From assembly GCA_905221605.1 (NCBI GenBank), contig CAJNDS010000736.1, positions 1-64,000 on the forward strand: a stretch of 64,000 bases of DNA, given 5' to 3'. Below the pieces are notes generated by a model. The model saw only the letters and a program-made list of their open reading frames with translations, was not told the DNA's origin and made no database searches. This DNA is from Symbiodinium natans (Eukaryota; Sar; Dinophyceae; Suessiales; Symbiodiniaceae). Positions 1 to 64,000 of this stretch are shown here, piece by piece. Positions within the stretch are counted from its first letter, which is position 1, and each line of letters begins with the position of its first letter. Position numbers and translations under genes: made by a program.

Positions 1-2045
1 CATGTACGGGATGCGGAATTGAGACTTCTGGGGGCTTGGGTTCAGTGTTCCAGGCTTAGGGTTTAAGCATTCAGGGAACAGAACTCAAGGTTCCGAACTC
101 TGTAGACCCGGGCTTCAAAAACTGTTCCGACACGGCCCCTGCCTTGCAAGTGTACTTCCATGTACTTCCTTAAGCCCTATAGACCGAAAAACCCAGGCAT
201 TGGGGTCTTTGAACCTTGCCTTGGGGTTCGCGGCTCAGGACATTGGGAGTTTTTCGCAATCATGACATATGTTGGGGAGGAAGCCTTGGTCTTTCGGACC
301 CGAAAGCTGAGAATCACTGCTCGCAGATCTGACCACGCATATGCAGTGAGATTCCCAAGCCCAAAAGAACCTGTCCGAGCTTGATTCTGGACCTGCGAAA
401 CCCACAAACCCTCAGCGCGAAACAAAAGCACCGAAACTCAAGTGACAGGAGGCCCTGACTCCTAAACCCTAACTCTCGTTTCAGAAGCCCTTTGCCTGAC
501 ATGGGGTTCGGGGTTGGGGCTTGTTAAGGTTCACATCTTGGTGTTTAACCCTGATAATGGACACTTCACAAGCAAGCCGTGCGGCTCAGGGTTTAGGGCT
601 TACGGCTCAGGGTTCTTTATACAAGTAAGGTCTCCAAACCTAAAGGTACGACTTCACTGGCCCAAGGTGGCAACTCCAACGCTGGGCCGCACACAGAGTG
701 CTAAAGAGTTACACCATTGTGAAGTCTCCTTGAGACGCTCGCTGAGCATATTAGGGTTTCGGTTTCGGGTTCTAACCTAGAAACCTACCAGGCGTCCCAT
801 TCTTGCTTGGGGTTTTGAAAAGGATCCAAACCGAAATCCACAGGGGAATAAGTGTACCACTGTGGAGTACTTAGTAGGGTTAGTGGTAGCATCGCCACAT
901 ACACATGCCAAGGCCGAACCCCAACACTCCTACCCTCTTGTTCGAAGGAACCAGGGGAACTACATCTAAACCCTCGAAAACCTGCATTTGATTCCACGAA
1001 GACAATTGTGGACGGGTGGCAAACCCCAACCCTGAACCCCCACAACCCTGCGGATTGATCTATGTTCCCCCTACAGCCTAGGAAAAGGCATCCACTGTTT
1101 AGCTTTACAAGGGTTTCCAAGGTATACTTGCCCTAAACAAAAAGAAGCGATACCACTTGGGAAACCGAATTGGGTTCTTGATACGGAACCTAAATTGATC
1201 TACCATATTATGGATTTTGAAATACAAACCATATAACTCAAATAACCCTAACTCAATTTGCAAGTCCATGAACAAGAACCTTTCGGCTTCAGGTTCAGCG
1301 GTTTGGGGCCCAACTTGGACCAACGCCTTAATCCCGGAACCCGAAAAGCGCCACCCTCAAGCACGAACCCCTCCTAAACTCTCAACATGAAGTAAAGCCC
1401 AATCCCCCCAACCCTACAGAACCTTGACCTTTAAGCCTTAAAGCTAAAAAAACTTAAACCCGCATGCTGCGCTTGCAATGCTTGCAACGCCCAGGTCCTG
1501 CGGAGACATCGTGCGGACCTCAGCCATCTCTCCGCCACGCAGAAAGCCCAAAGCCCCTTAACACTAGGGCCTCTAGGGCTGCGCACACATGCTCATGATG
1601 TGGGGGGCACAAGCCTGACACCTCCTTACGGCTTAGGTTCATCTACGGGGTTTGTGGTCGATCTAGGAAAGCTTAAGGGCCAGGTCTCATTTAGGAAGCT
1701 TGGTGGGGCTTCGGGCTTGGGGTAGTTTGTGGGGTTAAGGTGATAGTAACAAAGGAGCCGAAATGGGTAGACTCAAGCTGCTGCACAGGAATGCACAGGT
1801 GTATTCACGTTGTCCTGCGGTTCCTGCGTTGACTATCCCTGCTTCGTGCAGCTCGGGGCCTGTTCCCGCAAGTATTCTCAGTTCACAAAACCCACGGTCC
1901 TATACAACAAAAGCCACCAAAACTCTAAAGTTCTGCGATCCTATAAAAACCTACAGGCGGATTTACTCTTTGGCGCAATGACGCCGCCACGCAGAGCAAG
2001 AACGCAGGTCTCCTTGAACAGCTTCTTGTGAAAAGGTGTCATGGT

Positions 2046-2123
2046 AAACCCTAAACCCTAAACCCTAAACCCTAAACCCTAAACCCTAAACCCTAAACCC
2101 TAAACCCTAAACCCTAAACCCTT
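2046..2123 (-). repeat. Interstitial telomere repeat (CCCTAAA) about 11 copies
   Basis: About eleven uninterrupted 7-bp CCCTAAA units are visible. The unit is the plant-type telomere repeat, also known from dinoflagellates. The block lies internally in the window, so it is interstitial here. Confidence 0.95.
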
Positions 2124-2201
2124 AGTTTTTTCAACGCCCTCCTGCATCACAGTCCGGGTCCCTGGCATCTCCAGCCGGCCCGGCCATGGCTCAGGAGCCT
2201 A

Positions 2202-2336
2202 GTAGGGTTTGAGGTCTTAGGGTTTAAGGTTTAGGATTAAGGGTTTAGGGTTTAGGATTAAGGGTTTAGGGTCTAGGAGTAAGGGTTTAGGGTTTAGGAT
2301 TAAGGGTTTAGGGTTTTGGATTTTAGGGTTTAGAGT
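2202..2336 (+). repeat. Degenerate TTTAGGG repeat block, opposite orientation
   Basis: TTTAGGG-related units with insertions form a loose higher-order repeat, each including ggattaagggtttaggg or a close variant. It lies about 80 bp from the CCCTAAA block and points the other way, so the two blocks have a head-to-head telomere arrangement. Confidence 0.8.
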
Positions 2337-3293
2337 AGGTAAAGCTTCCGTAGCAGCTTGAAGTCCCGGGGGTTTCAGAAGTCTTTGAGGGTTTGAGGGG
2401 TTCGGGCTTAGAGCTTTGGGGTAACTGGGATGAAGTTCGAGGAGTTTTCGTGGTGTCCAAGACTTTTGGGTTTAAGGCCTTGGGTCGAAGGTTTACGTGT
2501 TGTAGGGGTTGACGCTCTTCGGTTTTGCGAACCCAAAACCCGAAACCCCAAGCCTAAGCCTAAGCCTGAGCCTGAGTCTCAGCCTAAGCCCCCTTGTGCC
2601 TTCTGTTCCCCCAAGAGTGCACAAGCTTTGGTGTGGCGTAGACAAAGCCACCCTATGCCCTAAATCTGTAGACCATATTCTTAAGTAAGGGGTTGCGAGC
2701 ATTTCTCCGAGGGCTTCTGCAGAAGCACTCTGCTCATTGTTCACCCGAACGAGCCCCATGACACGCCTTGAAACCAACAACCTCCAACTCTCCCTGAGGG
2801 GTGGCTTGGGCCTGAAACTCGTTTTGAAGGCGGTCCCTATCTGCCGTTAAGCCCACCCTGAGCTTGAATCCTGCTTGATTGCCTGACTTGGCGGGAGGGT
2901 TGAGAGGGTTTAGGGCTTAGGGTTGCACCAGGTGTTGAAGTTTGAGAGGGGCCCCGACCCTTCCCAGGCCTGAAGCCACCCCGCCGGACGTGAGCGAAGC
3001 TCCCGTGTTCACTCTGAGCCGATAGCCAAGATGTGCACATGATGTGAGGATTCATGTAGAGTTCGATTTCGTGAAAAAGCCGCAAAGGGATTTGTGGCTG
3101 TGCTTCTTTTTCACAGATGTCAGCCGTCTGCCTCAAGGTGAGAGAAATCAGACCTCACGTTCTGCAATCTGGGGGACTTCTTCAAGGCCTTCAACTGCTG
3201 AAGGGCCTCTGCATATGTTCGGCGGGGATTGTCATCAGCTCGCCAGAGGAGAAGCAAATCTCCAAGAACGATCTTGTGGACCGGAGTTGGTGT

Positions 3294-3674
3294 TCATTGC
3301 ATACCGTGCAAGACTTTCACCAAAACAGACACCCATTTCTGCAGGAGCGCAGGATCATCTGGAGATGTTCTGCAACAATGTATCTTGCGCCAAACGTCCT
3401 CAAGTTTTGTTGCTTCGGACGGCAGGTCTTTGAGAAGCTCCACCAAAAGATCTAGCATGCTTTCAGTGATCCGGTGGTGCACCACCGGCAGGTCACATGG
3501 ACAGTGGTTGGCAAGTATGTGATGGGAGGCCAACCGCATGGTTTCGTCAACAGCACGGGCGCCCTCCAACAAATACCCAATGTTCTTGGAGAGGATGCTG
3601 TTCACGGCATGTTCAGCCAAATGGTTTTTGTGGCGTTGGCAAGCGCCATGCACCAATTTCGACCTCAAATGCAA
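3294..3674 (-). CDS. Possible exon of an unrecognised protein
   Basis: An open frame of 126 codons on the minus strand has more protein-like composition than its surroundings. The section from about residue 45 has alternating hydrophobic and charged residues that could form helices (LLVELLKDLP, WVSVLVKVLHG). The frame opens at a TTG directly after an in-frame stop, so the true 5' limit is probably an exon boundary rather than a start codon. Plus-strand frames over the same bases are also open (129 and 147 codons), so strand choice is uncertain. I do not recognise the family. Nothing nearby suggests a function. Confidence 0.3.
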   Translation of the reverse strand: MHLRSKLVHGACQRHKNHLAEHAVNSILSKNIGYLLEGARAVDETMRLASHHILANHCPCDLPVVHHRITESMLDLLVELLKDLPSEATKLEDVWRKIHCCRTSPDDPALLQKWVSVLVKVLHGMQ

Positions 3675-4437
3675 AAGCTATCGAGCAATGTGAAGAAGGA
3701 GGGCTGTTTACAATGGTTGGAACTCGAGATACACAAGATGCTTGGCTTCTTGGTCGCTCTGCTGACAAGCATCTTCGTACCTGAGGTGGGCTCGCAGCGC
3801 TTCTTGCACGTGGTCCCAGCGTGCAAAAGTAAGATTTGCGGACACAACATGTTCCTACATCAGTTGAGAGCATGGCAGACGAAAGCTACAGGGCGGGAAG
3901 AGCAGCTTGACAAGTGAGCTAGATTTGCGCTTTGCCCATCAATGGAACGCTGCACCGGCACCTCCAGGCAAAACATAAAGTTGCAACACGCCCTTCAATG
4001 GAGCGCAGCATCAAAAGCAAAGGCAAACAGAAAAAGGTTTCCAGTTCGACGCTCGCAATTCAAGGGCCGGTCGTGACTTTATGGTTTCTGGGGCGCCGGA
4101 AGTCTCCAGAAGCTTCCAGAAGCCTCCAGAAGCCTCCAGATCCTTCCAGGGCCTTCCAGAGCAGCCACTGCAAAACAACGTTTTTGCGGGCTGTGGCGAA
4201 CTCGCTGAGCCTCAGAAGCCTCCAGATGGTTTCAGGGGCCTCCAAACTCTTCAGCCGGGCCCTCAAAAGCTTCCAAAGTCTACAGCCACGGCCAAACCAC
4301 ATTTGCTACTTGCACTTTGAGGACAACCAGGCACAACTCCAAACATGGTTTTGAAGGCCTCCAGCTAAAGTGACTGCAAACCCGTCTGCGCACTTCGTCT
4401 GGTTCTTGCACCAACCACCATTTCTGAGTCAGAGAGG
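3675..4437. other. No gene recognised
   Basis: Short open frames exist on both strands but none has recognisable motifs. The main visible structure is the small CCAGAAGCCT minisatellite listed separately. Confidence 0.5.
4098..4165. repeat. Short minisatellite, CCAGAAGCCT-like unit
   Basis: About five imperfect 10-11 bp units of the form tccagaagcct follow one another, then decay into related tccag words until about 4,290. Confidence 0.7.
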
Positions 4438-4609
4438 ATGGGCCCCCCCCCTTTGGGCAAAGGGGGGCTTAAGCCCCCCTTTAAGCCCCCCTTTAAGCCC
4501 CCCTTTAAGCCCCCCTTAAGCCCCCCTTCAAAGGGGTCCTTGCAAAGGGGGTCCCTTCGGGGGGGGGGGGGGCAAAGGGTCAAAGCCCTTAATTTAAGCC
4601 CCCCCTTAA
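4438..4609. repeat. Left arm of a G/C-homopolymer, CTTAA-rich inverted repeat
   Basis: The block starts ATGGGCCCCCCC, continues with repeated AAGCCCCCCTTT units and a run of 14 G, and ends CCCCCCTTAA at the edge of the left copia element. Read in reverse complement it matches 22,321-22,503 in order, including the ggctttgaccctttg and aaggggtcc words. The two arms therefore form one large inverted repeat now split by two retrotransposons. Weaker similarity continues about 12 bp beyond the ATGGGCC edge, so the outer limit is approximate. Confidence 0.85.
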
Positions 4610-4822
4610 TGAAATTTTACAAGATCAATGTTCACAGACTGGTTTGATCACACAATCCAGAATACACAAGATGCACAGCAAAGTCACTTGATGCAATCAC
4701 TCACTCAGCAATCTTGGTTTGTGCCGCCTTGAGCCAAAGCACCGAGTCAATGCTCATGTTGAGCATGCTGCTGTGCCAATGCTTCTCTGGAAGCATGCCA
4801 ATTGTGACCTTATATTCTAACA
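4610..4822 (-). repeat. 3' LTR of the left element (213 bp)
   Basis: On the plus strand it reads from TGAAATTTTACAAG to TTCTAACA. It matches 13,261-13,472 with about five substitutions and one single-base indel. It contains cttgagccaaa at 4,728-4,738, the complement of the last 11 nt of the dinoflagellate spliced leader. Confidence 0.93.
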
Positions 4823-5293
4823 CGGTCCCTCAGCAGAGACAATGTTTGTCTGTGCTGTTCTCCAGTCACAATTCAAATAATTTCGTAAAACAAAGATTCA
4901 GTCAACCAATCAACGGAGTATGTCGAAAAAAATCTCGACTGCAAACGACTACCAATCAGCTCAGCAGTGAACAATGCACTCAGAGGCTCGGCTCAATCCT
5001 TTTGCTTTGCAAGCGAATCGCAATCGCTTCAAAAGAGAACTTGCAACGAAACCTGCAATGTTCTGTTGGCATACCGAATGCTCCAATGCATCCGAATCAA
5101 TACACCACACGGAGTGGTCCTGAGAAACGGTCAGCAAAGTTTCCAATCGGGGTCCAATGAGCTGCAGCAAGTGAAAAACCACATCATCACCAATGAAAAG
5201 CATCAACTGTAAAGCCAATCGTCGAAGCACAAACCAATCAAATGCAATCTCATCTTTCCAGGCCAGTCAAACTTGTTGGATGCCGATGAGGCA

Positions 5294-6535
5294 TCAGTCC
5301 ATCTGGTGGACGTTGAGGGCAATCCTCAATCGGCTGCCTCCGCTTGCGATCGTGAGCTCGGAGCTGCCAATCTGGCCTTCGCCAATGGCCCTTGCCACTG
5401 CGCTTCCAGCAATGGCCGACGAGCCAATGCCTGCGGTGCGTCCTGCACCAATCAGCTTGCTCAGGCGTGTCGGGACGGCAATGTGGCGGTGGAACGAAAA
5501 CTGCTCCGTTGTGCCACTCAAGTCCCAATTCAATCCGTCCAAAAGGGCCTTCAGTGACAATCGAGTGTCAACCACCATCGCAGTCAACAGCTCAATCGGG
5601 TTCAGGCGGTAGTTGCCATCTTCAATGGCCTCCACGATCAAGCAATGGCCACAGTAAGACTGGTTGTGCCAATGCAACAATCCGCCCTTTCCCGTGGCGG
5701 GGGTTCTTCAAGACCGTGGGGAATCGGGACATCAATGGGTGGTACCCAATGATCCAGACATTCTCGCGCAATCCTGCCTCAATGGAGGGGACCTGATCGC
5801 ACCACTGATGGAGCTTCACCAATGCCTGGTCAATGGTGGTGAAGGCATTTGCCTGACCACACGGAAAACCATCCAATGCAATGACGCCGTCTGCCACCAC
5901 GCTTCGCATCAATGACTCTGGCAATGCCAGGAAGAAGGGCATCGCCATCAATGAGCCATCCAGGATCATCTCACTTCCAATCTGCCAGTGATGGACACAA
6001 TGACCCAATTGCGAACTTGCAGCGTGCGGATGGTCAATGGGACCATTCCTTCCTGAGCAGTGACCAATGCCAATGGCAACCCATGTTGGACTGCACCAAC
6101 GCGCATTCCAGCCTGCGCACTGTAAGCGACAATGAGCCATGCCAATCCCACGGAAGGACCAATGCCCTCTGGACTGGGCCAATCCTCCGTTTTGAGGCAT
6201 GTCGCGTACGATCCAAGCCTCAATGGATTCAATCCAGCTTGCGGCTCCAATGTCTTGAGGCTTGCATTGTTGAGCAGCACTCCACCGATGCAATGCTCAA
6301 TCAGTCTCATCCTCACCAAAAGAGCTTTCGCTGTGTCGATGTCAATGCCAATCCTCCGAACGATCGGGAGGCATGCTGTCTCTGTCGGGAGCAATGCCAA
6401 TGCATCAGACAGGATCTCCTGCAATCCCCTGTATTGCATCGCGCTTTCGTTCAGGAGGCGCTTGCAATCGTCTTTCAACTGATCTAAGCCAGCCAATGGG
6501 ACGATCGGGGCAATCACACCTGCGGGGACGGCCAT
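5294..6535 (-). pseudogene. Third ORF (ORF3) of the left element, unknown function, frameshifted
   Basis: The frame begins with ATG at 6,535, runs to about 5,966, continues in a second frame (5,622-6,293 open) and ends in a third (to 5,294). Joined conceptually it is about 400 residues. It sits between pol and the 3' LTR, where envelope-like or accessory ORFs of retroelements lie. The same ORF occurs in the right element at 20,422-21,638. Shared landmarks include GPSV-AW, FFLALP against FIALP, FPCGQAN against FPCQQAN, PSIEA against PSIKA, the exact string HWHNQSYCG, HRHIA, GAGRTAG and GSRLRI near the stop. I see no signal peptide, membrane segment or catalytic motif that names a family. The sense strand is dense with ATTG. 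Confidence 0.75.
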
Positions 6536-7221
6536 GGTTGCCAATCTACGGACTGCAGAAAGGACAGTGTTCACAAGGCGCAATGCACAAAATGCTCTAG
6601 GCCCGAATGAGTGATCGCAATGTGACGCAATGTGAGCCACAGTTCAGCGTGATCAATGCTTCAAAATTTGCAGAAAACCAATTCTTCATGCACTCCGCTC
6701 ACTGGAAAATCAATTCAGGGTTTCGGGCTTTATGTACAATGACAGTCAGAAGGAGCAATTTGTTCAATTGCAATGCTTGACGGTCCCTTGTTTGCCAATG
6801 TCGTTTCAATGGCTGTCGTCCGCTCAATAGCGGACTAGCTGCGCACCTAACCGCAATGCGGTTGACGGCGGTTGAGCGATGCTCTTAAAATCAATCTTAA
6901 ACACAATAAACACTAAACAACATGACTGAATGCACAACGCACAATGCAGTACTGACATGTTGCACATGTGACAAGAATGTCAATGCGACTGCAATGCACT
7001 GTCAAGACAGCAATGTTCTTCTCTCTCTCTTTCTCTCAATGCTCAACGCAATCCAATTTAGACCGCGGAGGTCAAAGCGAAAACAACACAATTCCTCGGT
7101 CCCTCAAACAGGACCGGAAAAGCAATGCAATGGCCCAAGCCGCGTAACGTCGCGGGGCGAAGGGTCGGGTGGGCGGGGAAACAAAAGGGAAAGTGAAACA
7201 GTTTTTTTTCCGATCCAGTGC
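6536..7221 (-). other. Non-coding spacer between pol and ORF3, left element
   Basis: No open frame looks coding. The spacer is conserved with 19,752-20,421 of the right element, for example in the words around tgacggtccctgtttgcc and the ctctctctttctctc tract. Similarity fades about 60-80 bp before the ORF3 start. It may hold a splice or leader region for ORF3 expression; that is inference. Confidence 0.6.
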
Positions 7222-9819
7222 TCAGCCATATCGAAATTGGTTCCTGACCAATCCAAGCTTCCCAATGAGGTTGTGCAATGTTTCGGTGGAGACGTATTTG
7301 GTCAATACATCCGCCGGGTTGAACTTGGTTCCTATCTTGCGGACTTGCAGCAATCCGCTCTGTACAAGATTTTGCATGTACAAGTATCGCAATTCTACGT
7401 GCTTTGTACGCTTTCCAGCGCCAAATCTAGTAGCCATGCTCTTACCTGCAGTAGAATCGGTGTACGCAACAATCTGCACACGTCGCGCAAACTCCGCTTC
7501 CAAGACAAGATTCTTTACGAACAATGCCTCGTTCACTCCTTGGCCAATAGCATACAGTTCAGCCTCACCAGAAGACAATGCCACAGTGGCCTGTGTCCTC
7601 GAGGAGTGAATGACATCGCAATCAAGAACCTGCACCGTGCTTCCGCTGGTGCTCTTCCGCGTGCGAGAACAACCTGCCCAATCGCTATCCACGTAGCAAG
7701 CAATGTCAAGGGTACAACGCCAATCGGCCCGCATCTGGCTCGGGCGTAGTCGTAGAACAGACTGCTTCGTGCCTACAATGTACCTTAGCAGATGCTTCAG
7801 CTTAGCTAGGCTTTCCAATGTAGGTGACTTCACGTCACGCGACAGTTCCTTGACAGCGTAAGAGCAATCCGGCCGAACGAAAGCTAGCCAGAGCAATTTC
7901 CCTACTGCGGTTCGGTACTTAGCGTGCTCAGCAGGTTCCAATGGCGTGTCTGCGTCTTGCATGCGTTTCAATGCGGTCGTGCCAGTGGTATTGACATTGT
8001 TTGCCGATTCCATTTGGTAGATCTTAAGCAACTCCTCAATGTAACCCTGCGACATGAACATGTCAATCGAATCGCCATTGTGCTTGAGGCGACGTCCGAG
8101 AAACGAATGTTCTGTTCCAGGCTCCAATGAGCCAATGATCTTCACCAACAGTTCTTTGCCTAAGGCTTCAGTGAACGACTTCGACTGCTCAGAATCTCCA
8201 ACAATCAGCAAATCGTCTACGTATGCCAAAACATACAGCTGCTTGGACGAATGACAATACAAGTTTCCGTCAGACTTGCATCGTCTGAATCCTAGCTTAG
8301 CCATGACCTTGGCAAAATGCTCTTGCCACAATCGAGGGCTTTGTTTCAGGCCATACATAGCTTTGTTCAATTTCCACAGGCACTTGAAATCGGGGTAGTA
8401 CTCAGCCGGTGGCCAAATGAAAATGTCTTCAGTCATTGGCGCATGAAGGAATGCTGTGGACACATCTGCAAGGTTAATGCACCAATTGCGCGTCAACGCC
8501 ATGATCAGCATGATGCGTAGCGTGACCAATGACGGCGTGCTCGCAAACAGCGTGTCAGAGTCCAATGCCTGTGCGTCCTGATAGCATCCCTGGACTACCA
8601 ATCTCATCTGCAACTCCGTGTCTGTTTTCCATCTCTTGACCCATTTGACACCAATGGCATTCCTAACTTGTTCTTCAGTGCACTCTTCAATTGGTTTCTC
8701 GGTGTAAACCGTGAAGTCTTTCATGGACTTCATCTCTTTGTTCATACCAATCTTTTGGGCTTCTTCAGGGAATTCACGGGTGATGTCCCAAATGATCGGT
8801 TCCGAGAGTTTCAATTCTTCTTTGTATTCTTCACTGTCGTAGTTGACTTCTACAGGAATGTCAATGCCATCTTTGGTCGTGACCTTAGCTACACCAACCT
8901 GTCCGCAGATCCAATTCGTAACAGAAGCTACCACGCAGGCAATCCTCTGCGATTTGCTCAGCGGAGGAACAGAAGGTGCATCGGGGTCAATCCTAAGAGA
9001 CTTCGCTGGGCGTCCAATCTCCTCTTCAGCAGACCTGCGTACTGTCGGGGATCTCTCAGTCTCTCCAATCGATGTTTCTGCGACTCGAATCGGAAGATCC
9101 TCTAACGCAGGAAGCTCCTCAGCAATGGCTTCACCAGGGGGTTCTTGGGGAACCTCAGGAGTAGCAACACTACTTTTCTCCAATCCAGGAGGGTCTCTGA
9201 TTTTGCCTGTAACCGTCAATGACTTCGGCAATACAAAGTCAGTAGTGGGCTCTTCTCTGGCTTTGGGCTTCCAAGGGAGAGCTTGCAATTCCTTCAGAGG
9301 TCCTACCTGCCAATGCTGCGAGGGTGGCAATCTTCTAACAGTGCGAACTTTCACTACACCGTCTTCTGTTGCCACAATGATTTCATTCGCCTCGGTGTCT
9401 CTACCTAGCCACAAAGCAATCTTCCAGGGCGTGTCTGCTTTTCGTGCTTTTGAAGGGGTAATGACCTTAGCTTGTACGCACTCTGCAAATGTGCACAATC
9501 CACCTTCATAGTTTCGGTTCCACCTACGAAAATACGATGTGAATCCGTCAGAATGCACGAGGTATCGGTTAATCAACCACTGCGCGTGTTTGACTGCCCA
9601 AGGGTACAATGCGCTGTTGGAGTCAATTGCGAAACCAGTGTTGTGCTCGACCTGATACAGTAGCGTACGCAATTGTCCGTACAATGTGCGTTGCATCTGT
9701 CCTACAGATCCACTAGACTGGGAATGTTCCTTCGGGGCTGCGCGCAAGCTCAATCCACCTAACTCAGAGCAAACACGTTGACACAATGCTTTGAGGGGAC
9801 TTTCTTGGTCATACTGCAA
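7222..9819 (-). CDS. Copia pol, 3' part: integrase C-terminal half, RT and RNase H
   Basis: An uninterrupted 865-codon frame. The first ~130 residues are the second half of the integrase core (QYDQE, then SGSVGQMQRTL). A basic, proline-rich linker follows, then the copia RT domain with LADVSTAFLHA, YGLKQSPRLW and the catalytic YVDD at about 8,212-8,223. RNase H follows with YVDSDWAGC, SSGEAELYA, TDSTAG and NPADVLTKY before the stop. The RT and RNase H acidic residues appear intact. The integrase motif has glycine where the third catalytic residue (Glu in NGVAERMNRTL-type motifs) is expected. This is the best preserved frame of either element. It lacks its own start because upstream frameshifts cut it from gag. 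Confidence 0.92.
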   Translation of the reverse strand: MQYDQESPLKALCQRVCSELGGLSLRAAPKEHSQSSGSVGQMQRTLYGQLRTLLYQVEHNTGFAIDSNSALYPWAVKHAQWLINRYLVHSDGFTSYFRRWNRNYEGGLCTFAECVQAKVITPSKARKADTPWKIALWLGRDTEANEIIVATEDGVVKVRTVRRLPPSQHWQVGPLKELQALPWKPKAREEPTTDFVLPKSLTVTGKIRDPPGLEKSSVATPEVPQEPPGEAIAEELPALEDLPIRVAETSIGETERSPTVRRSAEEEIGRPAKSLRIDPDAPSVPPLSKSQRIACVVASVTNWICGQVGVAKVTTKDGIDIPVEVNYDSEEYKEELKLSEPIIWDITREFPEEAQKIGMNKEMKSMKDFTVYTEKPIEECTEEQVRNAIGVKWVKRWKTDTELQMRLVVQGCYQDAQALDSDTLFASTPSLVTLRIMLIMALTRNWCINLADVSTAFLHAPMTEDIFIWPPAEYYPDFKCLWKLNKAMYGLKQSPRLWQEHFAKVMAKLGFRRCKSDGNLYCHSSKQLYVLAYVDDLLIVGDSEQSKSFTEALGKELLVKIIGSLEPGTEHSFLGRRLKHNGDSIDMFMSQGYIEELLKIYQMESANNVNTTGTTALKRMQDADTPLEPAEHAKYRTAVGKLLWLAFVRPDCSYAVKELSRDVKSPTLESLAKLKHLLRYIVGTKQSVLRLRPSQMRADWRCTLDIACYVDSDWAGCSRTRKSTSGSTVQVLDCDVIHSSRTQATVALSSGEAELYAIGQGVNEALFVKNLVLEAEFARRVQIVAYTDSTAGKSMATRFGAGKRTKHVELRYLYMQNLVQSGLLQVRKIGTKFNPADVLTKYVSTETLHNLIGKLGLVRNQFRYG

Positions 9820-9865
9820 TACACCAAATGTCCTACCACATTCGAAGATGAACTTTTCAGTTCAG

Positions 9866-10876
9866 CTACACTGTAGTCATGCCCAATCCTGATATCACGT
9901 CAACTGCAGAGAGAATCTTCTGCAAAGGCAAATCCTTATTCGTGGCACTAGAGCAGTAGTCCACTTGGATAACAGGCTGACGGTCAATCTGCTTCTTGGC
10001 TGGGCCATGTCTGCCTTTCGCCTTGACACAATGTGGACACCAATCTCTAAACGGCAAATGAGTCAATTCGTGTTGTTTTCTTTCGGACGAAGAGGGTTCA
10101 CCAGGAACCTTCAATCCTTTCGGGACTCTCGCATGTCTATCTGAGGTTTCCTGTTCAGTTCTCTCATACTCAATCGGAATGGGAACAAAGACAGAGAATC
10201 CTCTCCATGCTTGAAACAAATCCCTCCGAGGATCTTGTTCAGGTTCTTTCACAGTACCATCATCCTCACGAACAGAACACCAATAGTCCTCAATTTCAGT
10301 ACCATTCGATTCAGGGAACTGAGATTCCACAATGTATGTGTAGCGATCTGCCATCAGTGAGTCGCCAAATTCGTTGTCTCGCTTGGCGTCAATCGGGGAA
10401 GGCTCATCATCAGGATGAACCAAATCAGTTCGTTTCTGGTGAATCATGCGAATCCAAAACGTAGGCAATTGAACCCAATAGTCAGTAGTTCGCTCCATTC
10501 CAGTCAATGGATCAGGAGTGTGGAAGAGCCGCAATAGATCTTCTTTCATCTTGTTGTCAAACACTTGAACAGAGCGCAATCTGCTCAAAATCGTGTTTTC
10601 AGAGTCCAAGGTCTCCAATACCTCGGTCCCTCGGCTCAACACACGACGCTCAATGGGAGAACTACTGGGCTGCAAAGTCTCAGAACTGGGCTTCAATGCC
10701 TGCGAGGGCTCAGGCTTAGGTGATGTTTTGGGCTGAGGCTTCAATGCTTTCGGGGGCTGCAAAGTCTCCGGGCGCTTTCGCAGCCTTTGCTTCAATGCAA
10801 AGCGAGTGCTCCCAGTCCACTCTCGATCATCCTTAGCCTTGGAGTCCTCCAATGAACGAAAATCCGCGTCAATCAC
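9866..10876 (-). pseudogene. Copia pol, 5' part: pre-integrase zinc motif and start of integrase core
   Basis: A 336-codon frame. The N-terminal half is proline- and charge-rich linker (KPQPKTSPKPEPSQ). Near the C-terminus is the copia pre-integrase motif H-x3-H-x6-C-x2-C (HELTHLPFRDWCPHC), followed by VIQVDYC, which holds the first catalytic Asp of integrase. The frame stops after SGLGMTTV because about 26 bp present in the right element are missing here; a further single-base difference then shifts the frame. Upstream it is cut from gag-protease by a 10-bp tandem duplication of aggtaggacc near 10,920. Confidence 0.85.
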
Positions 10877-10919
10877 CGTCTTACGACTGCCATCCTTGTA
10901 GGACTTACGGGTCTCTCTC

Positions 10920-13194
10920 CTACCTGGTCCTACCTGTCAATCTCTCTTCCTCTACGGGCATCTCCTTGCTCAATCTTCCAAAGTCAAACATGGCACTTCT
11001 GGGTTTCACGTGATGACGAATCAATTGATGTGCCTTGTCATCTACTTCCCAATAGTCCATGTGCTTGAAGTTTTGCTTCTGCCTACCTTTCTGCGCAGCA
11101 GCAATGAGCGAGGAGATCTTAGACACATGATCGTATGCGAGATCAGCAATGTCAGTTACACCGCGAAGTTCCACATCCAATGCTGTGAGGTCAATCTCTG
11201 CCATGAGAGAGTTAATTTCCAATTCGCTTCTGGGTGCATCAGACGATGAGAAAGGAATCACAGTAGGAGTAAGATACACCAATGTACCTTGGCGAACAAT
11301 GGGTACCGGAAGTCCTGTGGGAGTGATCAATGCCATGAAGTCGCGAGACATGACTGTCCAGAAATCTTGCAATAGAAAACGAGAAACACTGACCAATGGA
11401 AACGGGATGTTTTCACACACATAAAACTGGATACACAATGAATGACCATTGCAATCGAGTTCAACAACTCTCTTGCCCAATATGTTGAGGGTTTTGCCTG
11501 AAATGCTCCTAAGGGCTGGACAATCAGAACCAACAGGGAGCAATGGGTAGTCCTCTGCAAACCACGGAGGACAGCAATTCGCAGATGCTCCGCTGTCGAA
11601 CAAAATCCAGCTCTTGTCAACAATTCCAGACTGCAAGTGAAACTCCGCTAGCGTGTCTGAAGGTGGGTCAATCAATGACTGACTGGACTGCTCAATGCGA
11701 TTCAAACAGTCGTCGGTAGTCTGCTCAATGCTCTCAACCCTCGCTGGCACTCCGGTAGACAGAACACCAATGAGCATCAAGGCTCCAATGAACATCTTGC
11801 TCAGTAACCCAGGTTGTGATGGCCTTGCAATGCCACCTTGTCCTCGCCTTTGAGAGAACAATGGATTGGAGGAACTTGTGAGCTCTTCTGTCTCTCCAAT
11901 CTCTTCTTCTGGGCTCTCTTCAATGACAGGCGAAGTCATGACTGCTGCTGCAGTCTCAATCGCACCTGAGGCTCTGACAATGTCTGTCTGAGGTTGGAGC
12001 AATGTCTGAGACTGTGACTGATCTGCAAGACCGGACTCGAACCAATCATACGACCAATCATCAGACCACCAACTGTAGTCATCGTCGCACCAATCGTCAT
12101 ACCACCAATCATCCTCTACAAGCGCGCCTTGCCAATCTCCGTACCACCAGCTGGCATCATCATCATCATTCCAATCCCAGTTCCAATCATTCTCTACGTT
12201 TCCTTCCTGCGTTGCGGCAATCGTAGCGGGCCCTTCTTCATACACTGCACCTTGTTTCGCATGCGGGCATTCCTTTGACCAATGTGCAGGTGAGCCACAA
12301 ACAAAACAACCTGTACCTTTGCCAATGCTCTTTCCTTTTCCTTTTCCTTTTCCTTTGAATCCTTTTCCTTTTCCACCTTTTCCTTTTCCTTTGCCTTTGA
12401 ATCCCTTTCCTTTGCTCTTGCCGCTCTTTCCTTTGTTCCAATTCCAACTCTTTCCTTTTCCTTTTCCTCTGTACTTTCCTTTTCCTTTTAGCGCCCCAAT
12501 GTCCATCGGCGCTGGTCCCTGGGAACTGTTTGATGCTGTCTGCCAATTTGCCAAATGTCGGCTCTGGTAATACTGCTTCATGATCTGCAGCACATCACTG
12601 AAGGTTGTCAATGCATCTACGTTCAAACGAAGGTGTTGTTGCAATGAACCTGACGTCTTCGTTACCATCAATGTGACGAGCAGGTCGTCATGCAATGCTC
12701 GTCCTGTGGCCTTCTCATGTTTGTTCTTCAATGAAATGAACTCAGTCAAATCCGCTTCGAAATGGGCGTCTCTGAGCTTGAAATCCAAAATCCGACTCAA
12801 TAGGCTCACCCCCCTTGCTCTGTCGGGCAATGAAAATCTTTCGTACAGTTGTCGCCAAGTTTCGAAAATTTCCGTGCTCGTTCAATCTCACCACTAATCT
12901 CGCTGATCCATCTGTGATCTGTGCGAGCAAATAGTGCAGTTGCTTTGAGAACACAATGAGGTTTGAGTTCGTGGCATTCGAGTGCTCAAATGCAACCAAG
13001 TGTTCATCAATACACGGTACTGATGCTCCTTCCAATCTGCCCATAATCTCAAGAGCCATGGGTTTGTACAATGCTACGTAGGACTTCAGCTGCCAACTCC
13101 AATCTTCCCACTTCTCTGACTCGCCATGGTAAACTGGCGGTGGGAACAATTTCATCTCGCCTCCGAGTCCTTGAAAATCGCCGAAAACAGCCAT
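10920..13194 (-). pseudogene. Copia gag and aspartic protease, frameshifted
   Basis: The ATG is at 13,194 (MAVFGDFQGLGG). The frame breaks near 12,866 through a 2-nt deletion relative to the right copy, and the rest is open from 12,830 to 10,920 (636 codons). Order of parts: helical capsid-like region; a lysine/glycine repeat tract of GKGK units; a CCHC zinc knuckle (CFVCGSPAHWSKEC, about 12,268-12,310); a tract rich in Trp, Asp and Tyr; a short hydrophobic segment (KMFIGALMLIGVLSTG); and an aspartic protease with the DSGA active site at about 11,582-11,601. Gag would package the RNA and protease would cut the polyprotein. The GK-rich and WD-rich pair is unusual for copia gag. Confidence 0.88.
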
Positions 13195-13242
13195 CCTAGC
13201 AATGTCGGGCTCAATCACAGTTAAGGAGTCCCTGGGCTTCGC

Positions 13243-13260
13243 CGCAGAGCTCCGCTACCA
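13243..13260 (-). other. Primer-binding site, left element
   Basis: Directly inside the 5' LTR the minus strand reads TGGTAGCGGAGCTCTGCG. TGGTA is the usual start of a copia site complementary to the 3' end of a methionine tRNA. The right element has the same sequence at the same place. Confidence 0.75.
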
Positions 13261-13472
13261 TGAAATTTTACAAGATCAATGTTCACAGACTGGCTTGATC
13301 ACACAATCCAGAATACACAAGATGCACAGCAAAGTCACTTGATGCAATCACTCACTCAGCAATCTTGTTTGTGCCGCCTTGAGCCAAAGCACCGAGTCAA
13401 TGCTCATGTTGAGCATGTCGCTGTGCCAATGCTTCTCTGGAAGCATGCCAATTGTGACCTTGTATTATAACA
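13261..13472 (-). repeat. 5' LTR of the left element (212 bp)
   Basis: On the plus strand it runs TGAAATTTTACAAG to TTATAACA. It is closer to the left element's other LTR than to the LTRs of the right element. The complement of the spliced-leader tail (cttgagccaaa) lies at 13,378-13,388. Confidence 0.94.
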
Positions 13473-13503
13473 CATTAAGGGGGGGCTTAAGGGGGGGCTT
13501 AAG
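13473..13503. repeat. 31-bp spacer between the two elements
   Basis: The sequence is a remnant of the GGGGGGGCTTAA repeat into which both elements inserted. It holds two AAGGGGGGGCTT units. The last five bases, TTAAG, match the five bases after the right element's 3' LTR. Confidence 0.9.
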
Positions 13504-13715
13504 TGTTAGAATAGAAGGTCACAATTGGCATGCTCCCAGAGAGGCATTGATGCAGTGGCATGCTCAACATGAGCATTGACTCGATGCTTTGGCTCAAGGC
13601 GGCACAAATAAGATAGCTGAGTGAGTGATTGCATCAAGTGACTTTGCTGTGCATCTTGTGTACTCTGGATTGTGTGACCAAGCCAGTCTGTGAACACTGA
13701 TCTTGTAAAATTTCA
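13504..13715 (+). repeat. 5' LTR of the right element (212 bp)
   Basis: Starts TGTTAGAATAGAAGG and ends TGTAAAATTTCA. Identical to 22,109-22,320. It contains tttggctcaag at 13,588-13,598. Confidence 0.96.
13588..13598 (+). other. Spliced-leader-tail match within the LTR
   Basis: TTTGGCTCAAG equals the last 11 nt of the 22-nt dinoflagellate spliced leader, as established knowledge gives it. The same word lies in all four LTRs of the two elements. The bases upstream (cgatgc) do not match the rest of the leader. Confidence 0.5.
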
Positions 13716-13733
13716 TGGTAGCGGAGCTCTGCG
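13716..13733 (+). other. Primer-binding site, right element
   Basis: TGGTAGCGGAGCTCTGCG begins immediately after the LTR's final CA, as expected for a tRNA-primed LTR element. The sequence resembles the complement of a methionine-tRNA 3' end. Confidence 0.75.
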
Positions 13734-13781
13734 GCGAAGCCCAGGGACTCCTTAACTGTGATTGAGCCCGATAGTGCTAGG

Positions 13782-15634
13782 ATGGCTGTTTTCGGCGATT
13801 TTCAAGGACTCGGACACCCTACCATGGCGAATCAGAGAAGTGGGAAGATTGGAGTTGGCAGCTGAAGTCCTACGTAGCACTGTACAAACCCATGGCTCTT
13901 GAGATTATGGGCAGATTGGAAGGAGCAGCAGTACCTTGTACTGATGAACACCTGATTGCTTTTGAGCACTCGAATTCCCCGAACTCAAACCTTGTTGTGT
14001 TCTCAAAGCAATTGCACTACTTGCTTGCACAGATCACAGATGGACCAGCAAGATTGGTAGTGAGACTGAACGAGCACGGAAACGGTTTCGAAACTTGGCG
14101 ACAGTTGTATGATCGGTTTTCATTGCCTGACAGAGCAAGGGGGGTGAGCCTACTGAGTCGAATTTTGGATTTCAAGCTCAGGGACGCCCATTTCGAAGCG
14201 GATTTGACTGAGTTCATCTCACTGAAGAACAAACATGAGAAGGCCACAGGACGAGCGTTGGATGACGATCTGCTCGTCACATTGATGGTGACGAAGACGT
14301 CAGGTTCACTGCAACAACACCTTCGTTTGAACGTAGATGCATTGACAACATTCAGTGATGTGCTGCAGATCATGAAGCAGTACTACCAGAGCCGACATTT
14401 GGCAAATTGGCAGACAACATCAAACAGTTCCCAGGGACCAGCGCCGATGGACATTGGGGCGCTGAAAGGCAAAGGAAATTACAGAGGAAAAGGAAAAGGA
14501 AAGAGTTGGAATTGGAACAAAGGAAAGAGCGGCAAGAGCAAAGGAAAGGGATTCAAAGGCAAAGGAAAAGGAAAAGGTGGGGAAGGAAAAGGTGGAAAAG
14601 GAAAAGGATTCAAAGGCAAAGGAAAAGGAAAAGGAAAGAGCATTGGCAAAGGCACAGGTTGCTTTGTTTGTGGTTCACCTGCACATTGGTCAAAGGAATG
14701 CCCGCGTGCGAAACAAGGTGCAGTGTACGAAGAAGGGCCCGCCGCGATTGCCGCAACACAGGAAGGAAACGTAGAGAATGACTGGAACTGGGATTGGAGT
14801 GATGATGATGCCAGCTGGTGGTACGGTGATTGGCAAGGCGCGCTTGTAGAGGATGATTGGTGGTATGACGACTGGTGCGATGATGACTACAGTTGGTGGT
14901 CTGATGATTGGTCGTATGATTGGTCTGAAACCGGTCTTGCGGATCAGTCACAGTCGCAAACACTGCTCCAACCTCAGACAAACATTGCCAGGGCCTCAGG
15001 TGCAGTTGAGACTGCAGCGGCAGTCATGACTTCGCCTGTTGTTGAGAGCAGAGAAGAAGAGATTGGAGAGACAGAAGAGCTCGCAAGTTCCTCCAATCCA
15101 TTGCTCTCTCAAAGGCGAGTACGAGGTGGCATAGCAAGGCCATCACAACCTGGGTTACTGAGCAAGATGTTCATTGGAGCCTTGATGCTCATTGGTGTTC
15201 TGTCTACCGGAGTGCCAGCGAGAGTTGAGAGCATTGAACAGACTACCGACGACTGTTTGAATCGCATCGAGCAGTCCAGTCAGTCGTTGATTGACCCACC
15301 GTCAGACACGCTAGCAGAGTTTCACTTGCAGTCTGGAGTTGTCGACAAGAGTTGGATTCTGTTCGACAGTGGAGCATCTGCTAATTGTTGTCCTCCATGG
15401 TTCGCAGAGGACTATCCACTGCTCCCTTCGGTTCTGATTGTCCTGCTCTTAGGAGCATTTCAGGCAAAACCCTCAACATACTGGGCAAGAGAGTTGTTGA
15501 ACTCGATTGCAACGGTCACTCATTGTGTATCCAGTTTTATGTGTGTGAAAATGTCCCGTTTCCATTGGTTAGTGTTTCTCGTTTTCTACTGCAGGATTTC
15601 TGGACAGTCATGTCTCGCGACTTCATGGCATTGA
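13782..15634 (+). pseudogene. Copia gag and start of protease, right element
   Basis: The ATG is at 13,782 (MAVFGDFQGLG), then about 25 bp present in the left copy are missing, shifting the frame. The main frame is open from 13,892 to 15,634. It holds the capsid-like region, a longer GKGK tract than the left copy (an extra GGEGKGGKGKG-type unit), the CCHC knuckle at 14,660-14,701, the Trp/Asp-rich tract, the hydrophobic KMFIGALMLIGVLSTG segment, and DSGAS at about 15,362-15,376. A 1-nt loss near 15,427 ends sense coding; the tail of this frame to 15,634 is out of phase. Confidence 0.88.
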
Positions 15635-17100
15635 TCACTCCCACAGGACTTCCGGTGCCCATTGTTCGTCAAGGTACATTGGTGTATCTTACTCCTACGG
15701 TGATTCCTTTCTCGTCGTCCGATGCACCCAGAAGCGAACTGGAGATTAACTCTCTCATGGCAGAGATTGATCTCAATGCGCTGGACGTGGAACTTCGCGG
15801 TGTAACAGACATTGCTGATCTTGCTTATGATCATGTGTCTAAGATCTCCTCGCTCATTGCTGCTGCACAGAAAGGTAGGAAGAAGCAAAACTTCAAGCAC
15901 ATGGACTATTGGGAAGTAGATGACACGACGCATCAATTGATTCGTCATCACGTGAAACCCAGAAGTGCCATGTTTGACCTTGGCAGATTGAGCAAAGAGA
16001 TGCCCGTAGAAGAAGAGAGACTGACAGGTAGGAGAGAGACCCGTCAGTCCTACAAAGATGGCAGTCGTAAGACGGTGATTGATGCGGATTTCCGTTCATT
16101 GGAGGACTCCAAGGCTAAGGATGATCGAGAGTGGACTGGGAGCACTCGCTTCGCATTGAGGCAAAGGCTGCGTAAACGTCCGGAGGCTTCGCAGCCCCCG
16201 AAGGCATTGACGCCACAGCCCAAAACATCACCTAAACCTGAGCCCTCGCAGGCATTGAAGCCCAGCTCTGAAGCGTTAAAGCCCAGTAGTTCTCCCGTTG
16301 AGCGTCGTGTGTTGAGCCGAGGGACCGAGGTATTGGAGACCTTGGATTCTGAAAACACGCTTTTGAGCAGATTGCGTTCTGTTCAGGTGTTTGACAACAA
16401 AATGAAAGAAGATCTATTGCGGCTCTACCACACTCCTGACCCACTGACGGGAACGGAGCGAACTACTGACTACTGGCTTCAACTACCTACGTTTTGGATT
16501 CGCATGATTCACCAGAAACGAACTGATTTGGTTCATCCTGATGATGAGCCTTCCCCGATTGATGCCAAGCGAGATAACGAATTTGGCGACTCACTGATGG
16601 CAGATCGCTACACATACGTTGTGGAATCTCAGTTCCCTGAGTCGAATGGCACAGAAATTGAGGACTATTGGTGTTCTGTTCGTGATGATGATGGTACTGT
16701 TACAGAACCTGAACAAGATCCTCGTAGGGATTTGTTTCAAGCATGGAGAGGATTCTCTGTCTTTGTTCCCATTCCGATCGAGTATGAGAGAACTGAACAG
16801 GAAACCTCAGATAGACATGCGAGAGTCCCGAAAGGATTGAAGGTTCCTGGTGAACCCTCTTCGTCCGAAAGAAAACAACACGAGTTGACTCATTTGCCAT
16901 TTAGGGATTGGTGCCCACATTGTGTCAAGGCGAAAGGCAGACATGGTCCAGCCAAGAAGCAGATTGACCGTCAGCCGGTTATCCAAGTGGACTACTGCTT
17001 TAGTGCCACTCACAAGGATTTGCCTCTGCAGAAGGTTCTGTCTGCAGTTGACGTGATATCAGGATTGGGCATGGCTGTCGTTGTCCCATCGAAAGATTGA
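15385..17100 (+). pseudogene. Copia protease (rest), linker, pre-integrase and integrase start, right element
   Basis: A 571-codon open frame that continues protease after the frame change near 15,427 (GSDCPALRSISGKTLNILG). It runs uninterrupted through the region where the left copy has its 10-bp duplication, then the proline/charge-rich linker, the HELTHLPFRDWCPHC zinc motif and VIQVDYC (first integrase Asp). It ends VVVPSKD just after 17,090. The next pol frame overlaps from 17,081, so a small indel separates the halves of the integrase core. Confidence 0.87.
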
Positions 17101-19171
17101 CTACAGTGTAGCCGAACTGAAGAAATTCATCTTCGAATGTGGTAGGACATTTGGCGTGTTGCAGTACGACCAAGAAAGTCCCCTCAAAGCATTGTGTCAA
17201 CGTGTTTGCTCTGAGTTAGGTGGATTGAGCTTGCGCGCAGCCCCGAAGGAACATTCCCAGTCTAGTGGATCTGTAGGACAGATGCAACGCACATTGTACG
17301 GACAATTGCGTACGCTGCTGTACCAGGTTGAGCACAACACTGGTTTCGCAATCGACTCCAACAGTGCATTGTATCCTTGGGCAGTCAAACACGCGCAGTG
17401 GTTGATCAACCGATACCTCGTGCATTCTGACGGATTCACATCGTATTTTCGTAGGTGGAACCGAAACTATGAAGGTGGATTGTGCGCATTCGCAGAGTGC
17501 GTACAAGCTAAGGTCATCACCCCTTCAAAAGCACGAAAGGCAGACACGCCCTGGAAGATTGCTTTGTGGCTAGGTAGAGATACCGAGGCGAATGAAATCA
17601 TTGTGGCAACAGAAGACGGTGTAGTGAAAGTTCGCACTGTTAGAAGACTGCCACCCTCACAGCATTGGCAGGTAGGACCTCTGAAGGAATTGCAAGCTCT
17701 TCCATGGAAGCCTAAAGCCAGAGAAGAGCCCACTACCGACTTTGTACTGCCGAAGTCATTGACGGTTACCGGTAAAATCAGAGACCCTCCAGGATTGGAG
17801 AAAAGTAGTGTTGCTACTCCCGAGGTTCCCCAAGAAACCCCTGGTGAAGCCATTGCTGAGGAGCTCCCTGCGTTAGAGGACCTTCCGATTCGAGTCGCAG
17901 AAACCTCGATTGGAGAAACTGAGAGATCCCCGACAGTACGCAGGACAGCTGAAGAGGAGATTGAACGCCCAGCGAAATCTCTTAGGATAGACCCAGATGC
18001 ACCTTCCGTTCCTCCGCTGAGCAAGTCGCAGAGGATTGCTTGCGTGGTAGCTTCTGTCACGAATTGGATCTGCGGACAGGTTGGTGTCGCTAAGGTCACG
18101 ACCAAAGATGGCATTGACATTCCTGTAGAAGTCAACTACGACAGTGAAGAGTACAAAGAAGAATTGAAACTCTCGGAACCGATCATTTGGGACATCACCC
18201 GTGAATTCCCTGAAGAAGCCCAAAAGATTGGTATGAACAAAGAGATGAAGTCCATGAAAGACTTCACGGTTTACACCGAGAAGCCAATTGAGGAGTGCAC
18301 TGAAGAGCAAATCAGGAATGCCATTGGTGTCAAATGGGTCAAGAGATGGAAAACAGACACGGATTTGCGGATGAGATTGGTAGGCCAGGGATGCTATCAG
18401 GACGCACAGGCATTGGACTCAGACACACTGTTTGCGAGCACGCCGTCATTGGTCACGTTACGCATCATGCTGATCATGGCGTTGGCACGCAATTGGTGCA
18501 TTAACCTTGCAGATGTGTCTACAGCATTCCTTCATGCGCCGATGACTGAAGACATTTTCATTTGGCCACCGGCTGAGTACTACCCCGATTTCAAGTGCCT
18601 GTGGAAATTGAACAAAGCTATGTATGGCCTGAAACAAAGCCCTCGACTGTGGCAAGAGCATTTTGCCAAGGTCATGGCTAAGCTAGGATTCAGACGATGC
18701 AAGTCTGACGGGAACTTGTATTGTCATTCGTCCAAGCAGCTGTATGTTTTGGCCTACGTAGATGACTTGCTGATTGTTGGAGATTCTGAGCAGTCGAAGT
18801 TGTTCATTGAAGCCTTAGGCAAAGAACTGTTGGTGAAGATCACTGGCTCATTGGAGCCTGGAACAGAACATTCGTTTCTCGGACGTCGCCTCAAGCACAA
18901 CGGCGATTCGATCGACATGTTCATGTCGCAGGGTTACATTGAGGAACTGCTTAAGATCTACCAAATGGAATCGGCAAACAATGTCAACACCACTGGCACG
19001 ACCGCGTTGAAACGCATGCAAGACGCAGACACGCCATTGGAGCCTGCTGAGCACGCTAAGTACCGAACCGCAGTAGGGAAATTGCTCTGGCTAGCTTTCG
19101 TTCGGCCGGATTGTTCTTACGCTGTCAAGGAACTCTCGCGTGACGTGAAGTCACCCACATTGGAAAGCTAA
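17081..19171 (+). pseudogene. Copia integrase second half and RT, right element
   Basis: A 696-codon frame that differs from the left copy's frame at only about 20 residues across the shared ~860 residues of pol. It contains FGVLQYDQE (second integrase Asp), SGSVGQMQRTL with Gly at the expected Glu, KWVKRWK, LADVSTAFLHA, YGLKQSPRLW and the catalytic YVDD at 18,754-18,765. It ends at SPTLES because five bases present in the left copy are missing, which cuts off RNase H. Confidence 0.9.
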
Positions 19172-19181
19172 GCTGAAGCAC

Positions 19182-19751
19182 TTGTTGAGGTACATTGTAG
19201 GCACGAAGCAGTCTGTTCTACGACTACGCCCGAGCCAAATGCTGGCCGCTTGGCGCTGTACCCTTGACGTTGCTTGCTATGTAGACAGCGATTGGGCAGG
19301 TTGTTCTCGCACGCGAAAGAGCACCAGCGGAAGCACGGTGCAGATTCTTGATTGCGATGTCATTCACTCCTCGAGGACGCAGGCCACTGTGGCATTGTCT
19401 TCTGGCGAGGCTGAACTTTACGCCATAGGCCAAGGAGTGAACGAGGCATTGTTCGTAAAGAATCTTGTCTTGGAAGCGGAGTTTGCGCGACGCGTGCAAA
19501 TTGTTGCGTACACCGATTCTACTGCAGGTAAAAGCATGGCTACTAGATTTGGTGCAGGAAAGCGTACAAAGCACGTAGAATTACGCTACTTGTACATGCA
19601 AAATCTTGTACAGAGCGGATTGCTGCAAGTACGTAAGATAGGAACCAAGTTCAACCCGGCGGATGTATTGACCAAATACGTCTCCACTGAGACACTGCAC
19701 AACCTCATCGGAAAGCTTGGATTGGTCAGGAGCCCACTTCGATATGGCTGA
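19182..19751 (+). pseudogene. Copia RNase H, right element
   Basis: A 189-codon frame that continues pol after the 5-nt deletion. RNase H motifs are present in order: CYVDSDWAGC, SSGEAELYA, YTDSTAGKS, RTKHVELRY and NPADVLTKYVS. The first Asp, the Glu and the second Asp of the active site are visible. It ends LGLVRSPLRYG, against NQFRYG in the left copy. Confidence 0.9.
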
Positions 19752-20421
19752 GCACTGGATCGAAAAAAAGAATTGTTTCACTTTTCCTTTGTTTCCCCGC
19801 CCACCCGACCCTTCTTGCCCGCGGCCTTACGGGGCTTGGGTCATTGCATTGCTCTTCCGGTCCTGTTTGAGGGACCGAGGAATTGAGGAATTGTGTCGTT
19901 TTCGCTTTGACCTCCGCGGTCTAAACTGGATTGCGTTGAGCTTTGAGAGAAAGAGAGAGAGAAGAACAGTGCTTTCTTGACAGTGCAGTGCATGTGCATT
20001 GGCATTGCGGTCATGAGCACGACATGTCAGTCACTGCAGTGTGCATTGTTCAGTCAGTCATGTTGTTTACTTTTATTGTGTTTAAGATGGACTTTATGAG
20101 CATCGCTCAACCGCCGTCAACGCAACGCGGTTAGGAGCGGACCGCCATTGAAACGACATTGGCAAACAGGGACCGTCAAAGCATAGCATTTGAACAAAGT
20201 GCTCCTTCTGACTGTCATTGTACATAAACCCCGAAATCCTGAAGTGATTTTCCGGTGAGCGGATGGCATGAAGAATTGATTTTCTGCAAATTTTGAAGCA
20301 TTGGTCACGCTGAACTGTGGCTTACATCGCGTCACATTGCGATCACTCGTTCGATCCTTAGAGTCTGTTGCGCACTGTGTGCGGGAGACATTGGTCTGAC
20401 AGTGTGTAGCTTGCATCAGCC
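19752..20421 (+). other. Non-coding spacer between pol and ORF3, right element
   Basis: Conserved with 6,536-7,221 in reverse orientation, including a GAGAGAAAGAGAGAGAG tract. Similarity weakens about 60-80 bp before the ORF3 ATG. No coding frame is evident. Confidence 0.6.
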
Positions 20422-21638
20422 ATGGCCGACGCCCCGATGCCTCAGCAATTGGCATTGCCAGACGCTCAACTTGGAAGAGTTGAAAGAGAGAAAGGAAAGA
20501 TTGATCCGCGACGCCACAATGGGAAACGGGAATCTTCAGCAGATGATTGTGGATTCCATTGGTTGGCTGCCGGACGAGCAGCTTTGCCAGTCCATTGCAC
20601 GAAACGTTGCTCTGGACGTCCCAAGGGCGAAAACCGCACTGAAGAAATTGCGGATCATCGAGAAAGGGATTGGAACGATGCTCATCAATGCAGCGGATAC
20701 CGGGAGTTTGACCAGCCTGGAACCCCTGGACATCAATCCACTGCGATTGGTGACACTGGATTGCCTTAAATCGAGCAGATGGCCCGACCCCCTTGGGTGT
20801 GGCCCCTCAGTGGCCATTGCCTGGGGATTGATGAGGATGAATGCCCAGGGTGGAAGGACATTGGGTCAGGTCACAAATTTCTCTCCGGATTGGCTGTGGC
20901 ATGCCAACCAAGCCTTCCTGCCATTGAGTCTTCGCACGATGCTCATCAGCCACTGGCGGATTGTGCATGTGAACCCGGTTCCGACGATCCCGGATTCATT
21001 GGTCTCCTTTCCTTGCTTCATCGCATTGCCGAACACAGTTGCTATGCGATTGGTCGAGACAGGCAGGCTATTGGTCAGCGATTTTCCGTGCCAACAGGCA
21101 AATTCTTTCCTTTCAGTGGCACACAGCCTTTCGAAGCTCCTGATGTGGATTGATCAGATCCCAAGCATCAAGGCATTGCGAGATGAGAACTTGATGATCG
21201 TTGGCGTGAACCACGCAGTGGGAAGATTGCCAGTTGTGTTGAAGAACGCTGATGGCACTGGTGGTCTGAAGCATTGGCATAACCAAAGCTACTGCGGATT
21301 TGCCGAATGAGATTGAGATTGTCCTGACCCAGGAAGAAGTGAGCACATTGGTGGTCTTGGACACGCAGACCACATTGCGTGAGCTGACTGATGGTCTCCA
21401 TTGGGACATGGTGCATTCTGGACAGCATTCCATCCACCGGCACATTGCGTTGCCGTCGAAGCTCAGCTTCCTATTGGGAGCAGGTCGCACAGCAGGACCC
21501 GGAGCCTCATTGCAGAGCACATTGGCAAGCCAGCGGAATGCTTTGAGTCGGAACAGCATTGGCAGCTCGGAAGTGACGATCATCGACGATGCTGGAAGCC
21601 GATTGCGAATCACCACGACGATCAACAAGATCGATTGA
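20422..21638 (+). pseudogene. Third ORF (ORF3) of the right element, unknown function, two frame changes
   Basis: The ATG at 20,422 reads MADAPMPQQLALP. Near 20,475 the frame changes into the long frame that is open to 21,310, and near 21,300 into the last frame ending at 21,638. The concept is about 400 residues. It is homologous to 5,294-6,535 by order and motifs (GPSVAIAW, CFIALP, FPCQQAN, PSIKA, RLPVVLKN, HWHNQSYCG, IHRHIALP, LGAGRTAG, GSRLRI), but only about a third of positions agree by eye, compared with about 98% in pol. The last ~90 residues are the most similar. No known family recognised. Confidence 0.75.
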
Positions 21639-22108
21639 AGTGCAGTGGCGCTCAACAATTTTGTCTGGCCTGGAAAGATGAGATTGCATTTGATTGGTTC
21701 TTGCTTTGATGATTGGTTTTACAGTTGATGCTTTTCATTGGTGATGATGTGGTTTCTTCATTTGCTGCAGCTCATTGGACCCCGATTGGAAACTTTGCTG
21801 ACCGTTTCTCAGGACCACCCCGTGTGGTGTATTGATTCGGATGCATTGGAGCATTCGGAACGCCAAAGAACTTTGCAGGTTTCGTTGCAAGTTCTCTTTT
21901 GAAGCGATTGCGGTTCGCTTACCAAGCAAAAGGACTGAACCGAGCCTCTGAGTGCAATGTTTACTGCTGAGCTGATTGGTAGTCGTTTGCAGTTGAGATT
22001 TTTTTCGATATACACCGTTGAGTAGTTGATTGAGTCTTTGTTTTACGAACTCATTTGAATTGTGACTTGAGAACAGCACAGACAACCATTGTCTCTGCTG
22101 AGGGACCG

Positions 22109-22320
22109 TGTTAGAATAGAAGGTCACAATTGGCATGCTCCCAGAGAGGCATTGATGCAGTGGCATGCTCAACATGAGCATTGACTCGATGCTTTGGCTC
22201 AAGGCGGCACAAATAAGATAGCTGAGTGAGTGATTGCATCAAGTGACTTTGCTGTGCATCTTGTGTACTCTGGATTGTGTGACCAAGCCAGTCTGTGAAC
22301 ACTGATCTTGTAAAATTTCA
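22109..22320 (+). repeat. 3' LTR of the right element (212 bp)
   Basis: Identical to the 5' LTR. Preceded by gctgagggaccg, a weak polypurine tract, and followed by TTAAG of the target duplication. The spliced-leader-tail word lies at 22,193-22,203. Confidence 0.96.
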
Positions 22321-22503
22321 TTAAGGGGGGGCTTAAGGGGGGGCTTAAGGGGGGCTTAAGGCTTAAGGGGGGGCTTAAGGGCTTTGACCCTTTGTCCGCC
22401 CCCCCCCCCCTTTGTCCCCCCCCCCCCCCCCCCGAAGAAACCCCTTTGCAGGGACCCCTTTGAAGGGGGGCTTAAGCCCCCTTTGCCCAAAGGGGGGGGC
22501 CCA
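22321..22503. repeat. Right arm of the G/C-homopolymer, CTTAA-rich inverted repeat
   Basis: Five or more GGGGGGCTTAA units, long C runs, then aaggggggggcccat. It is the reverse complement, in order, of 4,438-4,609, with more units here. Together with the 31-bp spacer, the two arms would form a foldback of roughly 380 bp if both retrotransposons were removed. Confidence 0.85.
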
Positions 22504-22509
22504 TTCTCA

Positions 22510-22620
22510 CGAGTCGACTGCGACGACGAGCGACTGCGACGACGAGTCGACGACGACGACGACGAGTCAACGACGATGACGAGTCGACGACGACGAGAGC
22601 CTGACGAGGAGCACGACGAG
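22510..22620. repeat. GAC/GTC trinucleotide microsatellite
   Basis: Imperfect cgacgacgag units run for about 110 bp next to the foldback arm. They produce Asp/Glu/Arg- or Ser-rich open frames that I do not regard as genes. Confidence 0.8.
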
Positions 22621-23161
22621 CTGGCAAGCGCCTCCACGTCCACCCAGGAGACAAGGCAGCACTCGGAGAAAGATGACCAGCTGGGCGTGGGGGAACGCGG
22701 TGCTGAAGGCCTCTCTCTTGGAGGTCTTCGAAGCAATCGGAGAGCATATGTCCTTGTTTTCCAGCATGTTTGCCACTCGCACAACAGGTTCAACCACCTC
22801 TTCAACGCCTACGTAGGAACAAATCACAGGCCACATCAGATGTACGTTTTCGGCGCTACAGTCTTGACTTCAGGACCTCCAGTCAACCCGTGGAGGAATG
22901 GCGTCCGCGAAGCGATTTGCCATGAACAAGTCCGGTCCCGGCAGGATCGCCAATTGAGAATGCGATCCCCCATACCCGACTAGGAGGGGGAGGAATCCTT
23001 GCTCATACGGTCCCTGCCTCCAAGTTCGTACCCCTTTAACCTTCGCCACCGGAGAGGCGCCGAAGGCAATGCGCACAAAGTCCGAATGTCGGCTCGCCGT
23101 CGTCTCAGTTGCCAATCCGGTTTGATCTGGAGTTGCTTGACGTGCTTGGGAAGCGAGGAAG
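22621..23161. other. No gene recognised; upstream of a decayed copia pol
   Basis: Both strands have open frames. The minus frame at 22,870-23,388 (172 codons) and the plus frame at 22,384-22,983 are about equally plausible and neither has motifs I recognise. By position it may be the eroded integrase-RT linker of the element that follows. Confidence 0.35.
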
Positions 23162-24751
23162 TTGGACCTGTGGAGCTTGAGGATTGCCTGCCGTGAAGGG
23201 AAGGAGCCATTGAATGTTGGAGTTCCAACGGACCAGGTTGACAATCCCGAGGGGTCGCTTGACATTGATGACGACATGGAAGTCGATGCATTATTCTTGC
23301 CGTCGTATGATTCGCTTGATCGCTTGCCTTGTCGAGTTTCCGAAGAGTTCCTTGATAAAATCGACAAAGCAAGCGTTTTCCAGAGCATTGAGGAGCATGG
23401 TTGGGTTAAGTTGAAGATGCGTGATCGTGTTGTGTACCTTCAACGTCCCTCTTTTGTGCGTGACGATGCCACGAATGAGAGCCTTGACCTCGATAAAGCC
23501 ACCAAGGGATTGACAAAGGAGATTCGAGGACTTGATTCCTTGAAGGAGATCCCATCACCAAAGCCGAGGCCGATGAGTACTGCAAGACACACAAGATCAA
23601 GATCTTGTCCACGCGATGGGTGTCAGTTGGGAAGAAGGATGGTGAGACGAAGGAAGACATCGTTCGAGCGCGCGTTGTGGCGAGAGACTACGCTAGTGGG
23701 TCGCCCTCAGCAGCAGAGTTGAGTATCAGCAGCCCGACCTCTTCAAACGAGGCGTTTCGGATGTTCCTCATCTACACCTCGGCCAACAGTTGTGACCTTG
23801 TGCTTGTCACCGGAGTGTGTGATGCTTCCTCCCAAGTTTCCCTGACAACTCACGTGTGTTCTTGAAGCTGCGCAAAGCATTGTACGGCCTGAGAAGTGCG
23901 TCGTTGGCTTGGTACAAACACTTGAGTGAACTTGTGAAGGATATGGGACTAACCGCGTCGGATACAGAGAAGAGCGTGTGCTCTGGCGAGTACACGTTTA
24001 AAGGGAATAAGGTTTGGATGCTGCTACTTGCCTATGTTGATGACTTGATGATTGCCTGTCGAAATACCGAAGCAGCCCTTGATCTGGTGGAACAGCTAGG
24101 AAGGTTCGTGAAAGTGAAGCTGACTGGGGTGTTGAAGAAGGATCGCAAGGTCGGTTTCCTGGGCAGAACAATTGAGTTGAGTGATCATGGTCTGCTCTTG
24201 AGTTTGCCCGTTGATTACTTCCAGAGTGTGTCTATGAGGCATTTGGGATTAAGAAGCCGTCAGCAACACCCCCCGATCTTCGCAAGGTACTGGACGACCC
24301 GGATAGTCAGAGAGCCTTGAGTGCAGAAGCTGCGGCGCGATACCGATCCGCCGTAGGCAAAATCTCGTGGGCAGCTCAGACTCGCATTGATCTGACGTAT
24401 TATATCAGCATTCTCTCAAGAGGTCAAAGTGAGCCCAAGAATGTACATGAAACTTGCCTTCGTTTGTTTTTGCGCTACTTGATGAGTGTCGACCATTTGA
24501 AGCAAGCCCTGGGAGCAGAGGAGAGCGCTGGAAGGGTGGAGGTGTACGTTGACTCGAATTGGGCCCCCGAACGGAATAACGATCGGAGGTCTTTGTCGGG
24601 GTGTGTTATCCTTGTCGACCGCTTCCCCGTGAAGGCGTTCTGTAGCTCTGTCCTCGGCAGAGGCAGAGCTCATGGCGCTGACCGAGGGGGCAAAGGAGGG
24701 AGTTGGTTTGACTTCCTTAGTGAGACATGTTTATGGGCCAGGGAGTTGTGA
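23162..24751 (+). pseudogene. Decayed copia RT and RNase H of a different lineage (element 3)
   Basis: Coding is spread over several frames: 23,162 to about 23,545, 23,605 to about 23,860, 23,856-24,320 and 24,317-24,751. Visible RT motifs are STRWVSVGKK, RARVVARDY, KALYGLRSASLAWY and the catalytic YVDD at 24,033-24,044, then GFLGRTIEL. RNase H follows with YRSAVGKISWAAQ, VYVDSNWAPER and SLSGCV. The sequence is clearly unlike the two full copia elements (YGLR rather than YGLK, different spacing) and it lacks their ATTG excess. At least three frameshifts make it inactive. No LTRs were found. Confidence 0.85.
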
Positions 24752-24803
24752 GTAGCCGCCCGCCGTCTACTCGGACTCACAGGCCGCCATAAACATAGGC
24801 TCT

Positions 24804-25790
24804 ATGCAGGGCCTACTTCGTCGCGTGAGGCACATCGATCTGAGGGTTTGCTGGGTGCAATCTGCAATCCAGGAACGCCTAATCGCACTGTCCTGGGTGC
24901 AAGGGTCGAGAAATCCAGCGGACATCTTTACAAAGAGTCTGTCAAAGCCACAGGCGCATTTGGACAGACTAGGCATCTTTGAGCACTACCCACATACAGT
25001 TGCTGGAGCGAGTGTTCAGTTTGATATCGATGTCGGAAGGTTGTGTGCGTTGATGTGCCGTACAGTTGAGCCAGCAGTTTTGGAGAGATTGGGCGTCGAG
25101 CTTGATGAGGTTTGCTTGAGTAAGACTCGTTGGGTGGTGGTTGAGTTTTGCACCTCCGTTGATTCCAACATGCGACAGGCGGCGCAATGCGTTCCTGGTG
25201 TTGAGGTGATTTGCATCACGGAGGAGGAGAACGGACTTCAGGACGAGACGATCGCCCTAGTGCGATCCGCCATCGTGAGATATATTGAGTATGGCGTGCG
25301 AGTGTTGGTTTGGTCGTCTACTCTCTGCACGGGAGGTTGCTTGTACCAGAATTTGCATCGCAACAAGCCTGGGCATGATGCGTACTTGCGAAAGGTTTGG
25401 GGCGTGCAACGAAAGTTGTGGAAGAACTTTGGCGTGTTGGTTGGGAACATTGAAGATGAAGGAGGCACTTACACTCAGCCGTTCTTTGCAGTTGAGTGGC
25501 CCAAGACCTGCCAGTACTGGTCTTGGAAGGCCACGTTGAAGTTCTTTCGCGAGTGGAAGAAGACGATCATTACTACCCACGTTGACGGTTGTGCTGTTGG
25601 CATGGTTGATCAGCGTGGAACACTTGTGTACAAGCGTTGGCGTGTTGACACAGATTACGAGCCGCTTGCTGTTGTCTTAGACCGCTTGCGTTGCGATGGA
25701 ACACACCAGCACAGTAATGACTTTGATCTGCGGAGCACTCAGCATTACCCCCCAGACATGTGTCTTCTGGTGTTGCGGTCGTTGGCGTGA
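24804..25790 (+). CDS. Element 3: RNase H end plus methyltransferase-like C-terminal domain
   Basis: A 328-codon frame. Residues 1-60 complete RNase H (RHIDLRVCWVQ, SRNPADIFTKSLS). Residues ~110-320 are an extra domain not found in standard copia pol. It starts VVVEFCTSVDS, has alternating strands and helices (VICITEE; VRVLVWSSTLCTGG at 167-178), then FFAVEWPKTCQYW, HVDGCAVGM and a final CDGTHQH-x-YPPDMC. The spacing of an acidic-plus-Cys loop after a first strand and a [S/P]-x-C-T-G-G loop after a later strand resembles SAM-dependent methyltransferases of Rossmann fold; that is inference. Element 4 has the same tail (EVCCSVNSEL), so it is a lineage feature. It ends with a stop at 25,790, overlapping the next ORF by about 30 bp in another frame. 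Confidence 0.7.
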   Translation: MQGLLRRVRHIDLRVCWVQSAIQERLIALSWVQGSRNPADIFTKSLSKPQAHLDRLGIFEHYPHTVAGASVQFDIDVGRLCALMCRTVEPAVLERLGVELDEVCLSKTRWVVVEFCTSVDSNMRQAAQCVPGVEVICITEEENGLQDETIALVRSAIVRYIEYGVRVLVWSSTLCTGGCLYQNLHRNKPGHDAYLRKVWGVQRKLWKNFGVLVGNIEDEGGTYTQPFFAVEWPKTCQYWSWKATLKFFREWKKTIITTHVDGCAVGMVDQRGTLVYKRWRVDTDYEPLAVVLDRLRCDGTHQHSNDFDLRSTQHYPPDMCLLVLRSLA

Positions 25791-26347
25791 GGCTTGTTGT
25801 TCTGCAAAAGACGTACTCGCCAAGCCGTTTGCCGCGCAATCGAGCCCAAGTTTTTTTTGCTAGTTGTAGAGCAAGCCTCGGTACTGTGGGCCTGGATGTC
25901 CTCGTTGGTTTGATGGCAGTGTCAGCAACAGTTGCCTCTTTGGTGACTTGGTGTCTTCTGCGAAGCAGCAGTCCCCGCAAGAGCAAGAGATCCTTCGCGA
26001 CTCTTGCGCCAGAGAGCTCGGGATCAGAGACTGAAGAGGAAGAGGGGGTTGTGGCCTTCGAGCTTGATACGAAGCGTAAATACTACGTGAGCTCTAGTGG
26101 GAAGAAGCTCCACTTGTTTCCAGAATGCCCTGGGCGTTTCTCCCGCTTGCGCGAGTATCAGGTTTGTGTCACTTGTGCAGGACGCTTGAGCAATGCACAG
26201 AAGTCCTCAGCAACTTCGTCTTCCGCTTCGGCAACGGGACTCGAGGCCAAACCTTTGTGGGGACAACAGGCCCGTACGCAATCCCAGTTGGATCCAGCTG
26301 CTGCCATTTCCTGCCGGCCTTACCCTCTTCCTCTCTGTGAGGTTTGA
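25760..26347 (+). CDS. Element 3: membrane-anchored cysteine-motif ORF
   Basis: A 195-codon frame that starts inside the end of the preceding ORF. Residues 43-67 (VGLDVLVGLMAVSATVASLV) form one membrane-spanning segment followed by positive residues (RKSKR). An acidic stretch (SETEEEEG) comes next, then a possible metal-binding motif with His118, Cys123, Cys136 and Cys139 (KLHLFPEC ... CVTC). The last ~50 residues are Ser/Ala-rich. Element 4 has a comparable ORF in the same place (30,452-31,039). Position and membrane segment suggest an envelope-like or accessory retroelement protein; function unknown. Confidence 0.55.
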   Translation: MSSGVAVVGVRLVVLQKTYSPSRLPRNRAQVFFASCRASLGTVGLDVLVGLMAVSATVASLVTWCLLRSSSPRKSKRSFATLAPESSGSETEEEEGVVAFELDTKRKYYVSSSGKKLHLFPECPGRFSRLREYQVCVTCAGRLSNAQKSSATSSSASATGLEAKPLWGQQARTQSQLDPAAAISCRPYPLPLCEV

Positions 26348-27190
26348 GGTTGGGGTGTTAGTGCACCTTGTCCCTCTTCGGAGGTTCCTTCATCACGTCG
26401 GAAGAGGTGCCCCTTACGGACAAACGCCTGAGCCAGATCCAAAACGCAGCCGCAGGGCCGCTCTGGGCGGCTTTGACCAAAGGTCAAGGGCTTCCGTTTC
26501 GCAGATCCTGGCGCACAATTGGAGGGTGCGTTGGGGTGTGATTCGCTTGGAAAACGATTTAGTCAAGACCCTGTTGGACGCCTTGAGCCAACATCCGGAA
26601 GAGAAAGCACAGTTGGTCAAAAACCTAACAAAACTGCCAGAGGAATCTGAGGAGGAAGAGCAGGAGCCCCCCGGTCAAGAGACAGGGTTCTCCCCCTCCG
26701 CGGAGGTTCGTACGTCACCATGACGCGACCATGGCAGTGGCAACCTCAGGCCACGCCACAGAGAAAAATTTTGTACTGCGACTTCGGCAACTGGATCCAC
26801 CCCCGAGGCAAGTTCTTTGGGACGCGTGGGACGAGACATGGCCCTCTCCGGGGGAGAGAACTAGGGAACCCAAGAAGAAGGCCCCAAAGGCCCAGAAGCC
26901 CAGCATGCGCGATGCAGTTTGGGCTGCATGGAAGGACCTGCCAGATACGGCTGTAGAGACCTACGTGATGTGGATGGAGCCAGGACTATGTGCGTTTTTA
27001 GTTTTGGTTGGGTGTGAGTTGTTTTGTTTTGCTTTGTGGACGACAGTGGCACTTGGCAGACAGCGAGAGAGTAGGAACATCTTGGCAGACAGTTTTCCGA
27101 GATACAGAATCCTTGGAGTGCATGTCTGCTCGCATCGCCTTGGGGTGATGCAGACTACTTTGCAGTCGGGTGCAGTTTCCATGTTTTAGA
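26348..27190 (+). CDS. Uncharacterised ORFs downstream of element 3
   Basis: Two overlapping candidates. One frame, open from 26,193 to 26,723, has LENDLVKTLLDALSQHPEEK and LVKNLTKLPEESEEEE, a plausible helical, acidic-ended segment. The next, open from 26,731 to 27,189, contains basic EPKKKAPKAQK, two similar short segments (QVLWDAWDETW and DAVWAAWKDLP), then a hydrophobic segment (LCAFLVLVGCELFCFALW). The repeated W-x2-W motif suggests real protein. Family unknown; may be the 3' part of element 3. Confidence 0.3.
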
Positions 27191-28569
27191 CATGTTGAGC
27201 CAAATTTGTGCATGTGAGTTTGTTTTGAGCTTGTGGAGATCCTCAGTGATGAGACAGGGCTGTACGAAGCTTGTGAAAAGCTTGGAAGAGTTCCTGAGAG
27301 AAACTCTTGTGGTCCCGTGACGGGAGACCCTTCTTTGTGTGTTTGAAGTTGCTCTGAGGGGATCTTGCTTGGCATGTGTTAGCATTGCCATCAGCTCAGC
27401 TTTTGTCTGGAAGCCTGCAAGTTGCTTCTAGTGAACTGGACGTTGCTTTGGCTCAAGGCACGAGTGTGAAAACGAAGTCCGCCCGTTGTGCTTGTGACTT
27501 GCAATAGTTGGGCTTTGGAACTGCAGCGAGTTTGCTTGACTTCGTGAACCGGAAGCAGCCTGGAGGACTGCAACTTTGTGACTGAACTCCTGGAACGGAA
27601 ACAATGCGGGCTCAATGCCATCCCGACTTCCCCCTTTGCGCCGTCCAACCTTGAACAAGTGTTACGCGAGCAAATCGACCGGGCCCGCGGCGGAGAGACA
27701 AACCTGCCACCGTCAGCTGCGGCATCGCTGGCGAAGCCCCAGCGCTGGGTATCCTCTGCTCGATGCTGGAACTCAGCCACAGCCGGCCTGTGCAAGCAGC
27801 CACACTTCCTTATTCAAGCGGCCGGACTAGGCGATCGGCCAATCAACATCTCTCTTAGGGCCGCTTCGCAGCAGGGCTGGAAGACGGTGGGAAACCTGTA
27901 GGTGGGTCAGCGTGCCAGAGCGGCCGGAGGCCCGCGCACGCATTGGTCAAAGCTACGAGATGTTGTTCTTACTTTCGGGCATGAATCAGAAAGAATGCTC
28001 GAATTGGCTTTGTCTCCCAGTATGAAAAGGTTGTCACGCAAATTAAGGCACAAACCCCGGAAATGACTTGCTGGAACAATCGTCACACCCTTGGTGCCTC
28101 GGAAACATACCGCAGCTTTAATCCGGCTGATCCCCCGCTGAATTCCTGACGCAACGATCATGCTCAGGCCCAAGATAGAAATCACGAAGAAGGTCAGGAG
28201 GAATCGGCCCCAGCCGTAGGAAAACGTCCGCGCAAAAGTTGCTAGCAATCCCGGCGAACTCACCCGGTTTGGCAGCCGCTCTGCTCAGAGGTGCAGTTCT
28301 ATGGGCGTTACAGCCAGAAGGCGTTCTGCCAACTAGTCTGGGTCACAGCCATACCAGGGGTAACCCCCAGACGTTACGAAGAAAAGGTCAGCAATGTGCT
28401 GAGCGGAGGAAAAAAAACCAGCCAATGATGGACTTCTGCAAACTTTCGAGCGCAAGGCCTTGGCAGCTCCGGGAACATGTCCAGGCTGGCGGCCAGGCGC
28501 AGCAGAGGTTAAATTTGGGCGTATGGATTCGACAGAAGGGGCATGTTGGGGGTGCATCCCGTTACCCTT
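27191..28569. other. No gene recognised
   Basis: Unique-looking sequence. A minus-strand frame at 27,907-28,263 (118 codons) contains one hydrophobic segment (FLLTFFVISILGLSMIVASG) and could be an exon, but nothing supports it further. A spliced-leader-tail match is listed separately. Confidence 0.4.
27447..27457 (+). other. Spliced-leader-tail match outside the LTRs
   Basis: TTTGGCTCAAG again equals the last 11 nt of the dinoflagellate spliced leader. The shared string with the copia LTR is 16 bp (tgctttggctcaaggc), so descent from a related LTR is an alternative. Confidence 0.4.
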
Positions 28570-28625
28570 CGGCGAAGGGGGCTTCGAAGCCTTCGAAGCC
28601 TTCGAAGCCTTCGAAGCCGAAGGAT
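28570..28625. repeat. CTTCGAAGC microsatellite
   Basis: Several 9-bp units cttcgaagc, each self-complementary around TTCGAA, directly precede the RT fragment of element 4 and mark where that fragment is cut. Confidence 0.85.
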
Positions 28626-29741
28626 TAAGCTGAGTATTGATAAGCGGTATCTAGAACCATGTTTTTCAGCATATGGAGTCTCAAAAGGTTCGCGCGCAGT
28701 ACCAGATGTGGCCAGTTTGTTGGAGAAGACAGGACCGGCGCTGACGCCGGAGGCATATTCACGCTTCAGGCGGACCTTGGGACGACTGCTGTGGTATGCA
28801 CAGACGCGGCAGGACATAAAGCCCATGCTTACGCTGATCGCGACACAACAGAGTAAACCTACTTCAGCAACCGAGCCTGCTTTGCGAGCCATCTTGCGTT
28901 TCCTGAAGGGCGATGAACACATCATTCATCAGGTTCCATCACCAGGCCTGAGCAGTGAGTTCTTGAGCTGTGAACATGAAGAGCTGTTGACGAGGGTTCA
29001 TGTGTTCGCTGACGCTTCATACGCACCGTACCGATTCTTGGAGCGACGAGGTGACAGGTGGAGCAATCTGCTTTGCTGGAAGTGCAGTCCGGTTGGTGGC
29101 AAAGACTCAAGGAGTCGTCTGCCTTTCATCCTGTGAATCGGAGTTGCATGCGTTGCAGTTCATGGCCCAGGAGTGTGTAGCCTTCATGCACAGTGTGAAC
29201 TGACAGCGATGATCAGTCCTTGAGTGGTGCTGTGTCCGAGATGCTCACGGATTCCCAGTCAGCCGTGGCTTTGCTTCAAGGTGAGGACATCCCTCGCCGC
29301 AGTCGTCACATCGAGATCAGGATAGCTTGGCTTCGTGAGCATTTGAATCATTTGAAATCAGGGAGAATCAGACTTAAGTGGATCAGCGGGACGGATAACC
29401 CAGCTGATTTGATGACAAAGTGTCTCTCCACGAGGATTCATGTGATGCATCGTGAATGTCTGGGCTTTGTTGCTGAGGCAGGGCATGTGAGTGCGTTGTT
29501 TGATCTTGCTCAACTTCATGTGCAGAAAGAAATGAATACTCCGAAGGTCGTTGCGCTCTTGGAAGTTTGCTGCAGTGTGAACTCTGAGTTGTCACGTGAT
29601 TGCCATGACCTCAAGGTTCCTTATGTAGGAATCACCGACAATGCAGAAACCAGCCGGGTGCTGAAAAGCAGGCTGCTAAGCACCACGTATCTACACCTTG
29701 CTCTTCAGGCTCTCCACTCAAAAGGTTCAGTGAGAGCGTGA
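28626..29741 (+). pseudogene. Decayed copia RT end, RNase H and start of methyltransferase-like domain (element 4)
   Basis: Three frames join: 28,543-29,136 gives the end of RT (YSRFRRTLGRLLWYAQ, ALRAILRFLKG) and the RNase H first Asp (HVFADASYAP); 29,000-29,203 gives LSSCESELHAL; 29,220-29,741 gives MLTDSQSAVALL, RHIEIRIAWLREH and TDNPADLMTKCLS. After RNase H comes VVALLEVCCSVNSELSRDC, matching VVVEFCTSVDS of element 3. The 5' part of pol is missing, cut at the CTTCGAAGC microsatellite. Two or more frameshifts. Confidence 0.8.
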
Positions 29742-30069
29742 CACATGCTGATCCTTTGAATTGCCCTACTACAACAGCATATGGAGCCGTTTTGGGATTC
29801 AAAAGCTGATGAAAGAGGCTTCCCCGTCGTTCAGCTCGTGCGTGCATTTGTGCGCCACTGGCATGACCTCAAGATCAGGAGTTCCAGTTGGAAAGCAACT
29901 GTGCTTCGTTTCTTCGCGTCAAGCTTTTGCACAAACCCTAACAAACCTGTTCGGAACTTGCCGGTGTCATGTACATGCGAGTTTTTCGGATACAGACTTC
30001 ACAACAACAGGCAATTACAACAAAGCCTTGTCGAGAGGAATCATCAAAGCGATGATGAGCACTGCTTAA
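29742..30069 (+). pseudogene. Rest of the methyltransferase-like domain, element 4
   Basis: Out-of-frame continuation. Visible pieces are CPTTTAYGAVLG (position of the CTGG loop of element 3) near 29,764, VVQLVRAFVRHWHDLK in the 29,781 frame, and CRCHVHASFSDTDF near the end, matching CDGTHQHSNDFD of element 3. Several frame changes. Confidence 0.55.
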
Positions 30070-30288
30070 AAGGGGGTCTCTGCTTGCTGATTTGTGCGCG
30101 TGTGTGGGTGTCTGCGTTTTCTTGTGGTGTACTTGGCATGTGATTTGATTTTCTTGTGCAATGAGTTTTGGTCACAAGTTCTATACGCCGATGTCATGAT
30201 GAAGTCATGTGAGGAGTTAGCGGAAGATTCGCGCAGCATTTGAAACGTTCCTGTGAATCGTTGAGTAGTTAATCGCTTTGATGGAGCC

Positions 30289-31039
30289 ATGGTTGTGTTG
30301 ATGCTCACGATCGCTGTATGTCTGGTGTTCACGATGAAGACTGGGGCCACGCAGACCGAAGCGTCTACCTGGCAGATGGACCTGGAAGCGATTGAGGGCG
30401 TCATCTATGGCTTGACACTACCGTTTTCACGAGCAGATCCCGTTCTGGATTATGATGATGGTGATTTTCGCGAATGGTTTGATGCTGGGTTTACTGGCAG
30501 CTACATGTTTCTTCTTTATGTCTTCGAGAGTCAATGGACATCATGACTCGGGACATGACCATTTCAACCGTGCAACTGAACTGGTCAATGGACAACCTAT
30601 GCAGAAGCAGATGGCTGGAGAACCTTCAGTCACGACTGCGAGTGAGTCAGGTGATCCTCGACCTGATGGAAGTGAAGCCAAGGGAAGAGGAGCATCACAT
30701 TCTGTGAATAAGAAGGCTGATGTTGTGCTGGATAGACCCAATGAGAATCTGTTTTGGCGCAATCGTCACTTGAGAAAGATTTTTATCTTTGGCGAAGACA
30801 CAGCCAAGTTTCACTACGTATCTCCCTGTGCAGCAGTTCCAGGTGGTACGGGGAAAGGCCCAATCCCCTGTGGGTGTTGCAAGCCCACGCTGGGAGTTGA
30901 TGATGAGCTGTGCACCTTCGGACTTGGCGACAAGTATCATACTTTACGATGCCATCATGTCGCTGCGAAAGGAACAAAGCCTGTGCTTCGCGCACCGTGT
31001 TTAGAGTGTACAATGGGTGAAGCGAGGCGCTTGGAGTGA
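30289..31039 (+). CDS. Element 4: membrane-anchored double cysteine-motif ORF
   Basis: The first frame (30,289-30,546) has a signal-like start (MVVLMLTIAVCLVF) and an acidic segment. The second (30,452-31,039, 195 codons) has one membrane segment at residues 4-23 (VIFANGLMLGLLAATCFFF) and two His/Cys motifs: His121, Cys126, Cys140, Cys142, Cys143, then His163, Cys167, Cys183, Cys186 (KYHTLRC ... CLEC). The second motif matches the single motif of element 3. The two frames overlap, so one protein with a frameshift is possible. It lies in the place of an envelope-like ORF. Function unknown. Confidence 0.5.
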
Positions 31040-31499
31040 AACTGGTCGAGCAAAGGCTGGTGGTGTGGTTTTCTCTGGACATTGTGCGTGGGCCGATGTT
31101 TTGGATGTGAGCTACATCGCCAGCATAGATCATATGAGAATGAACTGAGCAGCAATGTGGTGGTGACTTGCAGTCATCCCGAAAGGGGGTGTTGAAATGT
31201 ATAGGACATCCTGACCTGTAAAGCGGGATGACAGCACTGAGTCATGTATGGAAGCATGCATGCTGCATGATGTGCCGAACACTGTCTTGAAGCTGTGGTG
31301 CATGTACAAACATGTTTTTGCCACTGGAAGAGTTTTGAACCAACACATGTGTTTTCGGAGCGCAGAGCAGCCTAACGTTGCTTACTGTCTGCATGGAAGA
31401 TGCAGAGCTCAAGTGAAGGACAGCTAGAAAGTTAGGCTAAACAAGTCACGTGAGACACGTTTGTGCTTGGAGCGAAAGTGCTGTGCGGGTCAGCTAGTG
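31040..31499. other. Junction between retroelement fragments; nothing recognised
   Basis: No protein-like frame. Could contain a degraded LTR, but I find no matching partner in the window. Confidence 0.4.
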
Positions 31500-32669
31500 C
31501 TGTGTGCTGTTTGTGTTTTTCTACAGAGATGGAGGTGCGCCGAATGCGCGGCCACATTCCGTTCTGGTCAGAATGTCCACATTGTCTCAAGACCAGAGGG
31601 GTGACTCAGCACCGACGAGGAAAGGATGCTGGAAGTCGTCCAGTGGAACTGCAGTCGGATTTTTGCTTTATCAACCTGGTCACTGGTACGTTTGTGAAGG
31701 ACCAGCCCAATGCCTCGAACATGAAGGTGTTGGTGATGACTGAAATGTTGACCAGGATGATTGAGTGTGCCCTTGTAGGGACAAATGCCGACAACACTTC
31801 ACGATGGGTGAAATACTGGATGAAGACCGTCGCAGGATTAGCAGTACTGTTGAGGACAGACAGTGAGACTGCTGTTAGTGATTAAGAGGGCAAATCTTGG
31901 TGTCCGGATTGTCACCCAACGAGCGCCGCCGCACGGACATGAGGTGGCAGGAGGTAGCGAGCTGTGCGGATTCTCAAGGAGTTGTTCAGCACCGTGCGTC
32001 TGGATTTGCGAGCACTTGGCTACGATGGTCAAGAGTGCCACCATTCAGCTGCGTTTGATGGGAAGAAGTCCCTTCAAGAACTTGTGTTGCAGCGACCACT
32101 GCCTGAATGTGGGTCATCGTCGTTTGGTAGCGCTGTTCTAGCTGAGCTTCCCGACAGCGTGAAAAATGCTTTATCAAGGTTTGTGGAAGCGGCCTATGTG
32201 CATCCCGAGGTGGAAGGTTTGACTCATGTGGTGAGTGCTGTGGTAGATGGAAAGGATCCCAAGCTTTCGAGCGAAATCGCTCAAGCGCATCGCTCCGTTG
32301 AAGATCGAATTTGAGCATTGCCAATATTTGCTCAAGGAGTACGATTCAACCGATATGTTGGCTCCTCCCATTCTGAAAGAGAAAGAGGATGGGATTCCTG
32401 ATGAGATTCAAGGAGAGGTGGATAGGGCCTTTGAGGGCCGAGTGTCGAATGGACCGACAACAGACATGAGCAAAGTTGGACCCCCAGCGGCTTGGGTGAG
32501 AGAACATGGTGGGACACCGGGATGTCCTGCGTGTGGAGAGAAGCGTGGTAAAGCCCATCACAATGCTGCGCGCAACAGGAGACATGATGCGTGGCTGAAA
32601 GCGCAACGTGAGCGATTGGGAACTGGCGACGTCCCAAAAGAGGAAATGTGGAGCCCCAGCAGAAGCTGA
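31500..32669 (+). pseudogene. Copia pre-integrase, integrase and linker fragment (element 5)
   Basis: The frame 31,463-31,885 has the zinc motif RGHIPFWSECPHC and VELQSDFCF with the first catalytic Asp, then a likely second Asp in LLRTDSE. It breaks, resumes at 31,964-32,314 (helical, FGSAVLAELPDSVKNALSRF) and again at 32,247-32,669, where EHGGTPGCPACGEKRGKAHH forms a C-x2-C plus His motif in the integrase-RT linker. Gag and protease are missing. At least two frameshifts. Confidence 0.7.
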
Positions 32670-32814
32670 GAGAAGCTCTGAGGATGCTGGCTTTCATATT
32701 CTTCCAAAACGGAGTTGGACTTGCTGCGCCCTGCGTTTTTGTTTGCTGAGTTGGATGAGATGGATGGCGACATCACAGGAAAAGGAAAGCAAGGACAGCG
32801 AGGCTTCCTGAAGT

Positions 32815-33013
32815 AGAAGAAGGCTTGGTACGGCTTGCGTGTTGCTGCTCAGACATGGACAAGGCATTTGGGTCGTCTGTTGAAGCGTCTGTATGCTTTG
32901 GAACAGACGGAGCCTTGTTTGTTCGCTGGCACGGTGTTGAATGGCCAGAGCGTCGTTGAGTGTTTTGTCGACGACGACTTGTTGATGCCAACCTCTCCGG
33001 TCATCTTCTTGTG
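32815..33013 (+). pseudogene. RT fragment of element 5
   Basis: Translating from about 32,815 gives KKAWYGLRVAAQTW and, about 45 residues on, ECFVDDDLLMPTS, then a stop at about 33,013. These are the YGL and catalytic VDD motifs of copia RT at their normal spacing. It was not visible as a long open frame because an in-frame stop sits just upstream. Between this and the linker much of RT is missing. Confidence 0.7.
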
Positions 33014-33659
33014 AGGGTAGCGCGATACAACTCCGTCAGGCTCGTGGCCCCGTTGCATGCGGTCACTCGCAATGACGAATTCTCGCACTGTAGCAAAATG
33101 CCCAGCAAAAAATTGTGCTAGTTTTCCGAGCGTTCAAACCCCCCCCACGTCATTGCCATCTGCTTTGATCATCAGGTTGAACATGCAAACAAGCACGTCC
33201 GGCGCATGTTGTGTAAACTGCGATGTCCTCGCACGGCTCTGAGGAGAAAGAAAGGACCAAAAGAAGAAGCAGGATGCCCCAGGCCTAGGAGTTTAACTGG
33301 CACTTCAAGGATGGGAGAAGTACGAATCCACAAATCTGTCGATGTTGGGCAGAAGTGGACCTTCATGTGCTGTTCTCACTTTCGGATGTCCATGATGATC
33401 ATTGGCGGAACACGCAAGAGAGCCCGGCTGCGGACCGCGGACCTGTTAGGGCTTGGTGACTTCGCGCACGATGGCAGCCTCAATGGGCTGCGGGGCTGCG
33501 TGCGAGGACAGATGCAAAGAGAAGCTCAATTCGATATGGGGGTCAACCGTAATTATTGAGGTGATTGGCGAACCTGCTCGCCTGACACCCAGGCCGGAAG
33601 GTTGTGTCCCGCCACGGGCCCAAACTCATTTGCTACGCAAAACCGATGCAACACACTAA
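33014..33659. other. No clear gene; possible continuation of retroelement debris
   Basis: A plus frame at 33,206-33,559 is open for 117 codons but has no motif I recognise, and other frames are similarly open. Confidence 0.35.
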
Positions 33660-33965
33660 AATCAATGCCAAAAAAACAACCCCAACAAACCAAAACATAC
33701 CGAACAAAAAGCAGCACCAAAATGACTCAAAAACAATGCCAAAAAAACCAAAAAAGCCAAAAACAACAAACAAAGCATTCGGGAACCCCTGGAAACAAAA
33801 TAGGCCCATGTTCTGTCTCCAAGAGTTCCCGAATATTTTGGGTTCATTTGGTATGTCTTTTGTATATTTTTTTTTTGGTTTTTGTTCTTTTGTTTTTGTT
33901 GGTTTTTTTTGGTCTTTGGTTTCAGATTTTTGTCTTTGTTCTCTCGAAGAGGATGTTTTCGGGTG
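33660..33965. repeat. A-rich / T-rich imperfect hairpin
   Basis: The left half is A/C-rich with runs of AAAAAAC and aaccaaaa. The right half is T/G-rich with ttttttttggttttt. The centre has ttcgggaac and gttcccgaa about 55 bp apart. Paired, the halves form a long imperfect stem of more than 100 bp, as in a foldback or MITE-like element. Confidence 0.65.
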
Positions 33966-34325
33966 TGGCATTGTGGCACCGTAATCCAAAAGTAATTTAA
34001 CTAGCGAAGCCCAGGTAAGGATTTCTTAGGGTGTGTTTCCCAGGGTGTGGCTTTGCGCTTTAAACGTCTAGTTGGGTTTAGCTATCAATAAGGCTTAAGG
34101 AGGATTTCGTGCGGTGTGGCCTCTTAATTTCAAATTCTGCTTAAGAGGAAGTACAAAGGAAATCCAGATGAGGATTTCTTAGGGTGTGGTGTTACATACA
34201 AACTTCAAGTTACATTTCAGTACGAATTGGGGCCAAAGGAGGATTTCATTGAGTGTGGTCGGCAATATATTTTTCCAATTAGATAAAAGCAAAGGAGGCT
34301 TAGAAGAGGATGTGTTCGGGCGTGG
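33946..34325 (+). repeat. Degenerate ~69-bp repeat with a GAGGAT...GTGTGG core
   Basis: Cores such as gaggatttcttagggtgtgg recur near 33,948, 34,017, 34,098, 34,167, 34,236 and 34,303. Steps are 67-69 bp except one of 81 bp. The sequence between cores is AT-rich and poorly conserved. Confidence 0.75.
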
Positions 34326-35357
34326 CCCCCTAATACACTTGATTTACTTGTCACGAAGCGGCTCTATAAAATTCTGTGCAAAAGCTACCTACGTTCAAGC
34401 CTTTATAATACAAATTCCAATTAAGCTTAATTACGTATAGAAATCGTGAAACTGTTTTGGGTTGAGTGAGAACGACACAGCATATGGGAACACATGAGCG
34501 CGTGCAGAAAAGCTCTCTGCTAGTACTTCGTGCACGTAAAAATGTTACACGCATACCAAAACCACGGATTTTGATAAGTAAACAAAATCTCTCCGCTTAT
34601 ATGAGTGGGCGAGCTTCGGTGCGAACGTTTGTTCTGCAAAAAAAATAAGCCGATCTGTATCCGCTGTGTTGGTATTTTGAAAGCAACAAAACTTGTTCGC
34701 TGTGCGCACCGGGTCGAACACACATAGTTAACTTCGTGCTCCGCTCGGCGGGGGAGCGATCTTGCGAGTGCTCTCTGTTGTTCTTGTAGCCACACACCGC
34801 CCGCGCCATGCTGGGAGGGCTTTTTCTTCCTCTTATGACCGCCAATGCATTGGGCCTCGGATTCATGTTGTTGTGCGCGTCTCATGTGAGCTGATGGATT
34901 TGAACTATTCCTTATGATTTCCTGCGCATGATACTTGGTGAGCTCGGAGTCCTTCAATTTTTTTCGACCAACCCAGCCCGCTCAGATGTCTCGCGGTTAT
35001 TGTGACAGGGAGCAAGTGCTTCTCGTCACCACGTATGATTGCCCATGGCGCATGTCGAAACAAAGGTGAGTGTACCGCGAGCCTTTGTTTCCATTTGCTG
35101 GTCCGTGAAGATAGATTCGTATGTGAACGCTTCACGACTTGATAGATTTCGGGATTCGGATTGTGTCAACAGAATCAGACCGGTCAGATTGTGTGGGAGT
35201 TGCGGAATGGATGCCTTCATCGCATGCATGAGCATGAACAAATTCAAGCTTGTGTGTTTGGCCCAAACGCGTTCAAGCTGTTGCTTGGAGGGCTTTCGGC
35301 AGAAGCCCGCTTCCAGTTCGGCAATGGCGTCGCCAATGCACTTGTCCTGCAAGGACC
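34326..35357. other. Nothing recognised
   Basis: Unique-looking, moderately AT-rich sequence; the minus frame at 34,520-34,957 (145 codons) is not distinguishable from chance. Confidence 0.5.
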
Positions 35358-35416
35358 AGGGTTTAGGGTTTAGGGTTTAGGGTTTAGGGTTTAGGGTTTA
35401 GGGTTTAGGGTTTAGG
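35358..35416 (+). repeat. Interstitial telomere repeat (TTTAGGG) about 8 copies
   Basis: Uninterrupted AGGGTTT units, plus orientation. Confidence 0.95.
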
Positions 35417-35695
35417 TCAATTTGCAACGGCTTCCATAGACATCGGGTTCTTGTGCTTCGGCGTGGGGAGCAGTTGCTCCAAGTATGGCAATGTCCCCAA
35501 CCCCAAATGGCCAAATGTGGAAGACTTTTTGGTGCTGTTAGCCCCAACTCTAAGTGTACTTCTAACCCCCCCTCCCCAAAGCCTTTGACTCGGCTATAGG
35601 TGAACTTATGATTGGGGTTACAAGTGCCTATGAACCTCCAAGTATACTTTGCGTTCGCAGGCTCGGATGCCCGAAATCCCTAAACCTTGAGCCTG

Positions 35696-35718
35696 AAACC
35701 CTAAACCCTAAACCCTAG
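35696..35718 (-). repeat. Short CCCTAAA block (about 3 copies)
   Basis: Three perfect units within the spacer between the two larger telomere blocks. Confidence 0.9.
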
Positions 35719-35801
35719 TAAATCTCCGTGCCATCCCGAAAGGAGAGCGACACTGCTGGGCGTTTGCTTGGCGCCTTGGGTCGTTGAAGCTTTCAAGACA
35801 C

Positions 35802-35947
35802 AAACCCTAAACCCTAAACCCTAAACCCTAAACCCTAAACCCTAAACCCTAAACCCTAAACCCTAAACCCTAAACCCTAAACCCTAAACCCTAAACCCTA
35901 AACCCTAAACCCTAAACCCTAAACCCTAAACCCTAAACCCTAAACCC
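35802..35947 (-). repeat. Interstitial telomere repeat (CCCTAAA) about 21 copies
   Basis: About 146 bp of perfect 7-bp units in opposite orientation to the block at 35,358. This is the longest telomere array in the window. Confidence 0.95.
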
Positions 35948-37869
35948 AAGGCTTCTTGAGTGCTCTTGGGGGTCATGGCTGGCAGGCCTGCTCTCGGCTG
36001 TGCTGGCGTATTGCTTCCTTGCCTTTCCCTCTGAGGCATCAGCTCTAAGAGCTGAACCCTAAAAGCTGTGATTGTGTTCCTCTGAGGATTCGGCGACATC
36101 TTGCTGGTGCAGCGCATTCTCCAGCAATCTTAGCCTCTGAGGCTGTTGAGGGTTTTGGGTCATTGTTTCTGCGCTCAGCTTTCCTTTTCGCTTTTGCGGC
36201 TGCCTCTTGCCCCTTCTTGTCCGACTTCTGTGGGTAAAGCTCGTGTGGCACACAAGGGCCGGCCAAGCTTTCTGGTCTTACATGCTTTGTGGAGAATGCG
36301 TTGGCATGTCCCCCCCCCCACGAACACCCAGAATGCTAGACTCGCTTCTTGCCCCCCCGCCCTCCAAAAAAACAAATACTAAAGAATCTTGACGTTTTCT
36401 GGGGAAGGCTTTTTTTAAAGCATCTTGCCGAGTCAGATCAGGGTGCCATCACAAGAGGGTGTGAGGGGAAGGCGGGGGAAGGGAGGGAGAAATCTTGGTT
36501 GCCTGGAGGGGGGGAAGTGGAGGTTGAACTGCTCATCTTGACGTGTTCGGTTTAGGGTTTCGGGTTTAGGGGTTAGGTTTAGGGTCTTAAACCACCCCGA
36601 CTGGAGATGGGCGAAGCACCCGAAACCATCATGAGATTGGGGGTGGCCACGCTGCTGAAGCAACAATTTCTTTAGTCATGGCCCACCCTGCTATGTGCTT
36701 CTTCTTTTCTGACCCATGACACCCTGGTAGACCATGTGGCAGGTCAATGCCTGGAGGAGGATGCACGACCTTGCTCGTTGCATGGTTTGCCCGTGTGGCT
36801 TGCCGCAGCTCCCGAGTCAAGGTCCTACATGTGACGGAAGTTAGATCGGGTCTCTCTGAAGAAGCCGAGATGCAGGCCAGGTTTGTGTGACACAAGACGG
36901 CAGGGTCTCAAGGCCCTGTTGCCCAGCAGCCTCGCAGATCTCGCTTATGGAATCGCTGGCGAGCTCACGGTGCCGTAAAGGCACAGAGCCACTCTTGGCA
37001 TGCCACTCTTGGCGCATCGAGCGGGAAGGGCGAACTGTTCCTGGGGGACAGCGCCTGAAGCACCCTTGAGTTGAGTCCCCAGAGGCCCACAAGCCGGTCT
37101 TGCTGAGGGACCTGTTGTAAATGCGTATAAGCCCTCTTCACTTGCTTAACTTGCTTAGTGTTTTCTAGACTTAAGATGACCCACCGTGAAGGGATCATGG
37201 GCCACGACTCAGCGTCGTGCCCGCTGTCTGCGACGTAGACCAAAGCTTGATCACTTCCCATCCAAGCGGATGGCGATGAGACCAATTTTCATTTGGGGAA
37301 GCGAGGCGGTCTCAGATTTTTTTGGGGCCGCTTCGTGCAGGCCGTCACGCAGAAGGCTTCGATCAAACCCCTTGATGTTGAGCTTGATGCGCTGGCACCT
37401 GTGCCCGGCCGTGCACAGCTTCTGAGCAATGGTGTTCTTGATTGTGCTCCAGGGGCCACAATCTCTGCAGTCTCTACAGCTTTGAAGCCTTTCCCTTGGC
37501 ATTGCTAGTGCTCTTGACAGCACACTGCATGCACAAAGCACGTTTCGCAGCACGTGCTGCGGCTGGTGCCTCTAGCTAACGATCAGCCCCCCTTACGGCC
37601 CCCGAATCGGTCCTAGCATGGACTTGGTTTTAAATGCACACTTTTCACAAGCGCAGGGCCATGTGTTGAACTGTGAGAACGGACGAGGCTCCTCTGAGGT
37701 AGCACCTGCAGCTGCAAACGCACGAAGCAAGGATGTCGCTGCCTTCTGAGCCGAGGCGAGCCAGGGATGCGCTTGAGCCACTTGGGGTCCTCCATGAATC
37801 AAGTGGAGGCCGCCCAAGGACGGCGCCCTTAAATGGTGAGCTCCAGATCTCCCAGCTGTTGACGCCGAT
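35948..37869. other. No gene recognised; scattered telomere-like words
   Basis: A short degenerate TTTAGGG patch lies at about 36,548-36,592. C and G runs occur near 36,309 and 36,510. No frame has recognisable motifs. Confidence 0.5.
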
Positions 37870-38400
37870 GCCTTGATATGACATGCATGGGCTCTGAGAG
37901 GGCAGCAGGCCTGCTTTCAGGCCATGTGCCAGTTTGCTTTCGCGTGCGTGTCTGCGAGTTGGGTCTCTTGATCCCTGCCCAAATTGCCAGACTGCGGCTC
38001 CGTGCCCAGGCAGTGCCAAAGGGGCATTGCGGGCAGGGCCATGCCCAGCTCTCCGTTCACAGCCGCAAGGCGTTTCTCGGGCATGCGTTCGGTGTACCTA
38101 AGCCCGAACTCTTTGTGACCCAGTCGGTGCATGATATGAGAGCAGTGGGGCATCTGTGCAACATGTCTTCGGAACGGACGCAGCTCTTCTGTTTACAGCT
38201 TGCGGGCACAAAGGTGATCGCTGAAAACGCAGGTTGCTGCTGCACATCTCCGATCTATGTGACCCTTCGCCCATCAGGCGTTCAAGCCCCGGCTCCAACA
38301 CATCGCCACACTGCGCAATGTCGACTTGCATCTATGCCTGCATGCTGTCATGTTCCCAGTCTTTCCGCGAGCTCGCTCGGTGCACAATTAATTCTCTCAT

Positions 38401-39640
38401 GCAGTCGTACTCGGCCTTGTGCCACTCCGCCGCCATCCGGCACCACACGAACTGTCCAATCCTGCAGCAACATGCTCCAGCGCGAGCGAGCTAGCATAGT
38501 GAGAAGGTGACCCGAAGTATGCGTGAGGTGCGGCACCGCGCGCTCACGGAGACGCTGTGACGAATGAGTCTTGACGTCGCTGCCGAGGAGATCCGAGCAT
38601 ATCCGAGTCGTCGACTCGTTCAGCATACCAGCAGAAGTGGTCTGCCAACCAGCCTCCCTTAAGCCTAAGCCCGAGCTCCTGGTGACCCAGTCCATGCTTG
38701 TAAGGACCTGTTGCATATGCACGCATTCGCCAAGCACGCTTGCGGCACAGGGAATCTGAGCAACCTGTGCGCCCAAAAGACGCAGCTTTTTGCACATCTT
38801 GCGGGCACAAAGGCGATCGCTGAAGATGCAGGTTGCGTTTGTGCATCCCGCATTTCTGTGACCTTTCGCCCGGCAGGCGTCCAAGCCCCAGCTCCCACGC
38901 ATCGCCGCACTGCGCATGTTCGACTTGCACCTATGTTTGCATACTGTCATGTCTGATCATGCAGTCACACTCGGCCTTGTGCCACCCCGGCGCCATCCGG
39001 CACCACACGAACTGTCCAATCCTGCAGCAACATGCTCCAGCGCGAGCGAGCTAGCATAGTGAGAAGGTGACCCGAAGTATGCGTGAGGTGCGGCACCGCG
39101 CGCTCACGGAGACGCTGTGACGAATGAGTCTTGACGTCGCTGCCGAGGAGATCCGAGCATATCCGAGTCGTCGACTCGTTCAGCATACCAGCAGAAGTGG
39201 TCTGCCAACCAGCCTCCCTTAAGCTTAAGCCCGAGCTCCTGGTGACCCAGTCCATGCTTGTAAGGACCTGTTGCATATGCACGCATTCGCCAAGCACGCT
39301 TGCGGCACAGGGAATCTGAGCAACCTGTGCGCCCAAAAGACGCAGCTTTTTGCACATCTTGCGGGCACAAAGGCGATCGCTGAAGATGCAGGTTGCGTTT
39401 GTGCATCCCGCATTTCTGTGACCTTTCGCCCGGCAGGCGTCCAAGCCCCAGCTCCCACGCATCGCCGCACTGCGCATGTTCGACTTGCACCTATGTTTGC
39501 ATACTGTCATGTCTGATCATGCAGTCCCACTCGGCCTTGTGCCACCCCGGCGCCATCCGGCACCACACGAACTGTCCAATCCTGCAGCAACATGCTCCAG
39601 CGCGAGTGAGCTAGCATAGTGAGAAGGTGACCCGAAGTAT
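38401..39640 (+). repeat. Tandem repeat, 560-bp unit, two copies and a partial third
   Basis: Units start at gcagtc...ctcggccttgtg at 38,401, 38,961 and 39,521, exactly 560 bp apart and nearly identical. The third copy is cut at about 39,640. Confidence 0.95.
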
Positions 39641-40939
39641 GACGGAGAGGGGCGTTCAAGCCCCAGCTCCCACACTGCGCCGCACTGCGCAATGTCGACT
39701 TGCTTCTAGGTTCGCATGCCGACCTGTCCCCAAGTCATTCCGGGTTTGCGGGGCATGTGTCCGGTGCACAATTTTTCACGCAGCCGCTCTCGGCCTTGTG
39801 CCGTCTTGGCGCCATCAGGCACCAATAGTCCAATCCTGCAGCCATGTGCTCCAGAGCCAGCATGTGCCAGCAGAGTGAGAAAGTGATCCATAGTTTGCCC
39901 ACTAGAACCTAGACTTCAAACCCTGGAGCTTCGTAAAGCTTCTCTCCACCCTTAAACCCTGCAAAGAAATGCACCGACCGCAAGGTACAACCTGTCAGAT
40001 CGGCTGAGTCAGCTCCAGGGTGGGGCGAGAGAGGGGTTGGGGCCAGCGTACCAAAGCCACATGCGCCTCATGTTGAGCGGCAGTCGCGGACTTGTCCAGC
40101 ATGCTGGCAGGAGCGGTCTGCCAAAAAGCTGCTCGATTGAAGCTAAGCCAGCGGTTCTCGTGACCCGGTCGGTGTTGGCACGAGCCTGCTGCATGTGCAC
40201 GTTGTCGACAAGCGCGCTTGTGGCACATGATCTGATGGCAGCGGGGCACCTGAGGAAAATGTGTGTGGAACGTACCCAGCTCCTCTTTCCACAGCTGGTG
40301 GATGCGAAGTTGATCGCTGAAGATGCAGGCTGCTGCTGCAAATCCCCTATCTCCGGGACGCTTCCCCGGTCGGGCGTTCAAGCCCCGGCTCCTGCACATC
40401 GCCGCTCTGGGCAGTTTCGACTTGCGCCTAGGTTCGCTTACTATCATGTCCAAAACTCTTTCTTGGAGCGCGTTCGGTGTGCGTCCCTCTGAGATCGTGC
40501 AGTCGCACTTGGGCCACTGCCCCTGTGCACCAGCCGGTGTCGCAGCATTGGTCATTGTTGCAGCGAGGAGGGAGCTACTGAAGTGAGAAGGTGAGCCCTG
40601 GTATGCGGGAGCTGCGGCATAGCGCTCTCACCGAGACGCTGTGACGAATGAGGCTTGATTTTGTTCTGGGGCCAGGCGCCCCGCAGATCCAACTACACCA
40701 AGCTCCAGCTGTGTTGAGCAGTAGCGGAGCAAGGTTGTCGTCCTGTTTTGTTGGAGGCCAGTTTCCCAGGCCCAGCTGTGGGCAGAGGGTGCAGTGTGTT
40801 CGGGACACCGGTGCAAGCACCCGCAGGACTGCGCTTGAACAGCTCACGCGGTGGAAGCGCACCCCACGCACTTATCAACTGTAACGAAACACCAGCTATA
40901 AAAAACACCGCTCCGAATCGTTGATGGACAGGGAGGGCC

Positions 40940-41960
40940 GAGGTGCTCACACTGCGAGGCTGTGAAGTCGAACGTTGCCGCGGTCACCGCCTCGGCGTCT
41001 GCGGCAAACAGCAACACTTCCGGCGCTGTGGTGGCCGTGGCGAGGCCCGCAGGGGAGCCCGATTGGCAGCGCCAGCGAAGCTGGACCTGGCCACTGTGGG
41101 GGCTGTGCCTGATGGTTCTGTGCGGACGCTGGAGATGCAACGCTCCGGAGCTGTTGGAGCCAAGTGAACGCAACAATCTTGCGATGACCCGCCTGCCTGC
41201 CTAGCTTCACTTTGCGGACAGCTGCAGCTCGTGATGGGAGGCATCCCTGACCGTGCCAGATGCTTGGCAGCTTCTGCCAACTTGCAATCTTTCGTTGACT
41301 TCCCACTCGCCAAGCTCGCGTGCACACTGATTGAAGCAGACTTGGCATCGGTCTCTAGTGAGATCCAGCTGAGCATGACGCGATGTTGGCTTTTTGCGCA
41401 AGAAGCCGCGGCGGAGCTGTGGCGTTCTCTTTGCGTGCAGACTCGCCGCGTGTCGGGTCAATCTGGCGCGAGGGCTTTGTGCTGCAGGAAGCCGCAGGGT
41501 GCCGCAGGAGGCTCCACGTCTGCCCCCCGTTTGTAGGTGCGCGGTGGAGGACAGAGGGAGGCCTTGATATGACATGTGGGCATGGGTGGCTCTGCTCGGC
41601 TGAGAGGGCAAAAGCCTGCTTTCTAAGAGGCCACGTGCCCGACCCGTATGCTTTCGCGTGCTGGCGGTGTCTGCTAGACTGCGGCTTGCTCCATGCTCAA
41701 CCAGGCAGTGCCCTCAGGGCAATGCACATCACGGCCCCCCCAGGCTTTCCTCATCAGGGACCAACAAGGTTGTTCACAGGCGCAAGGCGTTTGCGAGGCA
41801 TGCCTCCGGTGCACAATTTTCAGATCACGCAGCCGCTCTCGGCCTTGTGCCATCCCGGCGCCATCCGGCTCCACGCAAACTGTCCAATCCTGCAGCAGCG
41901 TGCTCCAGAGCCAGCATGCAATGCATGCACCAGCAGAGTGAGAGGGTGATCCGAAGTATG
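40940..41960 (+). repeat. Segmental block C, copy 1 (with possible exon)
   Basis: Contains the segment from gctgtgaagtcgaacgttgc through the possible exon at 41,231 (MMGGIPDRARCLA) and the gccacgtgcccgaccc segment. Further copies start near 43,990, 51,610, 53,230, 56,755 and 59,615. Confidence 0.85.
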
Positions 41961-42489
41961 CGTGAGGTGCGGCACCGCGCGCTCACGGAGACGCTGTGAC
42001 GAATGAGGCTTCATGTCGGCTTGCCCAACAGCTGCATTCTTAAGGCTAAGCCCGAGCTCGTTTTCCACGACCCTGTCGGTGTTGGTCGTACCTGGTGCAT
42101 ATCGCTTTCGCCAAGCACGCTTGCGGCGCATGATCTGCAAGCAGCAAGCAGGGCACATGAGCAACATGTGCACGGAACGGACGAAGCTCCTCTTCTCACA
42201 GGTTGTTGCACATCCCCTCTATTTGCGACTTTTCGTTCATTGAGCTTTCGAGCCCCGGCTCCTGCATATCGCCGCACTGCGGAATTTCGACCTTCACCTC
42301 TTGCTGTCTCCGGTGAAATGTTCGGCCAACGTCCTTTTGGGTGTGCATTCGGTGAGAGATCGTGCAGATTTTGACCCAATGCCACCCCAGCACCACTGAA
42401 CCTGGCCTTTCTTGCAGGAACGTTCTCCACCAGCACGATTAAGCCAGCAGAGTGAGAAGGTAGTCCATGGTATGCATGAGCTAGGGCAC

Positions 42490-43590
42490 AAGACACTCCG
42501 GGAGACGCTGTGACCAATGAGGCTTGATGTCGCTGTGTGCCCGGGTGCCCCGCAGATCCAACCACGCCAGGCTCCAGCTGTGTTGAGCAGCGTCTAAGCG
42601 GGGTCGTCCTGTTTCGCTGGAGGACATTGCCCCAAGGCCCAGCTGTGGGCAGCAGGTGCAGTGTTTTCGGGACACCAGTGCAAGCGCGCCGAGGACTGCT
42701 CTTGATCAGCGCACCTGGCAGCACGCCGCGCACTTGTCGCTGCAGGGCAATGTTCGGCCCACGTCCTTTCGGGCGCGCATTCGGTGAGAGATCGTGCAGA
42801 TTTTGACCAAATGCCACCCCAGCACCACTGAATCTGGCCTTTCTTGCAGGAACGTTCTCCACCAGCACGGTTAAGCCAGCACAGTGAGAAGGTGATCCGT
42901 GATATGCATGAGCTGCAGCACAAGACACTCAGGGAGACACTGTGACGAATGAGGCTTGATGTCGCTGTGTGCCCGGGTGCCCCGCAGATCCAACCACGCC
43001 AGGCTCCAGCTGTGTTGAGCAGCGTCTAAGCGGGGTCGTCCTGTTTCGCTGGAGGACATTGCCCCAAGGCCCAGCTGTGGGCAGTAGGTGCAGTGTTTTC
43101 GGGACACCAGTGCAAGCGCGCCGAGGATTGCTCTTGATCAGCGCACCTGGCAGCACGCCGCGCACTTGTCGCTGCAGGGCAATGTTCGGCCCACGTCCTT
43201 TCGGGCGCGCATTCGGTGCGAGATCGTGCAGGTTTTGACCCAATGCCACCCCAGCACCACTGAACCTGGCCTTTCTTGCAGGAGCGTGCTCCAGCACGAT
43301 TAAGCCAGCACAGTGAGAAGGTGATCCGTGGTGATATGCATGAGCTGCGGCACAGGACACTCCGGGAGACGCTGTGACCAATGAGGCTTGATGTCGCTGT
43401 GTGCCCGGGTGCCCCGCAGATCCAACCACGCCAGGCTCCAGCTGTGTTGAGCAGCAACAGAGCGGGGTCGTCCTGTTTCGCTGGAGGCCATTTCCCCGAG
43501 GGCCGGCTGTGGGCAGCAGGTGCAGTGTTTTCGGGACACCAGTGCAAGCGTGCAGAGGACTGTGCTTGATCAGCGCACGTGCTGGCAGCG
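42490..43590 (+). repeat. Tandem repeat, 432-bp unit, about 2.5 copies
   Basis: The word ggcttgatgtcgctgtgtgc recurs at 42,521, 42,953 and 43,385, 432 bp apart each time. The units are nearly identical; the third diverges after about 200 bp. Confidence 0.92.
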
Positions 43591-44165
43591 CACGCCGCGC
43601 ACTTGTCGCGGCAGGGCATCGGGTGCGGGCATAGGGAGAGCGAAGACGGTGCCCAGTACGGTGCCGCACCCAGCTCTGCTGATCTCCGGGCACATGCGAT
43701 GAACGTCCCTTGCTGCGCACAGATCTCGATCGGTCTTGCCACTCCTGCCCAGAGAGTGTTGGCCACCCGGTGGTGTGAGAGGTGTGAGCGCGGCTGCCCA
43801 AAGAGAGAGGCTGCGGCTGTCTGGAATCGCGAGTGCTTCTCGCTCCTTGCTTGCCTGATGTGCCGGTCGGGCTGCCTGCGGGACTTGCAACTATCACCTG
43901 GCGCTGTGCCCAGTGGTGCTGAGCCAGCAGTTTATCCCAGAGCACCGCTCCGACTGGTTGATGGACATGGAGGACCGGGGGGCGCACGCTGCGGGGCTGT
44001 GAAGTCGAACGTTGCTGTGGTGCCCGCCTCGGCGCCTGCGAGGCGCGCCCGGGAGCCCGATTGGCAGCGCCAGCGAAGCTGGACCTGGCCACTGTGGGGG
44101 CTGTGCCTGATGGTTCTGTGCGGACGCTGGAGATGCAACGCTCCGGAACTGTTGGAGCCAAGTGA

Positions 44166-44537
44166 ATGCAACCATCTTGCGATGACCCGCCTGCCTGCCT
44201 AGCTTCACTTTGCGGACAGCTGCAGCTCGTGATGGGAGGCATCCCTGACCGTGCCAGATGCTTGGCAGCTCTCTCTGCCAACTTGCAATCTTTCGTTGAC
44301 TTCCCAATTGCCAAGCTCGCGTGCACACTGGCTGAAGCAGACTTGGCATCGGTCTCTAGTGAGATCCAGCTGAGCATGACGCGATGTTGGCTTTTTGCGC
44401 AAGAAGCCGCGGCGGAGCTGTGCCGTTCTCTTTGCGTGCAGATTCGCCGCGTGTCGGGTCAATCTGGCGCGAGGGCATTGTGCTGCAGGAAGCCGCAGGG
44501 TGCCGCAGGAGGCTCCACGTCTGCCCCCCGTTTGTAG
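44166..44537 (+). CDS. Possible conserved exon within block C
   Basis: The reading GGIPDRARCLAALSANLQ, followed by FVDFPIAKLACTLAEADLAS, SSEIQLSMTRC and FAQEAAAELCRSL, has helical, protein-like character. The same frame is open in all six copies of block C (starts near 41,231, 44,232, 51,853, 53,476, 56,989, 59,849). One length difference among copies is 3 nt and keeps the frame. The antisense frame is also open in most copies, so coding is not proven. Family unknown. Confidence 0.35.
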   Translation: MQPSCDDPPACLASLCGQLQLVMGGIPDRARCLAALSANLQSFVDFPIAKLACTLAEADLASVSSEIQLSMTRCWLFAQEAAAELCRSLCVQIRRVSGQSGARALCCRKPQGAAGGSTSAPRL

Positions 44538-45225
44538 GTGCGCGGTGGAGGACAGAGGGAGGCCTTGATATGACATGTGGGCATGGGTGGCTCTGCTCGG
44601 CTGAGAGGGCAAAAGCCTGCTTTCTAAGAGGCCACGTGCCCGACCCGTATGCTTTCGCGTGCTGGCGGTGTCTGCTAGACTGCGGCTTGCTCCATGCTCA
44701 ACCAGGCAGTGCCCTCAGGGCAATGCAGGCACATCACGGCCCCCCCAGGCTTTCCTCATCAGGGACCAACAAGCTTGTTCACAGGCGCAAGGCGTTTGCG
44801 GGGCATGCATCCGGTGCACAATTTCTCAGATCACGCAGCCGCTCTCGGCCTTGTGCCATCCCGGCGCCATCCGGCTCCACGCAAACTGTCCAAATCCTGC
44901 AGCAATAAGCTCCAGAGCCAGCATGCAATGCATGCACCAGCAGAGTGAGAGGGGTGTTGGTCGTACCTGGTGCATATGCACACTTTTGCCAAGCGCGCTT
45001 GCGGCACATGATCTGATTGCAGCGGGGCATCTGTGCAACATGTGTGTGGAACAGGCGCAGCTCCCCTTTTCACAGCTAGCGGGCACAACGGCGATCGTTG
45101 AAGATGCGGGTTGCTGCTGCACATCCCCTATTTCGGTGACCCTTCGCCCAGCAGGCGTTCAAGCCTCGGCTCCAGCACATTGCCGCATTGCGTAATTTCG
45201 ACTTGCGCCTATGGCGTGCAGTAGC

Positions 45226-46815
45226 ATTTGCGGGAGCGCGTTCGGTGCACGTCCCTTTGGAGATCATGCAGTCGTGCTTGGCCCCGTGCCACGTCAGCAG
45301 CATCCGGCACCACAGCATGTGGCCATTCTTGCAGAAACGTGCCTCAGCGCGAGCGGAAGAGTGAGAAGGTGACCCGTGGTATACGTATACGTGAGCCGCG
45401 GCACAAGACACTCACCGAGACGCTGTGACTAATGAGGCTTGATGTCGCTGCCGAACAGATCCAGGCCAGCTTCGAGGTGTAAGCCCGAGCTCCTGTAACC
45501 TGTTACAAAACGTGCACGCTTTCACCAGGCATGCTGGCGGCACATGATCTGAAGGCAGCAGGGCATCTGAGTAACATGTGCGGGCGCAGAGTTGAGCGCT
45601 GAAGATGCAGGTTGTGGCTGCGCATCCCCTATCTTTGTGATGCTTCCCCCATCGGGCGTTCAAGCCCCGGCTCCTGCACGCCGCCGGTATCATGTCCTCA
45701 AGTATTTCCACGTCCCTTCGAGATCGGGCAGTCGCACTTGGCCCCGTGCCACCCCGCACAGGCACCACGCTGCCTCGCCATTCTGCAACGAGCTGCAACA
45801 AGAGCGAGCCAGCATGAGCCAGCATAAGCCAGCATCAGTCAGCAGCGTGAGAAGGTGATCAGTGGTCTGCGTGAGCTGCAGCACCGCGCGCTCACCGAGA
45901 CGTTGTGACGAATGAGGCTTCATGTCTCCAGATATCTCCAGGTGCACGGCGGCATGTGTGGTTTGGCCGTTTGGGCATCAGGGCCCTGCACATCATCGGC
46001 TGAAGACAAGCTTGCAAGCAGAACAGCAGCCTGCACTAAACAGTCGCTCTCTCAGAGACGCTTCTGCTCAGAGGCTTCTGGCCTATTGGCCAGGCTAGAC
46101 TCCTGCTTGCTAAGTTTCAAAAGCAGCGTGTCTTCAGCACCCAGCACTGTGCTGGCACGTTTTGGCATGAATGGTGGCTGCCTCTCGGGGAACGGTTTCA
46201 GGATGCCGAGATGTTCGCAGCTTTGGAATAGGGTCCGTGAAGGAGGGGTTCCGTTACTTGTTGCCAGTGTGGCTGAGCTCAATGCTTTTGCCAGGGAGTC
46301 CCCGGCAATGCCCAGCAATTTCCTATCTGCCACCGATTGCTCTTCTCTGAAGTGCCAAGTGTGTGACTGGGAGTCTTTTCCATGGCATGGACCCGGACGT
46401 TTGGAGACATGGAGATACACTCGGTCTGCAGGAGGACTGCGCACGTGAAGCTGCGTTGGCAAAGTGCTGCCCGTGTGCGGCCGTAGCACCTCCGAAACGA
46501 CGAGGAAACTGTCTGGCCTCTCCTGGCCTCTCAGCGAGAGTGGACGGGAACCCTGGGACAGAGAGTGCCGCGTCAACTGATGCCTGCTTTGTGGCGCTAT
46601 CTTGCTCATGCATCCCTGTTGGCACGGTGCCACCGACACGGCCACTGTTGATGTTGTGCAGGCCTCACGCGCACCCGCTGTGGCCATGCCGATACGTCTT
46701 TCCGGAGTGCCGGTTGAGATTGTCCCCGCTGTTAGGCCCGGTGCTGACGCGTGGTTGTCGGACATGGCAGGACTGACGGTTGAGCCGGTTGCACGGCGAC
46801 CCCGTGAGGAGCAGG
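45226..46815 (+). repeat. Segmental duplication, copy A
   Basis: Nearly identical to 48,287-49,960, with an offset of about 3,060 bp at the start and 3,134 bp after an insertion near 45,480 in the other copy. It ends within the frame of the ORF at 46,602. Confidence 0.92.
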
Positions 46816-47093
46816 TCGCTGGGGTGTTCAAGCTGTACAGCCAGCTGAACACCCCCCCAGAGCGGGAGTCCGTTGGCGATGACCTCGATGCGACGCTCAT
46901 CTTGGCGCTCAGTGACAACATTGAGGTCACGCACATGCGCTTCATCGCTGCTGCCATGCACGATGCCGCAATCGACGGGGCCGCTGCTGGTCAGCCCGTG
47001 GCCACGCAAACCAAGAGCAGCCCCGCCAAACCGCCCTCCGACCTCAAGCCCAAAGACAACGAGGCGGAACCGCCCGCGCCCATGAAGCTGTAG
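46602..47093 (+). CDS. Possible C-terminal exon of an unrecognised protein
   Basis: A 163-codon frame ending in a stop. Its composition is protein-like: VDVVQASRAPAVAMPIRLSG, EEQVAGVFKLYSQLNTPP, ESVGDDLDATLILALSDN, EVTHMRFIAAAMHDAAIDG, then a charged Pro/Lys tail (PPSDLKPKDNEAEPPAPMKL). The frame may extend upstream through splicing. The duplicate at 49,736-49,984 follows the same frame to GGFKLY and then diverges to an early stop. A long antisense frame (46,052-46,957, 301 codons) overlaps; I prefer the plus strand because of residue composition. No family recognised. Confidence 0.4.
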   Translation: MLMHPCWHGATDTATVDVVQASRAPAVAMPIRLSGVPVEIVPAVRPGADAWLSDMAGLTVEPVARRPREEQVAGVFKLYSQLNTPPERESVGDDLDATLILALSDNIEVTHMRFIAAAMHDAAIDGAAAGQPVATQTKSSPAKPPSDLKPKDNEAEPPAPMKL

Positions 47094-48286
47094 CTCGGGG
47101 TAGGTGCGGCGTTTGCGCTCCCTGTATCGGCTCGGTTTTCAGCAGCTGGACCTGGCAAAGCCGTCAAGTGCAAGCAGAAGCGGCCAACGTGAGGCACAGC
47201 GCGCAAGCCGCGGCACGCCAAGCAGCTGCGCTTTTGGCAGCGTGCGCCCGAGTTCCTTGTGACTCAGTCGGTGTTGGTAGGGACCTGTCGCGTATGCACG
47301 CTTTCGCCAAGCAACCTGTGGCAGGTACATGCGCCGCGTGTCGGGTCAACCTGGCGCGAGGGCTTTTTGCTGCAGGAAGCTGCAGAGCCTGCTTTCTAAG
47401 AGGCCACGTGCCCGACCCGTTTGCTTTCGCGTGCTGGCGGTGTCTGCTAGACTGCGGCTTGCTCCGTCCTCAGCCAGGCAGTGCCCTCAGGGCAACGCAG
47501 GCACATCACGGCCCCCCCCAGCTTTCCTCGTCAAGGACCAAGAAGCTTGTTCACAGGCGCAAGGCGTTTGCGGGGCATGCATCCGGTGCACAATTTTTCA
47601 GATCACGCAGCCGCTCTCGGCCTTGTGCCATCCTGGCGCCATCAGGCACCACACTCATAGTCCAATCCTGCAGCAAGAAGCTCCAGAGCCAGCATGTGCC
47701 AGCAGAGTGAGAAAGTGATCCGTAGTTTGCCCACTAGAACCTAGACTTCAATCCCTGGAGCTTCGTAAAGCTTCTCTCCACCCCTAAACCCTACGAAGAA
47801 ACGCGCCGACCACAAGGTACAACCTGTCAGATCGGCTGAGTCAGCTCCACGGGGGGGCGAGAGAGGGGTTGGGGCCAGCATACCAAAGCCACATGCGCTT
47901 ACTCAGGAGCAGCAGTCGCGGACTTGTCCAGCATGCTGGCAGGAGCGGTCTGCCAAAAAGCTGCTCTATTGAAGCTAAGCCAGCGCTCCGCGTGACCCGG
48001 TCGGTGTTGGCACGAGCCTGCTGCATGTGCACGTTGTCGACAATCGCGCTTGCGGCACATGATCTGATGGCAGTGGGGCATCCGAGGAACATGTGTGTGG
48101 AATGTACGCAGCTCTTCTTGTCACAGCTGGCGGCAAAGTTGATCGTTGAAGATGCAGGTTGCTGCTGCACATCCCCTATCTCCGTGATGCTTTCCCCGTC
48201 AGGCGTTCAAGCCCCGGCTCCTGCACATCGCCGTGCTGGGCAGTTTCGACTTGCAACTATGTTTGCGAGCTGCTACGTCCCATAGC
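47094..48286. other. Repeat modules, no separate gene
   Basis: A segment shared with 50,070-50,240, then part of block C (from about 47,390), then the module shared with 39,900-40,450 and 54,190-54,780 (gtttgcccactagaaccta, cgagagaggggttggggcc). Confidence 0.7.
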
Positions 48287-49960
48287 ATTTGCGGGAGCAC
48301 GTTCGGTGCACGTCCCTTTGAGATCATGCAGTCGTGCTTGGCCCCGTGCCACGTCAGCAGCATCCGGCACCACAGCATGTGGCCATTCTTGCAGAAGCGT
48401 GCCTCAGCGCGAGCGGAAGAGTGAGAAGGTGACCCGTGGTATACGTATACGTGAGCCGCGGCACAAGACACTCACCGAGACGCTGTGACTAATGAGGCTT
48501 GATGTCGCTGCCGAACAGATCCAGGCCAGATTCGAGGTGCACGTCTGCCCAACCAGCTAGCTGCTCTCTGAAGCCTGTCAGCCCGAGCTACTTGTGACCT
48601 GTTGCCAAACATGCCCGCTTTCGCCAAGCACGCTTGCGGCACATGATCTGATGGCAGCGGGGCATCTGTGCAACACGTGTGTTGAACGTGTGCAGCCCCT
48701 CTTTCCACAGCTAGCGGGCGCAAAGTTGATCGCTGAAGATGCAGGTTGTGGTTGCGCATCCCCTATCTTTGTGATGCTTCCCCCATCAGGCGTTCAAGCC
48801 CCGGCTCCTGCACGCCGCCGGTATCATGTCCTCAAGTATTTCCACGTCCCTTCGAGATCGGGCAGTCGCACTTGGCCCCGTGCCACCCCGCACAGGCACC
48901 ACGCTGCCTCGCCATTCTGCAACGAGCTGCAACAAGAGCGAGCCAGCATGAGCCAGCATAAGCCAGCATCAGTCAGCAGCGTGAGAAGGTGATCAGTGGT
49001 CTGCGTGAGCCGCAGCACCGCGCGCTCACCGAGACGTTGTGACGAATGAGGCTTCATGTCTCCAGATATCTCCAGGTGCACGGCGGCATGTGTGGTTTGG
49101 CCGTTTGGGCATCAGGGCCCTGCACATCATCGGCTTAACACAAGCTTGCAAGCAGAACAGCAGCCTGCACTAAACAGTCGCTCTCTCAGAGACGCTTCTG
49201 CTCAGAGGCTTCTGGCCTATTGGCCAGGCTAGACTCCTGCTTGCTAAGTTTCAAAAGCAGCGTGTCTTCAGCACCCAGCACTGTGCTGGCACGTTTTGGC
49301 ATGAATGGTGGCTGCCTCTCGGGGAACGGTTTCAGGATGCCGAGATGTTCGCAGCTTTGGAATAGGGTCCGTGAAGGAGGGGTTCCGTTACTTGTTGCCA
49401 GTGTGGCTGAGCTCAATGCTTTTGCCAGGGAGTCCCCGGCAATGCCCAGCAATTTCCTATCTGCCACCGCTTGCTCTTCTCTGAAGTGCCAAGTGTGTGA
49501 CTGGGAGTCTTTTCCATGGCATGGACCCGGACGTTTGGAGACATGGAGATACACTCGGTCTGCAGGAGGACTGCGCACGTGAAGCTGCGTTGGCAAAGTG
49601 CTGCCCGTGTGCGGCCGTAGCACCTCCGAAACGACGAGGAAACTGTCTGGCCTCTCCTGGCCTCTCAGCGAGAGTGGACGGGAACCCTGGGACAGAGAGT
49701 GCCGCGTCAACTGATGCCTGCTTTGTGGCGCTATCTTGCTCATGCATCCCTGTTGGCACGGTGCCACCGACACGGCCACTGTTGATGTTGTGCAGGCCTC
49801 ACGCGCACCCGCTGTGGCCATGCCGATGCGTCTTTCCGGAGTGCCGGTTGAGATTGTCCCCGCTGCTAGGCCCGGTGCTGACGCGTGGTTGTCGGACATG
49901 GCAGGACTGACGGTTGAGCCGGTTGCACGGCGACCCCGTGAGGAGCAGGTCGCTGGGGGG
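48287..49960 (+). repeat. Segmental duplication, copy B
   Basis: Second copy of 45,226-46,815. It differs by an internal insertion near 48,540 and scattered substitutions, and breaks off at gttcaagctgtac, where copy A continues into the coding-like tail. Confidence 0.92.
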
Positions 49961-51189
49961 TTCAAGCTGTACGCAGTTCTCTGAAAGCTCCCTGTGGCTG
50001 CTTGCTGTGCGCGTGCTGTGCAGTGGCGTTGGCCAGCTCCTCTTGCGGTTGCCGCTGCCTCTATCGGCTCGGTCCTCAGCAGCTGGACTTGGCAAAGCCG
50101 GTCAAGTGCAAGCAGAAGCGGCCAGCGTGAGGCACAGCGCGCAAGCCGCGGCACGCCAAACAGCTGCGCTTTTGGCAGCATGCGCCCGAGCTCCTTGTGA
50201 CTCAGTCGGTGTTGGTAGGGGCTGTCGCGTATGCACGCTTTCGCCAAGCCAGCACATGATCTGAAGGCAGCGGGGCATCTGTGCAATATGCGTTCGGAAC
50301 AGACGCAGCTCCTCTTTGCGCAGCTTTCCGGCGCACAAGCAATCGCAGAGGATGCAGGTTGCTGCTGCACATCCCCTATTTCAGTGACCCTTCGCCCGTC
50401 AGGCGTTCAAGCCCCGGCTCCTGCACATCGCCGCACTGCCACTTTCAACTTGCAGCTGGTTTCGCGTGCTCTCATGTCCTTGTGCCACCCTCGCACCATG
50501 TGGCACCAGAGCATCTGGCCATTCTTGAAGCAACGTGCCCCAGCACAGAAAGAAGGGTACGGACCTGTTGCCTTTGCACGCTTCTTCCAAGCACGCTTGC
50601 GGCACATGATCTTCAGGCAGCAAGCAGGGCATCTGTGCAACATGTGTGTGGAACGTACGCAGCTCCTCTTTTCACAGCTGGTGGGCGCAAAGTTGATCGC
50701 TGAAGATGCAGGTTGCTGCTGCACATGCCCGATTTCTGTGACCTTTCGCCCATCAGACGTTCAAGCCCCAGCTCCTGCACATCGCCGCACTGCGGAATTT
50801 CGACCTTCACCTCTTCCTCTCTCCCGTGAAATGTTCGGCCCACGTCCTTTCGGGCGCGCAATCTGTGCGAGATCGTGCAGATTTTGACCCAATGCTACAC
50901 GAGCACCACCGAATCTGGCCTTTCTCTGCGCCATTGCAAGGCTGCAGCGTGAGCTCTGGGTGTCGGAGGGAGCCGCGCTCGGCACCATGGGCCGTAAAAC
51001 AAGGCCGCAGCCCAGAGATGCTGTTGGACTCGCTTTCTCTCGTCCTCGCGTCTCCTGCTCCTCCGGCTCTGCATGTCCTGTGCTTCCAGCCACGACGCCG
51101 GGCCCTCCTAGGCATGGCGTACTAGCGCGGCCGCTGTGATTTGCCCTCAGGCTTGCTCTTGCGGCTTCAGCTGGCTGCACTGAGCCCGG

Positions 51190-54100
51190 TGCCTCTGCTC
51201 TCGCACACCGCGCACTTGTCGCGGCAGGGCGTCGGGTGCTGGCATAGGGAGAGCGAAGACGGTGCCCTGTACGGTGCCGCACCCAGCTCTGCTGATCTCC
51301 GGGCACATGCGATGAACGTCCCTTGCTGCGCACAGATCTCGATCGGTCTTGCCACTCCTGCCCAGAGAGTGTTGGCCACCCGGTGGTGTGAGAGGTGCGA
51401 GCGCGGCTGCCCAAAGAGAGAGGCTGCGGCTGTCTGGAATCGCGAGTGCTTCTCGCTCCTTGCTTGCCTGATGTGCCGGTCGGGCTGCCTGCGGGACTTG
51501 CAACTATCACCTGGCGCTGTGCCCAGTGGTGCTGAGCCAGCAGTTTATCCCAGAGCACCGCTCCGACTGGTTGATGGACATGGAGGACCGGGGGGCGCAC
51601 GCTGCGGGGCTGTGAAGTCGAACGTTGCTGTGGTGCCCGCCTCGGCGCCTGCGAGGCGCGCCCGGGAGCCCGATTGGCAGCGCCAGCGAAGCTGGACCTG
51701 GCCACTGTGGGGGCTGTGCCTGATGGTTCTGTGCGGACGCTGGAGATGCAACGCTCCGGAACTGTTGGAGCCAAGTGAACGCAACCATCTGGCGATGACA
51801 GTGCGATGAGTCACTTGCCTGCCTAGCTTCACTTTGCGGACAGCTGCAGCTCGTGATGGGAGGCATCCCTTACCGTGCCAGATGCTTGCCAGCTCTCGCT
51901 GCCAACTTGCAATCTGTCGTTGACTTCCCAATTGCCAAGCTCTCGTGCACACTGGCTGAGTCAGATTTGGCATCGGTCTCTAGTGAGATGCAGCTGGGCA
52001 TGACGCGAAGTTGGGTTTTTGCTCAAGAAGCCGCGGCGGAGCTGTGCCGTTCTCTTTGCGTGCACACTCGCCGCATGTCGGGTCAACCTGTTGTCAGGGC
52101 TTCAGTTGCTCTCTTAAGCCGATGTCCGAACTCCTTGTGACCCAATCGGTGTTTACGACGTGTTGCCTATCCAGGATCCACACTTTCGCCAAGCGCGCTG
52201 CGGCATGCTGCGGCGGAATCTGAGCAACATGTGCACGGAACATACGCAGCTCCTCTTTTCACAGCTGGTGGGCGCAAAGTTGATCGCTGAAGATGCAGGT
52301 TGCTGCTGCACATGCCCTATTTATGTGACCTTTCGCCCATCAGACGTTCAAGCCCCAGCTCCTGCACATCGCCGCACTGCGGAATTTCGACCTTCACCTC
52401 TTCCTGTCTCCAGTGACATGTTCGGCCCGCCACGTCCTTTCGGGCGCGCATTCGGTGCGAGATCGTGCAGGTTTTGACCCAATGCCACCCCAGCACCACC
52501 GAATCTGGCCTTTCTTGCAGGAGCGTGCTCCAGCACGATTAAGCCAGCACAGTGAGAGCGTGATCTGTGGTACGCATGAGCCACGGCACAAGACACTCAG
52601 GGAGACGCTGTGACGAATGAGGCTTGATGTCGCTGTGTGCCCGGGTACCCTGCAGATCCAACCACGCCAGGCTCCAGCTGTGTTGAGCAGCAACAGAGCG
52701 GGGTCGTCCTGTTTTGCTCGAGGCCATTGCCCCAAGGCCCAGCTGTGGGCAGTAGGTGCAGTGTGTTCGGCACACCAGTGCAAGCGTGCAGAGGACTGCG
52801 CTTGATCAGCGCACGTGCTGGCAGCGCACACCGCGCACTTGTCGCGGCAGGGCGTCGGGTGCGGGCATAGGGAGAGCGAAGACGGTGCCCTGTACGGTGC
52901 CGCACCCAGCTCTGCGTATCTCCGGGCACATGCGATGAACGTCCCTTGCTGCGCACAGATCTCGATCGGTCTTGCCACTCCTGCTCAAAGAGTGTTGGCC
53001 ACCCAGTGGTGTGAGAGGTGCGAGCGCGGCTGCCCAAAGAGAGAGGCTGCGGCTGTCTGGAATCGCGAGTGCGCCTCGCTCCTTGCTTGCCTGATGTGCC
53101 GGTCGGGCTGCCTGCGGGACTTGCAACTATCACCTGGCGCTGTGCCCAGTGGTGCTGAGCCAGCAGCTTATCCCAGAGCACCGCTCCGACTGGTTGATGG
53201 ACATGGAGGACCGGGGGGCGCACGCTGCGGGGCTGTGAAGTCGAACGTTGCTGTGGTGCCCGCCTCGGCGCCTGCGAGGCGCGCCCGGGAGCCCGATGGG
53301 CAGCGCCAGCGAAGCTGGACCTGGCCACTGTGGGGGCTGTGCCTGATGGTTCTGTGCGGACGCTGGAGATGCAACGCTCCGGAACTGTTGGAGCCAAGTG
53401 AACGCAACCATCTGGCGATGACAGTGCGATGAGTCACTTGCCTGCCTAGCTTCACTTTGCGGACAGCTGCAGCTCGTGATGGGAGGCATCCCTTACCGTG
53501 CCAGATGCTTGCCAGCTCTCTCTGCCAACTTGCAATCTTTCGTTGACTTCCCAATTGCCAAGCTCGCGTGCACACTGGCTGAAGCAGACTTGGCATCGGT
53601 CTCTAGTGAGATCCAGCTGAGCATGACGCGATGTTGGCTCTTTGCTCAAGAAGCCGCGGCGGAGCTGTGGCGTTCTCTTTGCGTGCAGATTCGCCGCGTG
53701 TCGGGTCAACCTGGCGCGAGGGCTTCTTGCTGCAGGAAGCCGCAGGGTGCCGCAGGAGGCTCCACGTCTGCCCCCCGTTTGTAGGTGCGCGGTGGAGGAC
53801 AGAGGGAGGCCTTGATATGACATGTGGGCATGGGTGGCTCTGCTCGGCTGAGAGGGCAAATGCCTGCTTTCTAAGAGGCCACGTGCCCGACCCGTATGCT
53901 TTCGCGTGCTGGCGGTGTCTGCTAGACTGCGGCTTGCTCCATGCTCAACCAGGCAGTGCCCTCAGGGCAATGCAGGCACATCACGGCCCCCCCAGGCTTT
54001 CCTCATCAAGGACCAAGAAGCTTGTTCACAGGCGCAAGGCGTTTGCGGGGCATGCATCCGGTGCACAATTTTTCAGATCACGCAGCCGCTCTCGGCCTTG

Positions 54101-54190
54101 TGCCATCCTGGCGCCATCAGGCACCACACTCATAGTCCAATCCTGCAGCAATAAGCTCCAGAGCCAGCATGTGCCAGCAGAGTGAGAAAG
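51190..54190 (+). repeat. Two consecutive copies of block C with flanks
   Basis: The segment starting cacaccgcgcacttgtcgcggcagggcgtc-like words lies near 51,205 and 52,828, an offset of about 1,623 bp. Both match 43,590-44,960 closely. The second copy runs longer, to the gccacgtgcccgacccgtatg segment. Confidence 0.88.
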
Positions 54191-56089
54191 TGATCCGTAG
54201 TTTGCCCACTAGAACCTAGACTTCAATCCCTGGAGCTTCGTAAAGCTTCTCTCCACCCCTAAACCCTACGAAGAAACGCGCCGACCACAAGGTACAACCT
54301 GTCAGATCGGCTGAGTCAGCTCCACGGGGGGGCGAGAGAGGGGTTGGGGCCAGCGTACCAAAGCCACATGCGCCTCATGTTGAGCGGCAGTCGCGGACTT
54401 GTCCAGCATGCTGGCAGGAGCGGTCTGCCAAAAAGCTGCTCTATTGAAGCTAAGCCAGCGCTCCTCGTGACCTGGTCGGTGTTGGCACGAGCCTGCTGCA
54501 TGTGCACGTTGTCGACAATCGCGCTTGCGGCACATGATCTGATGGCAGCAGGGCATCTGTGCAACATGTGTGGGGAACGTACGCAGATTCTCTTTTCACA
54601 GCTGGCGGGCGCGAGTTGATCGTTGAAGATGCAGGTTGTGGTTGCACATCCCCTACCTCCGTGATGCTTTCCCCGTCCGGCTTTCAAGCCCCGGCTCCTG
54701 CACATCGCCGCGCTGGGCAGTTTCGACGTGTGCCTAGGTTCGCGTACTATCATGTCCAGAAACTCTCCTGGAGCGGGTTCGGTGTGCGTCCCTTTGAGAT
54801 CGTGCCGCCGCACTTGGCCCGGTGCCACCCACCAGCCGACACTGCAGCATCTGGCCATGCTTGCATCAACGAGCTCCAACGCGAGCCATGCGCCAGCAGA
54901 GTGCGGAAGTGATCGGTGGCGTGCGTGAGGTGCGGCACCGCTCGCTCACGGAGACGCTGTGACGAATGAGGCTTCATGTCTCCAGGTGCCACACAGGTGT
55001 TGAGGCAACACATGCAGCTGCATTCTGCAGCCGAGACATTGGGGGTCCTCGATGGGCCACGTAGAGGCCGCCGAAGGACCCACAAACTTTGCCTCGTGGG
55101 AAGTCTGCCGGGTGGTCGAATGCTCGTCGAAAGGCGCTGATTTGTGGACGACCCTTCACAGGAAAGATGAGGACGAAACTCTTGTCACGCCAGTCGCAGC
55201 CGCAAGGTCATTGAGTTCAGTGCACCGCCGTCGCCCTCGATGTCCGAGACTTTTTCTGCAGTGCCAGCACATCACCTGATGCAGGAAGGCCGTCCGCAGT
55301 TTCTGTGCCAGCGAGGCAGCAGCGCGAGCGGGTGATTAGCAGTTTACTTGATTGCGGATCGGACGACGGTCCTCTTTTCACGGCTTTGGAGCACAAAGGT
55401 GTTCTCTGAAGATGCAGGTTGTTGCTACACATCCCCTAACCCTTCGCCCGTCGGGCGTTCAAGCCCCGGCTCCTGCACATCGCCCCACTGCCCAATTTCG
55501 ACTTGCACCTGGGTTCGAGTACTATCATGTCCTCAAGGCTTTCCTGGAGCACGTTCGGTGCATGCCCATCTGAGAGCGGGCAGTCACTCTCGGCCTTGTT
55601 CTACTCCGGCACCATACGCCAGAGCATCTCGGCATTCTTGCAGCAGCGTGCTCCAGCATAAGCGAGCCAGCACAGTGAGAAGGGTACGGGCCTGATGCAT
55701 ATGCACGTTGTCGACAATCGCGCTTGCGGCACATGATCTGCTGGCAGCGGAGCATCTGTGCAACATGTGTGTGGAACGTACGCAGCTCCTCTTTGCACAG
55801 CTGGCGGATGCGAAGTTGATCGTTGAAGATGCAGGTTGCTGCTGCACATCCCCTGGCCCTGTGGCCCTTCACCCGTCCGGCTTTCAAGCCCCGGCTCCTG
55901 AACATCGCCGCACTGCGCAGTCTCCACTTGCACCTATGTTCGGATGCTGTCATGTCCCCAAGTCTTATCGGGAGCGCTCGGTGCGTGTGGCAGTAGCAGT
56001 TGGCCCTGTGCCACCCCGACACCATCCGGCACCGCAGCATCTGGCCTTTCTTGCAGCAACGAGCTCCGATACGAGTGAACCGCGGCACA

Positions 56090-59000
56090 AGACACTCACG
56101 GAGACTTTGGCCCCCTTGCAGGAACGTTCACCACCAGCACGAGCAAGCCAGCACAGTGAGAAGGTGATCCGTGATATGCATGCGCTGCGGCACAGGACAC
56201 TCCGGGAGACACTGTGACGAATGAGGCTTGATGTCGCTGTGTGCCCGGGTGCCCAGCAGATCCAACCACGCCATGCTCCAGTTGTGTTGAGCAGCAACAG
56301 AGCGGGGTCGTCCTGTTTTGCTCGAGGCCATTTCCTCGAGGCCCGGCTGTGGGCAGTAGGTGCAGTGCGTTCGGCACACCAGTGCAAGCATTCAGGGGAC
56401 TGCGCTTGATGAGCGCTCGTGCTGGCAGCGCACGCCGCGCACCTGTCGCCGCAGGGCATCGGGTGCTGCACAGGGAGAGCGAAGACGGTGCCCAGTACGG
56501 TGCCGCACCCAGCTCTTTGAGCAGGAAATTTTGCTGGAGGCCAATTTTCCGAGGCCCAGCGGTGGGCAGTAGGTGTAGCGTGTTTGGACGTCCCTTGTTG
56601 TGCACAGATCTCGATCGATCTTGCCACTCCTGCTCGAAGAGTGTTGGCCACCCTGCAGTGTGAGATGGTGCGAGAGTGGCCGCCCACAGAGAGCGGCTGC
56701 GGCCGTCTGGAATCGCGAGTGCTCCTGGCTCCTTACTGAGTTGCTCACACTGCGAGGTTGTGAAGTCGAACGTTGCTGCGCTGCCCGCCTCGGCGTCTGC
56801 AGCAACCAGCCACGCTTCCAGCGCAAGGCTGGACCTGGCCACTGTGGCGGCTGCGCCTGATGCCGCCTGATGGCTCTGTGCGGACGCTGGAGATGCAACG
56901 CTCCGGAGCTGTTGGAGCCAAGTGAACGCAACAATCTTGCGATGACCCGCCTGCCTGCCTAGCTTCACTTTGCGGACAGCTGCAGCTCGTGATGGGAGGC
57001 ATCCCTTACCGTGCCAGATGCTTGCCAGCTCTCTCTGCCAACTTGCAATCTTTCGTTGACTTCCCAATTGCCAAGCTCGCGTGCACACTGGCTGAAGCAG
57101 ACTTGGCATCGGTCTCTAGTGAGATCCAGCTGAGCATGACGCGATGTTGGCTCTTTGCTCAAGAAGCCGCGGCGGAGCTGTGGCGTTCTCTTTGCGTGCA
57201 GACTCGCCGCGTGTCGGGTCAACCTGGCGCGAGGGCTTTGTGCTGCAGGAGCGGAAGCCGCAGGGTGCCGCAGCAGGGTCCACGTCAGCCCCCCGGTTTG
57301 TAGGCGCCTGGTAGCGGACAGAGGGATGCCTTGAAATGACATGCAGACGTGGGTGGCTCTGCTCGCCTGAGAGGGCAAGGGGCTGCTTTCTGAGAGGCCA
57401 CGTGCCGGACCCGTTTGCTTTCGCATGCTGCTGCGTCTGCTAGACTGAGGGTTGCTCCGTGCTCAGCCAGGTGCCCTGCGGGCAATGCAGGCACATCACG
57501 GCCAACCCCAGCTTTCCTCATCAAGGACCAGCAAGCTTGTTCACAGGCGCAAAGCGTTTGTGGGGAGTGCGTCAAGTGCACAAAATTTTTCAGATCACGC
57601 AGCTGCTCTCGGCTTTGCTGCCATCCCGGCGCCATCCGGCACCACGCAAACTGTCCAATCCTGCAGCAACGTGCTCCAGCGCAGGCGAGCCGCCAGCCAG
57701 CAGTGAGAGGGTGATCCGAAGTATGCGTGAGGTGCGGCACCGCGCGCTCACGGAGACGCTGTGACGACTGAGGCGTCATGTCTCCAGGTGATGTCCAGCA
57801 TGCAAAAAGGAGCGGCCTGCCCAAAAGCTGCCCTCTTAAGGCTAAGCCCGAGCTCCTTTCCCACGACGGGGTCCTGGTGCATATGCACGCTTTCGCCAAG
57901 CAGGCTTGCGGCACATGATCTGATGGCAGCGGGGCATCTGGGCAACATGTGTGTGGAACGTCCGCAGCTCCTCTTTCCACAGCTGGCAGACGCGAAGTTG
58001 ATCGTTGAAGATGCAGGTTGCTGCTGCACATCTCCTAGCCCTGTGGCCCTTCACGCCTCGGGCGTTAAAGCCACGGCTCCTGCACACCACCGCGCTGTGA
58101 AAACTTGCAGCTATGTTCGCATGCTGTCACGTGCATTCGGGACCATGCGCCTCGTGTTGAGCGGCAGATCTCCGAGCTGTCTGCTGCAGAGTCAACGACT
58201 TTTCCAGCATGAAAACGAAGCGGCCGGCCCCAACAGCTGCTCTCGTTGGGCTATGCGCAGGATCCTTGCGACCCAGTCTGTCTTGGTACGTGCGTGGTTT
58301 TCGCCAAGCACACTTGCGGCACATGGTTTGATTGGCCAAGGCCCAGGGCATCTGAGGAACATGTGTGTGGAACAGACGCAGCGCCTCTTTTCACAGTTGG
58401 AGGGCGCAAAGTTGATCGCTGAAGATGCAGGTTGCTGCTGCACATCCCCTATCTCCGTGACGTTTCCCCCATCGGGCGTTCAAGCCCCGGTTCCTGCACA
58501 TCGCCGCATTGCGCAATCCCGACTTGCACCTATGTTCGGATGCTGTTCTGTCCCCAAGTCTTGTCGGGAGCGCGCTCAAGTGCAAGCCCCGGGTGGCACA
58601 GGGCACCATCTGGCACCGCAGCATCTGGCCATGCTTGCGGCAACGAGCTCCAACACGAGCCAGCATGCGCCAGCATGCAAGCAGGATCAGCACGAGCAGC
58701 ACTTCAAACAGCTGCTCTGTTGAAGCTAAGTTGCGATCCGGTCGGTGTTGGTTGATCGCTGAAGATGCAGGTTGCTGCTGCAAATCCCCTATCTCCGTGA
58801 TGCTTCCCCCATCGGGCGTTCAAGCCCCGGCTCCTGCACATCGCCGCGCTGGGCAGTTTCGACTTGCGCCTAGGTTCGCGTGCTATCATTTACCAAAGCT
58901 CTTTCTTGGAGCGCGTTCGGTAAGTGCTCTGAGATCCTCCCCGACACCATCCGGTACTGCAGCATCCGGCCATTCTTGCAGGAACGTTCTCCACCAGCAC

Positions 59001-60980
59001 GAGCAAGCCAGCACAGTGAGAAGGTGATCCGTGATATGCATGCGCTGCGGCACAGGACACTCCGGGAGACACTGTGACGAATGAGGCTTGATGTCGCTGT
59101 GTGCCCAGCTGCCCAGCAGATCCAACCACGCCATGCTCCAGTTGTGTTGAGCAGCAACAGAGCGGGGTCGTCCTGTTTTGCTCGAGGCCATTTCCTCGAG
59201 GCCCGGCTGTGGGCAGTAGGTGCAGTGCGTTCGGCACACCAGTGCAAGCATTCAGAGGACTGCGCTTGATGAGCGCTCGTGCTGGCAGCGCACGCCGCGC
59301 ACCTGTCGCCGCAGGGCATCGGGTGCTGCACAGGGAGAGCGAAGACGGTGCCCAGTACGGTGCGGCACCCAGCTCTTTGAGCAGGAAATTTTGCTGGAGG
59401 CCAATTTTCCGAGGCCCAGCGGTGGGCAGTAGGTGTAGCGTGTTTGGACGTCCCTTGTTGTGCACAGATCTCGATCGATCTTGCCACTCCTGCTCGAAGA
59501 GTGTTGGCCACCCTGCAGTGTGAGATGGTGCGAGAGTGGCCGCCCACAGAGAGCGGCTGCGGCCGTCTGGAATCGCGAGTGCTCCTGGCTCCTTACTGAG
59601 TTGCTCACACTGCGAGGTTGTGAAGTCGAACGTTGCTGCGCTGCCCGCCTCGGCGTCTGCAGCAACCAGCCACGCTTCCAGCGCAAGGCTGGACCTGGCC
59701 ACTGTGGCGGCTGCGCCTGATGCCGCCTGATGGCTCTGTGCGGACGCTGGAGATGCAACGCTCCGGAGCTGTTGGAGCCAAGTGAACGCAACAATCTTGC
59801 GATGACCCGCCTGCCTGCCTAGCTTCACTTTGCGGACAGCTGCAGCTCGTGATGGGAGGCATCCCTTACCGTGCCAGATGCTTGCCAGCTCTCTCTGCCA
59901 ACTTGCAATCTTTCGTTGACTTCCCAATTGCCAAGCTCGCGTGCACACTGGCTGAAGCAGACTTGGCATCGGTCTCTAGTGAGATCCAGCTGAGCATGAC
60001 GCGATGTTGGCTCTTTGCTCAAGAAGCCGCGGCGGAGCTGTGGCGTTCTCTTTGCGTGCCGACTCGCCGCGTGTCGGGTCAACCTGGCGCGAGGGCTTTG
60101 TGCTGCAGGAGCGGAAGCCGCAGGGTGCCGCAGCAGGGTCCACGTCAGCCCCCCGGTTTGTAGGCGCCTGGTAGCGGACAGAGGGATGCCTTGAAATGAC
60201 ATGCAGACGTGGGTGGCTCTGCTCGCCTGAGAGGGCAAGGGGCTGCTTTCTGAGAGGCCACGTGCCGGACCCGTTTGCTTTCGCGTGCTGGCGGTGTCTG
60301 CTAGACTGCGGCTTGCTCCGTCCTCAGCCAGGCAGTGCCCTCAGGGCAACGCAGGCACATCACGGCCAACCCCAGCTTTCCTCGTCAAGGACCAGCAAGC
60401 TTGTTCACAGGCGCAAAGCGTTTGTGGGGAGTGCGTCAAGTGCACAAAATTTTCAGATCACGCAGCTGCTCTCGGCTTTGCTGCCATCCCGGCGCCATCC
60501 GGCACCACGCAAACTGTCCAATCCTGCAGCAACGTGCTCCAGCGCAGGCGAGCCGCCAGCCAGCAGTGAGAGGGTGATCCGAAGTATGCGTGAGGTGCGG
60601 CACCGCGCGCTCACGGAGACGCTGTGACGACTGAGGCGTCATGTCTGCAGGTGATGTCCAGCATGCAAAAAGGAGCGGCCTGCCCAAAAGCTGCCCTCTT
60701 AAGGCTAAGCCCGAGCTCCTTTCCCACGACGGGGTCCTGGTGCATATGCACGCTTTCGCCAAGCAGGCTTGCGGCACATGATCTGATGGCAGCAGGGCAT
60801 CTGAGCAACATGTGTGGGGAACGTACGCAGATTCTCTTTTCACAGCTGGCGGACGCGAAATTGATCGTTGAAGATGCAGGTTGCTGCTGCAAATCCCCTA
60901 TCTCCGTGATGCTTTCCCCCATCGGGCGTTCAAACCCCGGCTCCTGCACATCGCCGCGCTGGGCAGTTTCGACTTGCGCC
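56090..60980 (+). repeat. Two large near-identical segments, offset 2,860 bp
   Basis: 56,110-58,020 matches 58,970-60,880 with few differences (for example ggttgctccgtgctcagcc against ggcttgctccgtcctcagcc). The sequence from 58,100 to 58,270 is copied again at 61,295-61,465. These are recent duplications by their low divergence. Confidence 0.92.
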
Positions 60981-61750
60981 TAGGTTCGCGTGCTATCATT
61001 TACCAAAGCTCTTTCTTGGAGCGCGTTCGGTGGGTGCTCTGAGATCCTCCCCGACACCATCCGGCACCGCAGCATCTGGCCATTCTTGCATGAACGTTCT
61101 CCAGCACGAGCAAGCCAGCACAGTGAGAGCGTGATGTGCAACATATGTGTGGAACGCACGCAGCTCCTCTTTCCACAGCTAGCAGGCACGAAGGTGATCG
61201 CTGAAGATGCAGGTTGTTGCTGCACATCCCCTAGCCCCAGCCATGTGGCCCTTCACGCCCGCGTTCAAGCCACGGCTCCTGCACATCGCTGTGTGTGAAA
61301 ACTTGCAGCTATGTTCGCATGCTGTCACGTGCATTCGGGACCATGCGCCTCGTGTTGAGCGGCAGATCTCCGAGCTGTCTGCTGCAGAGTCAACGACTTT
61401 TCCAGCATGAAAACGAAGCGGCCGGCCCCAACAGCTGCTCTCGTTGGGCTATGCGCAGGATCCTTGCGACCCAGTCCGTGTTGGTACCTGCCTGGTGCAT
61501 GCACGCTTTCGCCAAGCACGCTTGCGGCACATGATCTGATGGCAGAGGGGCATCTGAGCAACATGTGGGTGGAACGTCCGCAGCTTCTCTTTCCACAGCT
61601 GGCGGGCGCAAAGGTGATCGCTGAAGACGCAGGCTGCTGCTGCACATCCGCTGGCCCTGTGGCCCTTCACCCGTCGGGCGTTCAAGTTCCGGCTCCTGCA
61701 CATCGCGGTGACTTGCGCCTCCTGCTGCCTTTCTCGCAATGTTCGTGTGC

Positions 61751-62983
61751 GGTGATGACCCCAAAGTCTTTCCGAGTGCGCCTTCGATGCGCCCTCTGAG
61801 ATCGTTCAACGGCATTTGCTTCAATGCCAACCTCAGCAGCATCTCTGAGCCCGTTGATGTCAGATCGAGTTGCTCGCACCTCCGGCTGAGTCACTGGGTT
61901 GACAGTCATTGGCATGTTAGCGCTGCAGAGGTGCCTCCCAAGTTACAATCCTGGTGAGTGGTCTGCTAGACAACTGCTTGATAGCTCCCCGGCCAACACA
62001 CATCCAAGTGGCGCATCCATGTCCCAAAGAAAGGATCCATCTGAAGCATTCGGTAGCGGGCCCAGGGCCCCGCACGGTTCACATTCCATCTTGCGCCCAT
62101 CTCTGCTGAAGTCGTGTTCTGCCCTCTGAGTCAAAATCAACAGTCACGTTAAACCCGCGACGTGAGGAGTTGTCTAGGGGTGTCTGTTCTCTGGTGGTCT
62201 CAACAGAGCCCCACAGAAGCCGCAAGGGAGGCTTAGGCAGGGGATTTCGACATAGGGCTTTGGCAACGATTCTTGTGTTTGTATTGCTATCATGCCAGGC
62301 TCGCAGCCACATGCGGGCAGATATTCAAGACATCACCACACAAGGCCGCCGAGATTGAGCGAGTCTCGATCACCGCCGACCTGCTGGACTGTGGACCTGT
62401 GCAAGTGCACCTCGCTGCTTCGAAAGAGCTGCCACGTGATCACCCGGTCGCGAGCGCCGTGAACCAACAACGCAGGTGTGCGGGCTGGCATTTGAGGTGG
62501 CGCGAGTTGCACGGAGCCAGCGGTGTGGATGCTGATGCCAACTGGGTCGTCTCTGTGACCTGCTCCCCGATACTCGCCTTCGACTTGCTTCGTGGGGATT
62601 GTGCGCAGAAGCCACGCACCTGCCTGGACTGCTCTTGGGCATCCGCCTTTCGCAGCGCAATGCTGCGTCAACCGCCTTGCAGCGCGCACACGGAACACAC
62701 AGCTGCCTTCGTGTGCTACTTGTCCGTGGACGAAGGGTCGGCAAGGGTGACGAACTGTAGGCAGCGAAGGCCTATTGCGCGCCAGATCGTTGAGCTTGCG
62801 GCAGAGTGAAACCAGAGGACCAGGCGCTTTAAATGGGTGTGACTAGGGCTTAGGGCCCGTTCAAGCACGCTCCGTGTTGCGCCCGTCACTTTCTGTATGC
62901 AAGGCTCTCACGCGTCTGAGGTGATGCACTTGCCCTGCAAGTAGTAACATGATTGATTAGGCTCCGCGTGCCATTCCGCACGA
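61751..62983 (+). other. Mostly unique sequence; one uncertain ORF
   Basis: The repeat modules stop near 61,740. A plus frame at 62,273-62,809 (178 codons) includes SITADLLDCGPVQVHLAASK and DADANWVVSVTCSPILAFDL and might be an exon, but the minus strand is open too. No family recognised. Confidence 0.3.
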
Positions 62984-63880
62984 GGCTGCGTCAAGCGCGT
63001 TACATGCACGCCAGAGATTTTGGAGGTCCTCACGGCAACGTCGTCGGCTTCCTTATAGCTTGCAGTCAGAATTTTTGCCCAACATTCCAAGCCGACAGCA
63101 GCTTGCAGTGCTTGCTAGACTGCGGCTCAGCGATGAGGCAGGGAAATATGATTCACCCGGCACAGCGCGGCATCGCGGCATCGTCCGTGTGTCACTCGGC
63201 CGCAGGCGCAGCGATGATCAGACGCTGTCGTGGCATGCGTACTCAGTGCACCCTCTGAGATCCTGCCATCGCACTTGGCATTGGCTGCGTCAAGCGCGTT
63301 ACATGCACGCCAGAGATTTTGGAGGTCCTCGCGGTATCGTCGTCGGCTTCCTTATAGCTTGCAGTCATAATTTTTGCCCAACATTCCAAGCCGACAGCAG
63401 CTTGCAGTGCTTGCTAGACTGCGGCTCAGCGATGAGGCAGGGAAATATGATTCACCCGGCACAGCGCGGCATCGCGGCATCGTCCGTGTGTCACTCGGCC
63501 GCAGGCGCAGCGATGATCAGACGCTGTCGTGGCATGCGTACTCAGTGCACCCTCTGAGATCCTGCCATCGCACTTGGCATTGGCTGCGTCAAGCGCGTTA
63601 CATGCACGCCAGAGATTTTGGAGGTCCTCGCGGTATCGTCGTCGGCTTCCTTATAGCTTGCAGTCAGAATTTTTGCCCAACATTCCAAGCCGACAGCAGC
63701 TTGCAGTGCTTGCTAGACTGCGGCTCAGCGATGAGGCAGGGAAATATGATTCACCCGGCACAGCGCGGCATCGCGGCATCGTCCGTGCGTCACTCGGCCG
63801 CAGGCGCAGCGATGATCAGACGCTGTCGTGGCATGCGTACTCAGTGCACCCTCTGAGATCCTGCCATCGCACTTGGCATT
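62984..63880 (+). repeat. Tandem repeat, 299-bp unit, three copies
   Basis: The word ggctgcgtcaagcgcgttac starts at 62,984, 63,283 and 63,582, 299 bp apart. Copies differ at a few positions only. Because 299 is not a multiple of three, open frames that cross the units are by-products. Confidence 0.96.
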
Positions 63881-64000
63881 CTGCCGCTCCGGCACATGGA
63901 TGCAAGCATCTCATCTGGGCCCTGCGACCTGGACGCGCAGATGCAGCACGAGCGAACATGATCGATCCAGAGGCGGTCTGCGAGTTGCATGCGGTGCTTG
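63881..64000. other. End of window, nothing recognised
   Basis: Unique sequence after the tandem array. Confidence 0.5.

Follow-up and report, generated by a model that had tools for sequence, protein, structure and literature searches.

Two copia-type LTR retrotransposons in Symbiodinium natans raise the question of how one gene can be strongly diverged between elements that otherwise resemble each other closely, and in particular whether this gene has evolved rapidly in place or has been exchanged as a unit. Both elements lie in a single stretch of 64,000 nucleotides (the window), and their parts are as follows.

4610..13472, minus strand: element A as assembled, a copia-type LTR element (LTR pairs, flanks, RVT_2 match)
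4610-4822 and 13261-13472, minus strand: 3' LTR and 5' LTR of element A
7222..9819, minus strand: pol part of element A (RT, RNase H)
5294..6535, minus strand: third open reading frame (ORF3) of type A, broken into three frame pieces
7085..7211, no strand: likely assembly join inside element A (right side, contig C461 copy; left side, contig C1983)
13504..22320, plus strand: element B, a copia-type LTR element (LTR pairs, flanks)
13504-13715 and 22109-22320, plus strand: 5' LTR and 3' LTR of element B, identical to each other
17081..19751, plus strand: pol part of element B in two frames (17081-19171, 19182-19751)
20422..21638, plus strand: ORF3 of type B, broken into two frame pieces

Judged from sequence features, the elements appear to have the layout of Ty1/copia retrotransposons, with a putative primer-binding site, a polypurine stretch and a target-site duplication. 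The LTRs are about 212 nt long, TGGTAGCGGAGC follows the 5' LTR and GAGGGACCG precedes the 3' LTR, and TTAAG flanks both element junctions in several copies, although it belongs to a tandem target repeat and is therefore weak evidence of target-site duplication. A copia-type reverse transcriptase (RVT_2, PF07727) is matched at 7225-9819 on the minus strand of element A (E=5e-35) and also in L035, a third family (E=2e-34). Upstream of the RT, an H-H-C-C-like stretch and VDYC can be seen by eye, while the L035 gag-pol gives no Pfam integrase match; an IMG/VR scan with pol found no relative. The assembly of element A is probably chimeric, as its 5' 6.26 kb shows zero differences from contig C461 and its 3' part with the 3' flank (3794-7000, 3207 bp) is 100% identical to contig C1983; the main conclusion is independent of it.

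The full-length alignment of the two window elements, with identity taken per 100-column bin, confines the divergence to ORF3. On the 5' side of ORF3, identity is 88-100% in nearly all bins (80% in one spacer bin and 72% in the left-edge bin), bins within ORF3 show 50-65%, and 93% identity is regained in the bin starting about 20 bp past the ORF3 stop codons. Outside ORF3, leaving out the 160 bp immediately 5' of it, 436 of 7382 aligned sites differ, whereas 514 of 1174 differ inside, which is 7.4-fold the outside rate. Evenly spread divergence is ruled out by this profile and these counts. The initial annotation had described ORF3 as massively diverged between otherwise similar elements, with similarity resuming on both sides, and this is borne out; its figure of about 98% for the remainder was too high, the DNA identity of the body being about 94%. 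It had further put the agreement of the ORF3 proteins at about a third of positions. The low identity stands, but intact 413-aa copies of type A and of type B, which are present elsewhere in the genome, are slightly more alike at 43-44%, a value still low enough that frameshifts cannot be the entire explanation. The motifs that it quoted are genuine: among seven aligned proteins, HWHNQSYCG is invariant, and HRHIA and GAGRTAG vary by Arg to Cys in one copy and Thr to Ala in two.

Near-identical bodies occur with either type of ORF3. Among 22 copies, a count that includes both window elements, possibly duplicates of other contigs, 14 carry type A and eight carry type B; L029-L034, which match the element only partially, were excluded from trees and counts. 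L013 (type A) and L026 (type B), whose LTR pairs show no differences, are 4.1% different outside ORF3 and 43% different inside. In addition, the type-B copies L024, L026, L027, and L028 are nearer element B in the RT and spacer, and nearer element A in gag, 3' UTR, and LTR. Within-type dN/dS values of ORF3 are 0.09-0.26 in one type-A pair and five type-B pairs, indicating that purifying selection acts within each type, for type A on a single pair; positive selection within the types is ruled out by these six pairs.

The exchange itself can be followed in copy L010, whose limits correspond to two sites in element A.

6634..6696, minus strand: window site matching the 5' breakpoint interval of the L010 swap (element coordinates 6778-6840, 100-160 bp upstream of the ATG)
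5250..5267, minus strand: approximate end of the purely A-like stretch of L010 (element coordinates 8207-8224, just past the stop codon)

L010 has a type-A ORF3, yet it is 98.8% identical to the B-type L026 until 100-160 bp 5' of ORF3. The identity between the two is 98.8% in gag-int, 98.9% in RT, and 99.2% in the spacer, falls to 56.4% in ORF3, and is 97.4% and 98.1% in the 3' UTR and 3' LTR, respectively; their dS is 0.037 in gag-pol and 2.09 in ORF3. The ORF3 of L010 is 94.3-98.6% identical to those of nine A-type copies. A B-like body with a type-A ORF3 argues that ORF3 has been swapped as a whole cassette and has not diverged rapidly at its original site. Beyond element coordinates 8207-8224 the L010 sites are mixed and the 3' breakpoint is not fixed; past ORF3, L010 is as close to the A-type L013 (3' UTR 98.1%, LTR 98.6%) as to L026, so that the return into an L026-like body is unproven on the 3' side. 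L010 is a single locus in an assembly that joins or duplicates copies, as in element A and in L009 and L013, whose 5' parts are 99.9-100% shared; that none of the ten bodies compared matches L010 at close to 100% argues against a chimeric origin of this copy.

Trees could be built for 14 of the 22 rows in gag-int and 17 of the 22 in RT, short copies dropping out, and the AU tests were run on 13 rows picked by length. Monophyly of the A type, with L021 left outside, is rejected in gag-int (p=0.0001) and in RT plus spacer (p=0.039), while monophyly of the B type is not rejected by 3' UTR plus LTR (p about 0.5) and is rejected only marginally by RT plus spacer (p=0.045). These rejections probably rest largely on L010, since in both the gag-int tree and the RT tree the remaining bodies are for the most part grouped according to their ORF3 type; an exception is the A-type L019, which clusters with B-type copies in the RT tree with a support of 75. 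In the ORF3 tree, the stem of type B is about 0.97 and that of L020/L021 about 0.29. The disagreement between ORF3 and RT phylogenies for which the initial annotation had suggested testing is found in the depth of divergence and in L010, with weak support from topology beyond L010.

The distant copies L020 and L021 give some indication of where type B came from. In BLASTN, about 70% identity is still seen between their ORF3 and type A, whereas type B is left unmatched; the RT of L021 is only 79-80% identical to that of element A or B, which are 95.2% identical to each other in RT. ORF3-B thus lies at a greater distance from ORF3-A than the L020/L021 ORF3 does, yet B-type pol is far closer to A-type pol than L021 pol is, so that type B may have been acquired from a sister family; the donor was not found among the copies examined. 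Extrapolating from the rate ratio of ORF3 to pol, the pol protein of such a donor would be expected to show roughly 75-80% identity to the present family. The third family, L035, has a pol 71-73% identical and a homologous ORF3 of 428 aa with 24-33% identity, and between families the rate of change of the ORF3 protein is some 3.5-5 times that of pol (dN 0.81 and 1.09 versus 0.23).

From the two allele classes, the purifying selection within each, the near-identical bodies carrying either of them, the 5' breakpoint of L010, and the homologous ORF3 in a third family, we consider it likely, with a probability of roughly 0.8, that ORF3 serves a clade of copia elements in S. natans as a functional accessory gene, and that recombination has placed at least two deep alleles of it into near-identical elements. 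The exchange presumably took place through reverse-transcriptase template switching between co-packaged RNAs or through gene conversion, with the conserved spacer and 3' UTR as the passage. Both alleles might conceivably persist because ORF3 engages in an interaction specific to each allele, whether its partner is the element particle, a copy-number control, or a host factor, in the way that divergent gag alleles of Ty1 do in yeast. It is quite improbable that the mosaics are assembly chimeras and that A and B are two families wrongly joined. The contig matches of element A would fit such an origin, but A- and B-type elements are near-identical outside ORF3 at many separate loci, LTR pairs are free of differences in L013 and in four B-type copies (element B, L024, L026, and L027; a fifth, L022, is possibly the same locus as element B), and two genuinely old families would be expected to differ throughout. 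That ORF3 diverged where it stands, driven by diversifying selection while the remaining sequence of the element was conserved, would suit the higher between-family dN of ORF3 but is very improbable, because dS, which is not raised by diversifying selection on the protein, is saturated between the types (about 2) against 0.037 in gag-pol of L010 and L026, and the copies form two discrete types with low within-type dN/dS. Of the two possibilities in the initial annotation, a swapped or a fast-evolving cassette, the former is therefore supported and the latter is not, with the near-identical bodies and the clear 5' breakpoint of L010 in its favor and the low within-type dN/dS against the latter.

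No significant match to ORF3 was found in Pfam, PHROG, or PDB, in agreement with the earlier remark that it belongs to no recognised family; in Pfam, intact type A, type B, and L035 proteins hit no family at E up to 5. AlphaFold gave a pLDDT of 31 for the full-length protein and of 47 (pTM 0.53) for the C-terminal part, whose alpha/beta pattern is too weak to interpret.

A feature that had not been looked for is the richness of the sense strand in the tetramer ATTG.

4594..13473, minus strand: ATTG tag of element A, 252 ATTG on the sense strand (28/kb) versus 19 CAAT, spacing CV 0.59
13503..22336, plus strand: ATTG tag of element B, 179 ATTG on the sense strand (20/kb) versus 17 CAAT, spacing CV 0.58

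The density is 18-37/kb on the sense strand in the 22 copies and 2.3/kb in the flanks, and the complement CAAT has about 2/kb in the window copies. The excess lies in coding and non-coding parts, on the sense strand only, and within the window it is limited to the two elements; it is absent at z>8 from other copia-like stretches, recognised by eye only, at 22.9-30 kb. In these stretches TTGA reaches z 8.8. The spacing is more even than chance, with CVs in gag-pol of 0.45-0.53 versus null means of 0.87-0.92, and neighbors closer than about 24 nt are scarce. Over whole clipped copies, of which 19 of the 22 were measured (L011, L012, and L022 left out), L014 (CV 1.45, longest gap 639 nt) and L017 (CV 1.25, longest gap 477 nt) break the pattern, which foreign DNA within the clipped stretch might explain. 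Codon bias alone is rejected by 58 observed ATTG against 30.7 in 500 synonymous shuffles (maximum 42). Evenness is not a property of any common tetramer, the CV being 0.59 for ATTG and 0.86-1.16 for the other 13 of the 14 tetramers with at least 70 copies in element A.

These observations incline us to the view that ATTG forms a genome-long positional code, occurring every 35-50 nt or so on the RNA-sense strand and selected for density and even spacing, fitted around the protein sequence and running through LTRs and UTRs, and that a second family has retained this code despite high synonymous divergence. As a tentative extension, ATTG could be a recognition word on genomic RNA for a protein binding about every 35 nt, with the Gag zinc-knuckle region, ORF3, or a host RNA-binding protein as candidates, for dispersed packaging, coating, or protection. 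Besides strand, distribution, and evenness, this is supported by the use of synonymous-capable gag-pol sites in L026, L027, and L010, where ATTG is taken at 115-117 of 154-156 sites that lack another ATTG within 15 nt, compared with 22-24 of 74-80 sites that have one; in L035 the counts are 71/106 without a near neighbor and 8/42 with one. About half of the pol sites have turned over between families with density and evenness kept, and the sites lost in element B had closer neighbors (p=0.012 and 0.037). On the other side, the neighbor effect is weaker in ORF3 (type A, 14/20 versus 37/66; type B, 23/29 versus 23/43), element B lacks about 30% of the sites and yet was recently mobile, as deduced from its identical LTRs, no ATTG-binding protein is known, and ATTG ranks only 84 of 169 tetramers for unpairedness in the predicted RNA structure of element A, by which presentation in hairpin loops is rejected.

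Thymine modification occurs in dinoflagellates, and ATTG density might instead help to avoid host silencing or act at the DNA level, for example through such modification. We regard this as rather unlikely. The strand asymmetry does follow element orientation in both window copies, and 5-hmU MeDIP in Breviolum minutum is enriched for multimapping reads, but the same study gives no sequence motif for 5-hmU (PMC11071213), and even spacing would not obviously be required. Unlikelier still is a biased process during reverse transcription or editing that writes ATTG. The 65 sites present only in element A against eight only in element B outside ORF3, mostly one step away (ACTG, GTTG, ATAG, AGTG, or ATCG), would be in keeping with it; however, at such differences the outgroup L021 has ATTG at 22 sites, resembles element B at three, and has another word at nine, so that they look mainly like losses in element B, and the scarcity of neighbors below about 24 nt is not explained by mutation alone.

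Known systems resemble the proposed positional code and the ORF3 exchange in part. In the Ty1 and Ty1' subfamilies of yeast, recombination has given otherwise similar copia-type elements a diverged allele of a single gene (PMC7055915), so that, as here, one gene is discordant with the rest (here in divergence depth and in L010, topology being weak beyond it). There, however, the swapped gene is gag, the source of a self-restriction factor (PMC7055915), whereas the gene exchanged in S. natans is a distinct third one, of which a single genome carries the two alleles. LTR retrotransposons of bdelloid rotifers carry an ORF3 beside gag and pol, with ORF3 types common to different elements, those described being env-like, GDSL esterase, or DEDDy exonuclease genes (PMC5408684), unlike the S. 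natans ORF3, which represents two alleles of one family and in which Pfam found no GDSL, DEDDy exonuclease, or env domain. Nor did Pfam find in it the cytosine methyltransferase domain of DNA-methyltransferase-carrying retrotransposons. RNA viruses with dispersed packaging signals are described as having many copies of a short common motif along the genome (PMC6281560); in contrast, the retrotransposon has about 250 bare, evenly spaced tetramers, and the display of the motif in RNA structure was not seen for ATTG in the predicted structure of element A. The Polarella glacialis genome is likewise TTG-rich, (TTG)n being abundant and reported as simple repeats (PMC7245778), whereas ATTG is dispersed, strand-specific, and, within the window, confined to the two elements.

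That near-identical retrotransposons of a dinoflagellate have kept two ancient alleles of ORF3 points to a system of conflict or control that is specific to the allele. To our knowledge, little is known about transposon control in this group. An ATTG tag evenly spaced on one strand and fitted around coding sequence would be an unusual and testable genome-scale RNA signal, and the positional code, if true, would represent a novel class of cis signal spread along a retrotransposon. The tag could also be relevant to the high TTG content described for a related genome.

Two copia-type LTR elements, A and B, lie head to head in the window. Both continue 3′ of pol (RVT_2, E=5e-35) with a spacer, a third gene after gag and pol (ORF3), a 3′ UTR of ~450 bp and the 3′ LTR.

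4610-13472, minus strand: element A, a copia-type LTR element (LTRs ~212 nt) with a purine stretch ahead of its 3′ LTR as well as a primer-binding site
13504-22320, plus strand: element B, a copia-type LTR element with the same features (LTRs ~212 nt)
13473-13503, 4594-4610 and 22321-22400: CTTAAGGGGGGG-type repeat arrays bordering the elements, with TTAAG/CTTAA at the junctions
4594-13473 (minus) and 13503-22336 (plus): the ATTG tag, an excess of ATTG on the sense strand, also present in the genomic copies L009-L028 and in L035:1-6320, an element of a third family

The elements show a strong target-site preference for CTTAAGGGGGGG-type arrays with TTAAG or CTTAA. In a list of 12 copies, TTAAG or CTTAA is found at the 3′ junction in 11, and the CTTAAGGGGGGG-type repeat lies on the 3′ side in 10 (L027 reads into an inverted LTR end and L016 is not delimited) and on the 5′ side in 11 (L028 is not delimited there). 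The 3′ junction of L035 also carries such a repeat (L035:6320-6440). Insertion of both window elements into one such array would account for their head-to-head arrangement with no special mechanism. The LTRs of both families contain TTTGGCTCAAG (4728 and 13378, minus; 13588 and 22193, plus; L035:6188), which we take to match the dinoflagellate spliced leader at its 3′ end and which could perhaps offer a trans-spliced RNA the homology needed for strand transfer; one more match in the window lies at 27447.

A full-length alignment of A and B showed 436 differences in 7382 sites outside ORF3, excluding the 160 bp immediately before it, vs 514 in 1174 inside, with identity falling sharply at both ORF3 edges. 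This agrees with the initial annotation, in which the divergence between the two similar elements was confined to ORF3. The RTs are 95.2% identical, whereas ORF3 types A and B give no BLASTN match to each other. ORF3 is broken in both window elements, and intact 413-aa copies of both types were found in the genome. Two type-A proteins are 43-44% identical to P0002, an intact type-B protein, and four other type-B proteins are 91-99% identical to it. A DNA search of the genome returned 16 matches to ORF3-A and 13 to ORF3-B, from which 20 loci were fetched: 13 of type A (L009-L021, including the distant L020 and L021 at ~70%) and 7 of type B (L022-L028), with six further partial loci left out of these counts. 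With the window copies there are 14 type-A and 8 type-B copies, which may represent 13 and 7 separate loci, because the window A ORF3 recurs in L009 and L022 does not differ from window B.

A direct indication of exchange is L010, whose body is 98.8% identical to that of the B-type L026, yet whose ORF3 is of type A. The sequence becomes A-like at a 5′ breakpoint 100-160 bp ahead of the ATG. No fixed position can be given for the 3′ one, because sites are mixed from 27-44 bp beyond the stop onward and the 3′ UTR is about equally close to L013 (98.1%) and L026 (97.4%). Among the B-type copies, L024, L026, L027 and L028 resemble window B more in RT and spacer but window A more in gag, 3′ UTR and LTR. 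In AU tests, A-type monophyly was rejected for gag-int (p=0.0001) and more weakly for RT plus spacer (p=0.039), where B-type monophyly was marginally rejected (p=0.045); for 3′ UTR plus LTR, B-type monophyly was not rejected (p about 0.5). The rejections probably derive largely from L010, because apart from it most bodies group according to their ORF3 type, A-type L019 being an exception in the RT tree. Depth is a stronger argument than topology: the bodies are a few percent apart and the ORF3s are saturated at synonymous sites. The earlier proposal of a swapped or fast-evolving cassette is supported in its first half by L010 and this depth; fast evolution in place is contradicted by dN/dS of 0.09-0.26 within types (six pairs, one of them type A) and by dS between L010 and L026 of 0.037 in gag-pol vs 2.09 in ORF3.

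Some of these copies raise questions of assembly. Between the 5′ end of the element and about 7212, window A does not differ from a copy on contig C461, and 3794-7000, including the 3′ flank of the element, is identical to contig C1983 (the comparison ends at 3794). An assembly chimera inside element A is likely for window 1-7211, and element A reflects either loci joined by assembly within the repeat or a recent duplication with conversion. Window B is 100% identical to another copy on C461 (L022) over 8834 bases, with 77 of 88 flanking bases alike, pointing to either overlapping contigs or a recent duplication; C461 holds the same head-to-head pair, reversed. The main result stands because the C461 version of element A likewise has a type-A ORF3. 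Single mosaics such as L010 would need read support. L009 and L013 are 99.9-100% identical in 5′ LTR and gag-int and about 98% in later parts, either a recent mosaic or an assembly effect.

Used as a protein query against the genome, P0002 found 71 matches. Of these, 18 begin at residue 223 and are 27-29% identical, and 10 of the 18 lie in open frames of >400 codons. The one fetched, L035, has a pol protein 71-73% identical to those of the window family and an intact ORF3 of 428 aa that retains W-H-N-Q-S-Y. Between families, the ORF3 protein evolves 3.5-5x faster than pol (dN 0.81 and 1.09 vs 0.23). No significant match emerged when Pfam, PHROGs and PDB were searched by sequence, consistent with the earlier failure to recognise a family. 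In a search of 5.8 billion proteins, where two of three queries were scored against only about 8000 candidates, the matches were ORF3 relatives or pieces thereof, and those bearing an organism name were from S. natans. Structure prediction gave no usable fold for the whole protein (pLDDT 31) and a weak one for the C-terminal part (pLDDT 47, pTM 0.53). Short ORF3-like fragments at partial loci away from these elements (oriented L032 7857-7989, oriented L033 8406-8541) sit among repeats translating as LNPKP and lack the ATTG tag.

The tag itself amounts to 252 sense-strand ATTG in the 8.9 kb of A and 179 in B, compared with 19 and 17 CAAT. Density is 18-37/kb in 22 clipped copies, in coding and non-coding parts (LTR 7 in 214 nt, leader 9 in 386, spacer 27 in 685, 3′ UTR 16 in 472), against a background of 2.3/kb in 58 kb of flanks taken from other loci. 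Pol holds 58 vs 30.7 in synonymous shuffles (max 42 of 500); where G follows, Ile is written ATT in 21/22 cases, and Leu is TTG in 29/35 cases after a codon ending in A and in 12/52 otherwise. L035 has 163 ATTG in 6.3 kb with a coefficient of variation (CV) of spacing of 0.54, and shares 27 pol sites of 58 and 49, so that about half have turned over between families. Spacing is even, with a CV of 0.56-0.60 in ten long copies, 0.58 in window B and 0.68 in L020 and L021, vs 0.98 (0.87-1.10) when sites are placed at random and 0.90 under a third-order Markov null; L014 (1.45) and L017 (1.25) are exceptions. In gag-pol of L010, L026 and L027, ATTG occupies 115-117 of 154-156 synonymous-capable sites having no other ATTG within 15 nt, vs 22-24 of 74-80 having one (L035: 71/106 vs 8/42); the effect is weaker in ORF3 (type A 14/20 vs 37/66; type B 23/29 vs 23/43). 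Pairs of ATTG less than 24 nt apart are about half as dense as expected, and at greater distances the ratio is close to 1 (window A, L026). Window B and the identical L022 hold fewer ATTG than other copies, and comparison with the outgroup L021 (22 sites favouring loss in window B, 3 against, 9 unclear) points mainly to loss there. The remaining sites are more even than those of a randomly thinned A (CV 0.54 vs 0.73 over the 5′ 6.9 kb; 0/5000 as low). ATTG could be a motif at which a protein binds the genomic RNA, a tentative reading that we hold at somewhat less than even odds. Hairpin packaging signals are disfavoured because ATTG is not preferentially unpaired in the predicted RNA structure of window A. 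We recognised no earlier report of such a tag in the parts of the open-licence literature consulted.

The simplest reading of the ORF3 data would be that ORF3-B was imported from a sister family, because its stem in the ORF3 tree (about 0.97) is longer than that of L020/L021 (about 0.29), despite an identity of only 79-80% between the RT of L021 and those of A and B; no donor turned up among the copies of the genome examined. A template switch between RNAs packaged together, or else gene conversion, could bring about the exchange, with the conserved spacer and 3′ UTR providing homology on either side of ORF3. The persistence of two alleles may hint, though this is rather doubtful, at an allele-specific partner of ORF3. 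The nearest precedent found is the Ty1/Ty1′ gag of yeast (PMC7055915).
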